Origin: Zoogloea sp.
GTDB taxonomy: Bacteria > Pseudomonadota > Gammaproteobacteria > Burkholderiales > Rhodocyclaceae
Assembly: GCF_023150065.1 (NCBI RefSeq)
Contig: NZ_JAKLLN010000024.1
Coordinates: 1 to 61,482 of the forward strand
Direction: 5' to 3'
DNA: 61,482 nucleotides
Part shown: piece by piece, positions 1 through 61,482 of the stretch
Layout of the letters: the number at the start of each line of letters is the position of its first letter
How positions within the stretch are numbered: the stretch's first letter is position 1
Program-made: the position numbers and the translations under genes
The notes under the pieces: model-generated
What the model saw: only the letters and a program-made list of their open reading frames with translations
The model's database searches: none
What the model was told of the DNA's origin: nothing

Positions 1-168
1 CAGGATCTCCTGGCGCATGAAGAAGCGGCCTGCCTCGGCGTCGGCGTGGTGATTGGCTTCGGTGATCCAGCCCTGGTGCTGGGCCAGGAAGGCGCTGACT
101 GCCGCCACGATGCCAACCCGATCAGGGCAGGACAGGGACAGGGTGTAGCGTCGAATGGGGGTGCTCAT
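1..168 (-). CDS. purU: Formyltetrahydrofolate deformylase, N-terminal part (cut by window edge)
   Basis: The 56 visible codons start at the ATG at 168 and run off the left edge. They encode an N-terminal ACT-type segment with the motif SCPDRVGIVAAVSAFL, followed by NHHADAEAGRFFMRQE, which is characteristic of PurU. PurU hydrolyses 10-formyl-THF to formate and THF, which frees THF when one-carbon units are in excess. The catalytic formyltransferase-like domain lies outside the window. It is downstream of, and in the same direction as, the GcvT-family gene at 343-1473, although a repeat element separates them, so both may serve THF recycling during demethylation. Confidence 0.85.
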   Translation of the reverse strand, partial: MSTPIRRYTLSLSCPDRVGIVAAVSAFLAQHQGWITEANHHADAEAGRFFMRQEIL

Positions 169-218
169 GCTGTTTTCCTTTTGCTCGGCCTCTGATGGGC
201 CACTCGTTCGGCGACGCT

Positions 219-303
219 GTAGGGGCGACTTCAGTCGCCCGCGGACTTCGATCAAGGGCATGCCTGTGGATGGCGGGCGGTGGGCGACTGAAGTCGCCCC
301 TAC
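219..303. repeat. REPIN-like palindromic doublet, copy 1
   Basis: An 85-bp element of two inverted hairpin units. The left unit is GTAG followed by GGGCGACTTCAGTCGCCC, a perfect 8-bp stem with a TC loop. The right unit is its reverse complement. The spacer begins GCGGACTTCGATCAAGGG. The same arrangement recurs at 25161 and 41875. It sits between purU and the GcvT-family gene. Confidence 0.9.
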
Positions 304-342
304 AAGTCGCACCTACAAGCCACCTCTGCGGGAACGCGGGGC

Positions 343-1473
343 TCAGCCCTTGGCGGTGCGCTTCAGCTTCTGGGGGTCGTCGAAGGGCAGGGTGTGGGTG
401 GTGGCGTTGCAGGTGAGGCTGGCGCCACGCAGCTCCAGCTTGCGCCCGGGCACGGCGTAGGCCGGGTCGAGGCGGGCGATGGCCATGGAGCGTTCCGTGA
501 GGCGCGAATACATCCCACAGGTGACGAAACCCACCTTGATGTCTCCGTCGTAGAGGGCGTCGCCCCCCAGGGCGGCCTCGCGGCTGGTCAGCTCGATGCC
601 GAAGATCTTGAAGCGCTCCTGCCCCTGCAGGCGGTAGTGCTCGGCGGCGCCGCGGAAGTCCTTCTTGCCCGGCGACACGGTGAAATCCAGGCCCAGCTCC
701 CACAGGCTGTCGCCGATGGGCTCGCCGTCCATGGGGTACATGTCGGAGTTGTCGTAGGGGTAGAACAGCAGGTAGCTCTCGACCCGCAGCCAGTCCAGGG
801 CGGTGAAGGAGCAGGGCATGATGCCCATTTCCTTGCCCTCGGCCACGATGGTGTCCCAGATCAGCGGCGCGTCGGCGGCCTTGCAGAAGATCTCGTAGCC
901 CCGCTCACCGGTATAGCCGGTGCGGGACAGCATCACCGGGCGCCCGAACAGGGTGGTCTGCAGGTGATGGAAGTAAGGCAGATCACGCACGCCCGGCACA
1001 TGTTTGGCCAGGAAGTCCACCGCCGCCGGCCCCTGCAGGGACAGATCGTGCAGGTCGTCGTCGAACAGCACCACCACGTTGCGGCCCACCGCGCCGCGGG
1101 TCAGGATCTCGTGCCCGGCGCCGGAGCCATGCACCACCATGAAGCTGTTGGGGCCGTTGCGGTAGATCACGCAGTCGTCGATGAACTTGCCGGCCTCGTT
1201 GAGCATGCAGGCATACACCGACTTGCCCGGGTAAAGCTTGCTGACGTTGCGGGTGGTGGCGAAGTTGATCAGGGCTTCGGCGTGGGGGCCGATGATGTGC
1301 ATCTTCTTCAGGCCGGACACATCCATCAGCCCGGCCGTGGTGCGGATGGCCGCGTGTTCGTCGGCCAGGCTGGTGGAATAGGTCCACGCGGTGCCCATGC
1401 CGTTCCAGTCTTCGAGGCCGGAACCCAGGGCGCGATGGCGGTCGGCGAGGACCGAAAGTCTCCATGAACTCAT
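343..1473 (-). CDS. GcvT-family (aminomethyltransferase-like) folate-dependent protein
   Basis: A 376-residue protein with the fold markers of the glycine-cleavage T-protein family: MDVSGLKKMHIIGP near residue 50, the FIDDCVIYR segment that carries the family's catalytic aspartate, LSRTGYTGERGYEIF near 200, and a C-terminal barrel. The length matches stand-alone T-proteins. The ATG is preceded by AAGGAG. No gcvH or gcvP is nearby, so a role in the glycine cleavage system is unlikely. The family also includes THF-dependent demethylases such as DmdA and partners of amine demethylases. With purU downstream and an oxidative N-demethylase locus in the same window, transfer of a methyl or methylene group to THF is the best inference. 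The substrate is unknown. Confidence 0.75.
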   Translation of the reverse strand: MSSWRLSVLADRHRALGSGLEDWNGMGTAWTYSTSLADEHAAIRTTAGLMDVSGLKKMHIIGPHAEALINFATTRNVSKLYPGKSVYACMLNEAGKFIDDCVIYRNGPNSFMVVHGSGAGHEILTRGAVGRNVVVLFDDDLHDLSLQGPAAVDFLAKHVPGVRDLPYFHHLQTTLFGRPVMLSRTGYTGERGYEIFCKAADAPLIWDTIVAEGKEMGIMPCSFTALDWLRVESYLLFYPYDNSDMYPMDGEPIGDSLWELGLDFTVSPGKKDFRGAAEHYRLQGQERFKIFGIELTSREAALGGDALYDGDIKVGFVTCGMYSRLTERSMAIARLDPAYAVPGRKLELRGASLTCNATTHTLPFDDPQKLKRTAKG

Positions 1474-1501
1474 TTGAAACTCCTTGCTGAAAGGGGTTGG
1501 A

Positions 1502-1515
1502 AATTGAGTTCAATT
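1502..1515. promoter_or_regulatory. Perfect palindrome upstream of the GcvT-family gene
   Basis: AATTGAGTTCAATT is a perfect inverted repeat (AATTGA, 2-bp centre, TCAATT). It ends about 29 bp upstream of the ATG at 1473, in the 81-bp gap after the response regulator gene. The position suits an operator, but the cognate regulator is unknown. Confidence 0.35.
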
Positions 1516-1541
1516 AGGCCAGCCGGGCCGGCGGCGGGAAA

Positions 1542-1559
1542 TACTACTCTGGTACTACT
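1542..1559. promoter_or_regulatory. TACTACT direct repeat, possible NarL-type heptamer pair
   Basis: TACTACT occurs twice with a 4-bp spacer and overlaps the stop codon of the response regulator. NarL-family regulators bind heptamers of about TACYYMT; these copies match 6 of 7 positions. This would place a site for the neighbouring regulator upstream of the GcvT-family gene. It is a weak prediction. Confidence 0.25.
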
Positions 1560-2268
1560 TCAGGGAGAGGGGCGCGGGTGTGCTGCGCTCTCCTTCGCGC
1601 AGTTCCCGCAGCCAGACGGCGGCTTCGAAGCGGTTGCGCAGGTTGAGCTTCTGCAGCACGTGCTTCACATGCACCTTCACCGTGCTCTCGGCGATGCCCA
1701 GGGAGCGGGCCACGATCTTGTTGGAGGCGCCTTTGGACACCAGCTCCAGGGTCTCCTGCTCCCGCACGGTGAGGGAGGCCCAGCCGGCGTCGATGCTCTC
1801 GCGACTGGGGGGCTGGGGCTTGGCGAGGAGGCCGCCGACCTCGGCCGACAGCACCGTGCCCCCGGCGGCCACCTGGCGCAGCTTGAGGCAGAACTCGTCC
1901 GGCTCCATGTCCTTCAGCAGGTAGCCGCTGGCCCCGGCCTTGAGGGCCTCCATCACGTCGAAGCTGGAGTCCGACACGGTCAGCATCACCAGCCGGGTGG
2001 CCGAGCCCGCCGACTGCAGGGCCCGCACCACCGAGATGCCGTCGAGGCCCTTCATGTGCAGGTCCACCAGGGCCACGTCCGGGCGATGGGTCAGCACTGC
2101 CTCAATGCCCTCGGCGCCGGAGGCAGCCTCGGCCACCACCTGGATGTCGCCGTACATGGACAGCAGCTGGCCGATGCCCTTGCGGAACAGGGCATGGTCG
2201 TCCACCACCACCAGGCGGATCGAGCCCCCCTCGGCGCCCGGCGGGGCACCCGTCATTGCATGTTCCAT
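1555..2268 (-). CDS. NarL/FixJ-family response regulator
   Basis: A 237-residue protein. The receiver domain carries DDH near residue 23, the phospho-acceptor Asp69 in VALVDLHMKGLDG, and the conserved Lys in GYLLKDM. The C-terminal LuxR-type helix-turn-helix (LTVREQETLELV ... GIAESTVKVHVKHVL) begins near residue 165. The histidine kinase gene lies 31 bp upstream on the same strand, so the two form a cognate pair in one operon. The start may be the ATG at 2268 or an in-frame ATG four codons later. The overall layout is NarL-like, but the kinase lacks a nitrate sensor domain, so the signal is not known. Confidence 0.88.
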   Translation of the reverse strand: MEHAMTGAPPGAEGGSIRLVVVDDHALFRKGIGQLLSMYGDIQVVAEAASGAEGIEAVLTHRPDVALVDLHMKGLDGISVVRALQSAGSATRLVMLTVSDSSFDVMEALKAGASGYLLKDMEPDEFCLKLRQVAAGGTVLSAEVGGLLAKPQPPSRESIDAGWASLTVREQETLELVSKGASNKIVARSLGIAESTVKVHVKHVLQKLNLRNRFEAAVWLRELREGERSTPAPLSLK

Positions 2269-2299
2269 GGCGCGTGTTTCCTTGTTTGAGTCATCAGGT

Positions 2300-3823
2300 T
2301 CAGTTGCCCGCCGCGCGGGGGCGGAAGCGCATCTCCACGCAGGTGCCCAGGCCGTCGCTGCCGGCCTGCAGGCTCAGGCTGCCGCCCAGCTGGCGGGCCC
2401 GCTCGCGCATGATGGAGACGCCGTGATGGCCTTCGCCACCGCTGCCCGGCTGGATGCCGCGGCCGTCGTCCTCCACCTGCACCCGCACCTCGCCGCCATC
2501 GATGCAGTCAAGGCGGATCAGGGCATGGTCGGCACGGGCGTGGCGGATCACATTGGTCAGGGCTTCACGGACGATCTGCAGCAGGTGGAATTCCTCATTC
2601 ACCGACAGGGCCGCGTCGCCCAGCCGGTAGTCCAGCCCGATCTCGGTGCCGGCCCGGGCCGACAGCTCCTCCACCACCTCACGCAGAGCCTGCTGCAGGC
2701 CGCCTGGCGGCATGCTGGTGCGAAAGGCCGAGAGCAGCTCGCGCAGGTGGCGGTAGGCGCTGTCGAGCCCGGTCTTGATCTCCGCCGACACCTCCAGCAC
2801 CCGCCCACCGGGGGCACAGGCGGCGCAGCTACGGCCGATCTCCAGTTGCAGGCGGGCGATCTGCAGCTTCATGTAGGAAAGAGCCTGGGCCAGGGAATCA
2901 TGGAGCTCGCCGGCAATGGCGTTGCGCTCGTCCATCAGGGCCAGGCGACGGCGGCGCTGGTTGCGCTGCAGGTTGCCGAGAGACAGGGCGAACAGGCCGG
3001 CCAGGGCATCCACCAGGCGGCTGTGACGGCTCTCGAACAGGAACTCGCCTGGCGCCTCGACGATCAGCACGCCGTAGATGTTGTCGGCGTCGCGCACCGG
3101 CACGGCCAGCTCGACGATCTCCCCGGCCGGGCCGGACACCGAACGGCGCAGGCCGCCGCCCCGGGCCAGGGCCTCGGTGTCGAACTCGTCCAGCAGCCGG
3201 GCCAGGCGCGGGGCCCCCAGCTGGGCCGGCACACCCAGGCCTTCCGCCACCGGCTCGAGGAGCGCCAGGGAGCAGCAGCGGGCCTGCAGGCAGTCCGCCA
3301 TGTCCTCCAGCAGGGCCGTCAGCCAGGGGGGGCTGGCACTGTTTTCGGCCAGACAGGCACAGGCGCGGTAGATGAACTCCAGGGAGCGGGCCGCAAAGCG
3401 CTCCTGCTCGCGGGCGTGACGGGAGAGGCGCTCACCGTCGGCCAGGCGCCCGCCCAGCTGGCCGGCCACCCCGTCCAGGGCACGCACCAGGCGGTCGATC
3501 TCGTCGACGCCCCCGGCCGGCGCCGCCACCGCACCAGCGGTGTGCGCGGCCACCCGTGCCAGGGCGAGATCGGTGCGCTGGGCCAGCACCTTCCAGGCAC
3601 CGCGCACGATCAGGGCACAGCCGGCGAGAAACAACAGGGCCAGCACCGCCTGCATCAACTCCACCCCGGCCAGGCGCGACGCCGCCTCGCCGCCGGGTGC
3701 CGCCCGGGCCGCCAGCTCCAGGCGCACGGCCAGGCCGGCACTGAAGAACAGGCCCGCAGCCAGGCTGACCAGGCAGGCCAGCATCAGGCTCAGACGGGAT
3801 AGCAGGGGATAACGATGGAGCAC
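2300..3823 (-). CDS. NarX-like sensor histidine kinase with a minimal periplasmic loop
   Basis: About 507 residues from the GTG at 3823; a TTG start at 3880 would add 19 residues, and no ATG is available. Two membrane helices near residues 8-32 and 50-72 enclose only about 20 residues, so the large nitrate-binding periplasmic domain of NarX is missing. A HAMP-like linker and a GAF-like region (about 130-280) follow. The HisKA_3 dimerisation motif GELHDSLAQALSYMKLQ has His near 307. The C-terminal ATPase domain carries REALTNVIRHA and VEDDGRGI. Inferred role: phosphorylating the adjacent NarL-type regulator in response to a cytoplasmic or membrane signal. Confidence 0.85.
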   Translation of the reverse strand: MLHRYPLLSRLSLMLACLVSLAAGLFFSAGLAVRLELAARAAPGGEAASRLAGVELMQAVLALLFLAGCALIVRGAWKVLAQRTDLALARVAAHTAGAVAAPAGGVDEIDRLVRALDGVAGQLGGRLADGERLSRHAREQERFAARSLEFIYRACACLAENSASPPWLTALLEDMADCLQARCCSLALLEPVAEGLGVPAQLGAPRLARLLDEFDTEALARGGGLRRSVSGPAGEIVELAVPVRDADNIYGVLIVEAPGEFLFESRHSRLVDALAGLFALSLGNLQRNQRRRRLALMDERNAIAGELHDSLAQALSYMKLQIARLQLEIGRSCAACAPGGRVLEVSAEIKTGLDSAYRHLRELLSAFRTSMPPGGLQQALREVVEELSARAGTEIGLDYRLGDAALSVNEEFHLLQIVREALTNVIRHARADHALIRLDCIDGGEVRVQVEDDGRGIQPGSGGEGHHGVSIMRERARQLGGSLSLQAGSDGLGTCVEMRFRPRAAGN

Positions 3824-4006
3824 GCTGGGGAGGCCTGTGAGGGTTGCGCCGCCCTTCGGCGCACCCCGACCAAAAAGCAACTTTCGCGCCCCACATGAAA
3901 CTCATGCCAATGGGCTCGGCGCCCCTCCTCCGCGCCCGGCTCGGTATCGCCCCCACGCGAAGGGGCGGCCCGGCCTTCCCCCGGGCGGGAGAAGACCGGG
4001 TGCGGC

Positions 4007-4387
4007 CTACTTCAGGGTGGCGAGGTAAGCCAGCAGGTCGGCCCGCTCGGTGCTGCTGGCCAGACCGTCATACTTCATCTTGCCCCCCGGCACGGCCTTG
4101 CGGGGGTTGCTCACATAGGCGTCGATACGGTCCGGCGTCCAGGTGATGCCGCTGGCCTTCAACGGATCGGAATAGGTGGCGTCGGCGACCGCCCCGGCCT
4201 TGCGGCCGACGATGGCGAACAGCGTCGGCCCCTTCTTGTTCTTGCCCTCCCGCACGCTGTGGCATTCGGCGCACTCGGTGGCGAAGACATCCCGGCCGTG
4301 CTCCAGGTCTGCGGCCTGGGCGCGGTGCCCGCCGCCGGACAGCATGTAGAGGAGCAGCAGGCCGAAAGGTACGGTACGGAGTTTCAT
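4007..4387 (-). CDS. Class I cytochrome c, soluble periplasmic
   Basis: A 126-residue protein with an N-terminal signal sequence cleaved after AQA. The haem-binding motif CAECH is near residue 40 and the likely axial methionine is in PGGKMKYDG, followed by a C-terminal helix ending LLAYLATLK. This is the layout of mitochondrial-type class I cytochromes c. The ATG at 4387 has GGAGG upstream. It is the last gene of a three-gene set, 10 bp after the cytochrome-porin stop codon, which suggests co-translation. Inferred role: shuttling electrons between the outer-membrane cytochrome-porin and inner-membrane acceptors. Confidence 0.88.
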   Translation of the reverse strand: MKLRTVPFGLLLLYMLSGGGHRAQAADLEHGRDVFATECAECHSVREGKNKKGPTLFAIVGRKAGAVADATYSDPLKASGITWTPDRIDAYVSNPRKAVPGGKMKYDGLASSTERADLLAYLATLK

Positions 4388-4397
4388 TTCGCCCTCC

Positions 4398-5789
4398 TCA
4401 GAACGACGTCCAGGCAAAGAGGAACAAGGTGTTGTTGTCCTTCGCGTCCCGCCCCTCGCCGTCATAGTTGCTCCTGGCGCCGTTGTACTTGGTGTACATC
4501 GTGTACTGGGCGCCCAGCCTCAGGTTGGCCCAGGGGGCGCCCCAGGAGTTCTCCTTGCCCCAGGGCGTCCAGTCGGCCTGGAAGATGTAGCCCGAGGTGT
4601 TGGGCGAGCCGTTGGCGTAGCCATCGCTGTAGAGACTGGCATCGCGGGTGCCGCGGGTCGTGAAGCGGCCCAGGGTGGCGCCCCAGGTCTGCAGGAAGTG
4701 GTAGGACGCCCCCAGGCGCATTTCGTTGAGGCGGCCCTTCTGGTTGTCGGCCTCGCCGTTGGCAAACATCTGGTTGCGGGTCTGGCGCTCGCGGATGTAG
4801 CTGCCGTTGGCGGTAAACACGTGCTCCCGTGTGCCGAGGAACTGGTAGGACGCATCCACCCCCAGGTCGTTGTAGCGGTTGCTGCCGGGCACGCTGCGGT
4901 CGGGCTGGAGGCTGGTGTTGAGACCGAACACACCCACGTTGAAGGCCTGCTTCTTGAAATCCTGGAACAGGGCCAGACGCCAGTAGGCGGTGCCGCTGCC
5001 CAGGCGGCCGATGTCATCGGCCTTGCCCAGGCCGAGGCGGCTCTGCATGGTCACCGGCAGGGAGCGGTAGGTGCCGATCTCGGCGTAGATCAGGTCATTC
5101 CAGAAGGTATAGGCGGACAGCCCGGTGACCCTTTGCTCCAGGGCACCGTTGATGATCGTCGCCGCATCGCCCATGCCGAAGCCGAAGGCCGAGGAGGTAT
5201 ACGGAAAGCCCCACACCGTCATCGAGTTGAAGGGGTCCTGCACGCCGGGGTTGTTATGGAAGGACAGACCGAAGGTGGTCTCCTTTCCGGCGATCTCGGT
5301 GGTGTGCACGGCGCGGATGTCGGCCTGATCCAGGGCGGTGGTCCTGCCCACACCGTCGTAGGTGGCCTGGATGAAGGCACCGATCTTGTCACTCAGCCGG
5401 CCTGCCAGGAACAGGGAGGCCTCGTCCATGGCCAGGTTGCGATTGACGCTGCCATGCTCGGGCTTCTCGGGCAGGTTCTTGGCGGTCTGGTTGAAGGAGG
5501 CGACGATCATGGCCGAGATGGGCAGCTTGCCGCCCTTGCCGTCCGAGTCGGTATAGCCACCGATCTTGAACTTCACGCCGTAGGGGGTAAGTTGCGGGCC
5601 GTAGGCGCCCACGTGACAGGCCGCGCAATCCTGGCCCGTCTGCCGGGCAAAGCTGGGGACGGCATGGGCGCTGGGCAGGCCGGCCATCAGGCCGACGAGG
5701 CCCAGAGCCAGGGTGCGGAGCTGACGCAGGGAGGGGCCAAGGGAAAGCGCAAAGGCCGCAGCGCGACGCGGTGGTTCGATAGAGCGCAT
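4398..5789 (-). CDS. Fused monohaem cytochrome-porin, Cyc2-like outer-membrane protein
   Basis: A 463-residue protein. A signal peptide ends near residue 43. It is followed at once by PSFARQTGQDCAACH, in which Cys55, Cys58 and His59 form one c-type haem site, and then LTPYGVKFKIGGYT. The rest is rich in alternating aromatic strands and ends in WTSF, as expected of an outer-membrane beta-barrel. A short haem domain fused to a barrel of this size is the architecture of Cyc2, the outer-membrane iron oxidase. Other cytochrome-porin clades share it, so Fe(II) oxidation is only a hypothesis. AGGAGA precedes the ATG at 5789. It lies between cytochrome b561 and cytochrome c genes, which supports an electron conduit. 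Confidence 0.7.
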   Translation of the reverse strand: MRSIEPPRRAAAFALSLGPSLRQLRTLALGLVGLMAGLPSAHAVPSFARQTGQDCAACHVGAYGPQLTPYGVKFKIGGYTDSDGKGGKLPISAMIVASFNQTAKNLPEKPEHGSVNRNLAMDEASLFLAGRLSDKIGAFIQATYDGVGRTTALDQADIRAVHTTEIAGKETTFGLSFHNNPGVQDPFNSMTVWGFPYTSSAFGFGMGDAATIINGALEQRVTGLSAYTFWNDLIYAEIGTYRSLPVTMQSRLGLGKADDIGRLGSGTAYWRLALFQDFKKQAFNVGVFGLNTSLQPDRSVPGSNRYNDLGVDASYQFLGTREHVFTANGSYIRERQTRNQMFANGEADNQKGRLNEMRLGASYHFLQTWGATLGRFTTRGTRDASLYSDGYANGSPNTSGYIFQADWTPWGKENSWGAPWANLRLGAQYTMYTKYNGARSNYDGEGRDAKDNNTLFLFAWTSF

Positions 5790-5832
5790 GAAGGTCTCCT
5801 GAGAGAAGGTCGTGAAGGAAAGATGAAAGACT

Positions 5833-6405
5833 TCAGGGACGCTGGTGCAGACCAGGCAGCATGCTGCGCAGGGTCTGGTCCTTGAGGATGAAGTGGTGAT
5901 GGAGTGCGGCGGCGACATGCAGGCCGATCAGGGCGAGCAGCAGGTAGGCCCCGGTTTCGTGGAGCTCCGAGGCGAGATCGCCCAGGTCTTCATCGATGTC
6001 CACCAGGCTCGGGAGCGTGAACAGCCCGAAAAAGCCCGCCGGCTTGCCAAGGCTGCTGGCGAGCAGCCAGCCACATGCCGGGACGGCGAGGAGCAACAGG
6101 TAGAGGAGCCCGTGGGTCGCCGCGGCGCCAAAGCGCGCGAGGGCCGGGAGCTCGGCAACCGCGGGCAGCGGATGCAGGGCCACACGCAGGACGACCCGTG
6201 CCAGGCCGAGGCCGAGCAGGAGCAGCCCGAAGCTCTTGTGGAGGTTGAGCAGGAGGGTCCGCAGGGCCTTCTCGTCCACCGCCTCGCGGCCCAGGACCAG
6301 CGTCACCGCCGCCACCAGCGCGAGGACGGTGATCCAGTGGAAAGCGACGAGGAGCACCGGGCGACGGCCGGCAGGCTTGGGGAGGGGCGAGGCGGAAAAG
6401 GACAT
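5833..6405 (-). CDS. Cytochrome b561-family inner-membrane protein
   Basis: A 190-residue protein with four predicted membrane helices. Histidines are positioned as haem b ligands: FHWI in helix 1, LHKSFG before helix 2, THGLLYLLL in helix 3 and LHVAAALHHHF in helix 4. This fits the prokaryotic b561 family, which exchanges electrons between quinones and periplasmic partners. The ATG at 6405 is used. The gene is first in the b561, cytochrome-porin, cytochrome c set (43- and 10-bp gaps) and lies 88 bp downstream of the sensor kinase gene. Inferred role: linking the quinone pool to the periplasmic cytochrome. Confidence 0.85.
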   Translation of the reverse strand: MSFSASPLPKPAGRRPVLLVAFHWITVLALVAAVTLVLGREAVDEKALRTLLLNLHKSFGLLLLGLGLARVVLRVALHPLPAVAELPALARFGAAATHGLLYLLLLAVPACGWLLASSLGKPAGFFGLFTLPSLVDIDEDLGDLASELHETGAYLLLALIGLHVAAALHHHFILKDQTLRSMLPGLHQRP

Positions 6406-6493
6406 GGCGGTACCGGGTCGAGACGGACGATGGCCCCGACGGTACGTTGTGCTGCCCTTCAATTCCCTGACGATCGCCCCTCAGGGCAGGCCA

Positions 6494-7885
6494 TCAATCC
6501 TGACTGGCGGGAAATTCCAGATGGAACAGGGCGCCGCGGCCGGCGGCCCCATCCGACAGGGTCAGGGTGGCGCGATGCCGGTCGGCCACCTCGCGGACGA
6601 TGGCCAGCCCAAGCCCTGATCCGGGCGCGGTGGTGTCGCCACCACGCTGAAAGCGCTCGAAGATGCGGGCCCGCGCGGTGTCCGGAATACCGGGTCCATC
6701 GTCTTCCACCTCGATGCAGGCGCCCCCCTCGAGGCCCGGGCCACAGCGCAGCGTGATGCGCCCGCCCCGGGGAAGGTAGCGGATGGCGTTCTCGACCAGG
6801 TTGGCCAGCATTTCCCGCAACATCCAGGCCGACCCCTGCACGGTCGCCTCTCCCGGCTCGAGGCCCAGGTCGATGTCCTTGGCAAGCGCCGCATCCAGGA
6901 AATCATCCACGACCGAAGCGGCCAGCACATGCAACTGGACCGGACGGCGTTCTCCGGCCAGCACGGCATCCGACGACGAGCGGGCCAGGGCCAGCATCTG
7001 CTGGGTCAGATGGGCAAGCCGGCCAAGGGGCTCCTGCAGGCGGCCGACCCGGCTCCGCGCATCGGGAGGGAGCTCGCCCAGCGTGAGTTCGAGCTGGGTC
7101 TGCAGGCCTGCGAGGGGGGTGCGCAGCTGGTGCGCCGCGTTCGACAGGAAGGCTTGCTGCGCATGCCCCGCCTCGTCGAGGTCGGACATCAGCCGGTTGA
7201 TGGAGCGCACCAGCGCCCGGGTCTCGCCGGGAGCTTCGGATTCCGGCAGTGGGCGGAAGTCGAGACTGCTGCGTCCGGCAATCTGATCACTCAGGTCATC
7301 AAGGGGGCGCAACGCCACGCGAACCCCGAAATAGACCAGCAACAGGGCCGCGGCGATGATCAGCACGTTGGGGCCGATGGTCGCGAAGAGTATCTGCCCC
7401 GCGGCGGTGCGACGCTTGTTGAGGGTCTCGGTGACCAGGACGTAGGCGTCCATGCCCTTACCCACGTAATGGTAGGCCGCGGTACGCACCGGCTGGCCCT
7501 CGAGCACCGCATCCCCCAGCTGCACCCGGTTGCTCGGCACCGGGCGCGGCAGGGCAAGCAGCGGCGTGTCACCGGCAATCACTTTCCCCTCGGTAGAGAC
7601 CACAAGGTAGCGGACCTGATCGTAGGGGTCGGCGCGGAGGATCTCATCGGCCGCCGGGGGCAGATCCACCTCCATGTCCACGTCGTCGTCGTCCCGCTCG
7701 AGGCGGGTGGCCAGGGCAATGGCAGTGCTGCTCAGGGCATTATCGTAGGCCTGGCTGGCGATATGGATGGCGGAGCGGTACTCGGCAAAGACGCTCAGGG
7801 CCAGCAAGGCCAGCAGGGGCCAGGAGATGAAAGCCAGCAGCCGGGCCCGGAGGGGACGGACATCACGGTGCCGGCGCAGCATCAT
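6494..7885 (-). CDS. QseC/TctE-type sensor histidine kinase
   Basis: A 463-residue kinase. The N-terminal helix (about 18-35) is followed by a periplasmic domain of about 130 residues, a second helix (about 170-190), HAMP, a HisKA box QAFLSNAAHQLRTPLAGLQ with His near 250, and an ATPase domain with NLVENAIRYLP, VEDDGPGIP and GSGLGLAIV. The periplasmic part contains an acidic run, ERDDDDVDMEVD, that could bind a metal cation; this is speculation from composition. Its first 23 bp overlap the response regulator gene, showing translational coupling. It lies directly upstream of the b561/cytochrome-porin genes. Confidence 0.88.
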   Translation of the reverse strand: MMLRRHRDVRPLRARLLAFISWPLLALLALSVFAEYRSAIHIASQAYDNALSSTAIALATRLERDDDDVDMEVDLPPAADEILRADPYDQVRYLVVSTEGKVIAGDTPLLALPRPVPSNRVQLGDAVLEGQPVRTAAYHYVGKGMDAYVLVTETLNKRRTAAGQILFATIGPNVLIIAAALLLVYFGVRVALRPLDDLSDQIAGRSSLDFRPLPESEAPGETRALVRSINRLMSDLDEAGHAQQAFLSNAAHQLRTPLAGLQTQLELTLGELPPDARSRVGRLQEPLGRLAHLTQQMLALARSSSDAVLAGERRPVQLHVLAASVVDDFLDAALAKDIDLGLEPGEATVQGSAWMLREMLANLVENAIRYLPRGGRITLRCGPGLEGGACIEVEDDGPGIPDTARARIFERFQRGGDTTAPGSGLGLAIVREVADRHRATLTLSDGAAGRGALFHLEFPASQD

Positions 7886-8552
7886 CCGCCTCCGGTTCGA
7901 TGCGATAGCCGATCCCCCTCACGGTGCGGATACTCAGGCCGCTGCCCTGCAGCTTGCTGCGCAGGCGGGACACGTAGATCTCCACCGCGTTCGGGGTGAT
8001 CTCCTTGTCCCACTGGCTGAGGCTGTCGGCCAGCTTGGCCTTGGCGACGACCCGGGGCATGCCCAGCACCAGCTGCTCCAGGATGTTCCATTCGCGCCCG
8101 GTGAGCTCCAGGGGCGCTCCGCCCAGACGGGCCTCGTGGCGCTGGGCGTCCAGCTCGAGGGCCCCCACCGACAGACTCAGGCTGGCCGCCGCCCGGCTGC
8201 GCCGGATCAGGGCCCGGATACGCGCCATCAGTTCCTGGAGCAGAAAAGGTTTGGTCAGGTAATCGTCGCCGCCGATATCCAGCCCCACAACCCGGTCGTC
8301 GAGGGCATCCCGGGCCGTCAGGATCAGCACCGGCGTGAGGGTGCCCCGTTGCCGGAGCTGCCGGATCAGGTCCAGACCGCTCATGCCCGGCAGCCCGATA
8401 TCGATGATCGCCAGATCGTAGGCGGTGTGTCCCAGCACCGCGAGCGCCGGCTCGGCCGCACCCAGGGCATCGACACGAAAGCCCTCGCGGCCCAGGGCCT
8501 CCGCCAGCCCGGCGGACAGCACGTCATCATCTTCGACCAGCAGCAATCTCAT
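7863..8552 (-). CDS. OmpR/PhoB-family response regulator (QseB/TctD type)
   Basis: A 229-residue regulator. The receiver domain has EDDD at residues 7-10, the phospho-acceptor Asp51 in LAIIDIGLPG, and Lys in DDYLTKPF. The winged-helix output domain contains LTGREWNILEQL and VEIYVSRLRSKL and ends with the typical RTVRGIGYRIE. It lies 12 bp downstream of the ion channel gene and overlaps the kinase gene, so the order is channel, regulator, kinase. Likely target: the adjacent redox operon, by proximity only. Confidence 0.9.
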   Translation of the reverse strand: MRLLLVEDDDVLSAGLAEALGREGFRVDALGAAEPALAVLGHTAYDLAIIDIGLPGMSGLDLIRQLRQRGTLTPVLILTARDALDDRVVGLDIGGDDYLTKPFLLQELMARIRALIRRSRAAASLSLSVGALELDAQRHEARLGGAPLELTGREWNILEQLVLGMPRVVAKAKLADSLSQWDKEITPNAVEIYVSRLRSKLQGSGLSIRTVRGIGYRIEPEADDAAPAP

Positions 8553-8564
8553 GGCAGAGTCTCC

Positions 8565-8996
8565 TTACGGCCCCTCGCCCTTCCAGAAGCGCTCCATGGC
8601 GATATAGGCGTAGGACGCCGACCAGCCGATGAGGAGCAGACCGTTGAGGGCCTCAGCGCCGGCCAGCAGGCGGACGGCCCCGGTGGGCACCACGTCGCCA
8701 TAGCCGAGAGAGGTATAGGTCTCGGCCGAAAAATACAGGCTGGTGGCCATGGAGAAGCTCTCCGCCTCCTGCAGGGAGCCCAGGCCCGGCTGATGGATGA
8801 GGCTGTAGAGCGCCACCGCGTACAGCAGGATCTCCACCGCATGCGCGAGGAAGGTGATGATGATGACCAGGATCAGCTTGGCCCGGGGCTGGATGCGGAC
8901 CAACGGCAGCATGATGCTCAGACCCCGCAGCACCTCGTAGTGGATCAGGGTGGTGGCAACCAGCAGGCTAAGGCAGACGACAATCACGAGCAGCAT
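8565..8996 (-). CDS. Small two-pore-domain-type potassium channel protein
   Basis: A 143-residue membrane protein with helices near residues 1-22, 42-66 and 108-130. A pore loop carries TSLGYGD near residue 95, the selectivity-filter signature of the Ion_trans_2 family (usually TTVGYGD). It has no visible RCK or other regulatory domain. The start is set at the ATG at 8996, because upstream in-frame extension lacks membrane or conserved sequence. It is the first gene of the channel-regulator-kinase set. The channel may be regulated with, or act as a sensor for, that two-component system. Confidence 0.8.
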   Translation of the reverse strand: MLLVIVVCLSLLVATTLIHYEVLRGLSIMLPLVRIQPRAKLILVIIITFLAHAVEILLYAVALYSLIHQPGLGSLQEAESFSMATSLYFSAETYTSLGYGDVVPTGAVRLLAGAEALNGLLLIGWSASYAYIAMERFWKGEGP

Positions 8997-9219
8997 CGCT
9001 GCACTCCGACAAGGGGATCGGGCGCCATTCTGGGCCTGATTCGAGCGGCGTGAAAGCCCGCCCCCACAAGCCCCCGCGCCATCCGTTGCCTCGCCCACCC
9101 GCGCCCTGTCGGAGCCCCTGCGCACCAGCGCTGTGCGCCAGCGCCCGCGCCGGCGACGGAATCGCGGCCCCGGCCCGCCATCCTGCACCGCCGGGGCGGT
9201 GGAGTGAATCCTGCTTTGC

Positions 9220-11112
9220 ATGGCCCATGCCGCGCCCTTCCGCCCCGCCCCGATGACCCTCTACCTGTTTGCCACGCTGCTGGCCTCCACCCTCCTTGCC
9301 ATCGCCCTTGGCGACGCCAGCCAGCCCTCGCCGGCGGTGTGGGGGCTGCCCCTGCTGCCGGCCCTGGCCTGGGCCGGCCTGCGCTTCGGGTCCCGCGGGC
9401 AGGTCGCCACCCTGCCCCACGGCCAGGCCGATGCCGGCCAGCCCCTGGCCCATTTCGCCCTGCACAGCGGCCAGCCGGCCCTGCTCGCCGAAGGGGGGCG
9501 CATTGCCAATGCCAACCAGGCGCTGCTGCGCACCCTCGGGCTGGAGGGGCGTGGCGACGAGCTGATCGGCATGCCTCTGGACAACATCGTGCATCCCAAG
9601 CACCACAGCCGCCTCACCGCCCTGCTGGCCGCCGAGACGGCGTCGGGGGATGCCGGGGTGATCACCCTGCTGCGGGCCGACGGGGTGCCCTGGCTGGCCC
9701 GCCTGAGCCTGTTCCGGGGCGACCGCTCCCCCATCGCCCTGCTCCAGTTCGGCGCCCCGGCCGACCTGCCCGACGCGGGCCCCGACCGCCAGTGGGGCAA
9801 CCGCCTGGCCCACTTCTCGGGGGAGATCCTGTTCGCCCTCGACAGCCAGCTGCTGGTCACCTGGCTCAACCCCCAGTGGGAGAAGGCCAGCGGCCGCCCG
9901 GTGGCGGACAGCCTGTTCCTGCCCTTTCTGCCCCTCTTCCACCTGGAAGATCGGGCCGCCCTGACCAAGGGCCTGCGCCAGCTGCAGGCCGGCGAACGGG
10001 ACGCCCTGAGCCTGGAAGTGCGCACCCTGGCGGGCCGTGCCCTCGGCCCGCGCTGGGTGGAGCTGCGTGCCTGGCCCCTGGACCTGCCCGCCGGCGGCGA
10101 GGCCGGCATCGTCGGCATGCTGCTGGACATCGACCAGCGCCGCCGCCGCGAGGAGGCCCTGCGGGCCCAGCGGCGCAGCCTGCACACCATGCTCGACAAC
10201 CTGCCGGGCATGATCTATCGGGGCCAGAACGACAAGCACTGGACCATGGAATTCGTCAGCGAAGGCTGCTTTGAGCTCACCGGCTACACCCCGCTGGAGC
10301 TGGTGGACAACCAGTCGGCCAGCTTCGCCGACCTGATCCACCCGGAAGACCGGGACTTTGTATGGAACTACGTGCAGATGCGCCTGACCCGACGCGAACG
10401 CTACGAGCTCAGCTACCGCATCATCGACCGGGACGGCCAGGAGCGCTGGGTGTGGGAGCAGGGCCGCGGCATCCATTCGAGCCGGGGCGAGTTCCTCGGC
10501 CTGGAGGGCTTCATCACCGACGTGAGCAGCAGCCGCGGCGCCCAGGAGGAGGCCCGGCGCCGCCTGTTCTTCGACAACGCGGCCGGCCTGCTGGGTTTCA
10601 GCCTGTTCCTCGACCGGCTGCAGCACCTCTTCCAGCACGCCCCCATCGCCGGCTACCCCTTCGCCCTCTTCCATCTGGCGGTGGACGCCCTCGACAGCAT
10701 CCAGGCCGAGCACGGCCCGGCCATGGCCGAACGGGTGATGGTGGAGAGCGGCAAGCGCCTGCGGGTGGTGCATAGCGACTGCAACGGCGCCGCCCGCCAC
10801 GGGGATGGCTTTGCCGTGCTGATCGCCGACTTCCGGCCCGAGACCCTGGCCTGGGCCGGCCCCTGCAGCGCAGCGCCGGCATCGGAGGCGGGCCTGCAGC
10901 ACCTGGCCACCGCCCTCGCCGGTCTCGTCGAGCGCCCCCTGCGCATCGACGGGCACAACATCAGGCTGCGGGCCCGCATCGGCATTGCCCCCGCGCCTTC
11001 CACCTGCGCCGATGCCGCCGCCCTGCTGGCCGCAGCGGTCAGGGCCGAGCCGCGCAGATCCGGCGGAATCGCCGTGCCCGCGGCAGGCAGCTCGGCCGGG
11101 CGGAGCAGGTGA
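9220..11112 (+). CDS. Multi-PAS protein with degenerate GGDEF domain
   Basis: About 630 residues from the ATG at 9220; an ATG at 9253 would remove 11 residues and place an N-terminal hydrophobic segment (YLFATLLASTLLAIAL) at the very start. Three PAS-like regions follow at about 85-170, 195-300 and 325-440; the last contains EFVSEGCFELTGYTPLELV and IHPEDRDFVW and a PAC-like end. The C-terminal domain resembles GGDEF (FSLFLDRLQHLF ... ARHGDGFAVLIADF), but the signature GGDEF is replaced by HGDGF near residue 528, so diguanylate cyclase activity is unlikely. It could be a c-di-GMP or GTP-binding sensor, or a decayed cyclase. Confidence 0.75.
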   Translation: MAHAAPFRPAPMTLYLFATLLASTLLAIALGDASQPSPAVWGLPLLPALAWAGLRFGSRGQVATLPHGQADAGQPLAHFALHSGQPALLAEGGRIANANQALLRTLGLEGRGDELIGMPLDNIVHPKHHSRLTALLAAETASGDAGVITLLRADGVPWLARLSLFRGDRSPIALLQFGAPADLPDAGPDRQWGNRLAHFSGEILFALDSQLLVTWLNPQWEKASGRPVADSLFLPFLPLFHLEDRAALTKGLRQLQAGERDALSLEVRTLAGRALGPRWVELRAWPLDLPAGGEAGIVGMLLDIDQRRRREEALRAQRRSLHTMLDNLPGMIYRGQNDKHWTMEFVSEGCFELTGYTPLELVDNQSASFADLIHPEDRDFVWNYVQMRLTRRERYELSYRIIDRDGQERWVWEQGRGIHSSRGEFLGLEGFITDVSSSRGAQEEARRRLFFDNAAGLLGFSLFLDRLQHLFQHAPIAGYPFALFHLAVDALDSIQAEHGPAMAERVMVESGKRLRVVHSDCNGAARHGDGFAVLIADFRPETLAWAGPCSAAPASEAGLQHLATALAGLVERPLRIDGHNIRLRARIGIAPAPSTCADAAALLAAAVRAEPRRSGGIAVPAAGSSAGRSR

Positions 11113-11120
11113 TGTCAGGC

Positions 11121-11210
11121 CCGTGGGTCGAATTCACTCGATCTCCGCGCGCTCAATCACCGGCCCACCTTTGATCGAAGTCCGCGGGCGAATGAATTCG
11201 CCCCCACGGG
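11121..11210. repeat. REPIN-like doublet, divergent AATTCATT subtype
   Basis: About 90 bp. One end is GGGCGAATGAATTCGCCC flanked by CCCAC (GTGGG on the other strand); the other end is the degenerate GTGGGTCGAATTCACTCGA. The spacer contains TTGATCGAAGTCCGCGG, the reverse complement of the spacer in the GTAG copies. The stem pair ACT/AGT has changed to AAT/ATT on both arms, which keeps the hairpin. It lies between convergent genes. Confidence 0.8.
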
Positions 11211-11241
11211 AGCAGCAGTGCTGGCCGTTGATCACCTGGGC

Positions 11242-12258
11242 TCAGTCGCCCACGCGCACCACGATCTTGCCGAAGTGGCTGCCGCTCTTCATGTACTCGA
11301 GGGCGGCCGGGGCGTCGGCAAAGGCAAACTCCCGGTCGATCACCGGGCGGATGGAGTGGGTGTGGATGGCCGCCAGCATGTCCGCAAACATGGCCCGGCT
11401 GCCCACGAAGATGCCCTGGATGCTCGACGCCTTCGGGATCAGCATGACCGGGTTGGCCGCGCCGGCCAGGCCGGTGAGCACGCCAATGTAGGCAATCCGG
11501 CCGCCAGTGGCGACGCTCATCAGCGAACGCTCCAGGGTGCCCGGGCCGCCCACTTCCAGTACCACATCCACGCCCTGCCCGCCGGTCAGGCGCAGCACTT
11601 CCTCATGCCATTCCTGGTGGTGGCGATAGTTGATGCCGTGGTCGGCGCCCAGGGCCTTCGCCCGCGCCAGCTTGGCGTCGTCGCTGGAGGTGATGATCAC
11701 CTTTGCCCCCGCCGCCTTGGCGAACTGCAGCGCGAAGATCGACACCCCGCCAGTGCCCAGCAGCAGCACGGTCTGGCCGGGCTTGAGCTCGCCGGCTTCG
11801 AACAGGGAATTCCAGGCCGTCACCGCGGCGCAAGGCAGCGTGGCCGCCTCGGCGTAGCTGAGGCCGTCGGGCAGCTTGATCAGGCCGCTCTCGTCCGACA
11901 CGAAACGCTCGGTGAAGGCCCCGGCCGATTCGGCCCCACGCGCATCGGACAGCGCCCGGGCGTCGGGCTTGCCGCTGCGCCAGTGGGGGAAGAACAGGGT
12001 CGCCACCCGGTCGCCCACGGCCAGGCCCTGCACCTTGCTGCCCACCGCCACCACCTCGCCGGCGCCATCGGAGCAGGGCACCAGCCCGCCGGGGATCGGC
12101 GCGAAGTAGGTGTTGCGGGTGACCAGAATGTCGCGGAAGTTGAGGGATACCGCCTTGATGGCCACCGCCACCTCGGTGTCGCCGAGGGGCGCCGGCTCGA
12201 AGGCGGCTTGCTGGAGCGGGGAGTCGATGTTGTCGGGGAAGACTTCGTAGCGTCTCAT
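11242..12258 (-). CDS. Zinc-independent medium-chain dehydrogenase, quinone oxidoreductase-like
   Basis: A 338-residue MDR-superfamily enzyme. The N-terminal GroES-like domain contains SLNFRDILVTRN and PCSDGAGEVVAVG. The nucleotide-binding domain has LLLGTGGVSIFALQFAKAAGA, except that the longer run is summarised here as a GTGGVS dinucleotide-binding loop near residue 168. Catalytic zinc cysteines of alcohol dehydrogenases are absent, as in NADPH:quinone reductases. The start is the ATG at 12258 with GGAGAG nearby. The physiological substrate is unknown. It is a single gene between two differently oriented units. Confidence 0.8.
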   Translation of the reverse strand: MRRYEVFPDNIDSPLQQAAFEPAPLGDTEVAVAIKAVSLNFRDILVTRNTYFAPIPGGLVPCSDGAGEVVAVGSKVQGLAVGDRVATLFFPHWRSGKPDARALSDARGAESAGAFTERFVSDESGLIKLPDGLSYAEAATLPCAAVTAWNSLFEAGELKPGQTVLLLGTGGVSIFALQFAKAAGAKVIITSSDDAKLARAKALGADHGINYRHHQEWHEEVLRLTGGQGVDVVLEVGGPGTLERSLMSVATGGRIAYIGVLTGLAGAANPVMLIPKASSIQGIFVGSRAMFADMLAAIHTHSIRPVIDREFAFADAPAALEYMKSGSHFGKIVVRVGD

Positions 12259-12328
12259 GGTGGAGCTCTCTTGTTGTTGGGGAGGGAGGAGGATTCTGGC
12301 ACGGGAGGCACCACGCCGAATACGTGTC

Positions 12329-13807
12329 TCAGGACGGGACACCCCCCGCCTTCCGGACCTTTCCGGCCACCCCCGCCAGGCGCGCCACCAGGGCCGGGAT
12401 GTGCCCCGCCTCGGTCAGGCCATAGCCGAGCACCAGGCCGTTGCCCGGCGCGGTGCCGGTGTAATAGGCGCTCAGGGGGCGCGGAGCGATACCCTGCTCA
12501 AGAGCCGCCTCGGCCAGCACCGTGTCGGGCACCGCCGGCGGCAGGCCCAGCACCAGGTGCAGGCCGGCCTGCCCGCCAAGGATAGGGCAGTCATCCCCGA
12601 AGCCGGCCTGCAGGGCCGCCCGCAGCACCGCCTGGCGTTCGCGATACACCGGCGCCATGCGCCGCAGGTGGCGGGTCAGCTGCCCGCTCTCCAGCAACCG
12701 GGCGAGGGCCCGCTGCTCGACGGCCTGGCCGCCCCGGTAGAGCTTGCGGATGCCCTCCCCCAGCTCGGCGGCGGCCCAGCGCGGCACCACCATGTAGGCG
12801 ATGCGCAGCCCCGGGTAGAGCAGCTTGCTGAAGGTGCCGACGTAGATCACCGGCGCCTCCGGGCGCAGGCCCTGGATGGCCGGCAGCGGGCGGGCGCCAG
12901 GCTGGGCGTGGTTGAAGTCGCTATCGTAGTCGTCCTCGATCAGCCAGCCGCCGCCGGCCTCCACGCCGGCCAGCAGGGCCAGGCGCCGCTCCAGGCTGAG
13001 GACGCTGCCCAAGGGGTACTGGTGGGAGGGCGTGACATACACCAGGCGGGGTGGCGCTGCCTGCCACAGGCCCGGCGCCGGCGCCATGCCGTCCCGGTCC
13101 ACCTCCACTGCAACCGGCGCGAGCCCGGCGGCGAGCATGGCATTGCGCGCCGCCGGGTAGCAGGGGTTCTCCAGCCACACCGTCTCGCCGCTGTCGGCCA
13201 GCAGCCGGGCGCAGGCGTCCAGGGCCACCTGCCCGCCGGCCACGATGAACACCTGCTCCGCCGTGCACGCCACCCCGCGGCGCGCCGACAGGAAGGCAGC
13301 CACCGCCCGGCGCAGCTCCGGCTCGCCCCCCGGCTCGGCATAGGCCAACTGGCGGGCCGTCACCTCGGCCCAGGCCTGGTGCAGCAGGCGCGCCCAGGTG
13401 GCCCAGGGAAAGGCGTTCAGATCCGGCGCGCCGGGGGCAAAGGGCAGCAGGGCTTCACTGCGCTTGATGGCCGGCAACTGGTGCGCCCGGCGCGACAGGG
13501 TGTGGGCGCCGGCCGGCCGGTACTGGGTGCCACCAGCCGTGCCCAGGGGCAGGGCCGCCACCCAGGTGCCGCCCCGGTCCGCCTCGACGAAGCCCTCCGC
13601 CAGCAGGAGCTGGTAGGCAAACAGCACGCAGTTGCGCGCCATGCCCTGATCGGCCGCCAGCTGGCGGGTGCCCGGCAGCCGCGTTCCCGGGGCCAGGCGC
13701 CCGTCGAGGATGGCCGCCTTGAGCAGCCGGTACAGGCGCAACTGACGCGCCTCGGCGGCTGCAACAGCGGGATCATCGAGGGCGGAGAGGACGAGGCTGA
13801 GGGGCAT
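12329..13807 (-). CDS. MocR/PdxR-family regulator (GntR HTH plus aminotransferase-like domain)
   Basis: A 492-residue protein. Residues 1-80 form a GntR winged helix (LPGTRQLAADQGMARNCV). The rest is an aspartate-aminotransferase-fold domain with the PLP-binding lysine in YVGTFSKLLYPGLR near residue 320. MocR regulators usually sense PLP or an amino acid derivative and control an adjacent divergent gene. Here the divergent neighbour, 85 bp away, is an FMN-binding protein of the pyridoxamine-phosphate-oxidase superfamily, which fits vitamin-B6-related control. The ATG at 13807 is chosen because the HTH begins soon after it; longer readings add unrelated sequence. Confidence 0.88.
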   Translation of the reverse strand: MPLSLVLSALDDPAVAAAEARQLRLYRLLKAAILDGRLAPGTRLPGTRQLAADQGMARNCVLFAYQLLLAEGFVEADRGGTWVAALPLGTAGGTQYRPAGAHTLSRRAHQLPAIKRSEALLPFAPGAPDLNAFPWATWARLLHQAWAEVTARQLAYAEPGGEPELRRAVAAFLSARRGVACTAEQVFIVAGGQVALDACARLLADSGETVWLENPCYPAARNAMLAAGLAPVAVEVDRDGMAPAPGLWQAAPPRLVYVTPSHQYPLGSVLSLERRLALLAGVEAGGGWLIEDDYDSDFNHAQPGARPLPAIQGLRPEAPVIYVGTFSKLLYPGLRIAYMVVPRWAAAELGEGIRKLYRGGQAVEQRALARLLESGQLTRHLRRMAPVYRERQAVLRAALQAGFGDDCPILGGQAGLHLVLGLPPAVPDTVLAEAALEQGIAPRPLSAYYTGTAPGNGLVLGYGLTEAGHIPALVARLAGVAGKVRKAGGVPS

Positions 13808-13892
13808 CTGGCTCCATGAAGGGCAATTCTGGTGGCCCCATGGATGGTGCCACGCCGCTGCTATGCTGGCACCACTTATCCAGGAGCCTCCC

Positions 13893-14531
13893 ATGTCAGC
13901 CCCCAGCCCCCGTACCCAGGTCCACCGCAAACCCCAGCGCGCCCATTACGACGCCAGCACCGTCCATGCCATCATCGACCAGGCCCTGGTGTGCCAGATC
14001 GCCTTCAACCAGGGCGGCAGCGTGCACTGCCTGCCCACCGCCTGCTGGCGTGGCGGCGACCACCTTTACATCCACGGCGCCAACAACTCGCGCCTCACCC
14101 AGACCCTGCTCGCCGACGGCTGCGCCGTGTCCATCACCCACCTGGACGGCCTGGTGCTGGCCCGCTCGGCCTTCCACCACTCTATGAACTACCGCTCGGT
14201 AGTGATCTACGGCCGCTTCGAGGAGGTGACGGACAACACCGCCAAGGCCGCCGCCTTCCACGCCTTCGTCGAGCACGTCAGCCCCGGCCGCGCCGCCCGG
14301 GTGCGCCTCCCCTCCCCCGCCGAGATCGCCGGTACCCGCCTGCTGCGCATCCCCCTGGACGAAGCGGTCGCCAAGATCCGCAACTGGGGCGTGGAGGATT
14401 CAGCCGACGACATGGACATTCCGGTATGGGCCGGGGTGATGCCCCTGGCGCTCAGCGCAGGGCTACTGCAGCCGGACGCGGGGTGTGAAGGACGGGAGGA
14501 GCCTCAGCAGCCGGGCTTTTTCGCGGGGTGA
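13893..14531 (+). CDS. Pyridoxamine 5'-phosphate oxidase-related FMN-binding protein
   Basis: A 212-residue split-barrel protein of the NimA/PPOX-like flavin-nucleotide-binding family. Visible features are ALVCQIAFNQGGSVHCLPT, YIHGANNSRLTQTL and HHSMNYRSVVIYGRFEEV, and a C-terminal helix with VEDSADDMDIPVWAGVMPL that is typical of the family. AGGAG lies 7 bp before the ATG at 13893. It is divergent from a MocR regulator and is its most likely target. Members of this family reduce or detoxify various compounds; the substrate cannot be read from sequence. Confidence 0.85.
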   Translation: MSAPSPRTQVHRKPQRAHYDASTVHAIIDQALVCQIAFNQGGSVHCLPTACWRGGDHLYIHGANNSRLTQTLLADGCAVSITHLDGLVLARSAFHHSMNYRSVVIYGRFEEVTDNTAKAAAFHAFVEHVSPGRAARVRLPSPAEIAGTRLLRIPLDEAVAKIRNWGVEDSADDMDIPVWAGVMPLALSAGLLQPDAGCEGREEPQQPGFFAG

Positions 14532-14626
14532 CTGACTCGGCAGGGCATGGGCCCCGAACGCAGTTGGACACCACCGACGGGCAACGGTAGGATTGAGTTA
14601 CCACAAATGTAGCAAGAATCGCCATC

Positions 14627-14860
14627 ATGCCCGCCACCACCTCCATCCGGATTGACCAGACCTTGTACGATCAGGCGAAAGCCGATGCGGCTGCGGAACA
14701 CCGCAGCATCGCCGGCCAGGTGGAGTACTGGGCAAAGATCGGCCGCGCTGCGCTCGACAATCCGGATCTTCCGGTCAGCTTCATCGCCGAGTCCCTGGCA
14801 TCGATGGCCGAGCGTCGCGAGGACGCGAGCCCCTTCGTGCCGAGAAGTCGGCCGCAGTGA
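14627..14860 (+). CDS. ParD-like type II antitoxin
   Basis: A 77-residue protein beginning with a ribbon-helix-helix-like segment (TSIRIDQTLYDQAKADA), then HRSIAGQVEYWAKIGRAALD, which is typical of the TA_antitoxin ParD-like family. It overlaps the toxin gene by 4 bp (GTGA), the usual arrangement for coupled antitoxin-toxin expression. The N-terminal segment probably binds the promoter and the C-terminal half neutralises the toxin. An AT-richer stretch just upstream may hold the promoter. Confidence 0.85.
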   Translation: MPATTSIRIDQTLYDQAKADAAAEHRSIAGQVEYWAKIGRAALDNPDLPVSFIAESLASMAERREDASPFVPRSRPQ

Positions 14861-15141
14861 GCCGCTACAGCGTTGTCCAGACCCGCCGCTTCGCTCGCCA
14901 GTACAAGAAGCTGCACGACAACATTGCCGCCGACGTCGACCAGGCCGTTGCCGATGTCGCCGCGAACCCCGAAAGCGGAGAACGCAAGAAGGGCGACCTA
15001 TCCGAGTTGCGGGTCGTGAAGTTCAGGAGCCAAGGACAGCTGTACCTGTTGGGCTATACGCTCGAAGACGCTGTCCGGCTGGTTTACCTGGAGGCTGTCG
15101 GCCCACACGAGAACTTCTATCGCGACCTGAAGCGAAGCTGA
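14857..15141 (+). CDS. RelE/ParE-superfamily toxin
   Basis: A 94-residue basic protein starting with GTG inside the antitoxin stop region. It shows the RelE/ParE fold pattern: an N-terminal strand (YSVVQTRRFARQYKKL), a helical pair, KKGDLSELRVVKF, then strands with QLYLLGYTLED and a C-terminal HENFYRDLKRS. This resembles the mRNA-interferase RelE type rather than ParE gyrase inhibitors, but the assignment within the superfamily is tentative. The pair may be a stability module or a remnant of transfer. Both genes look intact. Confidence 0.83.
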   Translation: MSRYSVVQTRRFARQYKKLHDNIAADVDQAVADVAANPESGERKKGDLSELRVVKFRSQGQLYLLGYTLEDAVRLVYLEAVGPHENFYRDLKRS

Positions 15142-15181
15142 CAAGCCAGAGCGGCCCCCTGGGAAGCCACCAAACCCAAGA

Positions 15182-15622
15182 CTACCGGGTGCCACCAAGC
15201 GTCGCGCCACGCAGCCTGCGCCAGGTGGTCAGCGCGGCCATGCCGGGCGCCAGCCACAGGGACAGCCACAGCCCCGCCAGGACAGCCAGGGCCAGCGCGT
15301 TCGGCCCCGAGCGGGTGATGGTGTAGATGATCGCCAGCGCGATGGCCGTGATGGCGATGGCCAGAGCCGCATAGACGATCGCCAGCTGGCGCAGGAACAC
15401 ACGGGCAAAGGGCCACAGGGGCACGGCCTCCAGGCGCAGGCCTCCCTTGCGGAACGCCACAAAACAGATCAGCGCACACAGGGCCACGGACGCCCCGGCA
15501 ATCTGCAGCCAGAACGCCGTCGTCCATTCCGCCCGGCCCCGTACGAAGAGCGCCAGGATGACCGAGCTGGCCAGCGCGCTGGCCGCAAACACGACGCGGA
15601 GGGTTTGGGTGGGGGTGTTCAT
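15182..15622 (-). CDS. Four-helix membrane protein of unknown function
   Basis: A 146-residue protein with four predicted membrane helices, at about residues 8-27, 38-58, 78-101 and 106-130. The last is followed by a basic C-terminus (TWRRLRGATLGGTR). I recognise no domain. The ATG at 15622 has AAGGAG-like sequence upstream (CTCCTTG on the plus strand). It is transcribed towards the toxin gene and away from the DUF1989-GcvT gene's direction of entry. Nothing in the context gives a role. Confidence 0.6.
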   Translation of the reverse strand: MNTPTQTLRVVFAASALASSVILALFVRGRAEWTTAFWLQIAGASVALCALICFVAFRKGGLRLEAVPLWPFARVFLRQLAIVYAALAIAITAIALAIIYTITRSGPNALALAVLAGLWLSLWLAPGMAALTTWRRLRGATLGGTR

Positions 15623-15722
15623 GCAAGGAGTCCCGAGTGGCAGGCGGTGTACTTATAACCTGCAACGCGGGACTCAGTCCTTGATGGGCGTGAAGTCATC
15701 ACCCCCCAACCGGAGGCGCCTG

Positions 15723-17645
15723 TCAGGCCCTCACCCGTGCCTTGGTCGGGTCGTAGTGCGGGAACGCCACCACGGTCGCATCCAGGCGCTTGCGGTGTCC
15801 GTCCAGCTGCCCCACCTGGAGCGCGGTCTCCAGGGCCGAGTAGGCCACGTCCACCCGGGCCAGGGCGATCTGGGTGTTGAGCACCGGGGAGCGGACGCTG
15901 CTGGTGATCTCGCCGACCCTGGCACGCCCCAGGTAGATGCCGTCGCCGTGACTGGCGGGTTCGTTGCCGCTGATGGCGAGGCCGACCAGCTTGCGCCGGG
16001 GGTGGGCCTTGCGCTCTTCCAGGGCGGCCTTGCCGATGAAGTCTTCGGGTTTGGAGAGGGCCACGGTGAAGCCGATGCCGGCTTCGAAGGGGTCAGTCTG
16101 GTCGCAGAACTCCTGCCCGGCGAAGGCCAGGCCGGCCTCGATGCGCAGCATGTCGAGGGCGTCGAAACCCAGGGGTGCGATGCCCAGGGGTGCGCCGGCG
16201 TCCATCACCGCGGTCCATACCGCGGCGCCGTCGCGGGGGTGGCACCACAGCTCGAAGCCCAGCTCGCCGGTGTAGCCGGTGCGCGACACCACCACCGGGA
16301 TGCCAGTGGGGCCGCCGAGGCGGGCAGCGGTGAAGCGGAACCAGCCGAGCTCGGCGATGCCGGGCTGGACGGGGGCGGTCCACAGCAGGCGGGTGAGCAG
16401 TTCGCGGCTCTTCGGGCCTTGCACGGCCAGGTTGTGCAGGGCGTCGGTGGTGTCGCGGATGTGTACGTCGAAGTTGCCGGCGGCGGCCTGCTCCTTCAGC
16501 CACAGGCCGGTGGTGTCTTCGCCGCACACGAAGCGGAACACGTCGCGCCCCAGGCGGAACACCGTGCCGTCGTCCATCATGCCGCCGTGGGTGTGGCACA
16601 CGGCGGTGTAGACGATCTGCCCCACGGCGAGCTTGCGCAGGTCGCGGGTCTGCACCTTCTGCAGCAGGGCTTCGGCGTCGGGGCCGGCGACGTCGAACTT
16701 GCGCAGGGCCGACAAGTCCATGACGGCCACTTTCTCGCGGCAGGCCCAGTATTCGGCCAGGGTGCCGTGGCCGACGAAGCTGCGCGGCAGCCAGAAGCCT
16801 TTGTAGTCGATGAAGTCGCGGGTGAGGGTTTCGGTGACGGGGGCGAAGGCCGTCGGGCGGGTCAGGCGGGCGGGGGAGTCGGGCGTCATGCGGTGGGCCA
16901 TCGCGCGGGGGAAGGAGTGGTCGGCGGCGTAGACGCGCGCCTCGATGTCGGTGGGCTGCCAGGCGTTGGCGGGGTCGATGTCGTCGGCACAGGACGACAC
17001 CGCCACCACCAGATCCTTCAGGGCGCGCAGCAGCACATAGTCGCCGGGCTTCGACCAGGGTTCGGCAAAACCCAGGCTGCCGCAGGGCTGGATGAAGGTG
17101 TTGTAGAAGAAGTTGATGGCCGGCCAGCCCACCCGGGGGCGGATGCCGAAGCCCTCCAGCGCGGCGTTGAAGTTGTCGCTGCAGTTGGCGTGGCCGGGAA
17201 AGCCCAGGTCGTCGTAATACTTGCTGGTGCAGGCCAGGGCAAAGGCGTCGTGACGACCGACGGTGTCCTGCACGGTTTCGAGCAGGGGCTGCATGCGGGC
17301 GTCGAAGTACTTGGCGTGCAGGCCGGGCCGGGGGTAGGCGGCGCCAGCCAGGGTGCGGGTCACGGTGGGGTCGAGGCCCCACTCGTCCCCGGCTTCCAGG
17401 GCGGCGGCGTCGAAGGCCAGCAGGTCGGAGCACTGCCGCCCTTCCACGTCGATGACCTGGATGAACTGCCCGGCCTTCACCGTGAAGGCCCGGGCCGTGG
17501 CGGCGGCCACGCGGATCACCGCCAGCGGCTCGGGTAAGACCTGGGCGCTGCGCTGCGGCACTTCGGCGCGGAGCAGGAAGGGGTCGCCCTCCGCCTCCAC
17601 GGCGTCGGGCACAGGGGCGAGGGAGCCGGGCAGGATGGCATTCAC
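15723..17645 (-). CDS. DUF1989-GcvT fusion: urea-carboxylase-associated domain plus folate-dependent aminomethyltransferase domain
   Basis: A 640-residue protein starting at the GTG at 17645, which overlaps the flavin reductase stop by 4 bp. Residues about 30-230 match DUF1989, with IDVEGRQCSDLLAF, LHAKYFDARM and HANCSDNFNAAL. Residues about 255-640 are a complete GcvT-type domain with VMDLSALRKFDVAGPDAEAL, HTHGGMMDDGTVFRL (catalytic-aspartate region) and VVSRTGYTGELGFELW. DUF1989 proteins are subunits of the carboxyguanidine deiminase associated with urea/guanidine carboxylase. The GcvT half likely passes a C1 unit to THF. Its place as last gene of an N-demethylation cluster suggests a methylated-nitrogen substrate. 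The exact reaction is unknown. Confidence 0.78.
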   Translation of the reverse strand: MNAILPGSLAPVPDAVEAEGDPFLLRAEVPQRSAQVLPEPLAVIRVAAATARAFTVKAGQFIQVIDVEGRQCSDLLAFDAAALEAGDEWGLDPTVTRTLAGAAYPRPGLHAKYFDARMQPLLETVQDTVGRHDAFALACTSKYYDDLGFPGHANCSDNFNAALEGFGIRPRVGWPAINFFYNTFIQPCGSLGFAEPWSKPGDYVLLRALKDLVVAVSSCADDIDPANAWQPTDIEARVYAADHSFPRAMAHRMTPDSPARLTRPTAFAPVTETLTRDFIDYKGFWLPRSFVGHGTLAEYWACREKVAVMDLSALRKFDVAGPDAEALLQKVQTRDLRKLAVGQIVYTAVCHTHGGMMDDGTVFRLGRDVFRFVCGEDTTGLWLKEQAAAGNFDVHIRDTTDALHNLAVQGPKSRELLTRLLWTAPVQPGIAELGWFRFTAARLGGPTGIPVVVSRTGYTGELGFELWCHPRDGAAVWTAVMDAGAPLGIAPLGFDALDMLRIEAGLAFAGQEFCDQTDPFEAGIGFTVALSKPEDFIGKAALEERKAHPRRKLVGLAISGNEPASHGDGIYLGRARVGEITSSVRSPVLNTQIALARVDVAYSALETALQVGQLDGHRKRLDATVVAFPHYDPTKARVRA

Positions 17646-18190
17646 GCGCGGCTCTCCTTTTCCATCAGCTGGCGGTAGCCACCGGCACAGAACACCAGGG
17701 GCTCGCCGTCCTGGAAGCGCAGCTGGCGCACCTCGGCCACGAAGATGATGTGATCGCCGCCCGGGTACTGGGCGAAGGGCACGCATTCAAAAGTGGCCAG
17801 TGCACTGTCGAAGACCGGCGCCCCATGCTCGCCGGTGACGTAGTCGAGGTCGGCCCACTTGTCGCCGCCGCCCCAGGCGAAGCGGTTGGAGAGTTCGCTC
17901 TGGCCGGCGTCGAGCACGTGGATGGCCAGCGGCCCGCCGGCGGCGAAGCTGTCGCAGCAGGCGCTGCTGCGCGCCAGGCTGAAGAGCACCAGCGGCGGGT
18001 CGATGGACACGGAGTTGAAGGAGCTCACGGTGGCCCCCACCGGCCGCCCCAGTTCGTCCCAGGTGGTGACGATGGTGACGCCGGTGGGAAACAGGCCGAG
18101 GACCCGGCGGAACAGGCGTCCGTCAAAGGGCGCCCGGTGGGCGGGCGCCACGGCAGACACCGGAGCAGGCTGGTGGAGGGCGGCTTGCAT
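17642..18190 (-). CDS. Flavin reductase-like FMN-binding protein
   Basis: A 182-residue protein of the flavin reductase (HpaC-like) family: FPTGVTIVTTWDELGRPVGA, SSFNSVSIDPPLVLFSL and a C-terminal GGDHIIFVAEVRQL followed by PLVFCAGGYRQL. Members reduce free FMN or FAD with NAD(P)H to feed a partner monooxygenase. The partner is almost certainly the acyl-CoA-dehydrogenase-fold protein, whose gene ends 15 bp upstream. The stop codon overlaps the GTG of the DUF1989-GcvT gene. The ATG at 18190 gives full length. Confidence 0.87.
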   Translation of the reverse strand: MQAALHQPAPVSAVAPAHRAPFDGRLFRRVLGLFPTGVTIVTTWDELGRPVGATVSSFNSVSIDPPLVLFSLARSSACCDSFAAGGPLAIHVLDAGQSELSNRFAWGGGDKWADLDYVTGEHGAPVFDSALATFECVPFAQYPGGDHIIFVAEVRQLRFQDGEPLVFCAGGYRQLMEKESRA

Positions 18191-18205
18191 GGCGGGCTCC
18201 CGTGC

Positions 18206-19588
18206 TCAGGCCTGGGCGTCGGCCAGGAGTTTGCTGGCGAAGGCGGCCTTCTCTTCCTTGCTCATCTTCTTCAGCTCGTTGTTGAGCACGCGCTGGTTCA
18301 CCGCCTGGTTCCAGTAGTCCAGCACCTCGAAGCCGAGCAGCGCTGCCTTGCCGACGAACTGGCGCAGCACTTCGTTGGTGGGGCCCATCACCCAGCCGGC
18401 CTTGCCGTCGCGGAGCAGGCGCTCGATGCCCAGGGCCGGCTTGTAGCCGGTGCCGCCACAGGCGTGGAGCATCTTGTCCACCACGAAGGTGACGTTCTTG
18501 GAGGAGAAGAACTTGACCTGCCACAGCCAGTTGAGGATGCCGGTGCGCGGCAGGTGGCCGATCTCCCGGTGGGCGGACCAGTCGCAGTTGTTGGTGAGGT
18601 CATCGAGGGCCTTGGCGGCCAGGTACACATAGCTGCGGCTGGCGTTGGTGTCGATCAGGCACTCACCCACGTAGTCCTGGATGGTGGGGTAGTCGGCCAC
18701 GCGCATGCCCACGTCGTTGTGCACCTTGCGGGTGGTGTGGTTCTTGGTGATGTCCATGGCGGCCAGGCTGATGCCGTTCCAGCAGGCGGACGAACACACC
18801 AGGAAGAAGGGGTCCACCACTTCGTCATTGGACTTGGCGCCGTCGCCCACCGGGCCCACCAGCGCGTCCCTGGCGATGTCGACGCCATCCACCGAGATGG
18901 GGCCGGACTGGTTGCCACGCATGCCCAGGCCGTCCCAGTTGGCGGGGTCGGCCTTGATCTGGTCCTTGGTGACCAGGAAGCAGGACAGGTCGGAGTAGTC
19001 GCCGCCGAAATCCGGCGAGGTGGTCTGGATGATGTACCAGTCGGCAAAGCCGCCGGAGGTGGTCCACGAGGCCTTCTTGAAGACCTTCCAGCCGTCGTCG
19101 GTGCGCTCGGCGCGGGACGACATGGGGTACCAGAAATGGGAGCCGGTCTCCGGGTCGGAGTAGGACAGGGTGCCGATCAGCACGTCCTTGTCGACGCGGC
19201 GCAGGATGTCCTTGAGGCGCTCGTTGTCGTGGTGGCGCAAGAGGGCGGCGGCGCAGGCGCCCAGGTGCATGGTGTAGCACATGGCGGTGGAGGGGCAGCC
19301 GTAGCGGGCGATGGTCTCCACCACCATGGCGGCGCACAGGTGGCTCTCACCGCGGCCGCCCAGCTCCTTGGGGATGGTCAGGCTCATCAGGCCCATGGCG
19401 GCCAGGGCTTCGAAGTTCTTGCGGGGGTAGACGTACTTCTTGTCGCTCTCGATGGCGTTGGGGCGCAGGGTGGTTTCGCACAGGGCGATCAGGTCGGCCT
19501 GCAGGGCCTTCTGCTCGGGGCTGAGCAGCCACTGGGGGCTCCATTCGGCGCCGATTCCAACGGGGGTCATCTGGGTGCTTGCGTTCAT
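18206..19588 (-). CDS. Acyl-CoA-dehydrogenase-fold flavin-dependent monooxygenase (probable)
   Basis: A 460-residue protein with the three-part acyl-CoA dehydrogenase fold: a helical N-domain (MGLMSLTIPKELGGRGES), a beta middle domain (GTLSYSDPETGSHFWYPM, KKASWTTSGGFADWYI) and a C-domain containing MLHACGGTGYKPALGIERLL. It is paired with a flavin reductase, as in two-component monooxygenases such as DszC, SfnB and N-oxygenating homologues. Oxygenation of a nitrogen- or methyl-bearing substrate therefore fits better than acyl-CoA oxidation. AAGGAAACC precedes the ATG at 19588. The substrate is not evident. Confidence 0.72.
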   Translation of the reverse strand: MNASTQMTPVGIGAEWSPQWLLSPEQKALQADLIALCETTLRPNAIESDKKYVYPRKNFEALAAMGLMSLTIPKELGGRGESHLCAAMVVETIARYGCPSTAMCYTMHLGACAAALLRHHDNERLKDILRRVDKDVLIGTLSYSDPETGSHFWYPMSSRAERTDDGWKVFKKASWTTSGGFADWYIIQTTSPDFGGDYSDLSCFLVTKDQIKADPANWDGLGMRGNQSGPISVDGVDIARDALVGPVGDGAKSNDEVVDPFFLVCSSACWNGISLAAMDITKNHTTRKVHNDVGMRVADYPTIQDYVGECLIDTNASRSYVYLAAKALDDLTNNCDWSAHREIGHLPRTGILNWLWQVKFFSSKNVTFVVDKMLHACGGTGYKPALGIERLLRDGKAGWVMGPTNEVLRQFVGKAALLGFEVLDYWNQAVNQRVLNNELKKMSKEEKAAFASKLLADAQA

Positions 19589-19628
19589 GGTGGTTTCCTT
19601 TGCGTGAGTGTTTTGAAGAGGGGGATTC

Positions 19629-19653
19629 GTAGGGGCAAATGAAGTCGCCCCTA
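19629..19653. repeat. Single degenerate REP hairpin between monooxygenase and N-demethylase genes
   Basis: GTAGGGGC pairs with GCCCCTAG around a loop containing AAATGAAGTC. It matches one half of the REPIN unit, with changes in the inner stem. It lies in the 69-bp gap between two genes of the demethylation cluster, just downstream of the haem demethylase stop codon. Confidence 0.7.
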
Positions 19654-19657
19654 GGGG

Positions 19658-20728
19658 TCAGGTCAGCGTGTCGACGCCGGCTTCGGTGCCAATCGGCAAC
19701 TCGGCGCCGTCGTCATGCCGGCTCAGCCACGCCAGGGCGGCGGGCAGGTAGCGGGTGAGGCCCTTGTATTCGACGAGCTGGGGCGGCAGGCTCGACAGCA
19801 CTCGGTGGAGTCGGGCGCCCCACTTGGGCACCCGGGCCAGATCGTCCAGGGAGGCCAGATAGCAGCGGATCGGGAACAGGATTGCGTTGCTGCGGGGCAG
19901 GCGCCACAGGGTCTGCAGCTCCACGCGCAGGTGCACCTTGCTGCCGGCGTTGTCGGGGGTCACGCTGGCCCGGTCGGTGCCCCATTCGGGGAAGCTCTCG
20001 GGCGAGGTGTCGAGGCGCGGGTTGATGGTCATGGTCCAGTTGAGGCGGCGCACCGGCTGGCCCAGGCGCAGCATCAGCAGGTATTTGAGGGCGCGCTCGA
20101 AGACGCCGGTCTGGTGGGCCAGGGGCACCGGGCCGTGCCATTCCATGAAGCTCATGCCCACATCGAACTCCAGGGACCAGTCGGCCTGGGAGGTGACCAT
20201 GCCGGCGTCCATGTAGAGGTTGTCGTCGCGCTGGTCACAGATGGCGAAGTCGCCCTGGGCCTGGCGGGTGATGTATTCAAAGGGCTCGCAGGGCAGCGTG
20301 GCGGCGTCGCCGAAGATGAAGCTCTGCTCGATGCCCAGGGGCCGGTTGGTCCAGGTCCAGCGGCTGCCGAAGTCGTCACCTTCCTTGGTCAGGGAGAAGT
20401 GCTCCGGGTAGTCGGCCGACAGGTTCTCCATCAGCAACTCGAGGGTGTCCCACTGGGCCAGCATCATGTGGGGCAGCACCTGGCAGCGGCCGGGGTCGCG
20501 CTCCAGGGTGATGGCCCGGTCGCGGCATTCGGCGATGTAGTGCTCATCCACATCGAAGGGCCGGATGAAGACGTCGCTGGGGCCGCTGCGCACATGGGGC
20601 TCGATGTTGACGCTGTACATGTACTTGTCTTCCGGGAAGGGGAAGGGAAAGCGCAGGATGGCGGCGTCGCTGTTGCGGTAGCTGTAGTCACCGCGGAAGG
20701 TTTCTTCAGGTTTGAAAGCGATGCTCAT
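19658..20728 (-). CDS. Haem-dependent oxidative N-demethylase-like protein (DUF3445)
   Basis: A 356-residue protein of the DUF3445 family. Its characterised member is the haem-binding PAS-fold alpha subunit of HODM, an oxidative dimethylamine demethylase. Visible family features are RFPFPFPEDKYMYSVNIEPH near the N-terminus, LPHMMLAQWDTLELLMENL, and RLNWTMTINPRLDTSP and VELQTLWRLPRSNAILFPIR in the second half. AGGAGATCG precedes the ATG at 20728. The 2Fe-2S reductase and DmmA-like genes immediately upstream complete the expected electron chain. Inferred reaction: NAD(P)H- and O2-dependent removal of an N-methyl group as formaldehyde. The substrate may be dimethylamine or another N-methyl compound. 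Confidence 0.82.
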   Translation of the reverse strand: MSIAFKPEETFRGDYSYRNSDAAILRFPFPFPEDKYMYSVNIEPHVRSGPSDVFIRPFDVDEHYIAECRDRAITLERDPGRCQVLPHMMLAQWDTLELLMENLSADYPEHFSLTKEGDDFGSRWTWTNRPLGIEQSFIFGDAATLPCEPFEYITRQAQGDFAICDQRDDNLYMDAGMVTSQADWSLEFDVGMSFMEWHGPVPLAHQTGVFERALKYLLMLRLGQPVRRLNWTMTINPRLDTSPESFPEWGTDRASVTPDNAGSKVHLRVELQTLWRLPRSNAILFPIRCYLASLDDLARVPKWGARLHRVLSSLPPQLVEYKGLTRYLPAALAWLSRHDDGAELPIGTEAGVDTLT

Positions 20729-20739
20729 GTCGATCTCCT

Positions 20740-20796
20740 GTAGGGGCGACTTCAGTCGCCCGCGGGGGTGGGTTGGGCGACTGAAGTCGCCCCTAC
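20740..20796. repeat. REPIN-like doublet with shortened spacer, inside the demethylase operon
   Basis: A 57-bp element with both hairpin units intact (GTAG plus GGGCGACTTCAGTCGCCC, then its inverse) but only about 13 bp between them. It fills nearly all of the 75-bp gap between the reductase stop (20804) and the demethylase ribosome-binding site at 20733-20738, so it must be transcribed in the operon mRNA. Confidence 0.9.
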
Positions 20797-20803
20797 AGCG
20801 GTT

Positions 20804-21754
20804 TCACAAATCCAGCACCAGCCGCCCGGCCCGGGCCCGCGAGACGCAGGGCATGATCAGGCGGCCGGCGGCGCGCTCGTCGGCGGACAGGAAGTGGTCG
20901 CGGTGCTCGGCCTCCCCTTCCAACAGGGGGGTGACGCACACGCCGCAGGCGCCACCGCGGCACAGGCAGGGGGCGGCCACGCCGGCGCGCTCGATGGCGT
21001 CGAGCAGGCTTTCGTCCTCGGCCACCTCCAGCTCGATGCCGGAGCGGACCAGGAAGGCACGGAAGGCTTCGCCGCCGAACAGGGCCGAGCCGAAGTGCTC
21101 GCAATGCACGTGGCTGGCGGGCCAGCCGGCCACGGCGGCAGCGGCCATCACCTCGTCGTTCATGGCGGCGGGGCCGCACACGTAGAGGTGGGTGCCCGCC
21201 GGCTGGCTGGCCAGCAGGGCCGGGATGTCGAGGCGGTGGCCGTCGGCGTCCCAGTGGAAGGCCACCGCCGGGCTGCTGCCCAGCCAGGGTGCGAAGACAT
21301 CCTTTTCCGACTCGCGGCAACACACGTGCAGGGCATGGCCGGCACCGGTGAAACCGAACTCGGCCAGATAGGACAGGAAGGGAGTGATGCCGATGCCGCC
21401 GGCGATCATCAGGTGGTGGCGGGCAATGCGCACCGGCGCAAAGAGGTTGCCCGGCCAACCGGCCAGCAGCCGGTCGCCCACCTCGAGTTGCTCGTGGATG
21501 AAGGCCGAGCCGCCGCGGGAGGCGGGCACCCGGCGCACGATGATCTCCCAGGCATCCCGGGCGCCGGGCCGGCTGACCAGGGAGTAGGCGTTGCGCCAGG
21601 TACGCGCCGCGCCTTCCAGCACGAACTGGACGTGGGCACCGGCGGCGGCCGGGGGCAGCTTGCCACCATCGGCCGCCACCAGGCGCAGGTGACGCAGGCC
21701 GGGGGCGATGTCGGTCACCGCCGCCACCTGCAGCAGGAGGGTGTCGCCGATCAT
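20804..21754 (-). CDS. Flavin/2Fe-2S oxidoreductase (PDR/VanB type), reductase for the N-demethylase
   Basis: A 316-residue phthalate-dioxygenase-reductase-type protein. The flavin-binding barrel has RNAYSLVSRP near residue 60. The nucleotide-binding domain has MIAGGIGITPFLSYL near 120. The C-terminal plant-type ferredoxin has cysteines in CRGGACGVC plus a fourth in IMPCVSRA. HODM and dimethylamine monooxygenase use such a subunit to move electrons from NADPH to haem. The ATG at 21754 overlaps the DmmA-like stop codon by 4 bp (ATGA), so the two are translationally coupled. Confidence 0.87.
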   Translation of the reverse strand: MIGDTLLLQVAAVTDIAPGLRHLRLVAADGGKLPPAAAGAHVQFVLEGAARTWRNAYSLVSRPGARDAWEIIVRRVPASRGGSAFIHEQLEVGDRLLAGWPGNLFAPVRIARHHLMIAGGIGITPFLSYLAEFGFTGAGHALHVCCRESEKDVFAPWLGSSPAVAFHWDADGHRLDIPALLASQPAGTHLYVCGPAAMNDEVMAAAAVAGWPASHVHCEHFGSALFGGEAFRAFLVRSGIELEVAEDESLLDAIERAGVAAPCLCRGGACGVCVTPLLEGEAEHRDHFLSADERAAGRLIMPCVSRARAGRLVLDL

Positions 21755-22332
21755 GCGAAGACCTCCTCGATGGCCGGGATCTCGCCGGGCGCCTCGGCGT
21801 CCACCATCACGCCCATGAAGGCGCCCAGGCGGCGGGAGAAGTGGTCGCGCACCAGCAGGTGGCGGCCACAGCCGGCACAGGGCACGACGTTGGTGGTCAC
21901 CTGCTCGGTGACGCCGTGGCAGTGGGTGCACCACACCCGGCGCTGCAGGCTGCCGGCATGGCACAGCTGGAGCTGGCCGGGGCCGAAGCCGACGATGGCC
22001 GCCGCAGTGGCCACCGACCACAGGAAGGGCTCGGTGCCCTGCACGTAGAGCCGGTCGCCGATGCCGTAGCCGCGGGTGGCGCAGGCCAGGGCGTCCACCA
22101 CGTCGGCCACGGCCGGCAGATGCCAGGGCTTGCCGAGGCCGGGTGCGGCCAGCGCCTCGCCCACCAGCCAGGTATGAAGGTTTGCCACCACCGGAGCGAA
22201 GGCGTCGGCCAGGCCGGCCAGGCCCCCGGGCTGCAGGGTGGCCGCCTCGATCACCAGCAGATGGCCGGCGGCGGCGAGGTCGGGTTCGAGGGCCCGGTAG
22301 GTCGGGCGGCTCTTGATGTCGGAGTGCAGCAT
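21751..22332 (-). CDS. dmmA: Dimethylamine monooxygenase subunit DmmA-like protein
   Basis: A 193-residue protein. The N-terminal two-thirds is an alpha/beta domain (GIGDRLYVQGTEPFLWSV). The C-terminal third is a zinc-ribbon-like module with CTHCHG and CAGC, followed by LLVRDHFSRRLGAFMGVMV, the hallmark of the DmmA C-terminal family. DmmA is an accessory or structural subunit of the amine monooxygenase complex. It begins 11 bp after the permease stop codon and overlaps the reductase start. Its presence with a DUF3445 protein and a PDR-type reductase is the main reason for calling this an N-demethylase locus. Confidence 0.78.
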   Translation of the reverse strand: MLHSDIKSRPTYRALEPDLAAAGHLLVIEAATLQPGGLAGLADAFAPVVANLHTWLVGEALAAPGLGKPWHLPAVADVVDALACATRGYGIGDRLYVQGTEPFLWSVATAAAIVGFGPGQLQLCHAGSLQRRVWCTHCHGVTEQVTTNVVPCAGCGRHLLVRDHFSRRLGAFMGVMVDAEAPGEIPAIEEVFA

Positions 22333-22343
22333 CGCGGGCCTCC

Positions 22344-24038
22344 TCACAGCACGGCCATGGCGTGGGCGATGGCGATCACCGCCGCACCGCCGGCCAGGGT
22401 CAGGTAGGGCAGGATGCCAGCGCGGGTACCGACGCCCGTCTCGCTGCCCAGATGCATGTCTTCCTGCATCGCCGCAGGAAACTGGCCCTTGTCGACGATG
22501 TAGTGGCGGTAGAAGAACACCGGCAGGATCATCGCCGCTGCCAGCAGGCCGGTGGCCAGGGTGCCGGCACCCCAGATGTCGGCGCCCATGCCCATCAGCG
22601 CCAGATTGACGAAGGCCAGCACGGTGCCGATGGCAATCAGCCAGGTGGGCGCCTTGAAGGGGCGCGGCCAGCTCGGGCGGTCGATGCGGTGGATCCAGGC
22701 GGCGTTGAGGTTGAGGAAGTTGAAGAGGATGTAGCAGACGTTGGAGATGGCCAGCACGAAGACGTAGTCGGACATCAGCAGCAGGATCAGGTTGAAGCCC
22801 AGGTCGGTCCACATGGCCGGGGTCGGCGCGCCGTTGGCATTCACGTGCGACAGGTACTTGGGTAGCCAGCCATCCACCGAGGCCTGGTACAGGGTGCGCG
22901 AGGAGCCCGCCATCGAGGTCATGATCGACAGCACCAGGGCCAGCACCAGCATCGCCATCAGCACATGCTCGACCAGCGCGCCGGCGCCCAGCATGTGGGC
23001 CATGGCGTGGGCCACGCCCATGCCGCTGTAGATGTCGGGCGACAGGATGCCGTCGTACACCGCCGGGGTGACCACGTTACCCGCCGCATCCACCACCGCC
23101 GGCGTAACCAGCTGGCCGAGGCCGATGGAGCCCTGAAAGGCCAGCGGCACCACGGTGAACACGAAGATGCACAGCAGGCCCGAGTACAGGATGGCCTTGA
23201 AGGTGTCGGTGCGCGGGTTGCGGAACTCACGGGTGTAGCACACCGCCGTCTCGAAGCCGTAGGTGGACCACGCCGCCATGAACAGCCCGCCGGAGATCAG
23301 GGTCAGCCCGGCCATGTCCCAGGCGCCGTCGATCACCGCACCGCCGGCATCCTTGGCCAGGGGGTAGAGGGGCGTCAGGTTGGCGGAGGGCACGTCACCG
23401 GAGAGCAGCGGCCACAGGCCGATCAGCATCAGCGGCGCGAGGGCCGCAACGCCCAGCACCATCTGCATGCGCGCCGCCTGCAGGATGCCCCGATGCTGGA
23501 TGGCGAAGGCCGCCAGCAGCACCGCCGCGCCCAGCACGAAGGTGGCGTTGATGCGCAGGGACAGGCCAGCCTTGATGCCGGAGAGATCCAGCAGGGTGAT
23601 CTGCCAGGTGTTGATGGCCGCATCCGGCGCAAACAGGATGGACAGGATGTAGCCCGCCGCCAGCCCCGAGCCGATGGCCAGCACTGGCGACCAGGCCAGC
23701 CAGTTGCACCACACCGAGAGCGGCGCCAGCATCTTGCTGTAGCGCACCCAGGCCACCGCCCCATACACCGACGCGCCGCCCGACTTGTGCGGGAAGAGGC
23801 CGGCGATCTCGGCATACGAGAAGGACTGCAGGAAGCCGAAGGCGATGGAGATGATCCACACCGCCCACGACGGTTTGCCCACCGTGGCGGCGATGGAACC
23901 GATGGAAAAAAGCACCAGGGCCGGCACCCCGCTGGCCACCCAGAAGGCGCCCGCCCAGCCGATCTTGCGATGGAGCGTCGCGCTGGCGCCGCCGCTCCCG
24001 ATGCCGCCGGTCACGGCATCCACTGTCGTCGTGTTCAT
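22344..24038 (-). CDS. APC-superfamily amine/amino-acid permease
   Basis: A 564-residue transporter with about 12 membrane helices. The N-terminal helix 1 region FWVASGVPALVLFSIGSIA and a later SIMTSMAGSSRTLYQAS segment (helix 8 region) are typical of APC amino-acid/polyamine/organocation carriers. AGGAG precedes the ATG at 24038. It is the first gene of the demethylation operon, 11 bp before the DmmA-like gene, so it probably imports the methylated substrate. The insertion DAAGNVVTPAVYDGIL between helices is longer than in short family members. Substrate specificity is not readable. Confidence 0.85.
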   Translation of the reverse strand: MNTTTVDAVTGGIGSGGASATLHRKIGWAGAFWVASGVPALVLFSIGSIAATVGKPSWAVWIISIAFGFLQSFSYAEIAGLFPHKSGGASVYGAVAWVRYSKMLAPLSVWCNWLAWSPVLAIGSGLAAGYILSILFAPDAAINTWQITLLDLSGIKAGLSLRINATFVLGAAVLLAAFAIQHRGILQAARMQMVLGVAALAPLMLIGLWPLLSGDVPSANLTPLYPLAKDAGGAVIDGAWDMAGLTLISGGLFMAAWSTYGFETAVCYTREFRNPRTDTFKAILYSGLLCIFVFTVVPLAFQGSIGLGQLVTPAVVDAAGNVVTPAVYDGILSPDIYSGMGVAHAMAHMLGAGALVEHVLMAMLVLALVLSIMTSMAGSSRTLYQASVDGWLPKYLSHVNANGAPTPAMWTDLGFNLILLLMSDYVFVLAISNVCYILFNFLNLNAAWIHRIDRPSWPRPFKAPTWLIAIGTVLAFVNLALMGMGADIWGAGTLATGLLAAAMILPVFFYRHYIVDKGQFPAAMQEDMHLGSETGVGTRAGILPYLTLAGGAAVIAIAHAMAVL

Positions 24039-24212
24039 CTGCGTTCTCCTCAAGGTCGAATAAAAACCACACCGCCAATAGCGATATGGCTGCACTGTCC
24101 GCCGCCGGGCCGTGGCGAACAATTCGACTTTGGGAGTAGGTCGCAGGGGGAATTGAGGAAGGTCGCGGGCGGGCGTGAAATGGCCTCACCCCAACCCCCG
24201 GAGGCACCTCCA

Positions 24213-25064
24213 ATGAAAATTTCTCTTCGGACAATGAGCGCAGGCCTGCTCATCAGCCTGCCCGCCCTCGTCGCCCCCGCCTTTGCAGAAGACGCCCCGG
24301 CCGCCGCGCCGGAGCTGACCACCAACATCGGCCTGGTCTCGGAATACGTGTTTCGCGGCATCCGCCAGACCTGGGGCAACCCGGCCATCCAGGGCGGTGT
24401 GGACTACGCCCATGCCTCGGGCTTCTACGCTGGCGCCTGGATGTCCAACACCAGCGCCAACCTCTACGCCAACGCCAACGTGGAGATCGACCTGTACGGC
24501 GGCTACCGCGGCGCAGTGGGGGATTTCAGCTACGACGTGGGCCTGCTGCAGTTCATCTTCCCGAAAGCCAACTACGACAAGATCACCCCCGCCGGCAGCT
24601 ATGCCAGCAAGACCTACGACACCACCGAGCTCTACCTGTCGGGCACCTGGCAGTGGCTCAACGTCAAGTACTCCCGCGCCCTCACCGACGTGGGCTACTT
24701 CGGCTTCAGCAGCAACAACGCCGGCTTCGGCGCCTTCCCCAACAAGCCCAACGCCGGCGTCACCGGCAAGGACACCACCGGCTCCTGGTACATCGAAGCC
24801 AACATCACCTACGAATTCATCCCCACCTGGACCGCCACCCTCCACGCCGGCCGCCAGACCATCGCCAACTCAAAAGGCCTGGACTACAGCGACTACAAGG
24901 TGGGCGTGACCAAGAGCATGCCCGGCGCCTGGACCCTCGGCCTGGCCTACACCACCACCGTCGGCGCCGACTACTGGAAGAACTACCCCAGCCTGGCCGG
25001 CAACGGCACCACCAAGGACATGAACGCCGGGACGTGGATCGCCTCGGTGAACCGGGTGTTCTGA
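24213..25064 (+). CDS. TorF-family putative outer-membrane porin
   Basis: A 283-residue protein with a signal peptide ending AFA near residue 24. The family pattern is present: NIGLVSEYVFRGIRQTWGNP, GGVDYAHASGFYAGAWMSN, then alternating aromatic strands and a C-terminal SVNRVF ending in phenylalanine. GGAGG precedes the ATG at 24213. It is divergent from the permease and shares its 174-bp promoter region, so co-regulation with the demethylation operon is plausible. The family is widespread and its cargo uncharacterised. A strong terminator follows. Confidence 0.85.
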   Translation: MKISLRTMSAGLLISLPALVAPAFAEDAPAAAPELTTNIGLVSEYVFRGIRQTWGNPAIQGGVDYAHASGFYAGAWMSNTSANLYANANVEIDLYGGYRGAVGDFSYDVGLLQFIFPKANYDKITPAGSYASKTYDTTELYLSGTWQWLNVKYSRALTDVGYFGFSSNNAGFGAFPNKPNAGVTGKDTTGSWYIEANITYEFIPTWTATLHAGRQTIANSKGLDYSDYKVGVTKSMPGAWTLGLAYTTTVGADYWKNYPSLAGNGTTKDMNAGTWIASVNRVF

Positions 25065-25100
25065 TTCAAGCGTTCTCCCAGCAAGGTTGGCACCTGCGGC

Positions 25101-25128
25101 GGCCCCCTGAAACGGGGGCCGTTTTTTT
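25101..25128 (+). terminator. Rho-independent terminator after the TorF-family porin
   Basis: GGCCCCC and GGGGGCC form a stem around a TGAAAC loop, followed by seven T residues. It lies 37 bp after the porin stop codon. Confidence 0.92.
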
Positions 25129-25160
25129 GGGACGCGGCCGCCTCGCCGCAGGAGCTTCAG

Positions 25161-25246
25161 GTAGGGGCGACTTCAGTCGCCCGCGGACTTCGATCAAGGG
25201 CATGGCGGTGATCGACGTGCGGATGGGCGACTGAAGTCGCCCCTAC
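25161..25246. repeat. REPIN-like palindromic doublet, full-length copy
   Basis: An 86-bp element nearly identical to the copies at 219 and 41875: GTAG plus the GGGCGACTTCAGTCGCCC hairpin, a spacer starting GCGGACTTCGATCAAGGG, and the inverted unit ending CCCCTAC. It lies between the porin terminator and the convergent TonB receptor gene. Confidence 0.92.
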
Positions 25247-25311
25247 AAGTCGCCCCACAATATATCCGCTGCGACTGTCCCGGGACGGCAGCAGCGGGCC
25301 GGAACGGGCTT

Positions 25312-27372
25312 TTACATCTTCAGATTGAGGGAAAGATAGGCCGACCTCCCAGGCCCCGGCGAATACATGGGCTGCTCGCTGCCTGCCGGCCAGAAGAAGT
25401 TGTCGTACCAGACGTATTCATACTTGCGGTCGGTCAGGTTCTTCAACTGCAGATCCAGGCTGGCGGCCTTCGTCAGGGCATAGCGCACGGAGGTATCGAA
25501 GAGCACGAAGCCACCGTGCTTGCCCTTGGCGTTCAGGTCGTCGATGTAATAGCTCCCCTGGGCGCGCCCCTGGAGGCTGAGCCGCCACTTTTCGGTGGCC
25601 TGGTATTCGACGCCGACGTTGGAGATGTAGCGCGGCGTCGAGAAGACCTCCTTCCCGGCGAGGGAGACACCGCCGGCCGTGAAGGCACGCTGCACCGTGG
25701 CCTCCTGCAGGGAGTGGGACAGCCACAGCTTGAGCGAGTCGGTCACCCGGCCGGTGACCTGGAAGTCCACGCCCTTGCGGCGCGTCTGCCCGAGGCCGAC
25801 GGTGGTGCCGGTGCTCGGCATGTTGGCCACTTCGTCGGTAGCGTCCTGCTGCCACACCGCCACCCGGACTTCCGTGTCGGCGAGGGGCTTGAGCTTGATG
25901 CCGATCTCCTTGCCGGTGTTGATGGACGGCCTGAACTCGGCCTGGCCGGGGGTGAGGTAGGCCGGTGCCCGGGAGCCGGTGAGGATCTGGAAGCTGCGGC
26001 CCCAGTTGGCATAGACGCTGGCGGCGGGCGTCACGCCATACACCACGCTGAACTTGGGCTGGCTGATCCAGCCGTAGTCCTGCAGGGATGCCATCGCCCC
26101 GGTGGTGTGGAGCTGGGTGCTGCCCGAGAACTTGTCGGCGCGGAAGCCGGGAATGATCTTCAGGGAATCGATGGGCTTGATGACGGCCTGCACGTAGGCC
26201 CCCAGATTGCGCAGGGTGTAGCTGTCATCGTTCGAGGTGGTGGCCGGTGTGGAGAAGTCGGTGGGGCTGGCGTAGGCGTAGCGATAGCGCCGGTAGCGGT
26301 TGTCCTGGTGCTCGGCATTGACGCCGCCGTCGATCACCAGCGCATCGCTGGCGCGCCAGGTCAGGGTGGTCATGAAGCCGGTCTGGTCCTCGTCCCACAT
26401 GCGGCGCTGGCGGGGTGCGGAGCCTGCCGGACTGCTGGTGAAGGTCACCTTGCGGTCATCGGCGTAGGTGTTGAAGTAGAGCTTGCTGCTGAGGGCGGTG
26501 CGGGGGTTGAGCTGCCAGTCGAGGTGTGCGCTGACGTGCTTCATATCCCGGTCATCGCCATCCCGGGCGTTCTTCGCCGGTGACTGGCTGCGACTGGCAG
26601 CCAGCTCGCGGGCGGTCAGAAAGCCCGGCTCCTCCGCCTGGTGACTGTAGGCCCGCACGATCACGCCGGCGGTGAGATCGGCGCCGGCCGGCGTGTAGAA
26701 CCACTTGGCGCTCGCCGAGTACTTTTCCGATTCGGAGTGGTCCCGGTGGCCATCGGAATCCTGCCTGGCAAAAAAGTAGCTCTGGGACCAGCCCTCGGAC
26801 TCCCGGCCCAGCGCCACCTGCAGTTCCCGGGTGTTGAAGCTCCCGACGGTGAGGCGACCGTCGGTGTAGTTGCCGCCCTGACGGGTCACGAGATTGATGT
26901 TGCCGCCGATGTTGTGCAGGCCGTAGCGCGGGTCGTTGGTCCCCCGCACGACTTCGATGTATTCGATGTCGAGGGGGAAGATCATGTCGATGAAGCGCTG
27001 GTTGCCGCTATTGACGTTGCTGGGGATGCCGTCGATGAGCACCTTGATGCCGTTGATGTAACCCTCGCCATTGAAGGCCCGGAAGGTCGCCTTGCCCGAC
27101 TCGGCGCCCATGCGGGTTTCAGTGAGCTGGATGCCGGGCATCTGCCCGATCAGCTCCCAGCTGTTCATGACGTTCTTGTCCTGCACCTTGTCGCCGCCGA
27201 GGATATCGACGGAACTCAGGATGCTGTGGGTCGGCAGGGGGCCGCTGGCCTGGCCGCGGACGGCGACCTCGCCGAGCACGATGGCCGAGTCGCCGTCGGC
27301 TGCGGCGTAACAAGGGGAATAGAGGGAAGACAGGGCGGACGACACCGCCAGCGACAACAGTTTGGTTTTCAT
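25312..27372 (-). CDS. TonB-dependent outer-membrane receptor
   Basis: A 686-residue protein with a signal peptide (ending CYAAA near residue 28). A plug domain at about 55-165 contains LIGQMPGIQLTETRMG, INGIKVLIDGIPSN and IEYIEVVRGTNDPRYG. A 22-strand-type barrel follows, with the closing segments LQLKNLTDRKYEYVW and a terminal LSLNLKM. All elements of the family are present and the length is normal. The ligand is not evident. The DUF2946 protein just upstream is of a kind often seen near metal (copper or cobalt) uptake genes, which hints at a metal chelate. The ATG at 27372 is followed by a good signal sequence. Confidence 0.88.
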   Translation of the reverse strand: MKTKLLSLAVSSALSSLYSPCYAAADGDSAIVLGEVAVRGQASGPLPTHSILSSVDILGGDKVQDKNVMNSWELIGQMPGIQLTETRMGAESGKATFRAFNGEGYINGIKVLIDGIPSNVNSGNQRFIDMIFPLDIEYIEVVRGTNDPRYGLHNIGGNINLVTRQGGNYTDGRLTVGSFNTRELQVALGRESEGWSQSYFFARQDSDGHRDHSESEKYSASAKWFYTPAGADLTAGVIVRAYSHQAEEPGFLTARELAASRSQSPAKNARDGDDRDMKHVSAHLDWQLNPRTALSSKLYFNTYADDRKVTFTSSPAGSAPRQRRMWDEDQTGFMTTLTWRASDALVIDGGVNAEHQDNRYRRYRYAYASPTDFSTPATTSNDDSYTLRNLGAYVQAVIKPIDSLKIIPGFRADKFSGSTQLHTTGAMASLQDYGWISQPKFSVVYGVTPAASVYANWGRSFQILTGSRAPAYLTPGQAEFRPSINTGKEIGIKLKPLADTEVRVAVWQQDATDEVANMPSTGTTVGLGQTRRKGVDFQVTGRVTDSLKLWLSHSLQEATVQRAFTAGGVSLAGKEVFSTPRYISNVGVEYQATEKWRLSLQGRAQGSYYIDDLNAKGKHGGFVLFDTSVRYALTKAASLDLQLKNLTDRKYEYVWYDNFFWPAGSEQPMYSPGPGRSAYLSLNLKM

Positions 27373-27483
27373 GAGCGCAGACTTTCTCCAGGGCAATGGC
27401 TGCCCGATGATCGACGCCCTCCCCCCTCGGGCTGCCGGAAGGTGGCAGCACGATGGAGAGAAGGCAGGTACTGGAAGGAAGGA

Positions 27484-27858
27484 TCAGGAGAAAGACGCGG
27501 GCGGCGCGCGGGGCGCCGGTCTGAGCCATGCGAGCCGCCCGGTGGGCGGGCAAGGCGGGAGGGGAAGAACGAGGTGCCCGTGCCCATCCAGCGCCTTGAA
27601 GCCGGGGATGTCGGCCGTCGGCAGCATGGGCTGGGCCAAGTGCAGGCACAGGGGGCAATGGTCGGCGTGGGTGCGCGGCGCCGTCGGGCAGGAGTCATCG
27701 GCGCTCGCCGCCTGGGGCGCCTCTTCCAGGCTCCGGACACAGTCGGCCACCCTGCCTTCGCCACCGCCATGGAGGTGCAGATAGGCGTGGGACACCGGCA
27801 GCAGCGTGGCTGCCAGCATGACCAGCACGATCAGGCAGGCGAGCGGGAATCTCCCCAT
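27484..27858 (-). CDS. DUF2946-like small exported protein with His/Cys motif
   Basis: About 124 residues from the ATG at 27858; a longer reading to 27942 is possible but overlaps the neighbouring gene's end. An N-terminal hydrophobic segment (ACLIVLVMLAATLLPV) is followed by HAYLHLHGGGEG and THADHCPLCLHL, a potential metal-binding His/Cys cluster, and a proline-rich tail. This pattern is that of DUF2946 proteins, which tend to lie beside metal-transport genes. It lies 111 bp upstream of the TonB receptor on the same strand. Function is unknown; periplasmic metal binding is an inference. Confidence 0.55.
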   Translation of the reverse strand: MGRFPLACLIVLVMLAATLLPVSHAYLHLHGGGEGRVADCVRSLEEAPQAASADDSCPTAPRTHADHCPLCLHLAQPMLPTADIPGFKALDGHGHLVLPLPPCPPTGRLAWLRPAPRAPPASFS

Positions 27859-27913
27859 GCCGGAGATCGGCCTTCCGGAAGCCCGCAGGCGGGCGGCGCG
27901 GCGCCGGCTCACC

Positions 27914-29056
27914 TCAGAAATAGCTCGCCCAACCGGCGCCACTGCGCTGCTTCACGCCGGCAAACCAGCGGCACGGCAGATAGAGGACGACCAGCGCCAC
28001 CCCGGCCAGAAGCCAGATCTGCCCCACCTCGGCAAAGCCGTAGCGATCACCCTGGGTGGGCCCGACGACGGCGACACATGCCAGGTAGAGCAGGTGCAGG
28101 CCGTAGAGGTGCAGCACATAGAAGAACAGCGGAACACGGCCGAAGCAGGCCAGCACCGCCCACGCCCGGCAGCGTTCGAGCAGCCCCAGGGCGAGCATGC
28201 CGACGCCCAGCGTGAGCAGCAGGAAGAGCAGCGAGGGCGGGTACTTCGTGACGTTCAGGAAGGACATCACCGTTTCAAGGCCCGTGCCCCCCACCACCCA
28301 GGCGTGGTCACCATAGACATTGAGAAAGCGCAGCAGGAGGAACCCCGCCAGGGCCGCCGCGCCAATCAGGCACAGATTGCGCTGGCGCTGCCCGGGTGGT
28401 ATCTCCGCCCGGTACAGCGAACCCGCCGCGTGCCCAAGGAGGATCACGCCGATCCACGGCAGCACCGGGTAGGACGTGCGCACGCGCAACCCCTCGCCCA
28501 GCACGATCATGCTCCGGTCGTGGAGGATCGCCCAGGGCACATGGGCCGCGTTGCCCACTGCAAAATGGACGCTGTCGAGCAGGTTGTGTCCGCCGATGAT
28601 CAGCAGCCCGAGGGCCACTTTCCCCCACACCGGGAGCCACAGCAGGGCCGCCAAGGCCAGCATGGAGAGCCCGATGGCCCAGATCACCTGCAGGTAGATC
28701 ACCGTCGGCGGTAAGGAAAAGGTCCACGCGAAATTGATCAGCGACACTTCGAGTGCAAGCATCAGCATGCCGCGCTTCGCCAGGTAGGCCGCCGTACCCT
28801 GCCACGTCGTCCCTTCGCGGCTGCCATGAAACCAGGCTCCAAGCCCGGTCAGGAAGACGAACACCGGCGCACAGAAATGGCTCGTGAGCCGGGTGAAGAA
28901 CAGCTCCGGCGACGTCTCGCCGACCAGCATCGGGTCGGCCACCTGCCGGTGCAGAAAGAAGAACTCACGCACATGATCCACCAGCATCAGGGCCATCACG
29001 AGCCCGCGCAGGGTATCAATGGCACTGATGCGATGGGACCGAGTAACGCTATGCAT
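27914..29056 (-). CDS. DUF1624/HGSNAT-like multi-pass membrane acyltransferase
   Basis: A 380-residue membrane protein with about ten helices. The N-terminus RISAIDTLRGLVMALMLVDH is the signature of the heparan-alpha-glucosaminide N-acetyltransferase catalytic/DUF1624 family, with an essential-type histidine in DHVREFF. FFYVLHLYGLHLLYL near residue 320 is also typical. The ATG at 29056 is preferred over the one nine codons upstream, because the conserved motif begins nine residues after it. Such proteins acetylate or otherwise acylate glycans at the membrane. Substrate and link to the neighbouring TonB receptor are unknown. Confidence 0.78.
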   Translation of the reverse strand: MHSVTRSHRISAIDTLRGLVMALMLVDHVREFFFLHRQVADPMLVGETSPELFFTRLTSHFCAPVFVFLTGLGAWFHGSREGTTWQGTAAYLAKRGMLMLALEVSLINFAWTFSLPPTVIYLQVIWAIGLSMLALAALLWLPVWGKVALGLLIIGGHNLLDSVHFAVGNAAHVPWAILHDRSMIVLGEGLRVRTSYPVLPWIGVILLGHAAGSLYRAEIPPGQRQRNLCLIGAAALAGFLLLRFLNVYGDHAWVVGGTGLETVMSFLNVTKYPPSLLFLLLTLGVGMLALGLLERCRAWAVLACFGRVPLFFYVLHLYGLHLLYLACVAVVGPTQGDRYGFAEVGQIWLLAGVALVVLYLPCRWFAGVKQRSGAGWASYF

Positions 29057-29839
29057 GCAAGCCCAGACTGAAGATTCCCGCACTGCTAACGCCTCTCTGT
29101 CTCGCGGCGCGGAAAGTGACCCGAAAATCGGGGGGCACGCATTCTAACCCATGCAGCATGCCGAGCCCTCGGCGTGCCGCCCGACAAACCCTGGCGTCCA
29201 TAGCAGGTTGAAGGGCAAGGCTGCTTTTCTGTTTAATCGATATGTAAAGCAGAAAAATTCATAAGCAGGCCGCCCGGCGCATCTCGGCGGCACGAAAAAG
29301 ATCTTCCGCGGCGCCTGCGCCCCGCCACGGAATCCTTCGAGCCCGCAGCCATGCCCATCCGCCCGCCCTTCTGCCTCCCACGCCTCTCCGTCGCCGGCCC
29401 CCGCCCGGGTGGCGCCGGCCTCCGCCCGTCCCGCCCCAGCGCCGCGGCCCTTGCCCACTGCGTCGAACCCCGTCGCCGGGCCCTCTTCGCCCGTCGTTCG
29501 CAACGCAAGCTCGATGCCCGTCCGGGCTTCGACCCATGGGCACGGCGCCCACTCGCCCAGGTGCTTCGCAAGGCGGCCAGCAACAGCCGCCTCGGCCGCC
29601 GGCTCCGCCACACGGCCCACTGGATCACCCGCCTGCACCCCAGGACCGAGCACATGAACATGCTGATCACCTCGCTGATCCGGATCCTCGCGCTCCTGAT
29701 CGCGCTGGGCCTTCACGGGGTGCTGGCAATGGCGGCGCTGGGGTAAGGGGGCGCTTCCCGGCCTCCACGGCAATTGACCTGGATAGCGGCATCCCCAATC
29801 ATCGGGCTCTCCCTCCCCCAACCTGCCCAGGAGCCCCCG
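29057..29839. other. 783-bp stretch without a confident gene
   Basis: The first 200 bp are comparatively AT-rich with a run of unrelated small palindromes and probably hold the promoter for the acyltransferase. An open frame at 29351-29746 on the plus strand has the composition of a GC-skewed spurious frame for most of its length. Its last 30 codons, from an ATG at 29654, encode one clean hydrophobic helix and could be a tiny membrane protein. No conserved domain, RNA or repeat is visible. Confidence 0.4.
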
Positions 29840-30346
29840 ATGACCCTCCCCGCCCATCAGCTCAGCATGACGGTGCTGATGACCCCCGACATGGCCAACT
29901 TTTCCGGCAACGTGCACGGCGGCGCCATCCTCAAGCTCCTCGACCAGGTGGCCTATGCCTGCGGTGCGCGCTACGCAGGCTGCTATGTGGTCACCCTGTC
30001 GGTGGACCAGGTGATGTTCCGCCAGCCCATCCACGTGGGCGAGCTGGTGACCTTCATGGCCTCGGTGAACTACACCGGCAATTCGTCCATGGAGATCGGC
30101 GTCAAGGTGATCGCCGAAGACATCCGCACCCAGGTGGTCCGCCACGCCAACAGCTGCTTCTTCACCATGGTGGCGGTGGACGAAGAGCGCAAGCCGGTCA
30201 GCGTACCGCCCCTGCGCCCCTTCACCCCCGACGAGAAACGCCGCCATCAGGCGGCACTGGCCCGCAAGGAGCTGCGCCGGGAGCTGGAGCAGCGTTACTC
30301 GGCGCTGCGGGACTCGGCACCGGAGAATGGGCAAACGGAGCGGTAA
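29840..30346 (+). CDS. Acyl-CoA thioesterase, hotdog fold (YciA/BFIT-like)
   Basis: A 168-residue protein with the hotdog thioesterase motif MANFSGNVHGGAILKLLD, including the conserved HGG and Asp, followed by YVVTLSVDQVMFRQPIHVGE and SMEIGVKVIAEDI. The C-terminal ends in a charged helix (RKELRRELEQRY). AGGAG lies 7 bp before the ATG at 29840. Members hydrolyse short- to long-chain acyl-CoAs in the cytoplasm. It stands alone, converging on the DUF4105 gene, and its physiological substrate is unknown. Confidence 0.88.
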   Translation: MTLPAHQLSMTVLMTPDMANFSGNVHGGAILKLLDQVAYACGARYAGCYVVTLSVDQVMFRQPIHVGELVTFMASVNYTGNSSMEIGVKVIAEDIRTQVVRHANSCFFTMVAVDEERKPVSVPPLRPFTPDEKRRHQAALARKELRRELEQRYSALRDSAPENGQTER

Positions 30347-30370
30347 GGCCCCCGTTGCCAGGCCAGCCGG

Positions 30371-32254
30371 CTACCAGTAGTGTCCCAGGCCGATGGTCAG
30401 CAGGTGGGCCTCGTCATTGGCATAGGCGAGGCGCAGATCGCTGCGTGCACCAAAGGCCAGACGGAGCTCCGCCTGGCTTAGCCCGTAGGCCGCAGCACCA
30501 CCAACCGGCTGGCGATGCTCGTAGCCCAGACGCACGGCGAATCCGGCAGACGGCTTGAAGATCAGGTTGGCGGAGGCACGGATGAAACCCGGCCCCTGCT
30601 CGAAACGGTTGGTCTGCACCGCCCCACCCACATAGGCCGCAGCGAAAAGACCATCCCGAATCTGCCGCCCGAACCCCATATCCCCCTGCAGCCGCGGCAT
30701 CAGGCAGCCCCGGCATCCGAGGCGGGCCTGCTCGACCCCGGCGCGCAGCTTCCACGCCGCCCCCCGATCACCCGGCAGTCCGCTCAAGGCCGGATTGACG
30801 CTCTCGATGGCCAGCAGGTCGAGCTGCTGCAAGCGGACCCGCCCCTCCTCCACCCGCAATTGCACGTCCCCCATCACCAGGGCGCCATTCGGGACATGGC
30901 CACTGCCACCATCCAGAACATCGTAATAGGCTGGACGAATACGCAAGCTCATGGCCTCGCCGCTCGCACTGCCCTGCATCCAGCCAAGCTGTACCCAGGA
31001 GGGCGGACGCCCGAGCTGGGGCGCCTCGGGCAGGCGTTGCGCCACGACAGGCTCGCCGGGGGGCAGCCGGTAGCGCGCAGCCAATGCCCGGGCATAGCCG
31101 GGATCACGCTTGCCACTGGCCCGCGTTTCGGGATCCGCCACAAACTGGTAGTAATCGATCAGGCCATCAAGCACGGCCTGCCGGGATGTCACTGGACGCC
31201 CTTGAAAACGTGAGCCGGAAATCACTTCAGTGCCGTCAGCAAGCGCGCCAAGCAGATGCGCATCCTCCCTCTCCAGGCTGCGGTACCTCTCGTAGAACCG
31301 GGACTGGCGGGACGGGTGGTAGCGCACTTCCGCCAGCAGCGGCCGATCCGCAAACCGTGCCTGTGCGAGACGCTGGATCATCGACTGGGGGATGGTCCAT
31401 GGCCGGTCGGGTGGCGTGATGTCCACACCCTCCACCACCTGCACGAGCTCGGCCATGCGGAAGGCGCAATTGCGACGGAAGAAATAGTAGGTGTAGCGCT
31501 GCCCCAGCACTTCCCAGGCATGCGCCACGATCAGCCGGACAGCCTCGGGCGGCAGGTCGAGCCGGTATTCCCACAGATCGCGCAGCTCGTTTTCCCCATA
31601 GTTGTGATTGTGGAAATAGTAATGAACGTGGCTGAAGCCCCCGTCATAGCCCCCAAAGACGCCCTTCACCATGTAGGTCAGGGGATCGTCGGTTCCGGTC
31701 AGGATGGCGCCGTAGTTGACGCTCACATCCAGCAGGGGAGAACGGCTGTAGGTACCCGTGTAGTTGAACTTGAGCAGGGCATGCCCGTAGTAGGACGCCG
31801 GGTTGCCGAGATATCCCGTGGCAAAGATGATGCTCACCGACTCCACCTCACTGCTTCGGATGAAGCCGTCAAAACGGGGGCAGGTAATCTGCGCGAGGGA
31901 CCCGGCGCCCCCCAGCCTTTGCGTCAGCCAGATCCGCCGTGCCGGGAAGCGACACTGGGCATGCGCATCGACATCAATGCCGGCTGGCACGGACATGGCG
32001 GCAAGCGTGGCCTGAAGTTCAGCAAGGGGATCCGTGCCCCCGCCAGCCGCCAGAAAGAACTCGGGGCTGTGGATGGCACTGCGCCACCCGCTGGCCACGC
32101 CACGGTCGGGCTCGTAGTGCAGCAGACGGATCCAACCAGACTCCGCAGCAAGCTGTTCGAGCTTGAGAGGCGTGGTGGCGCGGGCCACCGGCACGGCCCA
32201 CAGGCAAACCAGCACAGCGGGCATCAGAAAAAGGTGCAGCAGACGGAGATGCAA
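30371..32254 (-). CDS. DUF4105 (Lnb N-terminal-like) periplasmic/envelope protein
   Basis: About 627 residues from a TTG at 32254; an in-frame ATG 10 codons later would still leave a signal peptide. After the signal (ending ARA) comes the DUF4105 core: SVSIIFATGYLGNPASYYGH, LLKFNYTG, then YYFFRRNCAFRMAELVQ with a conserved Asn-Cys pair, similar to NlpC-like and Lnb cysteine hydrolases. The C-terminal 200 residues are strand-rich with LGYEHRQPVGG and may form a beta-barrel-like domain. A cell-envelope hydrolase or acyl-transfer role is inferred. It follows the DUF3015 gene after a terminator, and the two families often co-occur. Confidence 0.8.
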   Translation of the reverse strand: MHLRLLHLFLMPAVLVCLWAVPVARATTPLKLEQLAAESGWIRLLHYEPDRGVASGWRSAIHSPEFFLAAGGGTDPLAELQATLAAMSVPAGIDVDAHAQCRFPARRIWLTQRLGGAGSLAQITCPRFDGFIRSSEVESVSIIFATGYLGNPASYYGHALLKFNYTGTYSRSPLLDVSVNYGAILTGTDDPLTYMVKGVFGGYDGGFSHVHYYFHNHNYGENELRDLWEYRLDLPPEAVRLIVAHAWEVLGQRYTYYFFRRNCAFRMAELVQVVEGVDITPPDRPWTIPQSMIQRLAQARFADRPLLAEVRYHPSRQSRFYERYRSLEREDAHLLGALADGTEVISGSRFQGRPVTSRQAVLDGLIDYYQFVADPETRASGKRDPGYARALAARYRLPPGEPVVAQRLPEAPQLGRPPSWVQLGWMQGSASGEAMSLRIRPAYYDVLDGGSGHVPNGALVMGDVQLRVEEGRVRLQQLDLLAIESVNPALSGLPGDRGAAWKLRAGVEQARLGCRGCLMPRLQGDMGFGRQIRDGLFAAAYVGGAVQTNRFEQGPGFIRASANLIFKPSAGFAVRLGYEHRQPVGGAAAYGLSQAELRLAFGARSDLRLAYANDEAHLLTIGLGHYW

Positions 32255-32290
32255 GATGGGGGACGGGGCGCAATGCAGACCGGATGGACG

Positions 32291-32323
32291 AAAAAAGACC
32301 GCCGGCCCGGGCAGCCGGCGGTC
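32291..32323 (-). terminator. Rho-independent terminator after the DUF3015 gene
   Basis: Read on the minus strand, GACCGCCGGC and GCCGGCGGTC pair in a 10-bp stem around a 7-base loop and are followed by six T residues. It lies just downstream of the DUF3015 stop codon and before the DUF4105 start. Confidence 0.93.
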
Positions 32324-32334
32324 CCGGGTACAAC

Positions 32335-32880
32335 TCAGGCGGCGCAGCGGCCGCTGACGGCGCTTTCGACGATGCCGTAGAAATCGGCAGCCTTGTCCAG
32401 GCGGCGCTGGGTGGCATAGCCCGGAGCGGCCACAGCCTCACCCATGGAGCCACGTGCAGCCTCAATGGCCTCAGGATGACGGGCGCTGTCACAACCGAGG
32501 ATGTTCAGCACTGCGTTCAGGTGTTCCCCCTGGCCACGGGCGGTTTCCTCGGCCAGCTTTTCATAAGTGTCGTTGATAAAGATGGCCGCGGCCACGCGCT
32601 TGCCGGAGCAGGTCTGCGGGCTGGCGGTCGCCGAGGTCAGCGCGGTGGTGCCGATGTCCCAGATCACGTTGGAAGTGACCGCAGCCCAACCCACCGTGGG
32701 AAACAGCGCTGCACCGATGCCGCAGTCGGTGAACGGATTGGGGCCGGAGCCGGGGCGCCGATCATCGGCGGTCGTGGCGGCAGGCTTGGCCTCGGGAGCC
32801 GACGGCGGCGTGTCCTGGGCCTGAGCCATTGCGGAGCAGGCAAGGAAGATGGATGCGAGGACTGTTTTTTTCGTGGACAT
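32335..32880 (-). CDS. DUF3015 family exported protein
   Basis: A 181-residue protein with a signal peptide cleaved after AQA near residue 22. The mature part has the family pattern GPNPFTDCGIGAALFPTVGW, then SNVIWDIGTTALTSATASP and TCSGKRVAAAIFI, two conserved cysteines likely forming a disulfide, and a C-terminal GIVESAVSGRC. The ATG at 32880 is the clear start. Family members are periplasmic and of unknown function. A terminator follows directly, so read-through into DUF4105 would be limited. Confidence 0.85.
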   Translation of the reverse strand: MSTKKTVLASIFLACSAMAQAQDTPPSAPEAKPAATTADDRRPGSGPNPFTDCGIGAALFPTVGWAAVTSNVIWDIGTTALTSATASPQTCSGKRVAAAIFINDTYEKLAEETARGQGEHLNAVLNILGCDSARHPEAIEAARGSMGEAVAAPGYATQRRLDKAADFYGIVESAVSGRCAA

Positions 32881-33188
32881 GATGTGTGTTCTGATCGTGA
32901 TGGTTAAGTACACCGCAACCCCGCCCGCAGGATCGATGGACATGGATTTGTTGCTGGAATTGCGGCTCTTCAAAACAGAAGCCGGCCGGATTTTATACAT
33001 ATGGAATTATGAAAACAACATCAAAATATGCAGCCAAGCTTACCCTCGAGCGCGCTTGCTTGCGTCAAACCAGCCCGCGGCAGTTCAACTCGCCGACCTT
33101 GGAGTACCGCCCGCCGATGCAAGGATTCACTGCCCGCCACGGCCATCCGTGGCACCATGCCAGTGTCACCCCCATCCCCGGAGCCACC
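32881..33188. other. 308-bp divergent intergenic region
   Basis: It separates the divergent DUF3015 and DUF3617 genes and should hold both promoters. The stretch 32985-33040 is notably AT-rich, with TTATACAT and a run of adenines, and is the best promoter candidate region. I see no repeat, RNA or further coding signal. Confidence 0.4.
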
Positions 33189-33689
33189 ATGCGCACGACC
33201 ACCCACGCCTTCCGCCTTGCCCATCTGGCGCTTGCCACCCTCGCCGCCCTGCCCCTCGGGGCCGCTGCCAACAGCGCCGTGCAGCCCGGTGGCTGGGAGA
33301 TGAAGGCCGTCATCACGGCCCGGGAAAAGCCGGACACGCCCCCCAAGACCCTCACGGAATCCACCACCAGGGTCTGTCTGAGCAAGGCCTTCCTGGCCAA
33401 GGACCCCTACCTCACCCCGGGTATCGATCAGGACAAGATGGAGAAGAAGGGGGCCAAGTGCAGCATCTCCGACCCCAAGCGCTCGGACAACGCCGCCTCC
33501 TGGAAGATGAGTTGCGTGATGGCCGACGGCAATTCGGTGGATATGCAGATCAGCAACACCGTGGCGCCCCGCAAGATGAAGTCAGAGATCCGGCAGATGG
33601 TGCACAAGGGCGGTCAGGATCTCGAGATGCAGATCATCATGAACTCCACCTACATCGGTGAATGCACCAAGGACATGATGGCCTTGTAG
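33189..33689 (+). CDS. DUF3617 family exported protein
   Basis: A 166-residue protein with a signal peptide (cleavage after AAA near residue 27). The mature part begins VQPGGWEMKAVIT, then TTRVCLSKAFL, KKGAKCSISDPKR, SWKMSCVMADGNS and TYIGECTKDMMAL: four cysteines and the GxWE start typical of DUF3617. The family is periplasmic or outer-membrane-associated and uncharacterised. The ATG at 33189 is set by the signal peptide. A REP-like palindrome follows the stop codon. Confidence 0.82.
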   Translation: MRTTTHAFRLAHLALATLAALPLGAAANSAVQPGGWEMKAVITAREKPDTPPKTLTESTTRVCLSKAFLAKDPYLTPGIDQDKMEKKGAKCSISDPKRSDNAASWKMSCVMADGNSVDMQISNTVAPRKMKSEIRQMVHKGGQDLEMQIIMNSTYIGECTKDMMAL

Positions 33690-33724
33690 AAAGGAGGCTG
33701 GCCCCGGTCACAGAGCGAACTTTT

Positions 33725-33750
33725 GTTGGGTCGATTGAATTCAACCCTAA
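33725..33750. repeat. Single divergent REP-like palindrome
   Basis: GTTGGGTCGATTGAATTC continues as a near-perfect hairpin closing with AACCCTAA. It resembles one unit of the REPIN family with a changed stem and overlaps the stop codon of the cytosine deaminase-like gene. Confidence 0.5.
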
Positions 33751-35024
33751 AGAGGGCGGCGGAAGTCGACGTTTCCGGGCCGGCCGGGGAGGTTCAGGGT
33801 GGTGATGGCCGGTGGGGTGCGGGCGATGATCCGGCCCGCACGCAGCACCAGCAGGCGGGTGGCGCGCAGGCGCAGGGCCTCGATGGGGTCGCCGGCCTGG
33901 AGTACCACCAGATCGGCGCGGCAGCCGGGGGCGATGCCGTAGCCGTCCAGCCCGAGGATGCGCGCCGGCGTGTCAGTGACCGCCGCAAAGCAGGCGCGCA
34001 TGCCGTCCTGGCTGGTCATCTGGGCCACATGCAGGCCCATGGCGGCCACCTCCAGCATGTCGCCGCTGCCCAGCGAATACCACGGGTCCATCACGCAGTC
34101 GTGGCCAAAGGCCACCGGCACGCCGGCGGCCAGCAGCTCGGGCACGCGGGTCATGCCGCGGCGCTTGGGGTAGGTGTCGTGGCGGCCCTGCAGGGTGATG
34201 TTGATGAGGGGGTTGGCGATGGCGGCCACGCCGGCTTCGGCGATCAGGGGCAGCAGCTTGGACACGTAGTAGTTGTCCATGGAGTGCATGGAGGTGAGGT
34301 GGGAACCCGCCACCCGCCCCTGCAGCCCCAGGCGCTGCGCATGAAACGCCAGGGTCTCGATGTGCCGGGAGAGCGGGTCGTCGGACTCGTCGCAGTGCAT
34401 GTCCACCGGCAGGCCGCGCTCGGCCGCCAGCTCGCACAGGATGCGCACCGACTCGGCGCCGTCGGCCATGGTGCGCTCGAAGTGGGGAATGCCGCCGACC
34501 ACGTCCACGCCCATGTCGAGGGCGCGCTTCAGATTGTCCAGCGCGCCGGGCGCCCGCAGCACGCCGTCCTGGGGAAAGGCCACCAGCTGCAGGTCGATGT
34601 AGGGGCGGACCTTCTCTTTCACGTGGAGCAGGGCCTCCACCGCCAGCAGGCGCGGGTCGCACACGTCCACGTGGCTGCGGATGGCCAGCAGGCCCTTGGC
34701 CGCAGCCCAGTCGCAATAGGCCAGGGCGCGCTCCACCAGGGCATCCTGGGTGAGCTGGGGTTTCAGCTCGCCCCACAGGGCGATGCCTTCGAGCAAAGTG
34801 CCGCTCTGATTGACCCGGGGCAGCCCATAGGAAAGCGTGGCATCCATGTGGAAGTGGGCATCCACGAAGGGCGGCGTGACCAGCTGGCCGGCCACGTCGA
34901 TGACGTCGCCGGCAGCCGCCGCCAGCCCCGTCTCCACGGCCACGATGCGGCCATCGCGGATGCCGATGTCGATGCCGCTACGGCCATCGGGCAGGGTGCA
35001 CTGGCGCAGGATCAGGTCGAGCAC
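33747..35024 (-). CDS. codA: Cytosine deaminase-like amidohydrolase
   Basis: A 425-residue amidohydrolase closely following the CodA pattern: metal-binding DAHFHMDATLSYG near residue 60, HCDESDDPLSRHIETLA, SHLTSMHSMDNYY, NPLINITLQGRHDTYPKRRG and GHDCVMDPWYSLGSGDML with the metal-ligand Asp. The start is the GTG at 35024 with GAGGAA upstream. CodA converts cytosine to uracil and ammonia, which would feed the upp and URC genes of the same operon. A triazine or isopropylammelide hydrolase of the same family is an alternative, but the context favours cytosine. It is the last gene of the operon, 31 bp after rutR. Confidence 0.82.
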   Translation of the reverse strand: MLDLILRQCTLPDGRSGIDIGIRDGRIVAVETGLAAAAGDVIDVAGQLVTPPFVDAHFHMDATLSYGLPRVNQSGTLLEGIALWGELKPQLTQDALVERALAYCDWAAAKGLLAIRSHVDVCDPRLLAVEALLHVKEKVRPYIDLQLVAFPQDGVLRAPGALDNLKRALDMGVDVVGGIPHFERTMADGAESVRILCELAAERGLPVDMHCDESDDPLSRHIETLAFHAQRLGLQGRVAGSHLTSMHSMDNYYVSKLLPLIAEAGVAAIANPLINITLQGRHDTYPKRRGMTRVPELLAAGVPVAFGHDCVMDPWYSLGSGDMLEVAAMGLHVAQMTSQDGMRACFAAVTDTPARILGLDGYGIAPGCRADLVVLQAGDPIEALRLRATRLLVLRAGRIIARTPPAITTLNLPGRPGNVDFRRPL

Positions 35025-35055
35025 GGCGTCATTCCTCGCAGGGTGGGTGGATGAG

Positions 35056-35700
35056 TCAAAGCCCGCAGCCGCGCAACACCAGGGCCTGCACGTGGGCGGT
35101 GGCCCGCTGGTAGTCCTCGGGGGCCAGCTCGGGCCGGCCGAGCACGGCGCACACCTGGGTCTCAAAGTCGGCGTAGGTCTGGGTGAGCGCCCACAGGCTG
35201 ATGAAGAGATGCACCGGGTCCACCGGGGCCATGCGCCCGGCGGCAATCCAGCCCTCGATCACCTGCGCCTTGTCGGCCACCAGGGTGCGCAGCTCGCCGC
35301 GCAGATAGTCGCCGATCTCCGGAGCGCCGTGGAGGAGTTCGTTGGCGAAGACCCGGGAGGCGTCGGGGCGCTCGGCGGTGAGACGCATCTTGGCGGCAAT
35401 GTAGTGTTCCAGGGCCTCGCGGGGGTCGGCGTCGGGGGTGATGCAGTCGGTCTCGGCCAACCACAGACGCAGGATGTGGCCGAGCACGGCCCGGTACACC
35501 TCGGCCTTGGTGCCGAAGTAGTAATGCAGGTTGGACTTGGGCAGGCCGGCGCGCAGGGCGATCTCGGCCATGGTGGCGCCCTGGAAGCCGGCCCGGGCAA
35601 ACACCTGCTCGGCGGCCTGCAGGATGGCGCCCTCCTGGTGCTGGCGGATGCGCCCGCCGCCCCGGCCGTCCTCCCGTTGCCGGGGCGCCACTGCCGTCAT
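35056..35700 (-). CDS. rutR: RutR-like TetR-family regulator of pyrimidine catabolism
   Basis: A 214-residue TetR-type protein. The N-terminal helix-turn-helix spans about 22-68 ([22 protein letters not shown]), and the ligand domain contains [20 protein letters not shown] and a C-terminal LHFISLW-like helix pattern ([17 protein letters not shown]) typical of RutR. RutR is the uracil/thymine-responsive regulator of pyrimidine use in enterobacteria. The gene overlaps upp by 4 bp (ATGA). A palindrome matching the RutR consensus lies in front of the operon's first gene, so autoregulated control of the URC genes is likely. Confidence 0.87.
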
Positions 35701-36329
35701 TTGGTGCCGAAGATGCGGTCTCCCGCATCACCCAGGCCGGGCACGATGTAGCCGTGGTCGTTGAGGTGGCTGTCCACCGCGCCGGTGGTGATGGACACGT
35801 CCGGATGGGCGGCTTGCAGCGCGGCGATGCCCTCGGGCGCGGCCAGCAGGCACACGAACTTGAGGCTGGAGACGCCCGCCTCCTTGAGCCGGGACAGCGC
35901 CGCGCTGGCCGAGTTGCCGGTGGCGAGCATGGGGTCCACCACGATCACCAGGCGGTCTTCCACGTCCTCGGGCAGCTTGAAGTAGTACTCGATGGCCTCC
36001 AGGGTCTCCGGGTCGCGGTAGAGGCCGATGTGGCCCACCCGGGCGCCGGGCAGCAGGTCGATCATGCCGTCGAGCATGCCGTTGCCGGCCCGCAGGATGG
36101 ACACCAGGCACAGCTTCTTGCCGCTGATCACCGGCACCTCGCAGTCGGCCACCGGGGTCGTCACCTTGATCATCTCGGTGGGCAGGTCGCGGGTCACCTC
36201 GTAGGCCAGCATGGCGGCGATCTCCCGCACCAGGCGGCGGAAGTTGTCGGTGGTGGTGTCGGCACTGCGGGCCATGGACAGCTTGTGCTGCAGCAGGGGG
36301 TGGTCGATGACGGTGACGGGAGCGGTCAT
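35697..36329 (-). CDS. upp: Uracil phosphoribosyltransferase
   Basis: A 210-residue enzyme with all UPRT hallmarks: [21 protein letters not shown] near the N-terminus, [14 protein letters not shown], the PRPP-binding loop [19 protein letters not shown] near residue 130, and the C-terminal uracil-binding [14 protein letters not shown]. It converts uracil and PRPP to UMP. In the URC pathway this step (Urc6 in yeast) is required for uracil breakdown, because the pathway works on uridine nucleotide-level intermediates. The ATG at 36329 has GGAGG-like sequence upstream. It sits 30 bp after urc4. Confidence 0.94.
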
Positions 36330-36359
36330 GGTGTCCTCCGGCGCGTGGGGTTTCTGTTT

Positions 36360-37615
36360 CTAAAAGACGGTACCGTCGCTGACGATGTTGAGCGGTGGGC
36401 CGCCCCCCGGGCGACGCTGGGCGGCAATGCGCCGGCCGGCGGCCCAGGTGCCGCCCTCCAGCACCCGGGCCAGGGGGAAGGCCTCGGCGCTGAGTCCCAG
36501 CTCGCCGCGCACGGCATCGGCGAGGCGGTCGAGGCCGATCACGGTGAGGGCCCGCCATTCGACGATGGAGGGGGCATCCACCGTCCACGGGTGCCTCCAG
36601 AAGCGCTCGTCCCGGGGCTGGATCAGGCCGAAGTCCAGCAGCAGGCCGCCGTTGCGGTACTCCGGCAGGCCAGTGAGTTCGTCCAGGCCGGTGATGCTGA
36701 GACCGGCGGCCTCCAGAGGTTCGAGCAGCGAATAGGTGAGCCACTGGGTGAGCTTGTGGAAGGGCAGCAGGCCGTCCTCCGGGCCCGGGTGGCCCCAGCA
36801 GTCACCTAGGGACACGCCCTTCAGGTTCAGCCGGCCGGGCCACACCGGGCCCAGGGCGCGGAGCAGGGTCTCGAGGATGAAGGACGCCGCCACGCGCCCG
36901 CCGATGGCATGGGCACGCAGGTAATCCACCAGCCGGCCGGCCCGCGCCGGTGTGCCGAACACCGCCGGCGTGGCCGCCATCACCTCACCGAGGCGTCGCA
37001 GCAGGGCCAGGCGCCCGTCCAGCCCGACCAGGGGGTTGGCCGGCCCCACCTGAAAGGCCGCGGCCAGGGTCTCCGGCGCCAGATCGATCAGGGCCGCGGC
37101 ATCGCAGCGCAGGGGCCGGGCCGCATCGGCCGACAGGGCACCACCGGAAAACAGCGCCAGGCTGGCCACACCGAGGCCTTCCGAGCGGCTCAGGCGCTGG
37201 CCATGGGGGATGTCCTCGTAATGCCAGTCGGGGCCGGCGCCGGCATCGAGCAGCACGCTGGGGATCACCAGATCCACCGCCACCCGGGCCGCCTCGACGG
37301 GGTCGCCAACCAGGCTGGCCCGGGCCAGCAGCGCGCCCCAGCGGTCCACGCCCCCCGCCTCGAAGTGGCGCCAGCGGGCGTGGTAGGGCACCTTGAGATC
37401 CGGGTAGTTGAGGCGGATGGTGTGGGCCACGTACTCGGCGCACAGGGGCAGGTTTTCCGGATGCCAGGTGAGGAAGGGCGAGCGGCCGGCCTCCACCTGG
37501 GCCATCACGATGCTGCAGCGGCTGCGCACCGCCCGCGCCGTGAGCAGGCTGGCGGCCGGGTGCCCGGCGGGCACCGGGGTGTGCCAGCCCGGGGCGGGGC
37601 GGTCGGTCAGAACAT

Positions 37616-37619
<4 letters not shown>
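36360..37619 (-). CDS. urc4: URC4/Urg3 family protein (DUF1688) of the URC pyrimidine degradation pathway
   Basis: A 419-residue DUF1688 protein: LTARAVRSRCSIVMAQVEAG, LPLCAEYVAHTIRLNYPDL, ARWRHFEAGGVDRWGAL, SEGLGVASLALFSGGALS and a long C-terminal region with LTQWLTYSLLEPLEAAGL and TGLPEYRNGGLLLDFGLI. Its yeast homologue Urc4 is genetically required for uracil catabolism, but its reaction is not firmly defined. The ATG overlaps the urc1 stop codon by 4 bp, so they are co-translated. Its presence distinguishes this operon from the Rut and reductive pathways. Confidence 0.88.
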
Positions 37620-38860
<1,241 letters not shown>

Positions 38861-38879
38861 GGCTCGCTCCTGAAAAACC

Positions 38880-38893
38880 TGACCATATGGTCA
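38880..38893. promoter_or_regulatory. RutR operator upstream of urc1
   Basis: TGACCATATGGTCA is a perfect 14-bp palindrome. With one flanking base it matches the enteric RutR consensus TTGACCANNTGGTCAA at all but one position. It lies 20-33 bp upstream of the urc1 ATG, where bound repressor would block transcription of the operon that also encodes RutR. Confidence 0.85.
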
Positions 38894-39079
38894 ATTTTTT
38901 ACAAGCGAGTTCCATGCCACGGAGAATTCCCCGCAAAACCACGGAAATCACCGCCGCCCCATGCACTGCCGTGACACAACATGCGCCGGAATGGTGCGGA
39001 ACAATGGAGTCGGGAGGGCAACCTGCCCCGTGGGGTGCTGTCCAACACCCACGCCACACTGCGGAAAGGATGGCTTGCC

Positions 39080-39637
39080 ATGAATGTTCCGGTGTTTCTT
39101 GCCACGGGCCTGCTGGCCGGGTGTGCCAGCCTGCTGCCGACCTCCCGTCAGGATGTGAACAACCCCTGGAACGACTTCGACGCGGCGAAGAAGAGTTTCG
39201 ACGAGATCATCCCCTACACCACCGACATGGACACGGTGCGCAAGCTGGGTTTCGATCCTTTCAAGACCCCGAACATGCAGATCCTCAACCACTCCCAGGT
39301 GGTGCGCGCCGTGCTGCCCTCGCCCCTGCAGGAGCGGGCCACGATTCCGCCGGGCATCCTGGACTGCATGAAGGCCCAGGAGGGTTGCGTTGGCTATTTC
39401 ATGGAGCCGAGCCGCATCGAGCGCAACCGGGTGGGCAACTTCACCCTCGACTTTCTCAACTTCAAGCGCGACACCCTGACCACCGGCTGGAAGTTCGGCG
39501 CGCTGATCGTGGTGATCAACAACCAGGTGGTGTTCAAGCAGTGGAGCGGCCGCCCGCGCATCGAAGAAACCGAACTGCGCCGCAACCCCCTCGGCCCGCT
39601 GCAAGGCATCGGCGAATCCCTCAAGCCCGTGCCCTGA
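39080..39637 (+). CDS. Lipoprotein of unknown function
   Basis: A 185-residue protein with a short signal sequence and lipobox LLAGC (Cys15), so it is lipid-anchored. The mature part contains DAAKKSFDEIIPYTTDMDTVRK, which resembles small envelope-sensor lipoproteins with SmpA-like DTVRKLGFDP. GYFMEPSRIERNRVGNF and WKFGALIVVINNQVVFKQW follow. No named domain beyond this vague SmpA/BamE-like resemblance is recognised. The ATG at 39080 is chosen because the lipobox follows 12 residues later. It stands alone, upstream of the chemoreceptor and divergent from the URC operon. Confidence 0.72.
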   Translation: MNVPVFLATGLLAGCASLLPTSRQDVNNPWNDFDAAKKSFDEIIPYTTDMDTVRKLGFDPFKTPNMQILNHSQVVRAVLPSPLQERATIPPGILDCMKAQEGCVGYFMEPSRIERNRVGNFTLDFLNFKRDTLTTGWKFGALIVVINNQVVFKQWSGRPRIEETELRRNPLGPLQGIGESLKPVP

Positions 39638-39712
39638 CCCCTGGCAGCCGGGCACGCCGATCAGGTAATCTGGCAGCTCCTTGTGCGACGCAGCGGGCAA
39701 GCCGGTGATCGG

Positions 39713-39742
39713 GAGTCCGCGGTCGAATGAATTTGACCCTAC
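39713..39742. repeat. Half REPIN element, ATTCAT subtype
   Basis: On the minus strand it reads GTAGGGTCAAATTCATTC then GACC and the spacer start GCGGACT. One hairpin unit and part of the spacer remain. The stem has GGTC/GACC where the main subtype has GGGC/GCCC, again compensated on both arms. Confidence 0.7.
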
Positions 39743-39803
39743 AAGGGCAGACTCCGGAAGAATCTGTGGGCACACGCTTTTAGCGCTAAAGATTGAACTT
39801 TAT

Positions 39804-39817
39804 TTGACGTATATCAA
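39804..39817. promoter_or_regulatory. FNR/ANR-like box upstream of the chemoreceptor
   Basis: TTGACGTATATCAA matches the FNR consensus TTGATNNNNATCAA with one mismatch. Its centre is about 36 bp upstream of the ATG at 39847. Oxygen-dependent control of the chemoreceptor is inferred. Related half-sites flank it. Confidence 0.5.
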
Positions 39818-39846
39818 TGCAGTTCAACTTTATTTCCAGGTGCTAA

Positions 39847-41841
39847 ATGAGCTGGCAAACCATGGGTCTCCGGACCAAGCTGATCACCGCGACGGTCGTC
39901 ACCGTCGCCCTGGGCTTTTCAGCCACCCTCGGCATCGTCACCTACAAGAGCTACACCGCCACCTACACCCAGGGCGAGGCCCTGGCCCAGGCGGAGGCGC
40001 TGGATGCGGCGGGCAGGGTACGCCTGCGCCTGGACAACGCCATGTCGGTGGCCCACAGCCTGGCCCTTGATCTGGAAGGCCTTCATGGCACCGGCGCCCA
40101 GAGCCGGACAGCCATCAACGCCATGCTGCGCCACAGCCTGGAGGGCCGCCCGGAGATACTGGGCATCTACACCGGCTGGGAGCCCAACGCCTTCGATGGC
40201 GACGACGCCCGCCATGCCGGCAAGGAAGGCCACGACAGCACCGGCCGCTTCGTCCCCTACTGGCATCGGGGCAACGGCCAGCCGGCCCTCGAACCGCTGG
40301 TGGATTACACCAAGGAAGGCGCCGGCGACTATTACCTCGTGGCCCAGCGCAGCCGCAAACCCCAGCTCATCGACCCCTATTTCTACGTCATCAGCGGCAA
40401 ACAGGTGCTGATCACCTCCCTGGTCCAGCCCATCCTCAAGGACGGGCGCTTCCAGGGCATCGCCGGGGTGGACATCGCCCTCGACGCACTGCAGAAGGAG
40501 CTCGCCGCCATCCGGCCGCTGCAGGCCGGGCACGTGGCCCTCTATTCCGCCTCCGGGCTGGTCGTGTCCCACCCCGACACCGCCAGCCTGGGCAAGCCCG
40601 CCAGCCTGCCCGCCGATGCCCTCGCCGCCCTCAAGGCCGGCACCCGCCTGCGCTGGACCGACGGCGGCACCGTCAACTTCCTGGAGCCAACCCACATTCA
40701 GGGCCCCGACACCCCCTGGGCCACCGTGGTGTCGGTGCCCACCGAGGCGATCATCGGCTCGGCCGAATCCCTGCGCACCACGGCCATCCTGCTCGGCCTG
40801 GTCAGCGCCGGCCTGATCACCGCGGTGCTGTTCGCGCTGCTCACCGCCCTCACCCGCCCGCTCACCCAGCTTTCCCGGGCCATGAACGAACTGAGCAGCG
40901 GCGACGCCGACCTGACCCGCCGGGTGCCCATCGACCGGGCCGACGAGCTGGGCCGCACCGCCGCCGCGCTCAATGCCTTCCTCGATCGCCTGCACGGCAT
41001 GTTCCGTGACGTACGCGACGAGAGCCAGGCCCTGGCCAAGGGGCTGCGCGACGTCAATCGCTCCACCGAGCAGGTGGCCATGAGCTCCCGCACCGTGGCC
41101 GACACCACCAGCGAGAACGCCGCCACCATCGAAGAGATCACCGTATCCAGCGGCCACATCGCCGACCACGCCCGGGAGGCCGACGAGGCCATGCTGGCCA
41201 CCCGCGAACAATCCCGGCGCAGCGCCCAGGCGGTGAGCGCCATGGAAGCCCAGATGCGCAACATCGGCACCACCATCGAGAGCCTGGCCGGCTCCCTGGG
41301 TGAGCTGTCGGTCCGCTCGCAGCAGGTGGCCGGAGTGGTGCAGGTGATCCGCGAGGTGGCCGACCAGACCAACCTGCTGGCCCTCAACGCCGCCATCGAG
41401 GCCGCCCGCGCCGGCGAACAGGGCCGCGGCTTTGCCGTGGTGGCCGACGAGGTACGCAAGCTGGCCGAACGCACCGGCAGCGCCACCCTGGAGATCCGCA
41501 GCACCATCGACTCCATGCACCAGGACACCGAACAGGCCGTGGCCGGCATGACCGGCACCCGCCACGAAGTCGAATCCGGCATCGCCAACGTGGCCGCCGT
41601 GGCCCGGGAGATCGCCGCCATCGAAGCCAGCATGGAAGCCGCCGCCCTGCGCGTGCGCGAGATCGCCGAAGCCACCCGCGAACAGTCGGCCGCCACCACC
41701 GCCCTGGCCCGCTCGGTGGAGGTCACGTCCAACATGGTCACCAGCACCGACGACGCCATCCAGACCGCCTCCGGCACCATCGTCCAGCTCGACCAGGCCT
41801 CCGGCCGGCTGGGCGAACTGGTGGGGCGCTTCAAGCTCTGA
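39847..41841 (+). CDS. Methyl-accepting chemotaxis protein with dCACHE-type periplasmic domain
   Basis: A 664-residue receptor. TM1 spans about residues 12-35 and TM2 about 308-332; the 270-residue periplasmic region contains [35 protein letters not shown] and [13 protein letters not shown], the pattern of dCACHE domains. HAMP (about 335-385) and an MCP signalling domain with [35 protein letters not shown] follow. The C-terminus lacks a CheR-binding pentapeptide. Ligand unknown; many dCACHE domains bind amino acids or amines. An FNR-like box upstream suggests expression at low oxygen. Confidence 0.92.
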
Positions 41842-41874
41842 GTGCCCCCCAGGGGGCTGGAGGGGCGTAGAGCC

Positions 41875-41960
41875 GTAGGGGCGACTTCAGTCGCCCTCGG
41901 ACTTCGATCAAGGGCATGCCGGTGATCGACGTGGGGATGGGCGACTGAAGTCGCCCCTAC
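41875..41960. repeat. REPIN-like palindromic doublet, full-length copy
   Basis: An 86-bp copy with GTAG plus the GGGCGACTTCAGTCGCCC hairpin, a spacer with CGGACTTCGATCAAGGG, and the inverted unit ending CCCCTAC. An extra tail AGTCGCCCCTAC follows at 41962-41974, a partial third unit, as also seen after the copies at 219 and 25161. Confidence 0.92.
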
Positions 41961-42066
41961 GAGTCGCCCCTACAGGTCGCGCCTGCCCCCGGGCGAGGGG
42001 TGTTCTTTCACCTCGCGCCCGGGCCCGGCACAATGGCTTCCCACGCCAACCCCGGAGCCGCCCGCC

Positions 42067-43107
42067 ATGTCCATCACCGACCTCTTCGGCATCGACCTGC
42101 CCATCATCCAGGCCCCCATGGCGGGGGTGCAGGGCAGCGCCCTGGCCATCGCCGTCAGCCAGGCCGGCGGGCTGGGCTCCCTGCCCGGCGCCATGCTCAC
42201 CGCCGACACCCTGGCCCGGGAGATCGGCGCCATCCGCGCCGCCACCGACCGCCCCTTCAACGTCAATTTCTTCTGTCACACCCCGCCCCAGCCCGACGCC
42301 GAACGCGAGGCCGCCTGGCGCGCCGCCCTCGTCCCCTACTACCGGGAGTTCGGCATCGACCCCCAGAGCATCCCCAGCGGCCCCGGCCGCAGCCCCTTCA
42401 GCGCCGAGCTGGCCGACACCATCGCCCCCTTCCGCCCGCCGGTGGTCAGCTTTCACTTCGGCCTGCCCACCCCCGAGCTGCTGGCCCGCGCCAAAGGCTG
42501 GGGCGCCCGCGTGCTGTCGTCCGCCACCACCGTGGAAGAAGCCCGCTGGCTCGAAGCCCACGGCGTCGACGCCATCATCGCCCAGGGGCTCGAAGCCGGC
42601 GGCCACCGGGGCATCTTCCTCACTGACGACCTCAGCACCCAGACCGGCACCTTCGCCCTGCTCCCACGCATCGTCAGCGCCGTGCGCGTCCCGGTGATTG
42701 CCGCCGGCGGCATTGCCGACGCCACCGGCGTGGCCGCCGCCCTGGCCATGGGCGCAGCCGGCGTGCAGGTGGGCACCGCCTACATGCTGTGCCCCGAAGC
42801 CACCACCAGCGCCGTACACCGGGCCGCCCTGCAAAGCCCCGACGCCGGCCACACCGCCCTCACCCGCCTGTTCACCGGCCGACCGGCCCGGGGCATCGTC
42901 AACCGCCTCATGCGCGAACTCGGCCCCCTCAACCCCCTCGCCCCCGCCTTCCCCCTCGCCACCTCCGCCATCGCCCCCCTGCGCGCCGCCGCCGAAAGCC
43001 AGGGCAGCCCCGACTTCTCCCCCCTGTGGTGCGGGCAGAACCCCCTGGGCTGTCGGGAAGTCAGCGCCAGCGAGCTCACCCGGGCACTGGCCGGCAAGGC
43101 CAGGTAA
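42067..43107 (+). CDS. Nitronate monooxygenase (2-nitropropane dioxygenase family)
   Basis: A 346-residue TIM-barrel flavoprotein: FGIDLPIIQAPMAGVQGSAL at the start, NVNFFCHT, then IIAQGLEAGGHRGIF with the catalytic-type His, VPVIAAGGIADATG and GAAGVQVGTAYMLCPEA for FMN phosphate binding. The length matches class I nitronate monooxygenases, which detoxify alkyl nitronates such as propionate 3-nitronate using FMN and O2. It is a single gene between repeats. Enoyl-ACP reductase FabK belongs to the same superfamily but is a less good match. Confidence 0.9.
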   Translation: MSITDLFGIDLPIIQAPMAGVQGSALAIAVSQAGGLGSLPGAMLTADTLAREIGAIRAATDRPFNVNFFCHTPPQPDAEREAAWRAALVPYYREFGIDPQSIPSGPGRSPFSAELADTIAPFRPPVVSFHFGLPTPELLARAKGWGARVLSSATTVEEARWLEAHGVDAIIAQGLEAGGHRGIFLTDDLSTQTGTFALLPRIVSAVRVPVIAAGGIADATGVAAALAMGAAGVQVGTAYMLCPEATTSAVHRAALQSPDAGHTALTRLFTGRPARGIVNRLMRELGPLNPLAPAFPLATSAIAPLRAAAESQGSPDFSPLWCGQNPLGCREVSASELTRALAGKAR

Positions 43108-43122
43108 GCCACGGCTCACGCC

Positions 43123-43150
43123 CGTGGGGTCGAATTCATGCGATCCCACG
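43123..43150. repeat. Single REP-like hairpin, AATTCAT subtype
   Basis: CGTGGGGTCGAATTCATG followed by CGATCCCACG. A 7-bp outer stem and the TCGAATTC core place it with the GTGG variants of the REPIN family. It follows the nitronate monooxygenase gene. Confidence 0.6.
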
Positions 43151-43241
43151 GAAACAAGCATGCAGCGCCGATTTGCCTATGCTTGGGAATGAAGGCCCGA
43201 CAACACCGGCCCCATCCCCCAACGCCCCAGGAGCCCCCACC

Positions 43242-43628
43242 ATGAACAACCCCGTCGGCTGGTTCGAGATCTACGTGGACGACATGCCCCGCGCCAGGGC
43301 CTTCTACGAGACCGTATTCGGCGCCCCCCTGACCCACCTCGAAACCCCCGAAGACCCCGCCAGCCCCACCCTCGAAATGTGGGCCTTCCCCATGCAGGAC
43401 AACACCTACGGCGCCGCCGGCGCCCTGGTGCGCATGCCCGGCTTCCGCAGTGGCGGCAACAGCGTGCTGGTGTACTTCCACTGTGCCGACTGCGCCGTGG
43501 AAGCCGCCCGGGTCGTCCCCGCCGGCGGCGAGATCCAGCGCGACAAGTTCGCCATCGGCCAATACGGCTTCATCGCCCTGGCCGTGGACACCGAAGGCAA
43601 CATGATCGGGCTCCATTCGATGGCCTAA
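43242..43628 (+). CDS. VOC-family (glyoxalase-like) protein
   Basis: A 128-residue single vicinal-oxygen-chelate domain: VGWFEIYVDDMPRARAFYET at the start, GALVRMPGFRSGGNSVLVYF in the middle, and a C-terminal GFIALAVDTEGNMIGLHS. The pattern is of PhnB/YciE-like small VOC proteins. AGGAG lies before the ATG at 43242. Metal ligands are not complete by eye, so a non-enzymatic or uncharacterised role is possible. It has no operon partners. Confidence 0.85.
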   Translation: MNNPVGWFEIYVDDMPRARAFYETVFGAPLTHLETPEDPASPTLEMWAFPMQDNTYGAAGALVRMPGFRSGGNSVLVYFHCADCAVEAARVVPAGGEIQRDKFAIGQYGFIALAVDTEGNMIGLHSMA

Positions 43629-43775
43629 GCCCCCCGGCCGCAGCCCCCTCTGCTGCGGCCCCGCACGGCAATACCGCACTCGCCCGGAGTGCACCTCATC
43701 ACTGTTCCCGCCCCCGGCTCCGGTGGCACCATCCCCTACATTCCCGCCCCAGAAAAAGAACTGCGTCATCACCGG

Positions 43776-44861
43776 ATGAAGCACGAACTCCAGTCCCTCG
43801 CCGTGCTCATCGACGCCGACAACGTCCGCCTCGACACCCTCACGCCCATCCTCCATGCCATCACCCGCCTGGGCCGCGTGACGGTGCGGCGCATCTACGG
43901 CGACTTCACCACTCCCCACCTTGCCGGCTGGCGCCTCAAGCTCTCCGAACACGCCATCCACCCCATCCAGCAATACCGCAACACCACCGGTAAAAACGCC
44001 AGCGACAGCGCCCTCATCATCGACGCCATGGACCTGCTCCACTCCCGGCGCTTCGACGGCTTTTGCCTGGTGAGCAGCGACAGCGACTTCACCCGCCTGG
44101 CCACACGCATCCGCGAAGACGGGCTGATGGTCTTCGGCTTCGGCGAAAAGCAAACCCCCAGCGCGTTTGTGAACGCCTGCGACCGCTTCAGCCATGTGGA
44201 AGAACTGACCACCTCGCCGCTGGAGGTGATCGCCACCCGCAGCGCACCGGCCGCAACACCCACCGTGGCTGTGCCCCCGGCCGCCCCCGTCGCCCCAGCG
44301 CCTAAACCCCCAGCCCCCACAAAACCCGCCCCCGCAGCCCTCCGCCCCCTGCCCCAGGCAGCAGCGGCCCTGCGTGACGCCTACCGGGGGATGGAGGCCG
44401 ACAACGGATGGGTGATGCTGGTGAAGCTCTATTCGAAGATCCGCATCAACCAGCCTGAATTCAAGCCGCCGCTATTCGGCTGCAGCAGTGATCTGGATCT
44501 GGTTGAAAAGACAAAGGCCTTCGATCTGGAAAACCGACCGCACAAGAAGGGGCATACGTATTTCTGCCGGGTGAAGGGCTTTATGGTGCCGAAGGCAGTG
44601 TCGAAGACTGCCAAGGCGATCCAACCTCAAGCCGGGACTGGGCCTGATGACGCAAATACGCAGGCGCTGCTGCAGGCGGTGAAACTGGCAATGACGGGGA
44701 ATGGCTGGGCGCCGGTGCAGGCAATTGGAGTGCAGTTCAAGGCAATGGGGAAGAGCATCAAAGGGTCAGGGCATTCGACGCTGACGAATGCGCTGAAGGC
44801 GACGGGGAAGGTGGAAATGCGGGGAAATGGGATGGGGGCTTGGTTTAGGGGGAAGGGGTGA
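43776..44861 (+). CDS. NYN-domain ribonuclease-like protein with OST-HTH/LOTUS domains
   Basis: A 361-residue protein from the ATG at 43776 (an upstream GTG at 43689 is possible). Residues 1-150 form a NYN/PIN-like nuclease domain with acidic positions in LIDADNVRLD, NASDSALIIDAMDLL and LVSSDSDFTRLATRIREDG. A proline/alanine-rich linker (about 160-200) leads to an OST-HTH/LOTUS domain (about 200-275, WVMLVKLYSKIRI, HTYFCRV) and a second related repeat at the C-terminus (GNGWAPVQAIGVQFK). Bacterial members are predicted RNA-binding nucleases. It sits directly at the left edge of the low-GC island. Confidence 0.85.
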   Translation: MKHELQSLAVLIDADNVRLDTLTPILHAITRLGRVTVRRIYGDFTTPHLAGWRLKLSEHAIHPIQQYRNTTGKNASDSALIIDAMDLLHSRRFDGFCLVSSDSDFTRLATRIREDGLMVFGFGEKQTPSAFVNACDRFSHVEELTTSPLEVIATRSAPAATPTVAVPPAAPVAPAPKPPAPTKPAPAALRPLPQAAAALRDAYRGMEADNGWVMLVKLYSKIRINQPEFKPPLFGCSSDLDLVEKTKAFDLENRPHKKGHTYFCRVKGFMVPKAVSKTAKAIQPQAGTGPDDANTQALLQAVKLAMTGNGWAPVQAIGVQFKAMGKSIKGSGHSTLTNALKATGKVEMRGNGMGAWFRGKG

Positions 44862-44980
44862 GAGGCGTGCATGGGTTCGGAATGTAGCGGAAAGTGCACA
44901 TCTGCCAACTGCAGCTTTCGGCCACAATCCGCCCTTCAAGATTTGTCTCCATTACGGTCATTCGCCAAAGCACTAGTGCC

Positions 44981-45060
44981 ATATGCATACCAATTTCTCG
45001 TTGGTCAGTACTAGCATTGCATATGCGGACCGGCGAGGCCGTTTAATAACGTTAGGCGTC
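44981..45060. other. Hairpin and integron-type core site before the ATPase gene
   Basis: ATATGCATACCAA at 44981 pairs with TTGGT at 45001 and TGCATAT at 45018 to form an imperfect hairpin. A GTTAGGC core (45051-45057), preceded by AAC, matches the GTTRRRY recombination core of integron cassettes and lies 57 bp before the next start codon. The matching left core is not evident, so this may be half a site. Confidence 0.35.
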
Positions 45061-45113
45061 AAAAAACTCACTTCACCGCTTAGGTAAGATTAAAACGAAA
45101 AACAGAACAGTAT

Positions 45114-47153
45114 ATGCTACTCAATTTTCACCGTCGATTTAAGTCCGTCACTCCATTCGAAACGATAAAACTGCCTGACTTCATGGTGCTTACGGGAGTT
45201 AATGGTGCAGGCAAATCGCATCTACTTGAGGCAATTGAGAACGGTGCAGTTTCGGTAGAGGGCGTTCCTCAAAACCAACCACAGGGTCTGCGCCCAATAC
45301 GAAGGTTCGACAGCAATACGCTAGTTCCGCAAGATACAGGCCCCTTCTCTGCCGCCCAGATTTCGCAGGAACAATCCAGCTTTTGGAATGAGATTTCACA
45401 ACATCGAGACCAGCAAATAAATCCATTCAAGGACACCTTGCGGCAGTTCGGATTGCCCGCCCTCGAGTCCATGGAGGTCAAGGAATTAATAGCATTAAGC
45501 CCCAATGATTTCGCGGCGCTAGGCATGGCACCCGAGCGCGCCACAGAGATCCACACAGCTATAGCCAATGCAGCAACGAATGCAAATCAGTACGTAACAA
45601 GCATGTTCGTTCGAAACGACCCACAGAATCGGTCGAAGCTAATATCGAGCATCAGTCGTACCGCGCGGCTGCCAGTGTTTGCAATGGAGCAAGAGGATTT
45701 TTTCGGCGAGTACCCAAAACTCTGGCAACCTGTCGACCTCTTCCAACAATCATTCGCTCGCTTGTTCTCAGCCTACCAGCGCCACTGGTCGCAGAACAAA
45801 CTTAAGGCCGTTGCAAATTCAGAAGGCGAGAATGTGCCTTTTCTCACCGAGGCTCAGTTTGTCGAAAAACATGGCATTGCACCTTGGATTTTCCTCAACG
45901 AAATACTTAGTGTTGCTGAGCTTGATTTCAGAATCAACGAACCTTACAAGTGGGATGATCGTCCGTATGAACCAATACTGACGGATGTCAAAAGAGATGT
46001 GAGGGTCAAGTTCAATGACTTATCTTCTGGTGAGCGAATTCTTATGTCGTTCGCGCTCTGCCTGTACCACGCAAATGATCCCAACTCGGCTGCAGATTTC
46101 CCAAAATTAATTTTATTCGATGAAATCGATGCGCCCCTGCATCCGTCTATGACGCGATCTCTCCTGAGGACCATAGAGCGCACATTGGTAGATAAGCACC
46201 AGATAAAAGTTATTCTCACGACCCATTCGCCGTCTACGGTGGCCTTGGCGCCCAGTCAATCGATATTCGTGATGCACAAGCACGGTCAAAGCCGCTTAAA
46301 AGCAACGAGCAAAGATGCAGCGCTTGGCATTCTCACATCAGGGGTTCCAACCCTGAGCGTAAATTATGAGAACCGGCGACAGGTTTTTGTTGAAAGTAAG
46401 TACGATGTTCAGTATTACAGCGCGTTGTATGAAATCTCAAAGTCGTCACTAGACCCAGAGATCACCCTTTCTTTTATCGCATCTGGCCCAGGAGGCAACG
46501 GAAACTGTGAGCAAGTCAAGACACTAGTAGATCAACTCACGAACGGTGGGAACAAAACCGTAGTTGGCGCCATTGATTGGGACACCCGCAACGCCAGCAC
46601 GCCCACTATTTTTGTTCTGGGTGAGAATGAGCGCTACAGCGTCGAGAACTTCCTACTTGATCCAGTTCTCCTTGCACTTTTACTGCTCCGAGAACGAATG
46701 GAGACCGCAGAGTCCCTCGGATTAACTCCGGAGACGCGTTACACAGACGCGCCAAAATTGAACAACGAGCAGCTACAGATGATTGCCACCGCGTTGGTGA
46801 CAAGGGTTGCGAAGCCAAAGGAATTCTCTGGGCTAGATTTCGATGCTCATATAGAATTCAAATACGCCAACGGAAAGCATGTAACCGTACCTCGATGGTT
46901 TTCTCTGATTCAAGGCCATGCGCTTGAGGAGAAGATGAAAGAAGCATTTCAGCCGCTGCTTCGGTACAGAAATGAGCCCGATCTAAAGTTGGCAGTTATT
47001 CAACGGGTACTCGATGATTTTCCTCAGTTTATACCGGAGGCCATCATCACATTGTTCAAGCGAATTCAACGTGTCGGCCAGCTTGACGCCCAACCCGTCG
47101 CTACACCCGCAGCGTCATCGCTGGTTTCGCCCAAGGTTGAATTCCAACGCTAA
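45114..47153 (+). CDS. OLD-like ATPase with ABC-type head and TOPRIM-like nuclease domain
   Basis: A 679-residue protein. It has Walker A GVNGAGKSHLLEAI (residues 28-41), a long alpha-helical insertion, ABC signature LSSGERILMSF near 303, Walker B LILFDEIDAPLHP near 335 and H-loop TTHSPSTVA near 369. The C-terminal part has the acidic pattern of a TOPRIM domain: Glu in FVESKYD near 424 and the Asp pair in AIDWD near 487. This is the layout of OLD-family nucleases and anti-phage ATPases. No UvrD-like GajB or reverse transcriptase lies beside it. Base composition is clearly lower in GC than its surroundings. Probable stand-alone defence gene. Confidence 0.75.
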   Translation: MLLNFHRRFKSVTPFETIKLPDFMVLTGVNGAGKSHLLEAIENGAVSVEGVPQNQPQGLRPIRRFDSNTLVPQDTGPFSAAQISQEQSSFWNEISQHRDQQINPFKDTLRQFGLPALESMEVKELIALSPNDFAALGMAPERATEIHTAIANAATNANQYVTSMFVRNDPQNRSKLISSISRTARLPVFAMEQEDFFGEYPKLWQPVDLFQQSFARLFSAYQRHWSQNKLKAVANSEGENVPFLTEAQFVEKHGIAPWIFLNEILSVAELDFRINEPYKWDDRPYEPILTDVKRDVRVKFNDLSSGERILMSFALCLYHANDPNSAADFPKLILFDEIDAPLHPSMTRSLLRTIERTLVDKHQIKVILTTHSPSTVALAPSQSIFVMHKHGQSRLKATSKDAALGILTSGVPTLSVNYENRRQVFVESKYDVQYYSALYEISKSSLDPEITLSFIASGPGGNGNCEQVKTLVDQLTNGGNKTVVGAIDWDTRNASTPTIFVLGENERYSVENFLLDPVLLALLLLRERMETAESLGLTPETRYTDAPKLNNEQLQMIATALVTRVAKPKEFSGLDFDAHIEFKYANGKHVTVPRWFSLIQGHALEEKMKEAFQPLLRYRNEPDLKLAVIQRVLDDFPQFIPEAIITLFKRIQRVGQLDAQPVATPAASSLVSPKVEFQR

Positions 47154-47506
47154 AGGCCTGCTTTCCAAAAACACCAAAGACCGCTTAGGGTTGATAGCTG
47201 TCCTCCGATGTTGACGAGGGATTTTAGGCGTCTGACTCACACTCCCAACGTCGCCAGGCGGCCAGGAGCGGCCGGTCGCCGCCGCGATCTAGATTACGGA
47301 AGTTCGTGCGCGGCGGTATGCCTTAGGTCTACGTTCCACATGAATCGGATCATCCAGAGATGCCGTCGGCTACTGTTTTCCCGGTCATGTTTTTTTGCAT
47401 TGTGCGTAGTTGTCGTTTTTGGAGAAAATTGCCGGCCATGTTATCCGGCATTCCGATGTTATGCGGCAGAACTGTCGCCATAAAACAAAGCTAGAGAATT
47501 CACCCC
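47154..47506. other. 353-bp gap between island genes
   Basis: It contains short GC-rich palindromes (around 47250-47290) and two similar segments, GTTATCCGGCA and GTTATGCGGCA, near its end; the second lies 42 bp before the next ATG and could be a cassette core like GTTAGGC elsewhere in the island. No convincing coding frame is seen. Confidence 0.3.
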
Positions 47507-48124
47507 ATGTCCGACAAGCCTATTCAAGAGCAGTTTGGTCAAGCGATCATCAATTCCGTCGCAGAGTTTGCGAGAAAGGATCTTGAAGACGTAGCAACGC
47601 TCTCAAGAACCCTTTTCTTTCACGTTACGGATCCGGCACTTCGAACAACCCTTGCTGAGACTCTCTACGGTGCGCGATGGATATACAAGCTTGGGCTAGC
47701 GTTGCTCGTGAAAGATGAAGAACAAATGGCTCACGTTCGCGCTCAACTTATCGACTACGGTGCTGTCTGCGAAGGGCTGCTGGTTGATCTAATTGCTCAT
47801 GGCATTTCAAAAGGGCACGTTGCCGGATCGCGCTACAAGTTCAAGGACGTGAAGCAGCTGCAAAGGCCAATCAATTGGGGTGTGAAAGACATTCAAGGCC
47901 AAGTAACCCGTCAAACTTTTTATTGGCAGATTGCGGTTGCCGAAGAAGAGAGCATGATTTCTGAGTCGCTCGTCAAACGGCTTGACGCTCTACGACAGGA
48001 CAGAAACACGGTCCATATGGCTGCTCGAACGTTTAAGGCGTATCTTGGCCGCTCTCATGCTGCCTTTGAAACATTGCACAAAGCCATAACCGAGGCAAAG
48101 GCATGGAAGACCGCGAATCCATGA
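47507..48124 (+). CDS. Hypothetical protein with HEPN-like RxxxxxxH motif
   Basis: A 205-residue, largely helical protein without a signal peptide. Near residue 160 it carries LRQDRNTVHMA, in which Arg and His are spaced as in the catalytic motif of HEPN ribonucleases (R, four to six residues, H, with Asn after Arg). YGAVCEGLLVDLIAHGI upstream could be the first HEPN helix pair. No closer family is recognised. It is followed at once by an attC-like site, so it has the form of an integron cassette with its own gene. A toxin or defence RNase is possible but not shown. Confidence 0.55.
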   Translation: MSDKPIQEQFGQAIINSVAEFARKDLEDVATLSRTLFFHVTDPALRTTLAETLYGARWIYKLGLALLVKDEEQMAHVRAQLIDYGAVCEGLLVDLIAHGISKGHVAGSRYKFKDVKQLQRPINWGVKDIQGQVTRQTFYWQIAVAEEESMISESLVKRLDALRQDRNTVHMAARTFKAYLGRSHAAFETLHKAITEAKAWKTANP

Positions 48125-48214
48125 TGCCGTTCTCTAACATGGCGGTCGACCTCGCTCCCTTCGGGCGCTGCGCGATAAAATCGCGCAGCGCCGGTCACCT
48201 CTACGTTAGGCATC
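48123..48214. repeat. attC-like integron recombination site
   Basis: A 92-bp imperfect palindrome. GATGCC at 48123 pairs with GGCATC at the end; CTCTAAC faces GTTAGGC (core 48205-48211); GGTCGACC faces CGGTCACC. A central GC-rich hairpin (GGGCGCTGCGCGA ... TCGCGCAGCGCC) closes it. This is the arrangement of an attC site. It overlaps the stop codon of the preceding gene. Confidence 0.65.
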
Positions 48215-48274
48215 ACACTTAACCGCACTGACCATCGCAGGTCAGCAAATTCACAACGACACTTTAAGGACAAT

Positions 48275-49066
48275 GTGCAGAGACAAAGAACCATCAGGAC
48301 CAGTTGGCTATTTGCCGTGGCAAACTATGTGGGTTGGCCATTGCTAGCCATCTACGGGTTTTGCATGTTTGCGTATCCCTGGCACACAGGTAGCTGGCGT
48401 TACGTTCAGGACGTTTGGGACAGATGGCAGACATTAAATGCAGGCGCCTTTGCATTCCTAGCGAGCTTGTTAGCCTTCAACATTGCGAAGTTCACTGAGA
48501 ACCGCCAACGCGAGCGCGACTTCATCGCAGCACAGGCATTCTTGCCTTCCACTTTGAGCGGCATTATGGAGTACTGCACTCAGTCGGCGCGCATATTGGA
48601 GGCAATATGGGAAGCACCCGAGGCGAAAGCGAGGGTTCCCCAGTTTCCGTCTTTGCCCCAAGACTACCGCGAAGTATTCAGCAACTGCATACGTCACGCT
48701 GATCCTGATGTAGGTTCGTACCTCTCGAAAATCCTTGTAAGACTGCAAGTCCACGAAGCGCGACTTCGTGATGCCGTCGGCGAGTCTGCTAGGGATACTG
48801 AACGCATCTTGGATAGGCACAGTCTGCTGGCCTACTTACTTCGCCTCGGTGAGCTCTATGTCCTGGTCGGAAACCTATTCGGGTTTGCGCGCGGGGAAGA
48901 GATCTTCAGCGTCAAGAGCTTTACATGGGATGATTTCAGGTCGGCTTACTCAATTCTCGACCTTGAAGTCGATAATTTTTTTATCGACGATTCCATGAAC
49001 CTTATGGCATTCACCAAGCGATGGATAGAGCGTACAAACAAGGCACCTTCAGATTCCGCGCAGTGA
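48275..49066 (+). CDS. Membrane protein of unknown function in the low-GC island
   Basis: About 263 residues from the GTG at 48275, which has TTAAGGA eight bases before it. Two membrane helices near residues 12-32 and 48-68 (NAGAFAFLASLLAFNIAKF) are followed by a soluble, helical cytoplasmic region of about 190 residues that starts with a basic stretch (TENRQRERDF). No known domain is recognised. It is enclosed by attC-like sites, consistent with a mobile cassette. Two-helix membrane proteins are common effectors in defence systems, but nothing here proves that role. Confidence 0.6.
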   Translation: MQRQRTIRTSWLFAVANYVGWPLLAIYGFCMFAYPWHTGSWRYVQDVWDRWQTLNAGAFAFLASLLAFNIAKFTENRQRERDFIAAQAFLPSTLSGIMEYCTQSARILEAIWEAPEAKARVPQFPSLPQDYREVFSNCIRHADPDVGSYLSKILVRLQVHEARLRDAVGESARDTERILDRHSLLAYLLRLGELYVLVGNLFGFARGEEIFSVKSFTWDDFRSAYSILDLEVDNFFIDDSMNLMAFTKRWIERTNKAPSDSAQ

Positions 49067-49069
49067 CGC

Positions 49070-49140
49070 CTAGCCCGTCGCTCAGCCGGGCCCGCAGCGG
49101 CCTGCCGTCGCGGCCGGTTAGCTCCAACGTTGAGTGACGG
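49070..49140. repeat. attC-like integron recombination site
   Basis: A 71-bp imperfect palindrome beginning just after the previous stop codon. CCGTCGCTCAGCCGG faces CCGGTTAGC ... TTGAGTGACGG, and the right end has CCAACGTTGAGT with core GTTGAGT (49129-49135), which fits GTTRRRY. The left core GCTCAGC is imperfect. Confidence 0.55.
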
Positions 49141-49485
49141 CTTTCCTCACAGCTCAATGGCGGCAACGGGTCGGCAGCCGCCATCGCACCGGGAGATGGC
49201 ATGAACGATGATTCTGCTTGCGGAAGAGCCAGCCAGCCTATCCAAGTAGGCATGAGGACTGCTTTTAGCAAAGGATAATACTTGGTAGTCGCTGCCGTCG
49301 CATAAACGCTCTTGACCGACAGCTTTGCGTCCGCACCACCCAGCGTTCTGATGCTATGCATTAGAGAATGCGCTGACTAAATCGACTTTTGCCGAACTGG
49401 CCGCTCGCAACCTATTGCTCTGCAATGACACACCGCACGAAATTTGAGTAAATAGGCGCTTCCTTAAGACTCCTCACACACGCAA
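49141..49485. other. 345-bp gap in the island
   Basis: No convincing gene, RNA or repeat. Short frames on both strands lack conserved features. An AT-rich segment at about 49425-49480 precedes the next ATG and may hold its promoter. Confidence 0.3.
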
Positions 49486-50118
49486 ATGGAAACATTAAAA
49501 ATCCTTCTCCCGTTACTTGGCGTTCTGTTGGGCGCTTTAATATCAGGATTCTCCAACATCCTAAAATATAGGACAGAGCGCAGAAAAATCGTTGCAATGG
49601 CTCTCGCTGACCTGCTGGAAGTTCGGCATCATTTGGCTGGGGTCAATGTAGTTCTCAAAGAGTTGAATCAACGCTTTACTGTTCCAGCCGAAATATCAAT
49701 TCATCTGCAAGCAGCCATTGAGCAACTTGCCCCCATTGATGCAGATGTTCATAAACGTTACGAGGCCGCGGTGACACTACTTGCTGGAATTGACCCGCTT
49801 CTTGGTTTCACGCTTCGCTCAAAAAACTCTCTTCCTAAGTTCATTAACTCAATAAGGGGCCTCGCCGAAGAAAACGGGATTTCGCTTGGAACGGTATCGC
49901 AAATAAGTGACCTCCTTCGTACTAGCTTGCTGCCCAAACTGGACGCGGCTGTAGTCGAGCTAGCTGGCCAACACTCGTGGCTCACGAAACGCAAGGTTGT
50001 GAAGCACATCGCCCGATCTGGCGAGTTGCCGCCTGAAGTCATAGCACTCTTCGACCAATTCGCGGCCATCTCGAAAGCGCCAAAAGAAGAAAAACCACCT
50101 GCGACTTCTGAAGGCTAG
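49486..50118 (+). CDS. Hypothetical protein with N-terminal membrane helix
   Basis: A 210-residue protein whose first 25 residues (LKILLPLLGVLLGALISGF) form a membrane helix, followed by TERRKIVAMALADLLEVRHHL and a helical body rich in Leu and Ala. The C-terminal ends in a charged, Lys/Pro-rich tail. I recognise no family. It is the first of three closely packed genes (gaps of 4 and 2 bp) that likely form one operon within the low-GC island. The composition differs from the surrounding high-GC genome. Confidence 0.55.
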   Translation: METLKILLPLLGVLLGALISGFSNILKYRTERRKIVAMALADLLEVRHHLAGVNVVLKELNQRFTVPAEISIHLQAAIEQLAPIDADVHKRYEAAVTLLAGIDPLLGFTLRSKNSLPKFINSIRGLAEENGISLGTVSQISDLLRTSLLPKLDAAVVELAGQHSWLTKRKVVKHIARSGELPPEVIALFDQFAAISKAPKEEKPPATSEG

Positions 50119-50122
50119 CGTA

Positions 50123-50410
50123 ATGCCCACAAATTCGCGCAGAAAATCAAAAGACATGAATGACGTAACAGCTTCAACATCTGTCGCCAGCCTAACCATA
50201 GGTTCAACGCGGATGGACTCTCCGCATTTTGACGCCTACCAGTCAACCATTCTTCACAAAATTCGTGCATTGGGAAATGCCGCAGCGCATGAGATCACGC
50301 CACACAGCGATAGGCAGCTTGGGTTAGCAATGAATATTGCTGAGCACCTTCTCAAGGACGTATACATACTTTCCAAACAAGCAGAGGCAGAGTTCAAAGA
50401 TGAGAGCTAG
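50123..50410 (+). CDS. Short DUF4145-like protein with HEPN-type motif
   Basis: A 95-residue protein, starting at the ATG at 50123, 4 bp after the upstream stop codon. It contains LHKIRALGNAAAHEITP, the C-terminal motif of DUF4145 proteins, with Arg and His spaced as in HEPN domains, followed by a helix (LAMNIAEHLLKDVYIL). The large N-terminal part of a normal DUF4145 protein is absent, so this is either a minimal version or a fragment. The reading frame is open and tightly packed, which argues for expression. Confidence 0.5.
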   Translation: MPTNSRRKSKDMNDVTASTSVASLTIGSTRMDSPHFDAYQSTILHKIRALGNAAAHEITPHSDRQLGLAMNIAEHLLKDVYILSKQAEAEFKDES

Positions 50411-50412
50411 CC

Positions 50413-51027
50413 ATGCGTTCCAGAGCGGCGCTCCGCCAGCAAGCCGGCTCAGCGTACTTGAGTATGCACATTGGCCCGAGAATGACCGTACACGTTGATC
50501 GCATCGAAGTGCAGTTTGGGCTTGCCCACGACTGTATACGTGCCTGCGTCTATTGCAGTTACATCGCACTCCGAAAAAGCGCAAGACCAGCATGGCAATC
50601 CATCATGGATATGTGCTACGCAGACGCTGTCATTACGTGGAACCAACTTTTTGGTTCAGACTCACAGCATGCCCACTGGAAAGGATTCACCACTCTAATC
50701 CCGATTCCAACCGGAGTACCGCTGAAGCCTTTCGGAAGGGAGATCATCTGCAACTACATCGGTATCAACGAAGAACAGTGGTCCTCATACCATACATCCA
50801 TGGTCCGAACGAGGAACAACAGGCTTGCTCACTTCGATCATCGTTCGCCGCTTGCGGATCTCCCCAACCTCACTTGGGCATTGCACTCAGCCTATATTTA
50901 TCGGGCCTGGTTGCTCGAACTACTGAAGGGATATCGGGCGCAAGGATACGCCATCGTTATAGACGAGACACCAGGAGATATGGTTCTAAAGATGTTTGAA
51001 GAGCAGATCGCAGAAGTCTGCATATAA
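50413..51027 (+). CDS. AbiU2/HEPN-like protein
   Basis: A 204-residue protein from the ATG at 50413; a start at about residue 17 (MHIGPRM) is also possible. It has an N-terminal helical region (VQFGLAHDCIRACVYCSYIAL), YADAVITWNQLFGSDSQHAHW, which is typical of AbiU2-like HEPN proteins, and MVRTRNNRLAHFD near residue 140, with the Arg-Asn and His of the HEPN catalytic motif. AbiU2-type proteins are linked to phage abortive infection. It is the last gene of the three-gene set and ends the low-GC island. Confidence 0.6.
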   Translation: MRSRAALRQQAGSAYLSMHIGPRMTVHVDRIEVQFGLAHDCIRACVYCSYIALRKSARPAWQSIMDMCYADAVITWNQLFGSDSQHAHWKGFTTLIPIPTGVPLKPFGREIICNYIGINEEQWSSYHTSMVRTRNNRLAHFDHRSPLADLPNLTWALHSAYIYRAWLLELLKGYRAQGYAIVIDETPGDMVLKMFEEQIAEVCI

Positions 51028-51061
51028 AGGCCTACTACCAATTTGAGTCCGACGGCTTGCC

Positions 51062-51342
51062 TCAACCTCGACCTTCTGCATCCGATTGCAGTCCCAGCTC
51101 CTCCCCCTGCAGCCTCAGATCATAAACACACTGCCTCACCACCTTCGCCCTGATCTCCCTGCATCCCCGGGCACCGGATTGATCAGCACATTGCACTCCT
51201 CCAGCACGATCTCCGAGGGCACCAGCAGCAAGGCACTCACACCTTGCCAAAGCTAGGTGTCGCCCACGGCTTTTGCGCCACCGCCGCTTATGTCCGTAGC
51301 GGGATACTGGGCGGTGTTCTTCGCGATCCGCCAGAGTTCCAT
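51062..51342 (-). pseudogene. Decayed RES-domain toxin gene
   Basis: From the ATG at 51342 the minus strand reads MELWRIAKNTAQYPATDISG, the N-terminus of RES-domain NAD-degrading toxins, but meets a stop at codon 30. The same frame then continues with LLLVPSEIVLEECNVLINP, the C-terminal RES motif, and another frame gives IRAKVVRQCVYDLRLQ, the family's end. The central part of the domain, including most active-site residues, is missing. The gene is thus deleted internally and frameshifted, and should be inactive. Confidence 0.75.
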
Positions 51343-51545
51343 CAGGCGGCGATTCCGCACTCGATGCGGGCCAGGGGGTATCCATGACGAGGTCGACGCC
51401 TGCCTCGGTGTCGCGCGGAGACAAGCTGCTATTGCAGCTCCCTCGTCCTCCAGGACTTCGGCCGCACGGGCGGGCACCTTTTCAACGCAGTCGAGCTTGT
51501 CCGTCTCGGCCGGCCTGCGGGCTTGCCGGGTCTATCTGCTTGCAG
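51342..51545 (-). pseudogene. Frameshifted Xre/MbcA/ParS-type antitoxin remnant
   Basis: One frame gives KVPARAAEVLEDEGAAIAA, and a second gives TEAGVDLVMDT, both parts of the DUF2384 toxin-binding domain. Dropping one C after the second would restore the ending LARIECGIAA and a stop overlapping the RES ATG (TGATG), the normal layout of this toxin-antitoxin family. The N-terminal HTH half is not visible. It lies immediately upstream of the RES remnant. Confidence 0.65.
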
Positions 51546-51706
51546 CCTAGGTGGTGTCAGTTAGTGCGTCGTTTCCCGCCTTGACGCCTTCCAGCCCGCA
51601 TCCTTGAATGCATTCAGACGCAGCCTCACCACAAGAACCTGCCCCGGGACTTGCCCCCCGCCCTCCCCGGCGCGTTGCAGCCCCTTCTCGCTGACAGGAG
51701 GTATCC

Positions 51707-52771
51707 ATGCTCCGCCTGATCTTCTTCCTCACCCTCCTGCTCTTCCCGGGCTTGGCCGCCGCGCAGTACATCTCCGAGGAGGAATACTGGCGCCGCGTGT
51801 ATGGCTTCGATCTGACGGAGTTGCATGACTTCAAGGGGGAGGTCCGGCAGCGGATTGACCGCGTGAACGCCCTGGAGGCCCAGCTCAAGCGTTGTGGCAA
51901 CTGCGCCGACCGGGCGCGCCTTGCGGGTGAGCTGGAGCGTCAGGACGCGGAGCTGCGGCGCATGCTGTCGCCGATGTGCACGGCGATGATGGCGTTCAGC
52001 GGTATCGGCTTTGACGTGCCGAATGGTGTGGAGCAGATTTCGGAGATGACCGGCGTCGCGCCCCTGTGCCGCGAGGTGGGCAAGCGCGTCCGCGAGCAGG
52101 CAAGGAGCGAAACGCAGGCCGTGGAACGGGCCGAGTGGGAGGCCAAGGCCAGGTCGGGGCGCCCGGAAGACATCTTCAGGCTCGGCTCCTACTACGCGAA
52201 ATCGGAGCAGCGGATCGATCTGGCCTGCCCCTATTTTCTGCTGGCTGCGCGCAAGGGCTACACGCCGGCGGTCAATTGGCTCAATCGCTGCAGCCCGACC
52301 AATCCAAAGGAATCATTCGCTCTGACCAAGGCCTGTGCCGAGAAGGGCGACATGACCTGCATGTACAACTATGGCTGGTACTTCACCTCCCTCCGTCCTC
52401 CCGACTCACCCTCGCCAGTCGCTACCGATGATGAGGAGGCCCTGCGCTGGTTTGATCGCGCCGCCGAACTGGGCATGAAGGCAGCAAAAGTGGATGCGGC
52501 GCGGCTGCGGCAGAAGATGAGCGGCGCCGAAGCCCCGCCGGAGCCTGCCCCAGCCCCGGCTGCACTGCCCTCCCCGCCCGGGGCGGGCAGGCCCGAGCCC
52601 TCGCCACCCCTCGTTGCCAAGCCACGACGCAGCGCGCAGGAGGCGGCCTGCGAGCGCCTCGGTGAGCGGCTGGAGCGTGATCGCCTGCGGGCCGCGACGC
52701 GGCCTCAGGATGTCGGCGTACAGCGTGCCCTTGCGAATCTGGAGCTCAAGTACAGCACGGACTGCCGCTGA
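51707..52771 (+). CDS. Exported Sel1/TPR-like repeat protein
   Basis: A 354-residue protein with a clear signal peptide ending AAAQ near residue 20. A helical region follows (QRIDRVNALEAQLKRC with a CxxC). The middle (about 155-265) has Sel1-like tetratricopeptide units: DIFRLGSYYAKSEQRID, ACPYFLLAARKGYTPAV, CMYNYGWYFTSLRP and EALRWFDRAAELGMKAA. A proline-rich linker leads to a basic helical end. AGGAGG lies before the ATG at 51707. Such proteins usually mediate protein-protein contacts in the periplasm. No specific partner is evident. Confidence 0.7.
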   Translation: MLRLIFFLTLLLFPGLAAAQYISEEEYWRRVYGFDLTELHDFKGEVRQRIDRVNALEAQLKRCGNCADRARLAGELERQDAELRRMLSPMCTAMMAFSGIGFDVPNGVEQISEMTGVAPLCREVGKRVREQARSETQAVERAEWEAKARSGRPEDIFRLGSYYAKSEQRIDLACPYFLLAARKGYTPAVNWLNRCSPTNPKESFALTKACAEKGDMTCMYNYGWYFTSLRPPDSPSPVATDDEEALRWFDRAAELGMKAAKVDAARLRQKMSGAEAPPEPAPAPAALPSPPGAGRPEPSPPLVAKPRRSAQEAACERLGERLERDRLRAATRPQDVGVQRALANLELKYSTDCR

Positions 52772-53341
52772 CTGGTGCGGCCGAGGAGACCTTCGCCCGG
52801 CTCTCGCGCCGCGACGCCCCAGCCATGCACGATTTCCAGCACTTCCTGCTGCCCAGCCAGCACACCGGCGGTGCCGCCCCCCTTTCCCCGCGCCCGGCCA
52901 CCGGGGCGGGAACGTCATGCAATCAGTCACTTGCCTGTTTCTCCCGGGGGCCAGCGCGCCCTTGCCAGGCAGGGCACGATTGCTGCTATCAATTACGGGA
53001 CACCCACTTCACAGCCCTCTGACACCCCGCACCCTGACGCCCGCGCTTCCGCTTTGCCGCCCCTCCCGGCCTGTGCCTGCCCTACCTGCTTTCTGCGGGG
53101 CGGTTGCGCGCGGCCGGTGTTGATGCGTCGGCGTACTACCGGCGGCCCTGGCGGCCCCTTGTGTGTCGATGGAGAATGGAACTGTATGCCTGCAATCGGC
53201 TCAATGAATCAGGATGTACCGCCCGATCTTCGTTTGGGCGTTGTTACGCCGACGGCCCCCGTGGTACACCCCCATCCACGGCTCGGCGCTTTTCCTTACG
53301 CGCACCGGCCACCGGATCACGACCTTTACATCAACACGCTC
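52772..53341. other. 570-bp leader region before ribA without a recognised element
   Basis: An open frame continues upstream from ribA through this stretch, but its sequence is proline/arginine-rich and unlike GTP cyclohydrolase II, so I treat it as non-coding. I looked for an FMN riboswitch core (AGGGCGGGG ... ACCGGCGG) and do not see one. A start at MNQDVPPDLRLGV (about 53202) would add 47 residues to RibA and cannot be excluded. Confidence 0.4.
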
Positions 53342-54001
53342 ATGCCCACGACCGCCCCATCAGAGTCATATCGCCATTCCGAATGGCTTGCCTCCACCGA
53401 ACTCCCGACCACCCACGGGGTGTTCTCCATGCACGTCTTCCGCACCACCATCCCGTCCGCCAACCAGGGCTTCCAGGAGCATGTGGCACTGGTCTATGGC
53501 ACCACGGAAGGGGTCGCGGGGCTGCCGGTGCGGGTGCACTCCGAATGCCTCACCGGCGAGGTGTTCGGCTCCCTCAAGTGTGACTGCCGCGACCAGCTGG
53601 ACCTGGCCCTGTCCGAGATCGTCCGGCTGGGCGCCGGCATCGTGCTCTACCTGCGCCAGGAGGGCCGCGGCATCGGCCTCGCCAACAAGGTGCTGGCCTA
53701 CCAGCTCCAGTCCCAGGGGCACGACACCGTAGACGCCAACCGCCTGCTGGGCCTGCCCGACGATGCCCGCTCCTACGAGGTGGTGCCGGAGATGCTGGCC
53801 CACTTTGGCGTGCCCAGCATCCGCCTGATGACCAACAACCCCGACAAGCTCGCCAAGCTCACCAAACTCGGCGTCAAGGTGGAGAGCTGCCTGCCGGTGA
53901 TCACCACGCCCAACGTCCACTCCGTCGGCTACATCCGGGCCAAGCGCCAGCGCATGGGGCACGCCCTGCCCGACGTGGCGGGCGCCCCGAAGCCCGAGTA
54001 G
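53342..54001 (+). CDS. ribA: GTP cyclohydrolase II
   Basis: A 219-residue enzyme from the ATG at 53342. It has the zinc-binding signature ECLTGEVFGSLKCDC, the catalytic YLRQEGRGIGLANK, TVDANRLLGLPDDARSYEVV and the C-terminal IRLMTNNPDKLAKL and HSVGYIRAKRQRMGH. It opens the imidazole ring of GTP and releases formate and pyrophosphate to give a diaminopyrimidinone phosphate. It is stand-alone RibA rather than the RibBA fusion. It leads a seven-gene series that includes a RibD-like reductase but no ribE, ribH or ribB, so its role here is probably a dedicated pathway rather than riboflavin. The N-terminus is about 23 residues longer than in E. coli RibA. Confidence 0.92.
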   Translation: MPTTAPSESYRHSEWLASTELPTTHGVFSMHVFRTTIPSANQGFQEHVALVYGTTEGVAGLPVRVHSECLTGEVFGSLKCDCRDQLDLALSEIVRLGAGIVLYLRQEGRGIGLANKVLAYQLQSQGHDTVDANRLLGLPDDARSYEVVPEMLAHFGVPSIRLMTNNPDKLAKLTKLGVKVESCLPVITTPNVHSVGYIRAKRQRMGHALPDVAGAPKPE

Positions 54002-54068
54002 CCCCCCCGGAAGGCGGGCGGCCCCTGCTCCGCCCGCGTCCGGGACATCCCCCAGGGTTCAAGTTTGC

Positions 54069-55862
54069 ATGACTAGATCGATCACGCCCCCGACGACACC
54101 GCCAGCGGGCGCCCCCTCCCTGCGGGGTCGCCGCGTCCTGTTTGCGTCGCTGGTGGCCGGCACCTCCGCGCTGCTGCTCGGCCTGATGGCGGCCACGCTC
54201 TTCGTCGAGGCGCCAGACCCCCTCGGCATCGCCATGCTGCTGCTGTTCGCCCTCACCCTGCCCTGGACCACCATCGGCTTCTGGAACGCGGTGATCGGCT
54301 TTGCCCTGATGGCCTTCACCCGCGACCCGGCCGGGCGGGTCGCCCCCCATCTCCACAGCATCCGTGGCGACGAGCCCATCACCACCTCCACGGCCCTGCT
54401 GATCTGCATCCGCAACGAAGACCCGCGCCGCCTGTCCCGCAACCTGGGGCTGATGATCGAGGGGCTGGTCGCCACCGGCGCCTCGCGCTGGTTTCACCTC
54501 TACATGCTCAGCGACAGCAACGACGTGGAGATCATCGCCGGAGAGGAGCGCATTGCCGCCGGGCTGAAGGCGCGCTTCGGGGCGGCCATGGACGTGAGCT
54601 ACCGGCGCCGGGAAGGGGGCAGCGGCTTCAAGGCCGGCAACATCCGCGACTACTGCGAGCGCTGGGGCGGGCGCCACCCCTTCGCCATCGTGCTCGACGC
54701 CGACAGCGTGATGAGCCCCGCCGCCATGCTGCGCCTGGTGCGCATCATGCAGGCCAGGCCGCAGATCGGCATCCTGCAGACCCTGGTCACCGGCCTGCCC
54801 AGCGCCAGCCCCTTCGCCCGCATCTTCCAGTTCGGGATGCGCCTCGGGATGCGCTCCTACACCCTCGGCGCGGCCTTCTGGCAGGGAGACTGCGGGCCCT
54901 ACTGGGGGCACAACGCGATCCTCCGGGTCGCCCCCTTCACCGCGCACTGCCACCTCCCCGTGCTGCCGGGCAAGGCCCCCCTGGGCGGCCACGTGCTGAG
55001 CCACGACCAGCTCGAGGCGGTGCTCATGCGCCGCGCCGGCTACGAGGTGCGGGTGCTGCCCGAAGAGGGCGGCAGCTGGGAAGAAAACCCGCCCACCCTG
55101 CCCGAGTTCATCCGCCGCGACCTGCGCTGGTGCCAGGGCAACATGCAGTACTTCCACTTTCTGCGCCTGCCCGGCCTGCTGCCGGTGAGCCGCTGCCAGC
55201 TCGGCCTGGCCATTGCCATGTACGCCGGCGCCCCCGCCTGGATGGGGATGATGGCCCTGGGGCTCCTGCGTCAGATGCCCCTGCGCCTGGATCTGGGCGC
55301 GGTGCTGTTTGCCACCACGCTGTTCATGAGCTTCGCCCCCAAGTTCGCCACCCTGGCCGACGTACTGCTGCGCCCCACGCTGCGCCGCGCCTACGGCGGC
55401 ACCCTGCGGACGGTGCTCGGGGCGGTGCTGGAGACCCTGTTCTCCATGCTGCTGGCGCCCGTTGCGGCGGTGTCCGTCACCCTCTTCCTGTTCGGCCTGC
55501 CCTTTGGCCGCGAGGTGGGCTGGACGGCCCAGCACCGGGATGCCGAAGGCGTTCCCCTGGCGCTGGCGGCCCGCCGCCTGTGGCCCCACACCCTGATCGG
55601 GCTGCTCTTTGCGGCCGGCTTCTGGCGCGTGGTGCCGGACGCCATCTGGCTGTGGGCACCCTTCGCCCTGGGCCTGGCGGGAGCGATCCCCCTGGCCATG
55701 CTCAGCGCCCATCCACGCCTTGGAGCGGCCTTCGTGGCCCTCGGCCTGTGCCGCAGCCCCGAAGAAGCCCGGCCCCACCCCGAGCCGGAATTCGCAGCCC
55801 TGTTCTCACCCTTCGCCCCGGCCCCGCCCCTGGCGGCCGCAGCCCCCGGGCGCAACGAATGA
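54069..55862 (+). CDS. MdoH/OpgH-family membrane glucosyltransferase
   Basis: A 597-residue GT2 protein with two N-terminal membrane helices (about 22-45 and 50-75), a cytoplasmic catalytic domain, and several C-terminal helices. Catalytic signatures are [67 protein letters not shown] and [10 protein letters not shown] (the QxxRW-like site). It is shorter than E. coli MdoH (about 850) and has no mdoG partner here. The 67-bp gap from ribA and overlap with the RibD-like gene suggest that it belongs to the biosynthetic set, perhaps acting on or exporting a glycosylated product, rather than making periplasmic glucans. Confidence 0.85.
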
Positions 55863-56641
55863 ACGCCCCCCAGCCGACGCCGGTGCACCTGGAGGAGGAA
55901 ATCCAGTGGCGCGCTCTGCTGGCCGCCGCCCCGGGCACCCCGGACGGCACGCACTCGCCCCTCCACGCCCTGTACGGCCCCCTGCGCGACGCCCACCAGC
56001 AGCCCTCCTTCGCCATCGGCCACCTGGCCCAGAGCCTGGATGGGCGCATCGCCACCGTCAGCGGCGTGTCCCGCTGGCTCAGCGGCAACGAGGATCTGCT
56101 CCACACCCACCGCATGCGCGCCCTGGCCGACGCGGTGCTGGTGGGCGCCAGCACCGTGCTCCACGACGACCCGCAACTCACCGTGCGCCTGTGTCCGGGC
56201 ACGCATCCGGTGCGGGTGGTGCTCGACCCCCGGCGGCGCCTGGACGGCAGCCAGCGGGTGTTCCACGACGGCGTGGCCCCGACCCTGCTGCTGGTCGGCG
56301 ACGGCCTGGCCCGGCCGGGCGAGCACTTCGGCAACGCGGAGGTGGTGCCGCTGCCCTGCCGGCCGGACATCGGCCTCGACCCGCTGGAAGTCCGCCGCAG
56401 CCTGGCCCGGCGCGGGCTGCGCTGGCTGTTCGTGGAGGGCGGCGGGGTCACGGTGTCGCGCTTCCTGGCCGCCGGCGCCCTCGACCGCCTGCAGCTCACC
56501 GTGGCCCCGGTGATCCTCGGCTCCGGCCGGCCCAGCATCGTGCTGCCCGAGATCACCGACCTGTGCCACAGCCTGCGCCCCCGCACCCGACGCTTCCTGA
56601 TGGGCGAGGACGTGATGATCGAGTGCGACTTCCGTGGCTGA
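55859..56641 (+). CDS. RibD C-terminal-type pyrimidine/pteridine reductase
   Basis: A 260-residue protein with the RibD_C/dihydrofolate-reductase-like fold: [19 protein letters not shown] near residue 40, [47 protein letters not shown] and [12 protein letters not shown]. No deaminase domain is attached. RibD reductases reduce the ribosyl side chain of aminopyrimidines made by RibA. The ATG overlaps the MdoH-like stop by 4 bp, and its own stop overlaps the next start. Position after ribA and before a PTPS-like gene suggests reduction of a RibA-derived intermediate. Confidence 0.85.
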
Positions 56642-57614
56642 GGCCGGCACCGCCCGCGCCTTCTGGACGCTCGCCCCCGGGCGGGGCGAGATCCGCGAGG
56701 CCCCGCTCCCGGCCCCCGGCCCCGACGACGTCCTGGTGCAAACGCTGCACAGCGGCGTCAGCCGCGGCACCGAGAGCCTGGTCTTCCGGGGCCGCGTGCC
56801 GGCCAGCCAGTGGTCGGCCATGCGCTGCCCCTTCCAGGAAGGCGACTTCCCCGGCCCGCTGAAGTACGGCTACGCCTCGATCGGGCAGGTGGAGACGGGC
56901 CCGGCGGCGCTGCAGGGCAAACGGGTGTTCTGCCTCTACCCCCACCAGGATCGCTACGTGGTGCCCGCCGACGCGGTGCATGTGCTGCCCGACGGGCTGC
57001 CCGCACGCCGCGGGGTACTGGCCGCCAACATGGAGACCGCCCTCAACGGCCTGTGGGACGCCGCCCCGCGCCTCGGAGACCGAGTCGCCGTGGTGGGTGC
57101 CGGCGTGGTCGGCTGCCTGGTGGCAGCGCTTGCCGCGCGCATCCCCGGGGTGCGCGTCGAACTGATCGACACCGATCTGCGCAAGGCCACCCTGGCCGCC
57201 GAACTCGGCTGCCACTTCGCCACCCCGCCCAAAGCCGGCCCGGACGCCGATCTGGTCATCCACGCCAGCGGCCACCCGGACGGCCTCGCCACGGCCCTGC
57301 GCATCGCCGGCTTTGAAGCCACGGTGCTGGAGATGAGCTGGTATGGCGACACGCCGGTGAGCCTGCCCCTCGGCGAGGCCTTCCACGCCCGCCGCCTGAA
57401 CCTGCGCTCGTCCCAGGTGGGGGCCGTGGCCACCGCCCAGCGGGCCCGATGGACGCACCGCCGGCGCATGGCCCTGGCCCTGGAGCTGCTCACCGACCCG
57501 GTGTTCGACCTGCTGCTGAGTGGCGAGAGCCTGTTCTCCACCCTGCCCGCCACCCTCACACGCCTCGCCACCACGCCCGACGGGGCCCTGTGCCACCTCA
57601 TCACCTATCCCTGA
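56634..57614 (+). CDS. Zinc-less medium-chain dehydrogenase-like protein of the pteridine-type cluster
   Basis: A 326-residue MDR protein from the GTG at 56634, inside the end of the RibD-like gene. The GroES-like part reads [19 protein letters not shown], where zinc alcohol dehydrogenases would have Cys-His ligands; these are absent. [19 protein letters not shown] near residue 140 is the dinucleotide-binding loop. The product may be an oxidoreductase of a sugar or side-chain carbonyl. It is part of a seven-gene overlapping series, so a dedicated biosynthetic step is inferred. Confidence 0.75.
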
Positions 57615-57627
57615 ACCAGGAACCCTC

Positions 57628-58032
57628 ATGTACAGCCTTGCCGTCTCCGACCACATCATGATCGCCCACAGCTTCAAGGGCGAAATCTTCGGCCCCGCCC
57701 AGGAGGTGCACGGCGCCACCTACGGCGTGGAGGTGGAGTTCCGCCGCCGCGAACTGGACGCCAGCGGGCTGGTGTGCGACATCGGCCTGGCCCTCCAGGT
57801 GCTCAAGGAAGTCCTCGCCGAGTTCAATTTCAAGAACCTCGACACCCTGCCCGCGCTGGCCGGCCGCAACACCACCACCGAAGTGATGGCCGGCGTGATC
57901 TTCCAGCGCCTCAAGGCCCGGGTGCTGAAGGGCGACGTGGGCCCCGGCACCGCCGACAGCCTGGAATCCCTGCGCGTGCTGTTGCGGGAATCCCCGGTTG
58001 CCTGGGCCGCCTTCGAGGGCCCCCTGCGCTGA
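57628..58032 (+). CDS. 6-pyruvoyl-tetrahydropterin synthase / QueD-like protein
   Basis: A 134-residue protein of the PTPS fold: SDHIMIAHSFKGEIFGPAQE, then VHGATYGVEVEFRRRELD, FKNLDTLPALAGRNTTTEVM and a C-terminal RVLLRESPVAWAAFEG. The usual zinc motif HGH is changed to HGA here, and the catalytic Cys of QueD is not evident, so it may catalyse a variant reaction. The ATG at 57628 has CAGGAACC upstream. The stop codon overlaps the glycosyltransferase ATG (TGATG). A pteridine-related substrate is likely, given ribA and the RibD-like gene upstream. Confidence 0.82.
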   Translation: MYSLAVSDHIMIAHSFKGEIFGPAQEVHGATYGVEVEFRRRELDASGLVCDIGLALQVLKEVLAEFNFKNLDTLPALAGRNTTTEVMAGVIFQRLKARVLKGDVGPGTADSLESLRVLLRESPVAWAAFEGPLR

Positions 58033-59081
58033 TGGAACTGGCCTTTCTGGTCCCGGGCAGCCTGGCCCAGATCACCGGCGGCTACCTCTACGACCGGCAG
58101 GTGGTGGACGGGCTGCGGGCCCGGGGGGCTGCGATCACGCTGTTCGAGCTGGCCGGCCACCACCCGGATGCCGATGCCCGCGCACGGCAGGCCGCAGCGG
58201 CGGCCCTCGCCGGGCTGCCCGATGGCAGCCTGGCCGTCATCGACGGGCTGGCCCTGCCGGCCTTCGCCGACTGCCTCGCCCACGAGGCCCGGCGGCTGCG
58301 CATCGTCGGTTTCATCCACCACCCCCTGTCCCTCGAAACCGGCCTGAGCCCGGACCGGGCACGTCACTTTGCCGAGCTGGAGACCCGCCTGTGGCCCCTG
58401 CTGCGCGGCGCCCTGTGCCCCAGCCCCCACAGCGCCGGCGCGCTGATTGCCGCGGGGGTGGATGCCGGACGGGTTGCCGTGGTCATGCCCGGCACCCCGC
58501 CCGCCGGGCCGCGCCCCCCGGATCGGGCCGCCGGGCCCCTGCGTCTCCTGGCCGTGGGCACCCTCACCCCGCGCAAGGGCCACGCCCTGCTGATCGAAGC
58601 CCTGGCCCGGCTGCGCAGCCACGACTGGCAGCTCGACTGCATCGGCAGCCAGGACCGCGCCCCCGCCACCGTCGCCGCACTGCGCGCACTGATCGGGCGG
58701 CATCAGCTGGACGGACGCATCACCCTGCACGGAGAGCTGCCTCCGGCACACCTCGCCGCGGCCTACCGCCAGGCCGACCTGTTCGCCCTGCCCTCCTGGC
58801 ACGAAGGTTACGGCATGGTCTTCGCCGAAGCCCTGGCCTACGGCCTGCCCGTGGTGGCCACCACGGCGGGGGCCATTCCCCACACGGTTCCCGCCGACGC
58901 CGCGATACTGGTGCCGCCGGGCGACGTGGAGGCCCTGCATGACGCCCTGCACCGCCTCCTCACCGACAGCGCCCTGCGCAGCCGCCTGGCCCGGGCCGCC
59001 ACCGCAGCGGGCGCCAGCCTGCCCGACTGGCCGACGGCCGTGACGCGCTGGGCCGCGGCCCTCCAGCAGGTGGCCGCATGA
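58032..59081 (+). CDS. Family 4 glycosyltransferase
   Basis: A 349-residue GT-B protein. It has an N-terminal AFLVPGSLAQITGGYLYDR with the acceptor-site glycine loop, a linker, and a C-terminal donor domain with LRLLAVGTLTPRKGHALLIEAL, LFALPSWHEGYGMVFAEALA (the E-x7-E signature of GT4) and GLPVVATTAGAIPHTV. It shares the TGATG overlap with the PTPS-like gene and an ATGA overlap with the methyltransferase. In this setting it probably adds a sugar to the cluster's product; the donor nucleotide sugar is unknown. Confidence 0.87.
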   Translation: MELAFLVPGSLAQITGGYLYDRQVVDGLRARGAAITLFELAGHHPDADARARQAAAAALAGLPDGSLAVIDGLALPAFADCLAHEARRLRIVGFIHHPLSLETGLSPDRARHFAELETRLWPLLRGALCPSPHSAGALIAAGVDAGRVAVVMPGTPPAGPRPPDRAAGPLRLLAVGTLTPRKGHALLIEALARLRSHDWQLDCIGSQDRAPATVAALRALIGRHQLDGRITLHGELPPAHLAAAYRQADLFALPSWHEGYGMVFAEALAYGLPVVATTAGAIPHTVPADAAILVPPGDVEALHDALHRLLTDSALRSRLARAATAAGASLPDWPTAVTRWAAALQQVAA

Positions 59082-59971
59082 GCGGCTTCAGCCCGGACTG
59101 GCTGCGCACCCGCGAACCCTTTGATCTGGCCGCCCGGGACGGCCGGCTCGCCAGCCGCTTCGCCCACTGCACCAGCGCCAGTCTCGCCGCTGCAGCAGCC
59201 CGGCGCCCCGCGCACATCATCGACCTCGCGGCGGGCGCCGGTGCCAACTTCCGCGTCCTGGCGCCCGTGCTGAAGCAGGATCAGACATGGCTGCTGGTGG
59301 ACCACGACCCCCGGCTCCTCGCCGCCCAGCAAACGGAGATTGCCGCCTGGGCCCTGGCCCACGGATGGCGCGTGACCGATGTGGGCGACGGCCTGCGCAT
59401 CGACACCGGCACGGCCTGCTGGCAGGTGCAGGGCATGCAGCTGGACCTGGCCGCCGGGCTGGAGACCCTCGACCTGCGCGCCACCGACGGGGTCGTCACC
59501 ACGGCCTTTCTGGATCTGGTCTCCGCCGCCTGGCTCGAACGCCTGAGCGGCCTGCTGGCCCGCAACCCACGCCCGCTGCTGGCCACCCTGAGCGTGGATG
59601 GCCACCGCCAGTGGCGACCTGCCCACCCCGCAGATGCCGAGGTGCTCGCCGCCTTCCAGCATCACCAGGGCGGCGACAAGGGCTTCGGCAGCGCCCTCGG
59701 CCATACGGCCCCGGCCCACCTGGCCGCCCTGTTGCGCGATGCCGGCTTCGCCGTGAGCCTCGCCCCCAGCAACTGGCACATCGGCCCCGGGCACCCCGGC
59801 ATGCTGCAGCCGATGCTCACCGAAGCGGGTGCCGTCGCCCGGGCGAGCCAGGCCGTCACAGGCTCAACGATCACCGACTGGCTGGCCTGCCGCAGCGCCC
59901 AACTGGCCGCCGGCCAGCTGTCCCTGGAGATCGGCCACCAGGACCTGCTGGCCCTGCCGCCAGGGCGCTGA
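59078..59971 (+). CDS. Class I SAM-dependent methyltransferase
   Basis: A 297-residue protein with a SAM-binding motif I: HIIDLAAGAGANFRVLAPVL near residue 50, motif II region LLVDHDPRLLAAQQTEI, and DGVVTTAFLDLVSAAWLERL further on. The fold corresponds to class I methyltransferases, in a family often paired with the GT4/PTPS genes seen upstream. The ATG overlaps the glycosyltransferase stop by 4 bp. It is the last gene of the seven-gene series; a methylation of the glycoside or pteridine part is inferred. Confidence 0.82.
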   Translation: MSGFSPDWLRTREPFDLAARDGRLASRFAHCTSASLAAAAARRPAHIIDLAAGAGANFRVLAPVLKQDQTWLLVDHDPRLLAAQQTEIAAWALAHGWRVTDVGDGLRIDTGTACWQVQGMQLDLAAGLETLDLRATDGVVTTAFLDLVSAAWLERLSGLLARNPRPLLATLSVDGHRQWRPAHPADAEVLAAFQHHQGGDKGFGSALGHTAPAHLAALLRDAGFAVSLAPSNWHIGPGHPGMLQPMLTEAGAVARASQAVTGSTITDWLACRSAQLAAGQLSLEIGHQDLLALPPGR

Positions 59972-60055
59972 GGCCTCCGGGCCGACCTATACTCGACATT
60001 CGAGCCCGGTGCCCGGCGCCCCGGACATGCCTCACCCATCCGCAGAGGAGCCCCC

Positions 60056-60658
60056 ATGGTCTGGAACCCCCTTTCTCCCCGTCGCCTGATGGCGGCCGCC
60101 CTGGGCCTTGCCCTGGCCAGCGGCACCTGCCAGGCGGACCCGCAGCGCTATGTGATCGACCCCGACCACTTTTCCATCGGCTTCAAGGTCGAACACATCG
60201 GCTACGCCTCCATCCTCGGCTTGTTCCTGAAGGCCAGGGGGGAGTTCGTGTACGACGAGGACACACGCCAGCTGGTGTCGGGAAAGGTGCACGTGGCCGC
60301 CGACAGCGTCTTCAGCAATCACGCCGGCCGTGACAACCACATCCGCGAGAGCGACTTCCTCAACGCCCGGGAATTTCCGGAGATCGTCTTCCAGGCCACC
60401 CGCTACACCCCGACGGGCGCCGGCAGCGGCAAGCTCGACGGCGAGCTCACCCTGCTCGGCCAGACCCGCCCGGTGAGCCTCGATGTGCGCCTCAACAAGG
60501 CCGCGCCCTATCCCTTCGCCCACCGCCGCCACACTCTGGGTCTGTCGGCAAGCACCACCCTCCTGCGCAGCCAGTGGGGCATGCGCTATGGCGTGGACGC
60601 CGGCCTGGTGGGCGATGCCGTACGCCTCGACTTCGAGTTCGAGGCCGCCCGCCAGTAA
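60056..60658 (+). CDS. YceI-family periplasmic lipocalin-like protein
   Basis: A 200-residue protein with a signal peptide ending CQA near residue 25. The mature part has the YceI pattern: YVIDPDHFSIGFKVEHIGYASILGLF (summarised: DPDHFSIGF then VEHIGYAS), GKVHVAADSVFSNHAGRDNH, LRESDFLNAREFPEIVFQAT-like repeat, and a C-terminal strand set ending VRLDFEFEA. YceI proteins bind polyisoprenoid-like lipids in the periplasm and often accompany cytochrome b561 genes. AGGAGC lies before the ATG at 60056. It is 84 bp after the methyltransferase and probably separately transcribed. Confidence 0.88.
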   Translation: MVWNPLSPRRLMAAALGLALASGTCQADPQRYVIDPDHFSIGFKVEHIGYASILGLFLKARGEFVYDEDTRQLVSGKVHVAADSVFSNHAGRDNHIRESDFLNAREFPEIVFQATRYTPTGAGSGKLDGELTLLGQTRPVSLDVRLNKAAPYPFAHRRHTLGLSASTTLLRSQWGMRYGVDAGLVGDAVRLDFEFEAARQ

Positions 60659-60664
60659 GCCCCC

Positions 60665-60690
60665 GTGGGCTCGGGCTCATTCGGCCCCAC
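60665..60690. repeat. Possible degenerate REP hairpin
   Basis: GTGGGCTCGGGCTCATTC followed by GGCCCCAC. Outer GTGGGGC/GCCCCAC-like arms and a TCATTC centre resemble the GTGG subtype of the REPIN family, but the inner stem is poor. It lies between convergent yceI and folB. Confidence 0.35.
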
Positions 60691-60713
60691 AAAGGCGGGC
60701 CTTTCCCGGGTGC

Positions 60714-61100
60714 CTAGCCGGCCACCACCTTCACCGCCTCACGCTTCCACTCGGCCTTGCGGCTCACCGACACGCGACGGGCCTTGGGGACGGCAAGGGG
60801 TTTGGCCAGGGTGATCTCGGCGCGTTTGATGGGGAAGCGCTGGCCGAGCACATCGAGCATGGCCTGGCTGAGGTGTTCGAGCAGGTTGAAGTGGCGGCCT
60901 GCGAGGAGGTCTTCGAGGGCGCTCACCACCTGGTCGTAGTCCACGGTGTGGCGGATGTCGTCGCTGCGGCCCGCCAGGGTGCCGTCGATGGCCAGGCGCA
61001 GGTCGATGTCGAGGGGCTGGGGGGTGGCGATCTCATGGGCGTAGATGCCGATGGAGGCCTGCAGGCGCAGGCCTTCGAGGCTGATGAGACAGTCGTCCAT
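60714..61100 (-). CDS. folB: Dihydroneopterin aldolase
   Basis: A 128-residue FolB: CLISLEGLRLQASIGIYAHE at the N-terminus, PLDIDLRLAIDGTLAGRSDD, TVDYDQVVSALEDLL and the C-terminal LEHLSQAMLDVLGQRFP. It cleaves dihydroneopterin to 6-hydroxymethyl-dihydropterin and glycolaldehyde in folate synthesis. It begins 1 bp after folD ends, so the two are co-transcribed. Family length is normal (about 120). The basic C-terminal tail is slightly longer than usual. Confidence 0.92.
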   Translation of the reverse strand: MDDCLISLEGLRLQASIGIYAHEIATPQPLDIDLRLAIDGTLAGRSDDIRHTVDYDQVVSALEDLLAGRHFNLLEHLSQAMLDVLGQRFPIKRAEITLAKPLAVPKARRVSVSRKAEWKREAVKVVAG

Positions 61101-61101
61101 G

Positions 61102-61482
61102 TCAGTGCCCCTTCAGCACCGGGGCTTCCCAGTCCTGGTAGTCGTCGGTCTGGCGCATGCGCAGGGCGCGCTCGGCCGAGCGCAGGGTGTTCTCGATCAG
61201 CATGGTCACCGTCATCGGGCCCACGCCACCCGGCACCGGGGTGATCCAGCTGGCCTTCTCCTTCACCCCTTCAAAATCCACATCGCCGACGATCTTGCCG
61301 TCGGGCAAACGGTTGATGCCCACGTCGATGACGATGGCGCCCTGCTTGACCATCTGCGGCACGATCAGCCCGGGCTTGCCGGCGGCCACGATCAGGATGT
61401 CCGCCAGGATGGTGTGCTGGGCCAGATCCCGCGTCTTTGCGTGGCACAGCGTCACCGTGGCTTCCCGCTGCAGCAGCATCAG
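61102..61482 (-). CDS. folD: Methylenetetrahydrofolate dehydrogenase/cyclohydrolase, C-terminal part (cut by window edge)
   Basis: 127 codons of the C-terminal nucleotide-binding domain: [58 protein letters not shown] and the family signature [20 protein letters not shown]. The start lies beyond the window. FolD interconverts 5,10-methylene-THF and 10-formyl-THF with NADP, so it connects methylene-THF formed by GcvT-type demethylation to formyl-THF and PurU. It ends 1 bp before folB. Confidence 0.93.

Follow-up and report, generated by a model that had tools for sequence, protein, structure and literature searches.

The Zoogloea sp. genome analyzed here probably encodes a full trimethylamine (TMA) pathway in which the first step has been replaced. 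Judging from sequence, an acyl-CoA dehydrogenase (ACAD)-fold protein and a flavin reductase would together form a two-component flavin TMA N-oxygenase in the stead of Tmm, encoded in a cluster within the window (the whole stretch of 61,482 nucleotides that was analyzed). It also seems rather likely that this protein represents a second, unrelated kind of TMA N-monooxygenase, ACAD-fold and two-component, that has been exchanged with Tmm next to tdm across several phyla and to which surveys of tmm would be blind. Genes, gene order, family matches, the retained metal residues of Tdm, the lost ACAD glutamate, the missing Tmm and the swap pattern were computed directly. The genes concerned are as follows:

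22344 to 24038, minus strand: APC-superfamily permease of the TMAO permease type (NF053774, 848.6 bits, curated cut-off 690; PF13520, 218.7 bits)
21751 to 22332, minus strand: DmmA-like subunit of dimethylamine monooxygenase (NF041259, 102.6 bits, cut-off 60; PF22289/PF22290)
20804 to 21754, minus strand: 2Fe-2S/NAD(P) reductase subunit of the monooxygenase (PF00111, 54.3 bits; NAD_binding_1, 25.1 bits)
19658 to 20728, minus strand: HODM alpha-like (DUF3445) haem-type N-demethylase subunit (PF11927, 232.5 bits, cut-off 25)
18206 to 19588, minus strand: ACAD-fold protein, which would be the oxygenase component of the two-component flavin TMA N-oxygenase
17642 to 18190, minus strand: flavin reductase, which would supply the ACAD-fold oxygenase (PF01613, 132 bits)
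15723 to 17645, minus strand: putative short-form TMAO demethylase (Tdm; DUF1989 + GcvT; NF053776, 1069.3 bits over model positions 155 to 763)
24213 to 25064, plus strand: TorF-family outer-membrane porin, divergent (TIGR02001, 141.3 bits)
343 to 1473, minus strand: DmmD-like stand-alone GcvT protein (best match NF053776, 238 bits)
1555 to 2268, minus strand: NarL-like response regulator, candidate pathway regulator (receiver/HTH-like sequence, read by eye)
2300 to 3880, minus strand: NarX/NarQ-like histidine kinase, also a candidate regulator (matches the NarQ and NarX models below their cut-offs)

The first seven genes form a run on one strand (15723 to 24038) next to the divergent porin gene. 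From the permease to the DUF1989-GcvT gene, the successive gaps measure 11, -4, 75, 69, 15 and -4 bp and are operon-like; the 2Fe-2S reductase gene overlaps the DmmA gene by 4 bp, and the ACAD-fold gene is followed after 15 bp by that of the flavin reductase. Profile matches, coordinates and gaps agree with the original prediction in all named genes, their strands and the operon-like arrangement. Loci of Zoogloea, Azoarcus and Parazoarcus keep all seven genes in the same order, which argues against a chance arrangement.

The DUF1989-GcvT fusion most likely starts with the GTG at 17645, which yields 640 residues and overlaps the stop of the flavin reductase gene as GTGA. The ATG assigned mechanically at 17786 sits within the flavin reductase gene and was rejected. 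The protein contains the DUF1989 and GcvT domains of Tdm (PF09347, 147.7 bits; PF01571, 220.1 bits; PF08669, 59.7 bits) and covers 609 of the 763 positions of the Tdm model, the first 154 being absent. With a score below the curated cut-off of NF053776 (1100) and without the N-terminal DUF1989-like domain, for which an open frame of no more than 687 aa leaves no room, it is not a strict member of this family. The zinc cysteines C143, C159 and C223 as well as D78, H156 and D226 (P0001 numbering, in which the GTG start is residue 5) are kept and invariant across the aligned set. They correspond, at a constant offset of 120 by which they were matched, to C263, C279, C343, D198, H276 and D346 in the published numbering of the M. 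silvestris enzyme (PMC12560246). We posit that the fusion is a short relative of Tdm and should work like it. The short form is common to all eight ACAD-protein genomes sampled from the window's own family, and the N-terminal domain described as ubiquitous (PMC12560246) would thus not be so.

These matches also change the picture of the substrate. The fusion had originally been placed in a composite pathway whose substrate might be a methylated guanidine- or amide-like compound. The reading of its GcvT domain as C1-handling stands, but the fusion as a whole is now read as a known enzyme in shortened form (PMC12560246). A guanidine or amide substrate was dropped, since the fusion and the permease match TMAO models (NF053776 and NF053774) and TMA/TMAO explains the extra step. 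The original observation that the cluster holds one oxygenase beyond the needs of dimethylamine was sound.

The ACAD-fold protein has the fold of group D two-component flavin monooxygenases and lacks the glutamate of the YEGTNQ motif, which we take to be the catalytic base of acyl-CoA dehydrogenases. Its Gly402 (MGPTNE) aligns with this residue in 3pfd, 8i4p and 7w0j, and glycine occupies the position in 38 of 38 aligned sequences including the window's own, a loss judged at the YEGTNQ position, while isovaleryl-CoA dehydrogenase uses another base position. H108, W153 and W270 are also invariant. Dehydrogenases predominate among the best fold matches, and the flavin-containing monooxygenase 5z8t comes at rank 19. 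DszC and VlmH, the latter also of the ACAD fold, are not among the fold matches listed, which counts nothing against them; the DszC model scores 50.5 bits (cut-off 850), showing no close sequence relation. Among 51 ACAD-fold relatives with at least 5 kb of flank on either side, a Tdm homologue is within reach in 45 and out of reach in 6, and HODM-alpha is within reach in 26, so that the co-occurrence extends beyond the source genome and the original prediction passes this one of its refuting conditions. A flavin reductase, adjacent in the window, is within reach in 34 of these loci. Ten of the other 17 are cyanobacterial, and none of the cyanobacterial ACAD-fold loci gave a flavin reductase match. 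The loci with no flavin reductase or no Tdm in reach weigh against the oxygenase reading, as does the rank of dehydrogenases among the fold matches.

In the source genome (assembly 97.85% complete), no match to the Tmm query P0008 was found at E 1e-30, and the FMO domain PF00743 gave two partial matches only (62.1 and 20.5 bits). NF053775, tried as a Tmm model, turned out to represent an unrelated family. Across genomes, which were scored on few candidates after a loose first look (at most 4; at most 8 or 5 in the family sample; 2 for the Pseudomonadota), so that lower-ranked matches could be missed, Tmm was present in 20 of the 22 Tdm genomes tested that lack the ACAD-fold protein, but in only 6 of the 50 tested that have it. 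The latter six speak against a TMA N-oxygenase. Tdm occurred in 48 of the 50 ACAD-protein genomes versus 32 of 397 sampled Pseudomonadota. According to the taxon labels of the sequence records, the tested ACAD-protein genomes span several phyla, and the protein was found in Proteobacteria, Gemmatimonadota, Latescibacterota, Armatimonadetes and cyanobacteria.

The same pattern is seen within the window's own family. The ACAD-fold protein was found in 8 of 199 sampled genomes, all eight with Tdm, and the remaining four Tdm genomes carry Tmm beside tdm, together with similar permease, porin and Dmm genes. This slot swap had been predicted beforehand and was seen in 4/4. Judging by shared contig places or scores, the sample appears to include the genomes G399, G401, G402 and G403 covered before, so that its new material is the four genomes of Tmm type and not those with the ACAD-fold protein. 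Fisher tests of co-occurrence are blind to kinship, and no conclusion rests on them. On a Tdm tree, independent pairs gave 2 contrasts on well-supported branches, which is too few and not significant; this tree left out 8 of the 50 ACAD loci (no usable Tdm) and 5 near-copies, and represented the window's own Tdm by a 95% relative in L002.

The later steps of the pathway are accounted for by other genes. DmmA-type, 2Fe-2S reductase and HODM-alpha subunits occur together in the window, and the PF11927 match is the only one in the source genome. Supported by family membership, we posit that these proteins demethylate dimethylamine to methylamine, and the original prediction of oxidative N-demethylation built around HODM/Dmm stands. 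GmaS-type, N-methylglutamate-synthase-like and -dehydrogenase-like genes are present in the source genome outside the cluster, and of 47 genomes tested (the source genome and 46 of the 50 ACAD-protein genomes) 46 have GmaS-type genes, which weakens methylamine as a substrate of the ACAD-fold protein. The DmmD-like protein belongs to the GcvT family, though below the GcvT cut-offs, and matches its counterparts in loci L012 and L013 at 84 to 85%, those in Caballeronia, Labrys and at least several Tmm-type loci at 63 to 74% (among the matches listed), and those in the four Tmm-type clusters of its own family at 43 to 44%. As Dmm, DmmD-like, GmaS and NMG-type genes cover the other steps, the step left over is TMA oxidation to TMAO, and the enzyme still without a role is the ACAD-fold protein.

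In the pathway that we propose, permease and porin would import TMAO and perhaps TMA. The flavin reductase would provide reduced flavin from NAD(P)H, and with O2 the ACAD-fold protein would form a C4a-hydroperoxyflavin that oxidizes TMA to TMAO, elsewhere the job of the one-component FMO Tmm. Going by family membership, the short Tdm would convert TMAO to dimethylamine and formaldehyde, which its GcvT domain may hand to tetrahydrofolate, and the Dmm set would convert dimethylamine to methylamine, whose use the GmaS-type and N-methylglutamate genes would complete. The TorF porin is probably part of uptake; it is present in 13 Zoogloea-type loci and, at 42 to 43% identity, in the four Tmm-type clusters of the own family. 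The histidine kinase (68 to 69% in L012 and L013, 39% in L015 and L018) is encoded towards tdm from the DmmD-like gene, with the response regulator gene between the two, and both proteins are candidate regulators of the pathway.

An alternative that we regard as unlikely places the ACAD-fold oxygenase after Tdm, acting on dimethylamine (or methylamine) as an N-oxygenase or demethylase parallel to Dmm in an organism that uses imported TMAO only. HODM is indeed rarer in the tested ACAD-protein genomes (18 of 42) than in tested Tdm genomes without the protein (19 of 20), which makes a dimethylamine role conceivable in some lineages, and G415, G424 and G442 combine Tmm, Tdm and the ACAD-fold protein with no HODM match. 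Yet the Dmm set lies within the same cluster in Zoogloea, Azoarcus, Caballeronia and Xanthobacter loci, the swap within the family exchanges Tmm and keeps Dmm, and GmaS-type genes are widespread in the tested genomes. Moreover, a missing Dmm need not be compensated by the ACAD-fold protein, because Tdm and Tmm without Dmm are known from SAR11 (PMC5520151) and were seen in G008.

A further reading appears more improbable still, namely that the protein is a normal acyl-CoA dehydrogenase or a different flavin enzyme from unrelated metabolism, which is in the cluster by chance or acts on dimethyl sulfide (DMS) or another side substrate. The predominance of dehydrogenases among the best fold matches would fit, as would the oxidation of DMS by group D enzymes and its acceptance by Tmm (PMC13352529). 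This is opposed by the loss of the catalytic glutamate in all aligned sequences, by the co-occurrence with Tdm in genomes of several phyla and the swap with Tmm, and by a profile search in which none of the six neighbouring genes in the run matched an acyl-CoA family.

If our reading as a TMA N-oxygenase is true, an unrelated enzyme performs the oxidation of TMA to TMAO in a wide set of bacteria including cyanobacteria. Tmm serves as the marker gene of TMA oxidation in marine surveys (PMC5520151). Since this usual first enzyme appears to be replaced, surveys tracking only tmm may miss TMA users, in particular freshwater, soil and cyanobacterial TMA oxidizers, and the ACAD-fold gene would provide a second marker for TMA/TMAO cycling. 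The case would further represent a non-orthologous replacement with matched natural controls inside one family. Formation of a tertiary amine N-oxide would be a new activity for the ACAD fold as far as our literature search shows, which covered mostly titles and abstract openings and found neither a report of such a product nor literature joining TMAO demethylase with acyl-CoA dehydrogenase.

In Ruegeria pomeroyi and relatives, TMA is degraded via Tmm, Tdm, Dmm and GmaS/NMG (PMC5520151; PMC13390433). The source genome shares with this pathway the TMAO permease type, Tdm, the Dmm core, and the DmmD-like, GmaS and NMG-type genes, and the proposed reaction order is identical; it differs in having the ACAD-fold protein and flavin reductase for Tmm, and a Tdm without the N-terminal domain. 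The fusion resembles Tdm (NF053776) in DUF1989 and GcvT, the three zinc cysteines and the proposed iron residues, and departs from it in the missing first 154 model positions and the score of 1069 against 1100. With Tmm, the ACAD-fold protein shares the slot beside tdm and the proposed reaction, but Tmm is a single component, and family and fold are different. The group D (ACAD-fold) two-component enzymes include Dms1-3 of Acinetobacter baylyi and DszC; enzymes of this group convert DMS to DMSO, as does Tmm (PMC13352529). VlmH is a two-component flavin enzyme that N-hydroxylates isobutylamine (PMC7347517). The window's protein, although not close to DszC in sequence, has in common with Dms1-3, DszC and VlmH the ACAD fold, a separate flavin reductase and, as proposed here, the S or N oxidation of small molecules.

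All genes named in the original prediction are present. Seven lie on the minus strand (15723-24038), with 11, -4, 75, 69, 15 and -4 bp between successive genes; the TorF porin is divergent. The methylated guanidine- or amide-like substrate proposed for them gives way to a trimethylamine (TMA)/trimethylamine N-oxide (TMAO) pathway, as the DUF1989-GcvT fusion (P0001) matches the NCBIfam TMAO demethylase (Tdm) model with 1069.3 bits, covering 155-763 of its 763 positions, and the permease, at 848.6 bits, exceeds the TMAO-permease cut-off of 690. The dimethylamine monooxygenase (Dmm) core is made up of DmmA-type, reductase and HODM-alpha subunits. Genes discussed here are as follows:

343-1473, minus strand, DmmD-like GcvT protein
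15723-17645, minus strand, P0001, short-form Tdm
17642-18190, minus strand, flavin reductase
18206-19588, minus strand, ACAD-fold protein
24213-25064, divergent from the minus-strand run, TorF porin

The closest named relatives are Zoogloea, with the ACAD-fold protein of locus L002 being 97% identical. A TonB-dependent receptor (25312-27384) adjoins the porin; it was matched over half its length in three fetched loci (L002, L014, L071) and is therefore probably not part of the pathway. At 12329-14531, a MocR/PdxR-like regulator is divergent from a gene that reads as PNPOX-like.

In Parazoarcus and Azoarcus, the DmmD-like protein has 84-85% identical counterparts some 4.4 kb downstream of tdm; among the matches listed, its identity to those of Caballeronia, Labrys and several Tmm-type loci (Tmm, the FMO-type TMA monooxygenase) is 63-74%. 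A NarX-like kinase, a NarL-like regulator (read by eye) and the DmmD-like gene follow one another on the minus strand (343-3880). Among the matches listed, Azoarcus, Parazoarcus and Caballeronia loci also have the kinase between their tdm and DmmD-like genes; kinase and regulator are a candidate methylamine sensor. On contig C218 of the same genome the gene order is FAD oxidoreductase, sarcosine-oxidase-alpha-like protein, GmaS-type synthetase, glutamine amidotransferase domain, GXGXG protein, glutamate-synthase domain, a set that by analogy would fit the N-methylglutamate route. The oxidation of TMA to TMAO is then the sole pathway step without a known enzyme in this genome, and the ACAD-fold protein and its reductase are the sole members without an assigned reaction. 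We consider it likely that Tmm has been non-orthologously replaced by the ACAD-fold protein, a putative two-component flavin monooxygenase.

The distribution of Tmm was followed with a query picked from beside tdm in another genome (P0008), whose best PDB matches are bacterial FMOs, including 6kbw 'Trimethylamine monooxygenase'. It had no match in the Zoogloea genome at E 1e-30. In a test covering 50 of the 80 ACAD loci and 22 of the 31 other Tdm genomes, it matched 20/22 genomes with Tdm but without the ACAD-fold protein, and 6/50 with that protein. Of the 20 fetched Tdm loci lacking the ACAD-fold protein, 13 had an open frame close to tdm with an FMO motif; the Tmm form of this motif was present in 2 of the 80 ACAD loci (L029, L042). 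Tdm itself was found in 48/50 tested ACAD-protein genomes versus 32 of 397 Pseudomonadota sampled, among which the ACAD-fold protein was matched at E 1e-60 in our genome alone. Across the 51 of 80 ACAD loci with at least 5 kb on each side, Tdm lay within reach of the ACAD-fold gene in 45, a flavin reductase in 34 and HODM-alpha in 26.

The same swap is seen within the window's own family (199 genomes sampled), where the ACAD-fold protein occurs in 8 genomes and Tdm in 12. All 8 ACAD-positive genomes carry Tdm, always in a short form (model start 149-155), while the remaining 4, all of one genus, have Tdm in its long form and did not match the ACAD-fold query. Tmm was predicted in these 4 before the 40 kb around each tdm were retrieved, and was found in every one (70-72% identity), sharing the strand of tdm and lying 157-190 bp upstream of it. 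Their clusters also hold a similar permease (72-74%), TorF porin (42-43%), DmmD-like protein (43-44%) and Dmm genes, so that one family has, in a shared gene set, either Tmm or the ACAD-fold protein and reductase. Several of the 8 were apparently among the 50 genomes tested for Tmm; the 4 Tmm-type genomes are new. A tree built from 59 Tdm rows shows the proteins linked to Tmm interleaved with those linked to the ACAD-fold protein, the best tree requiring at least 6 changes in presence of the ACAD-fold protein. Only 2 independent contrasts fall on well-supported branches, so the tree by itself proves nothing.

Several findings count against the replacement. Six genomes contain both Tmm and the ACAD-fold protein (three Labrys, G415, G424 and G442). 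A role of the ACAD-fold protein in dimethylamine oxidation would fit G415, G424 and G442, where Tmm was found and a HODM match is absent; overall, HODM was found less often in the ACAD-protein genomes tested (18/42) than in the other Tdm genomes tested (19/20). However, Tmm and Tdm also occur without Dmm in SAR11, as PMC5520151 reports, and in G008. Both Tmm and the ACAD-fold protein are missing from 2 of 22 Tdm genomes (G067, G383). Their Tdm-like proteins (774 aa; L132, L131) form a long branch of their own and may act on a different substrate; HODM matches there are weaker (165-173 bits). The Tdm search of the 50 ACAD-protein genomes found none in G430 and G431, although G430's locus, L052, does contain a partial Tdm frame, and the flavin reductase had no matches in the cyanobacterial loci searched. 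Locus L054, from a 1.6 Mb MAG labelled Euryarchaeota, has the ACAD-fold protein and reductase with Tdm unmatched, and is either an exception or an artefact of binning or completeness.

Judged by representative copies, neighbours of the ACAD-fold gene in other phyla include GmaS-type synthetases, an ammonium-transporter-family protein, a glutamate-synthase-like protein, formate-THF ligase or a primary-amine oxidase, all of which fit methylamine and C1 use. The oxidase family, named on L079:11461-13395, recurs in L052, L058, L074 and L075, all five being cyanobacterial loci with the ACAD-fold gene; it may oxidise methylamine. A protein of about 170 aa directly follows tdm at L063:14198-14713 and eight other loci (cyanobacteria and one Armatimonadetes MAG); the L063 copy matched nothing in Pfam at E 1e-5 or in NCBIfam at E 1e-30.

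Short Tdm was also found in the Zoogloea, Azoarcus, Parazoarcus and Caballeronia genomes tested, cyanobacterial matches begin at model position 107-153, and the long form is present in the Xanthobacter, Labrys, Gemmatimonadota, Latescibacterota and Rhodospirillales tested. Of the 32 Pseudomonadota matches, the window's alone begins at 155, the rest at 4-12. The open frame of P0001 spans at most 687 aa, its likely GTG start overlapping the stop of the reductase gene. It lacks model positions 1-154, the region of the N-terminal domain that PMC12560246 terms ubiquitous; the residues proposed there to bind Zn and Fe in M. silvestris Tdm are conserved in P0001 at an offset of 120 (C143, C159, C223, D78, H156 and D226).
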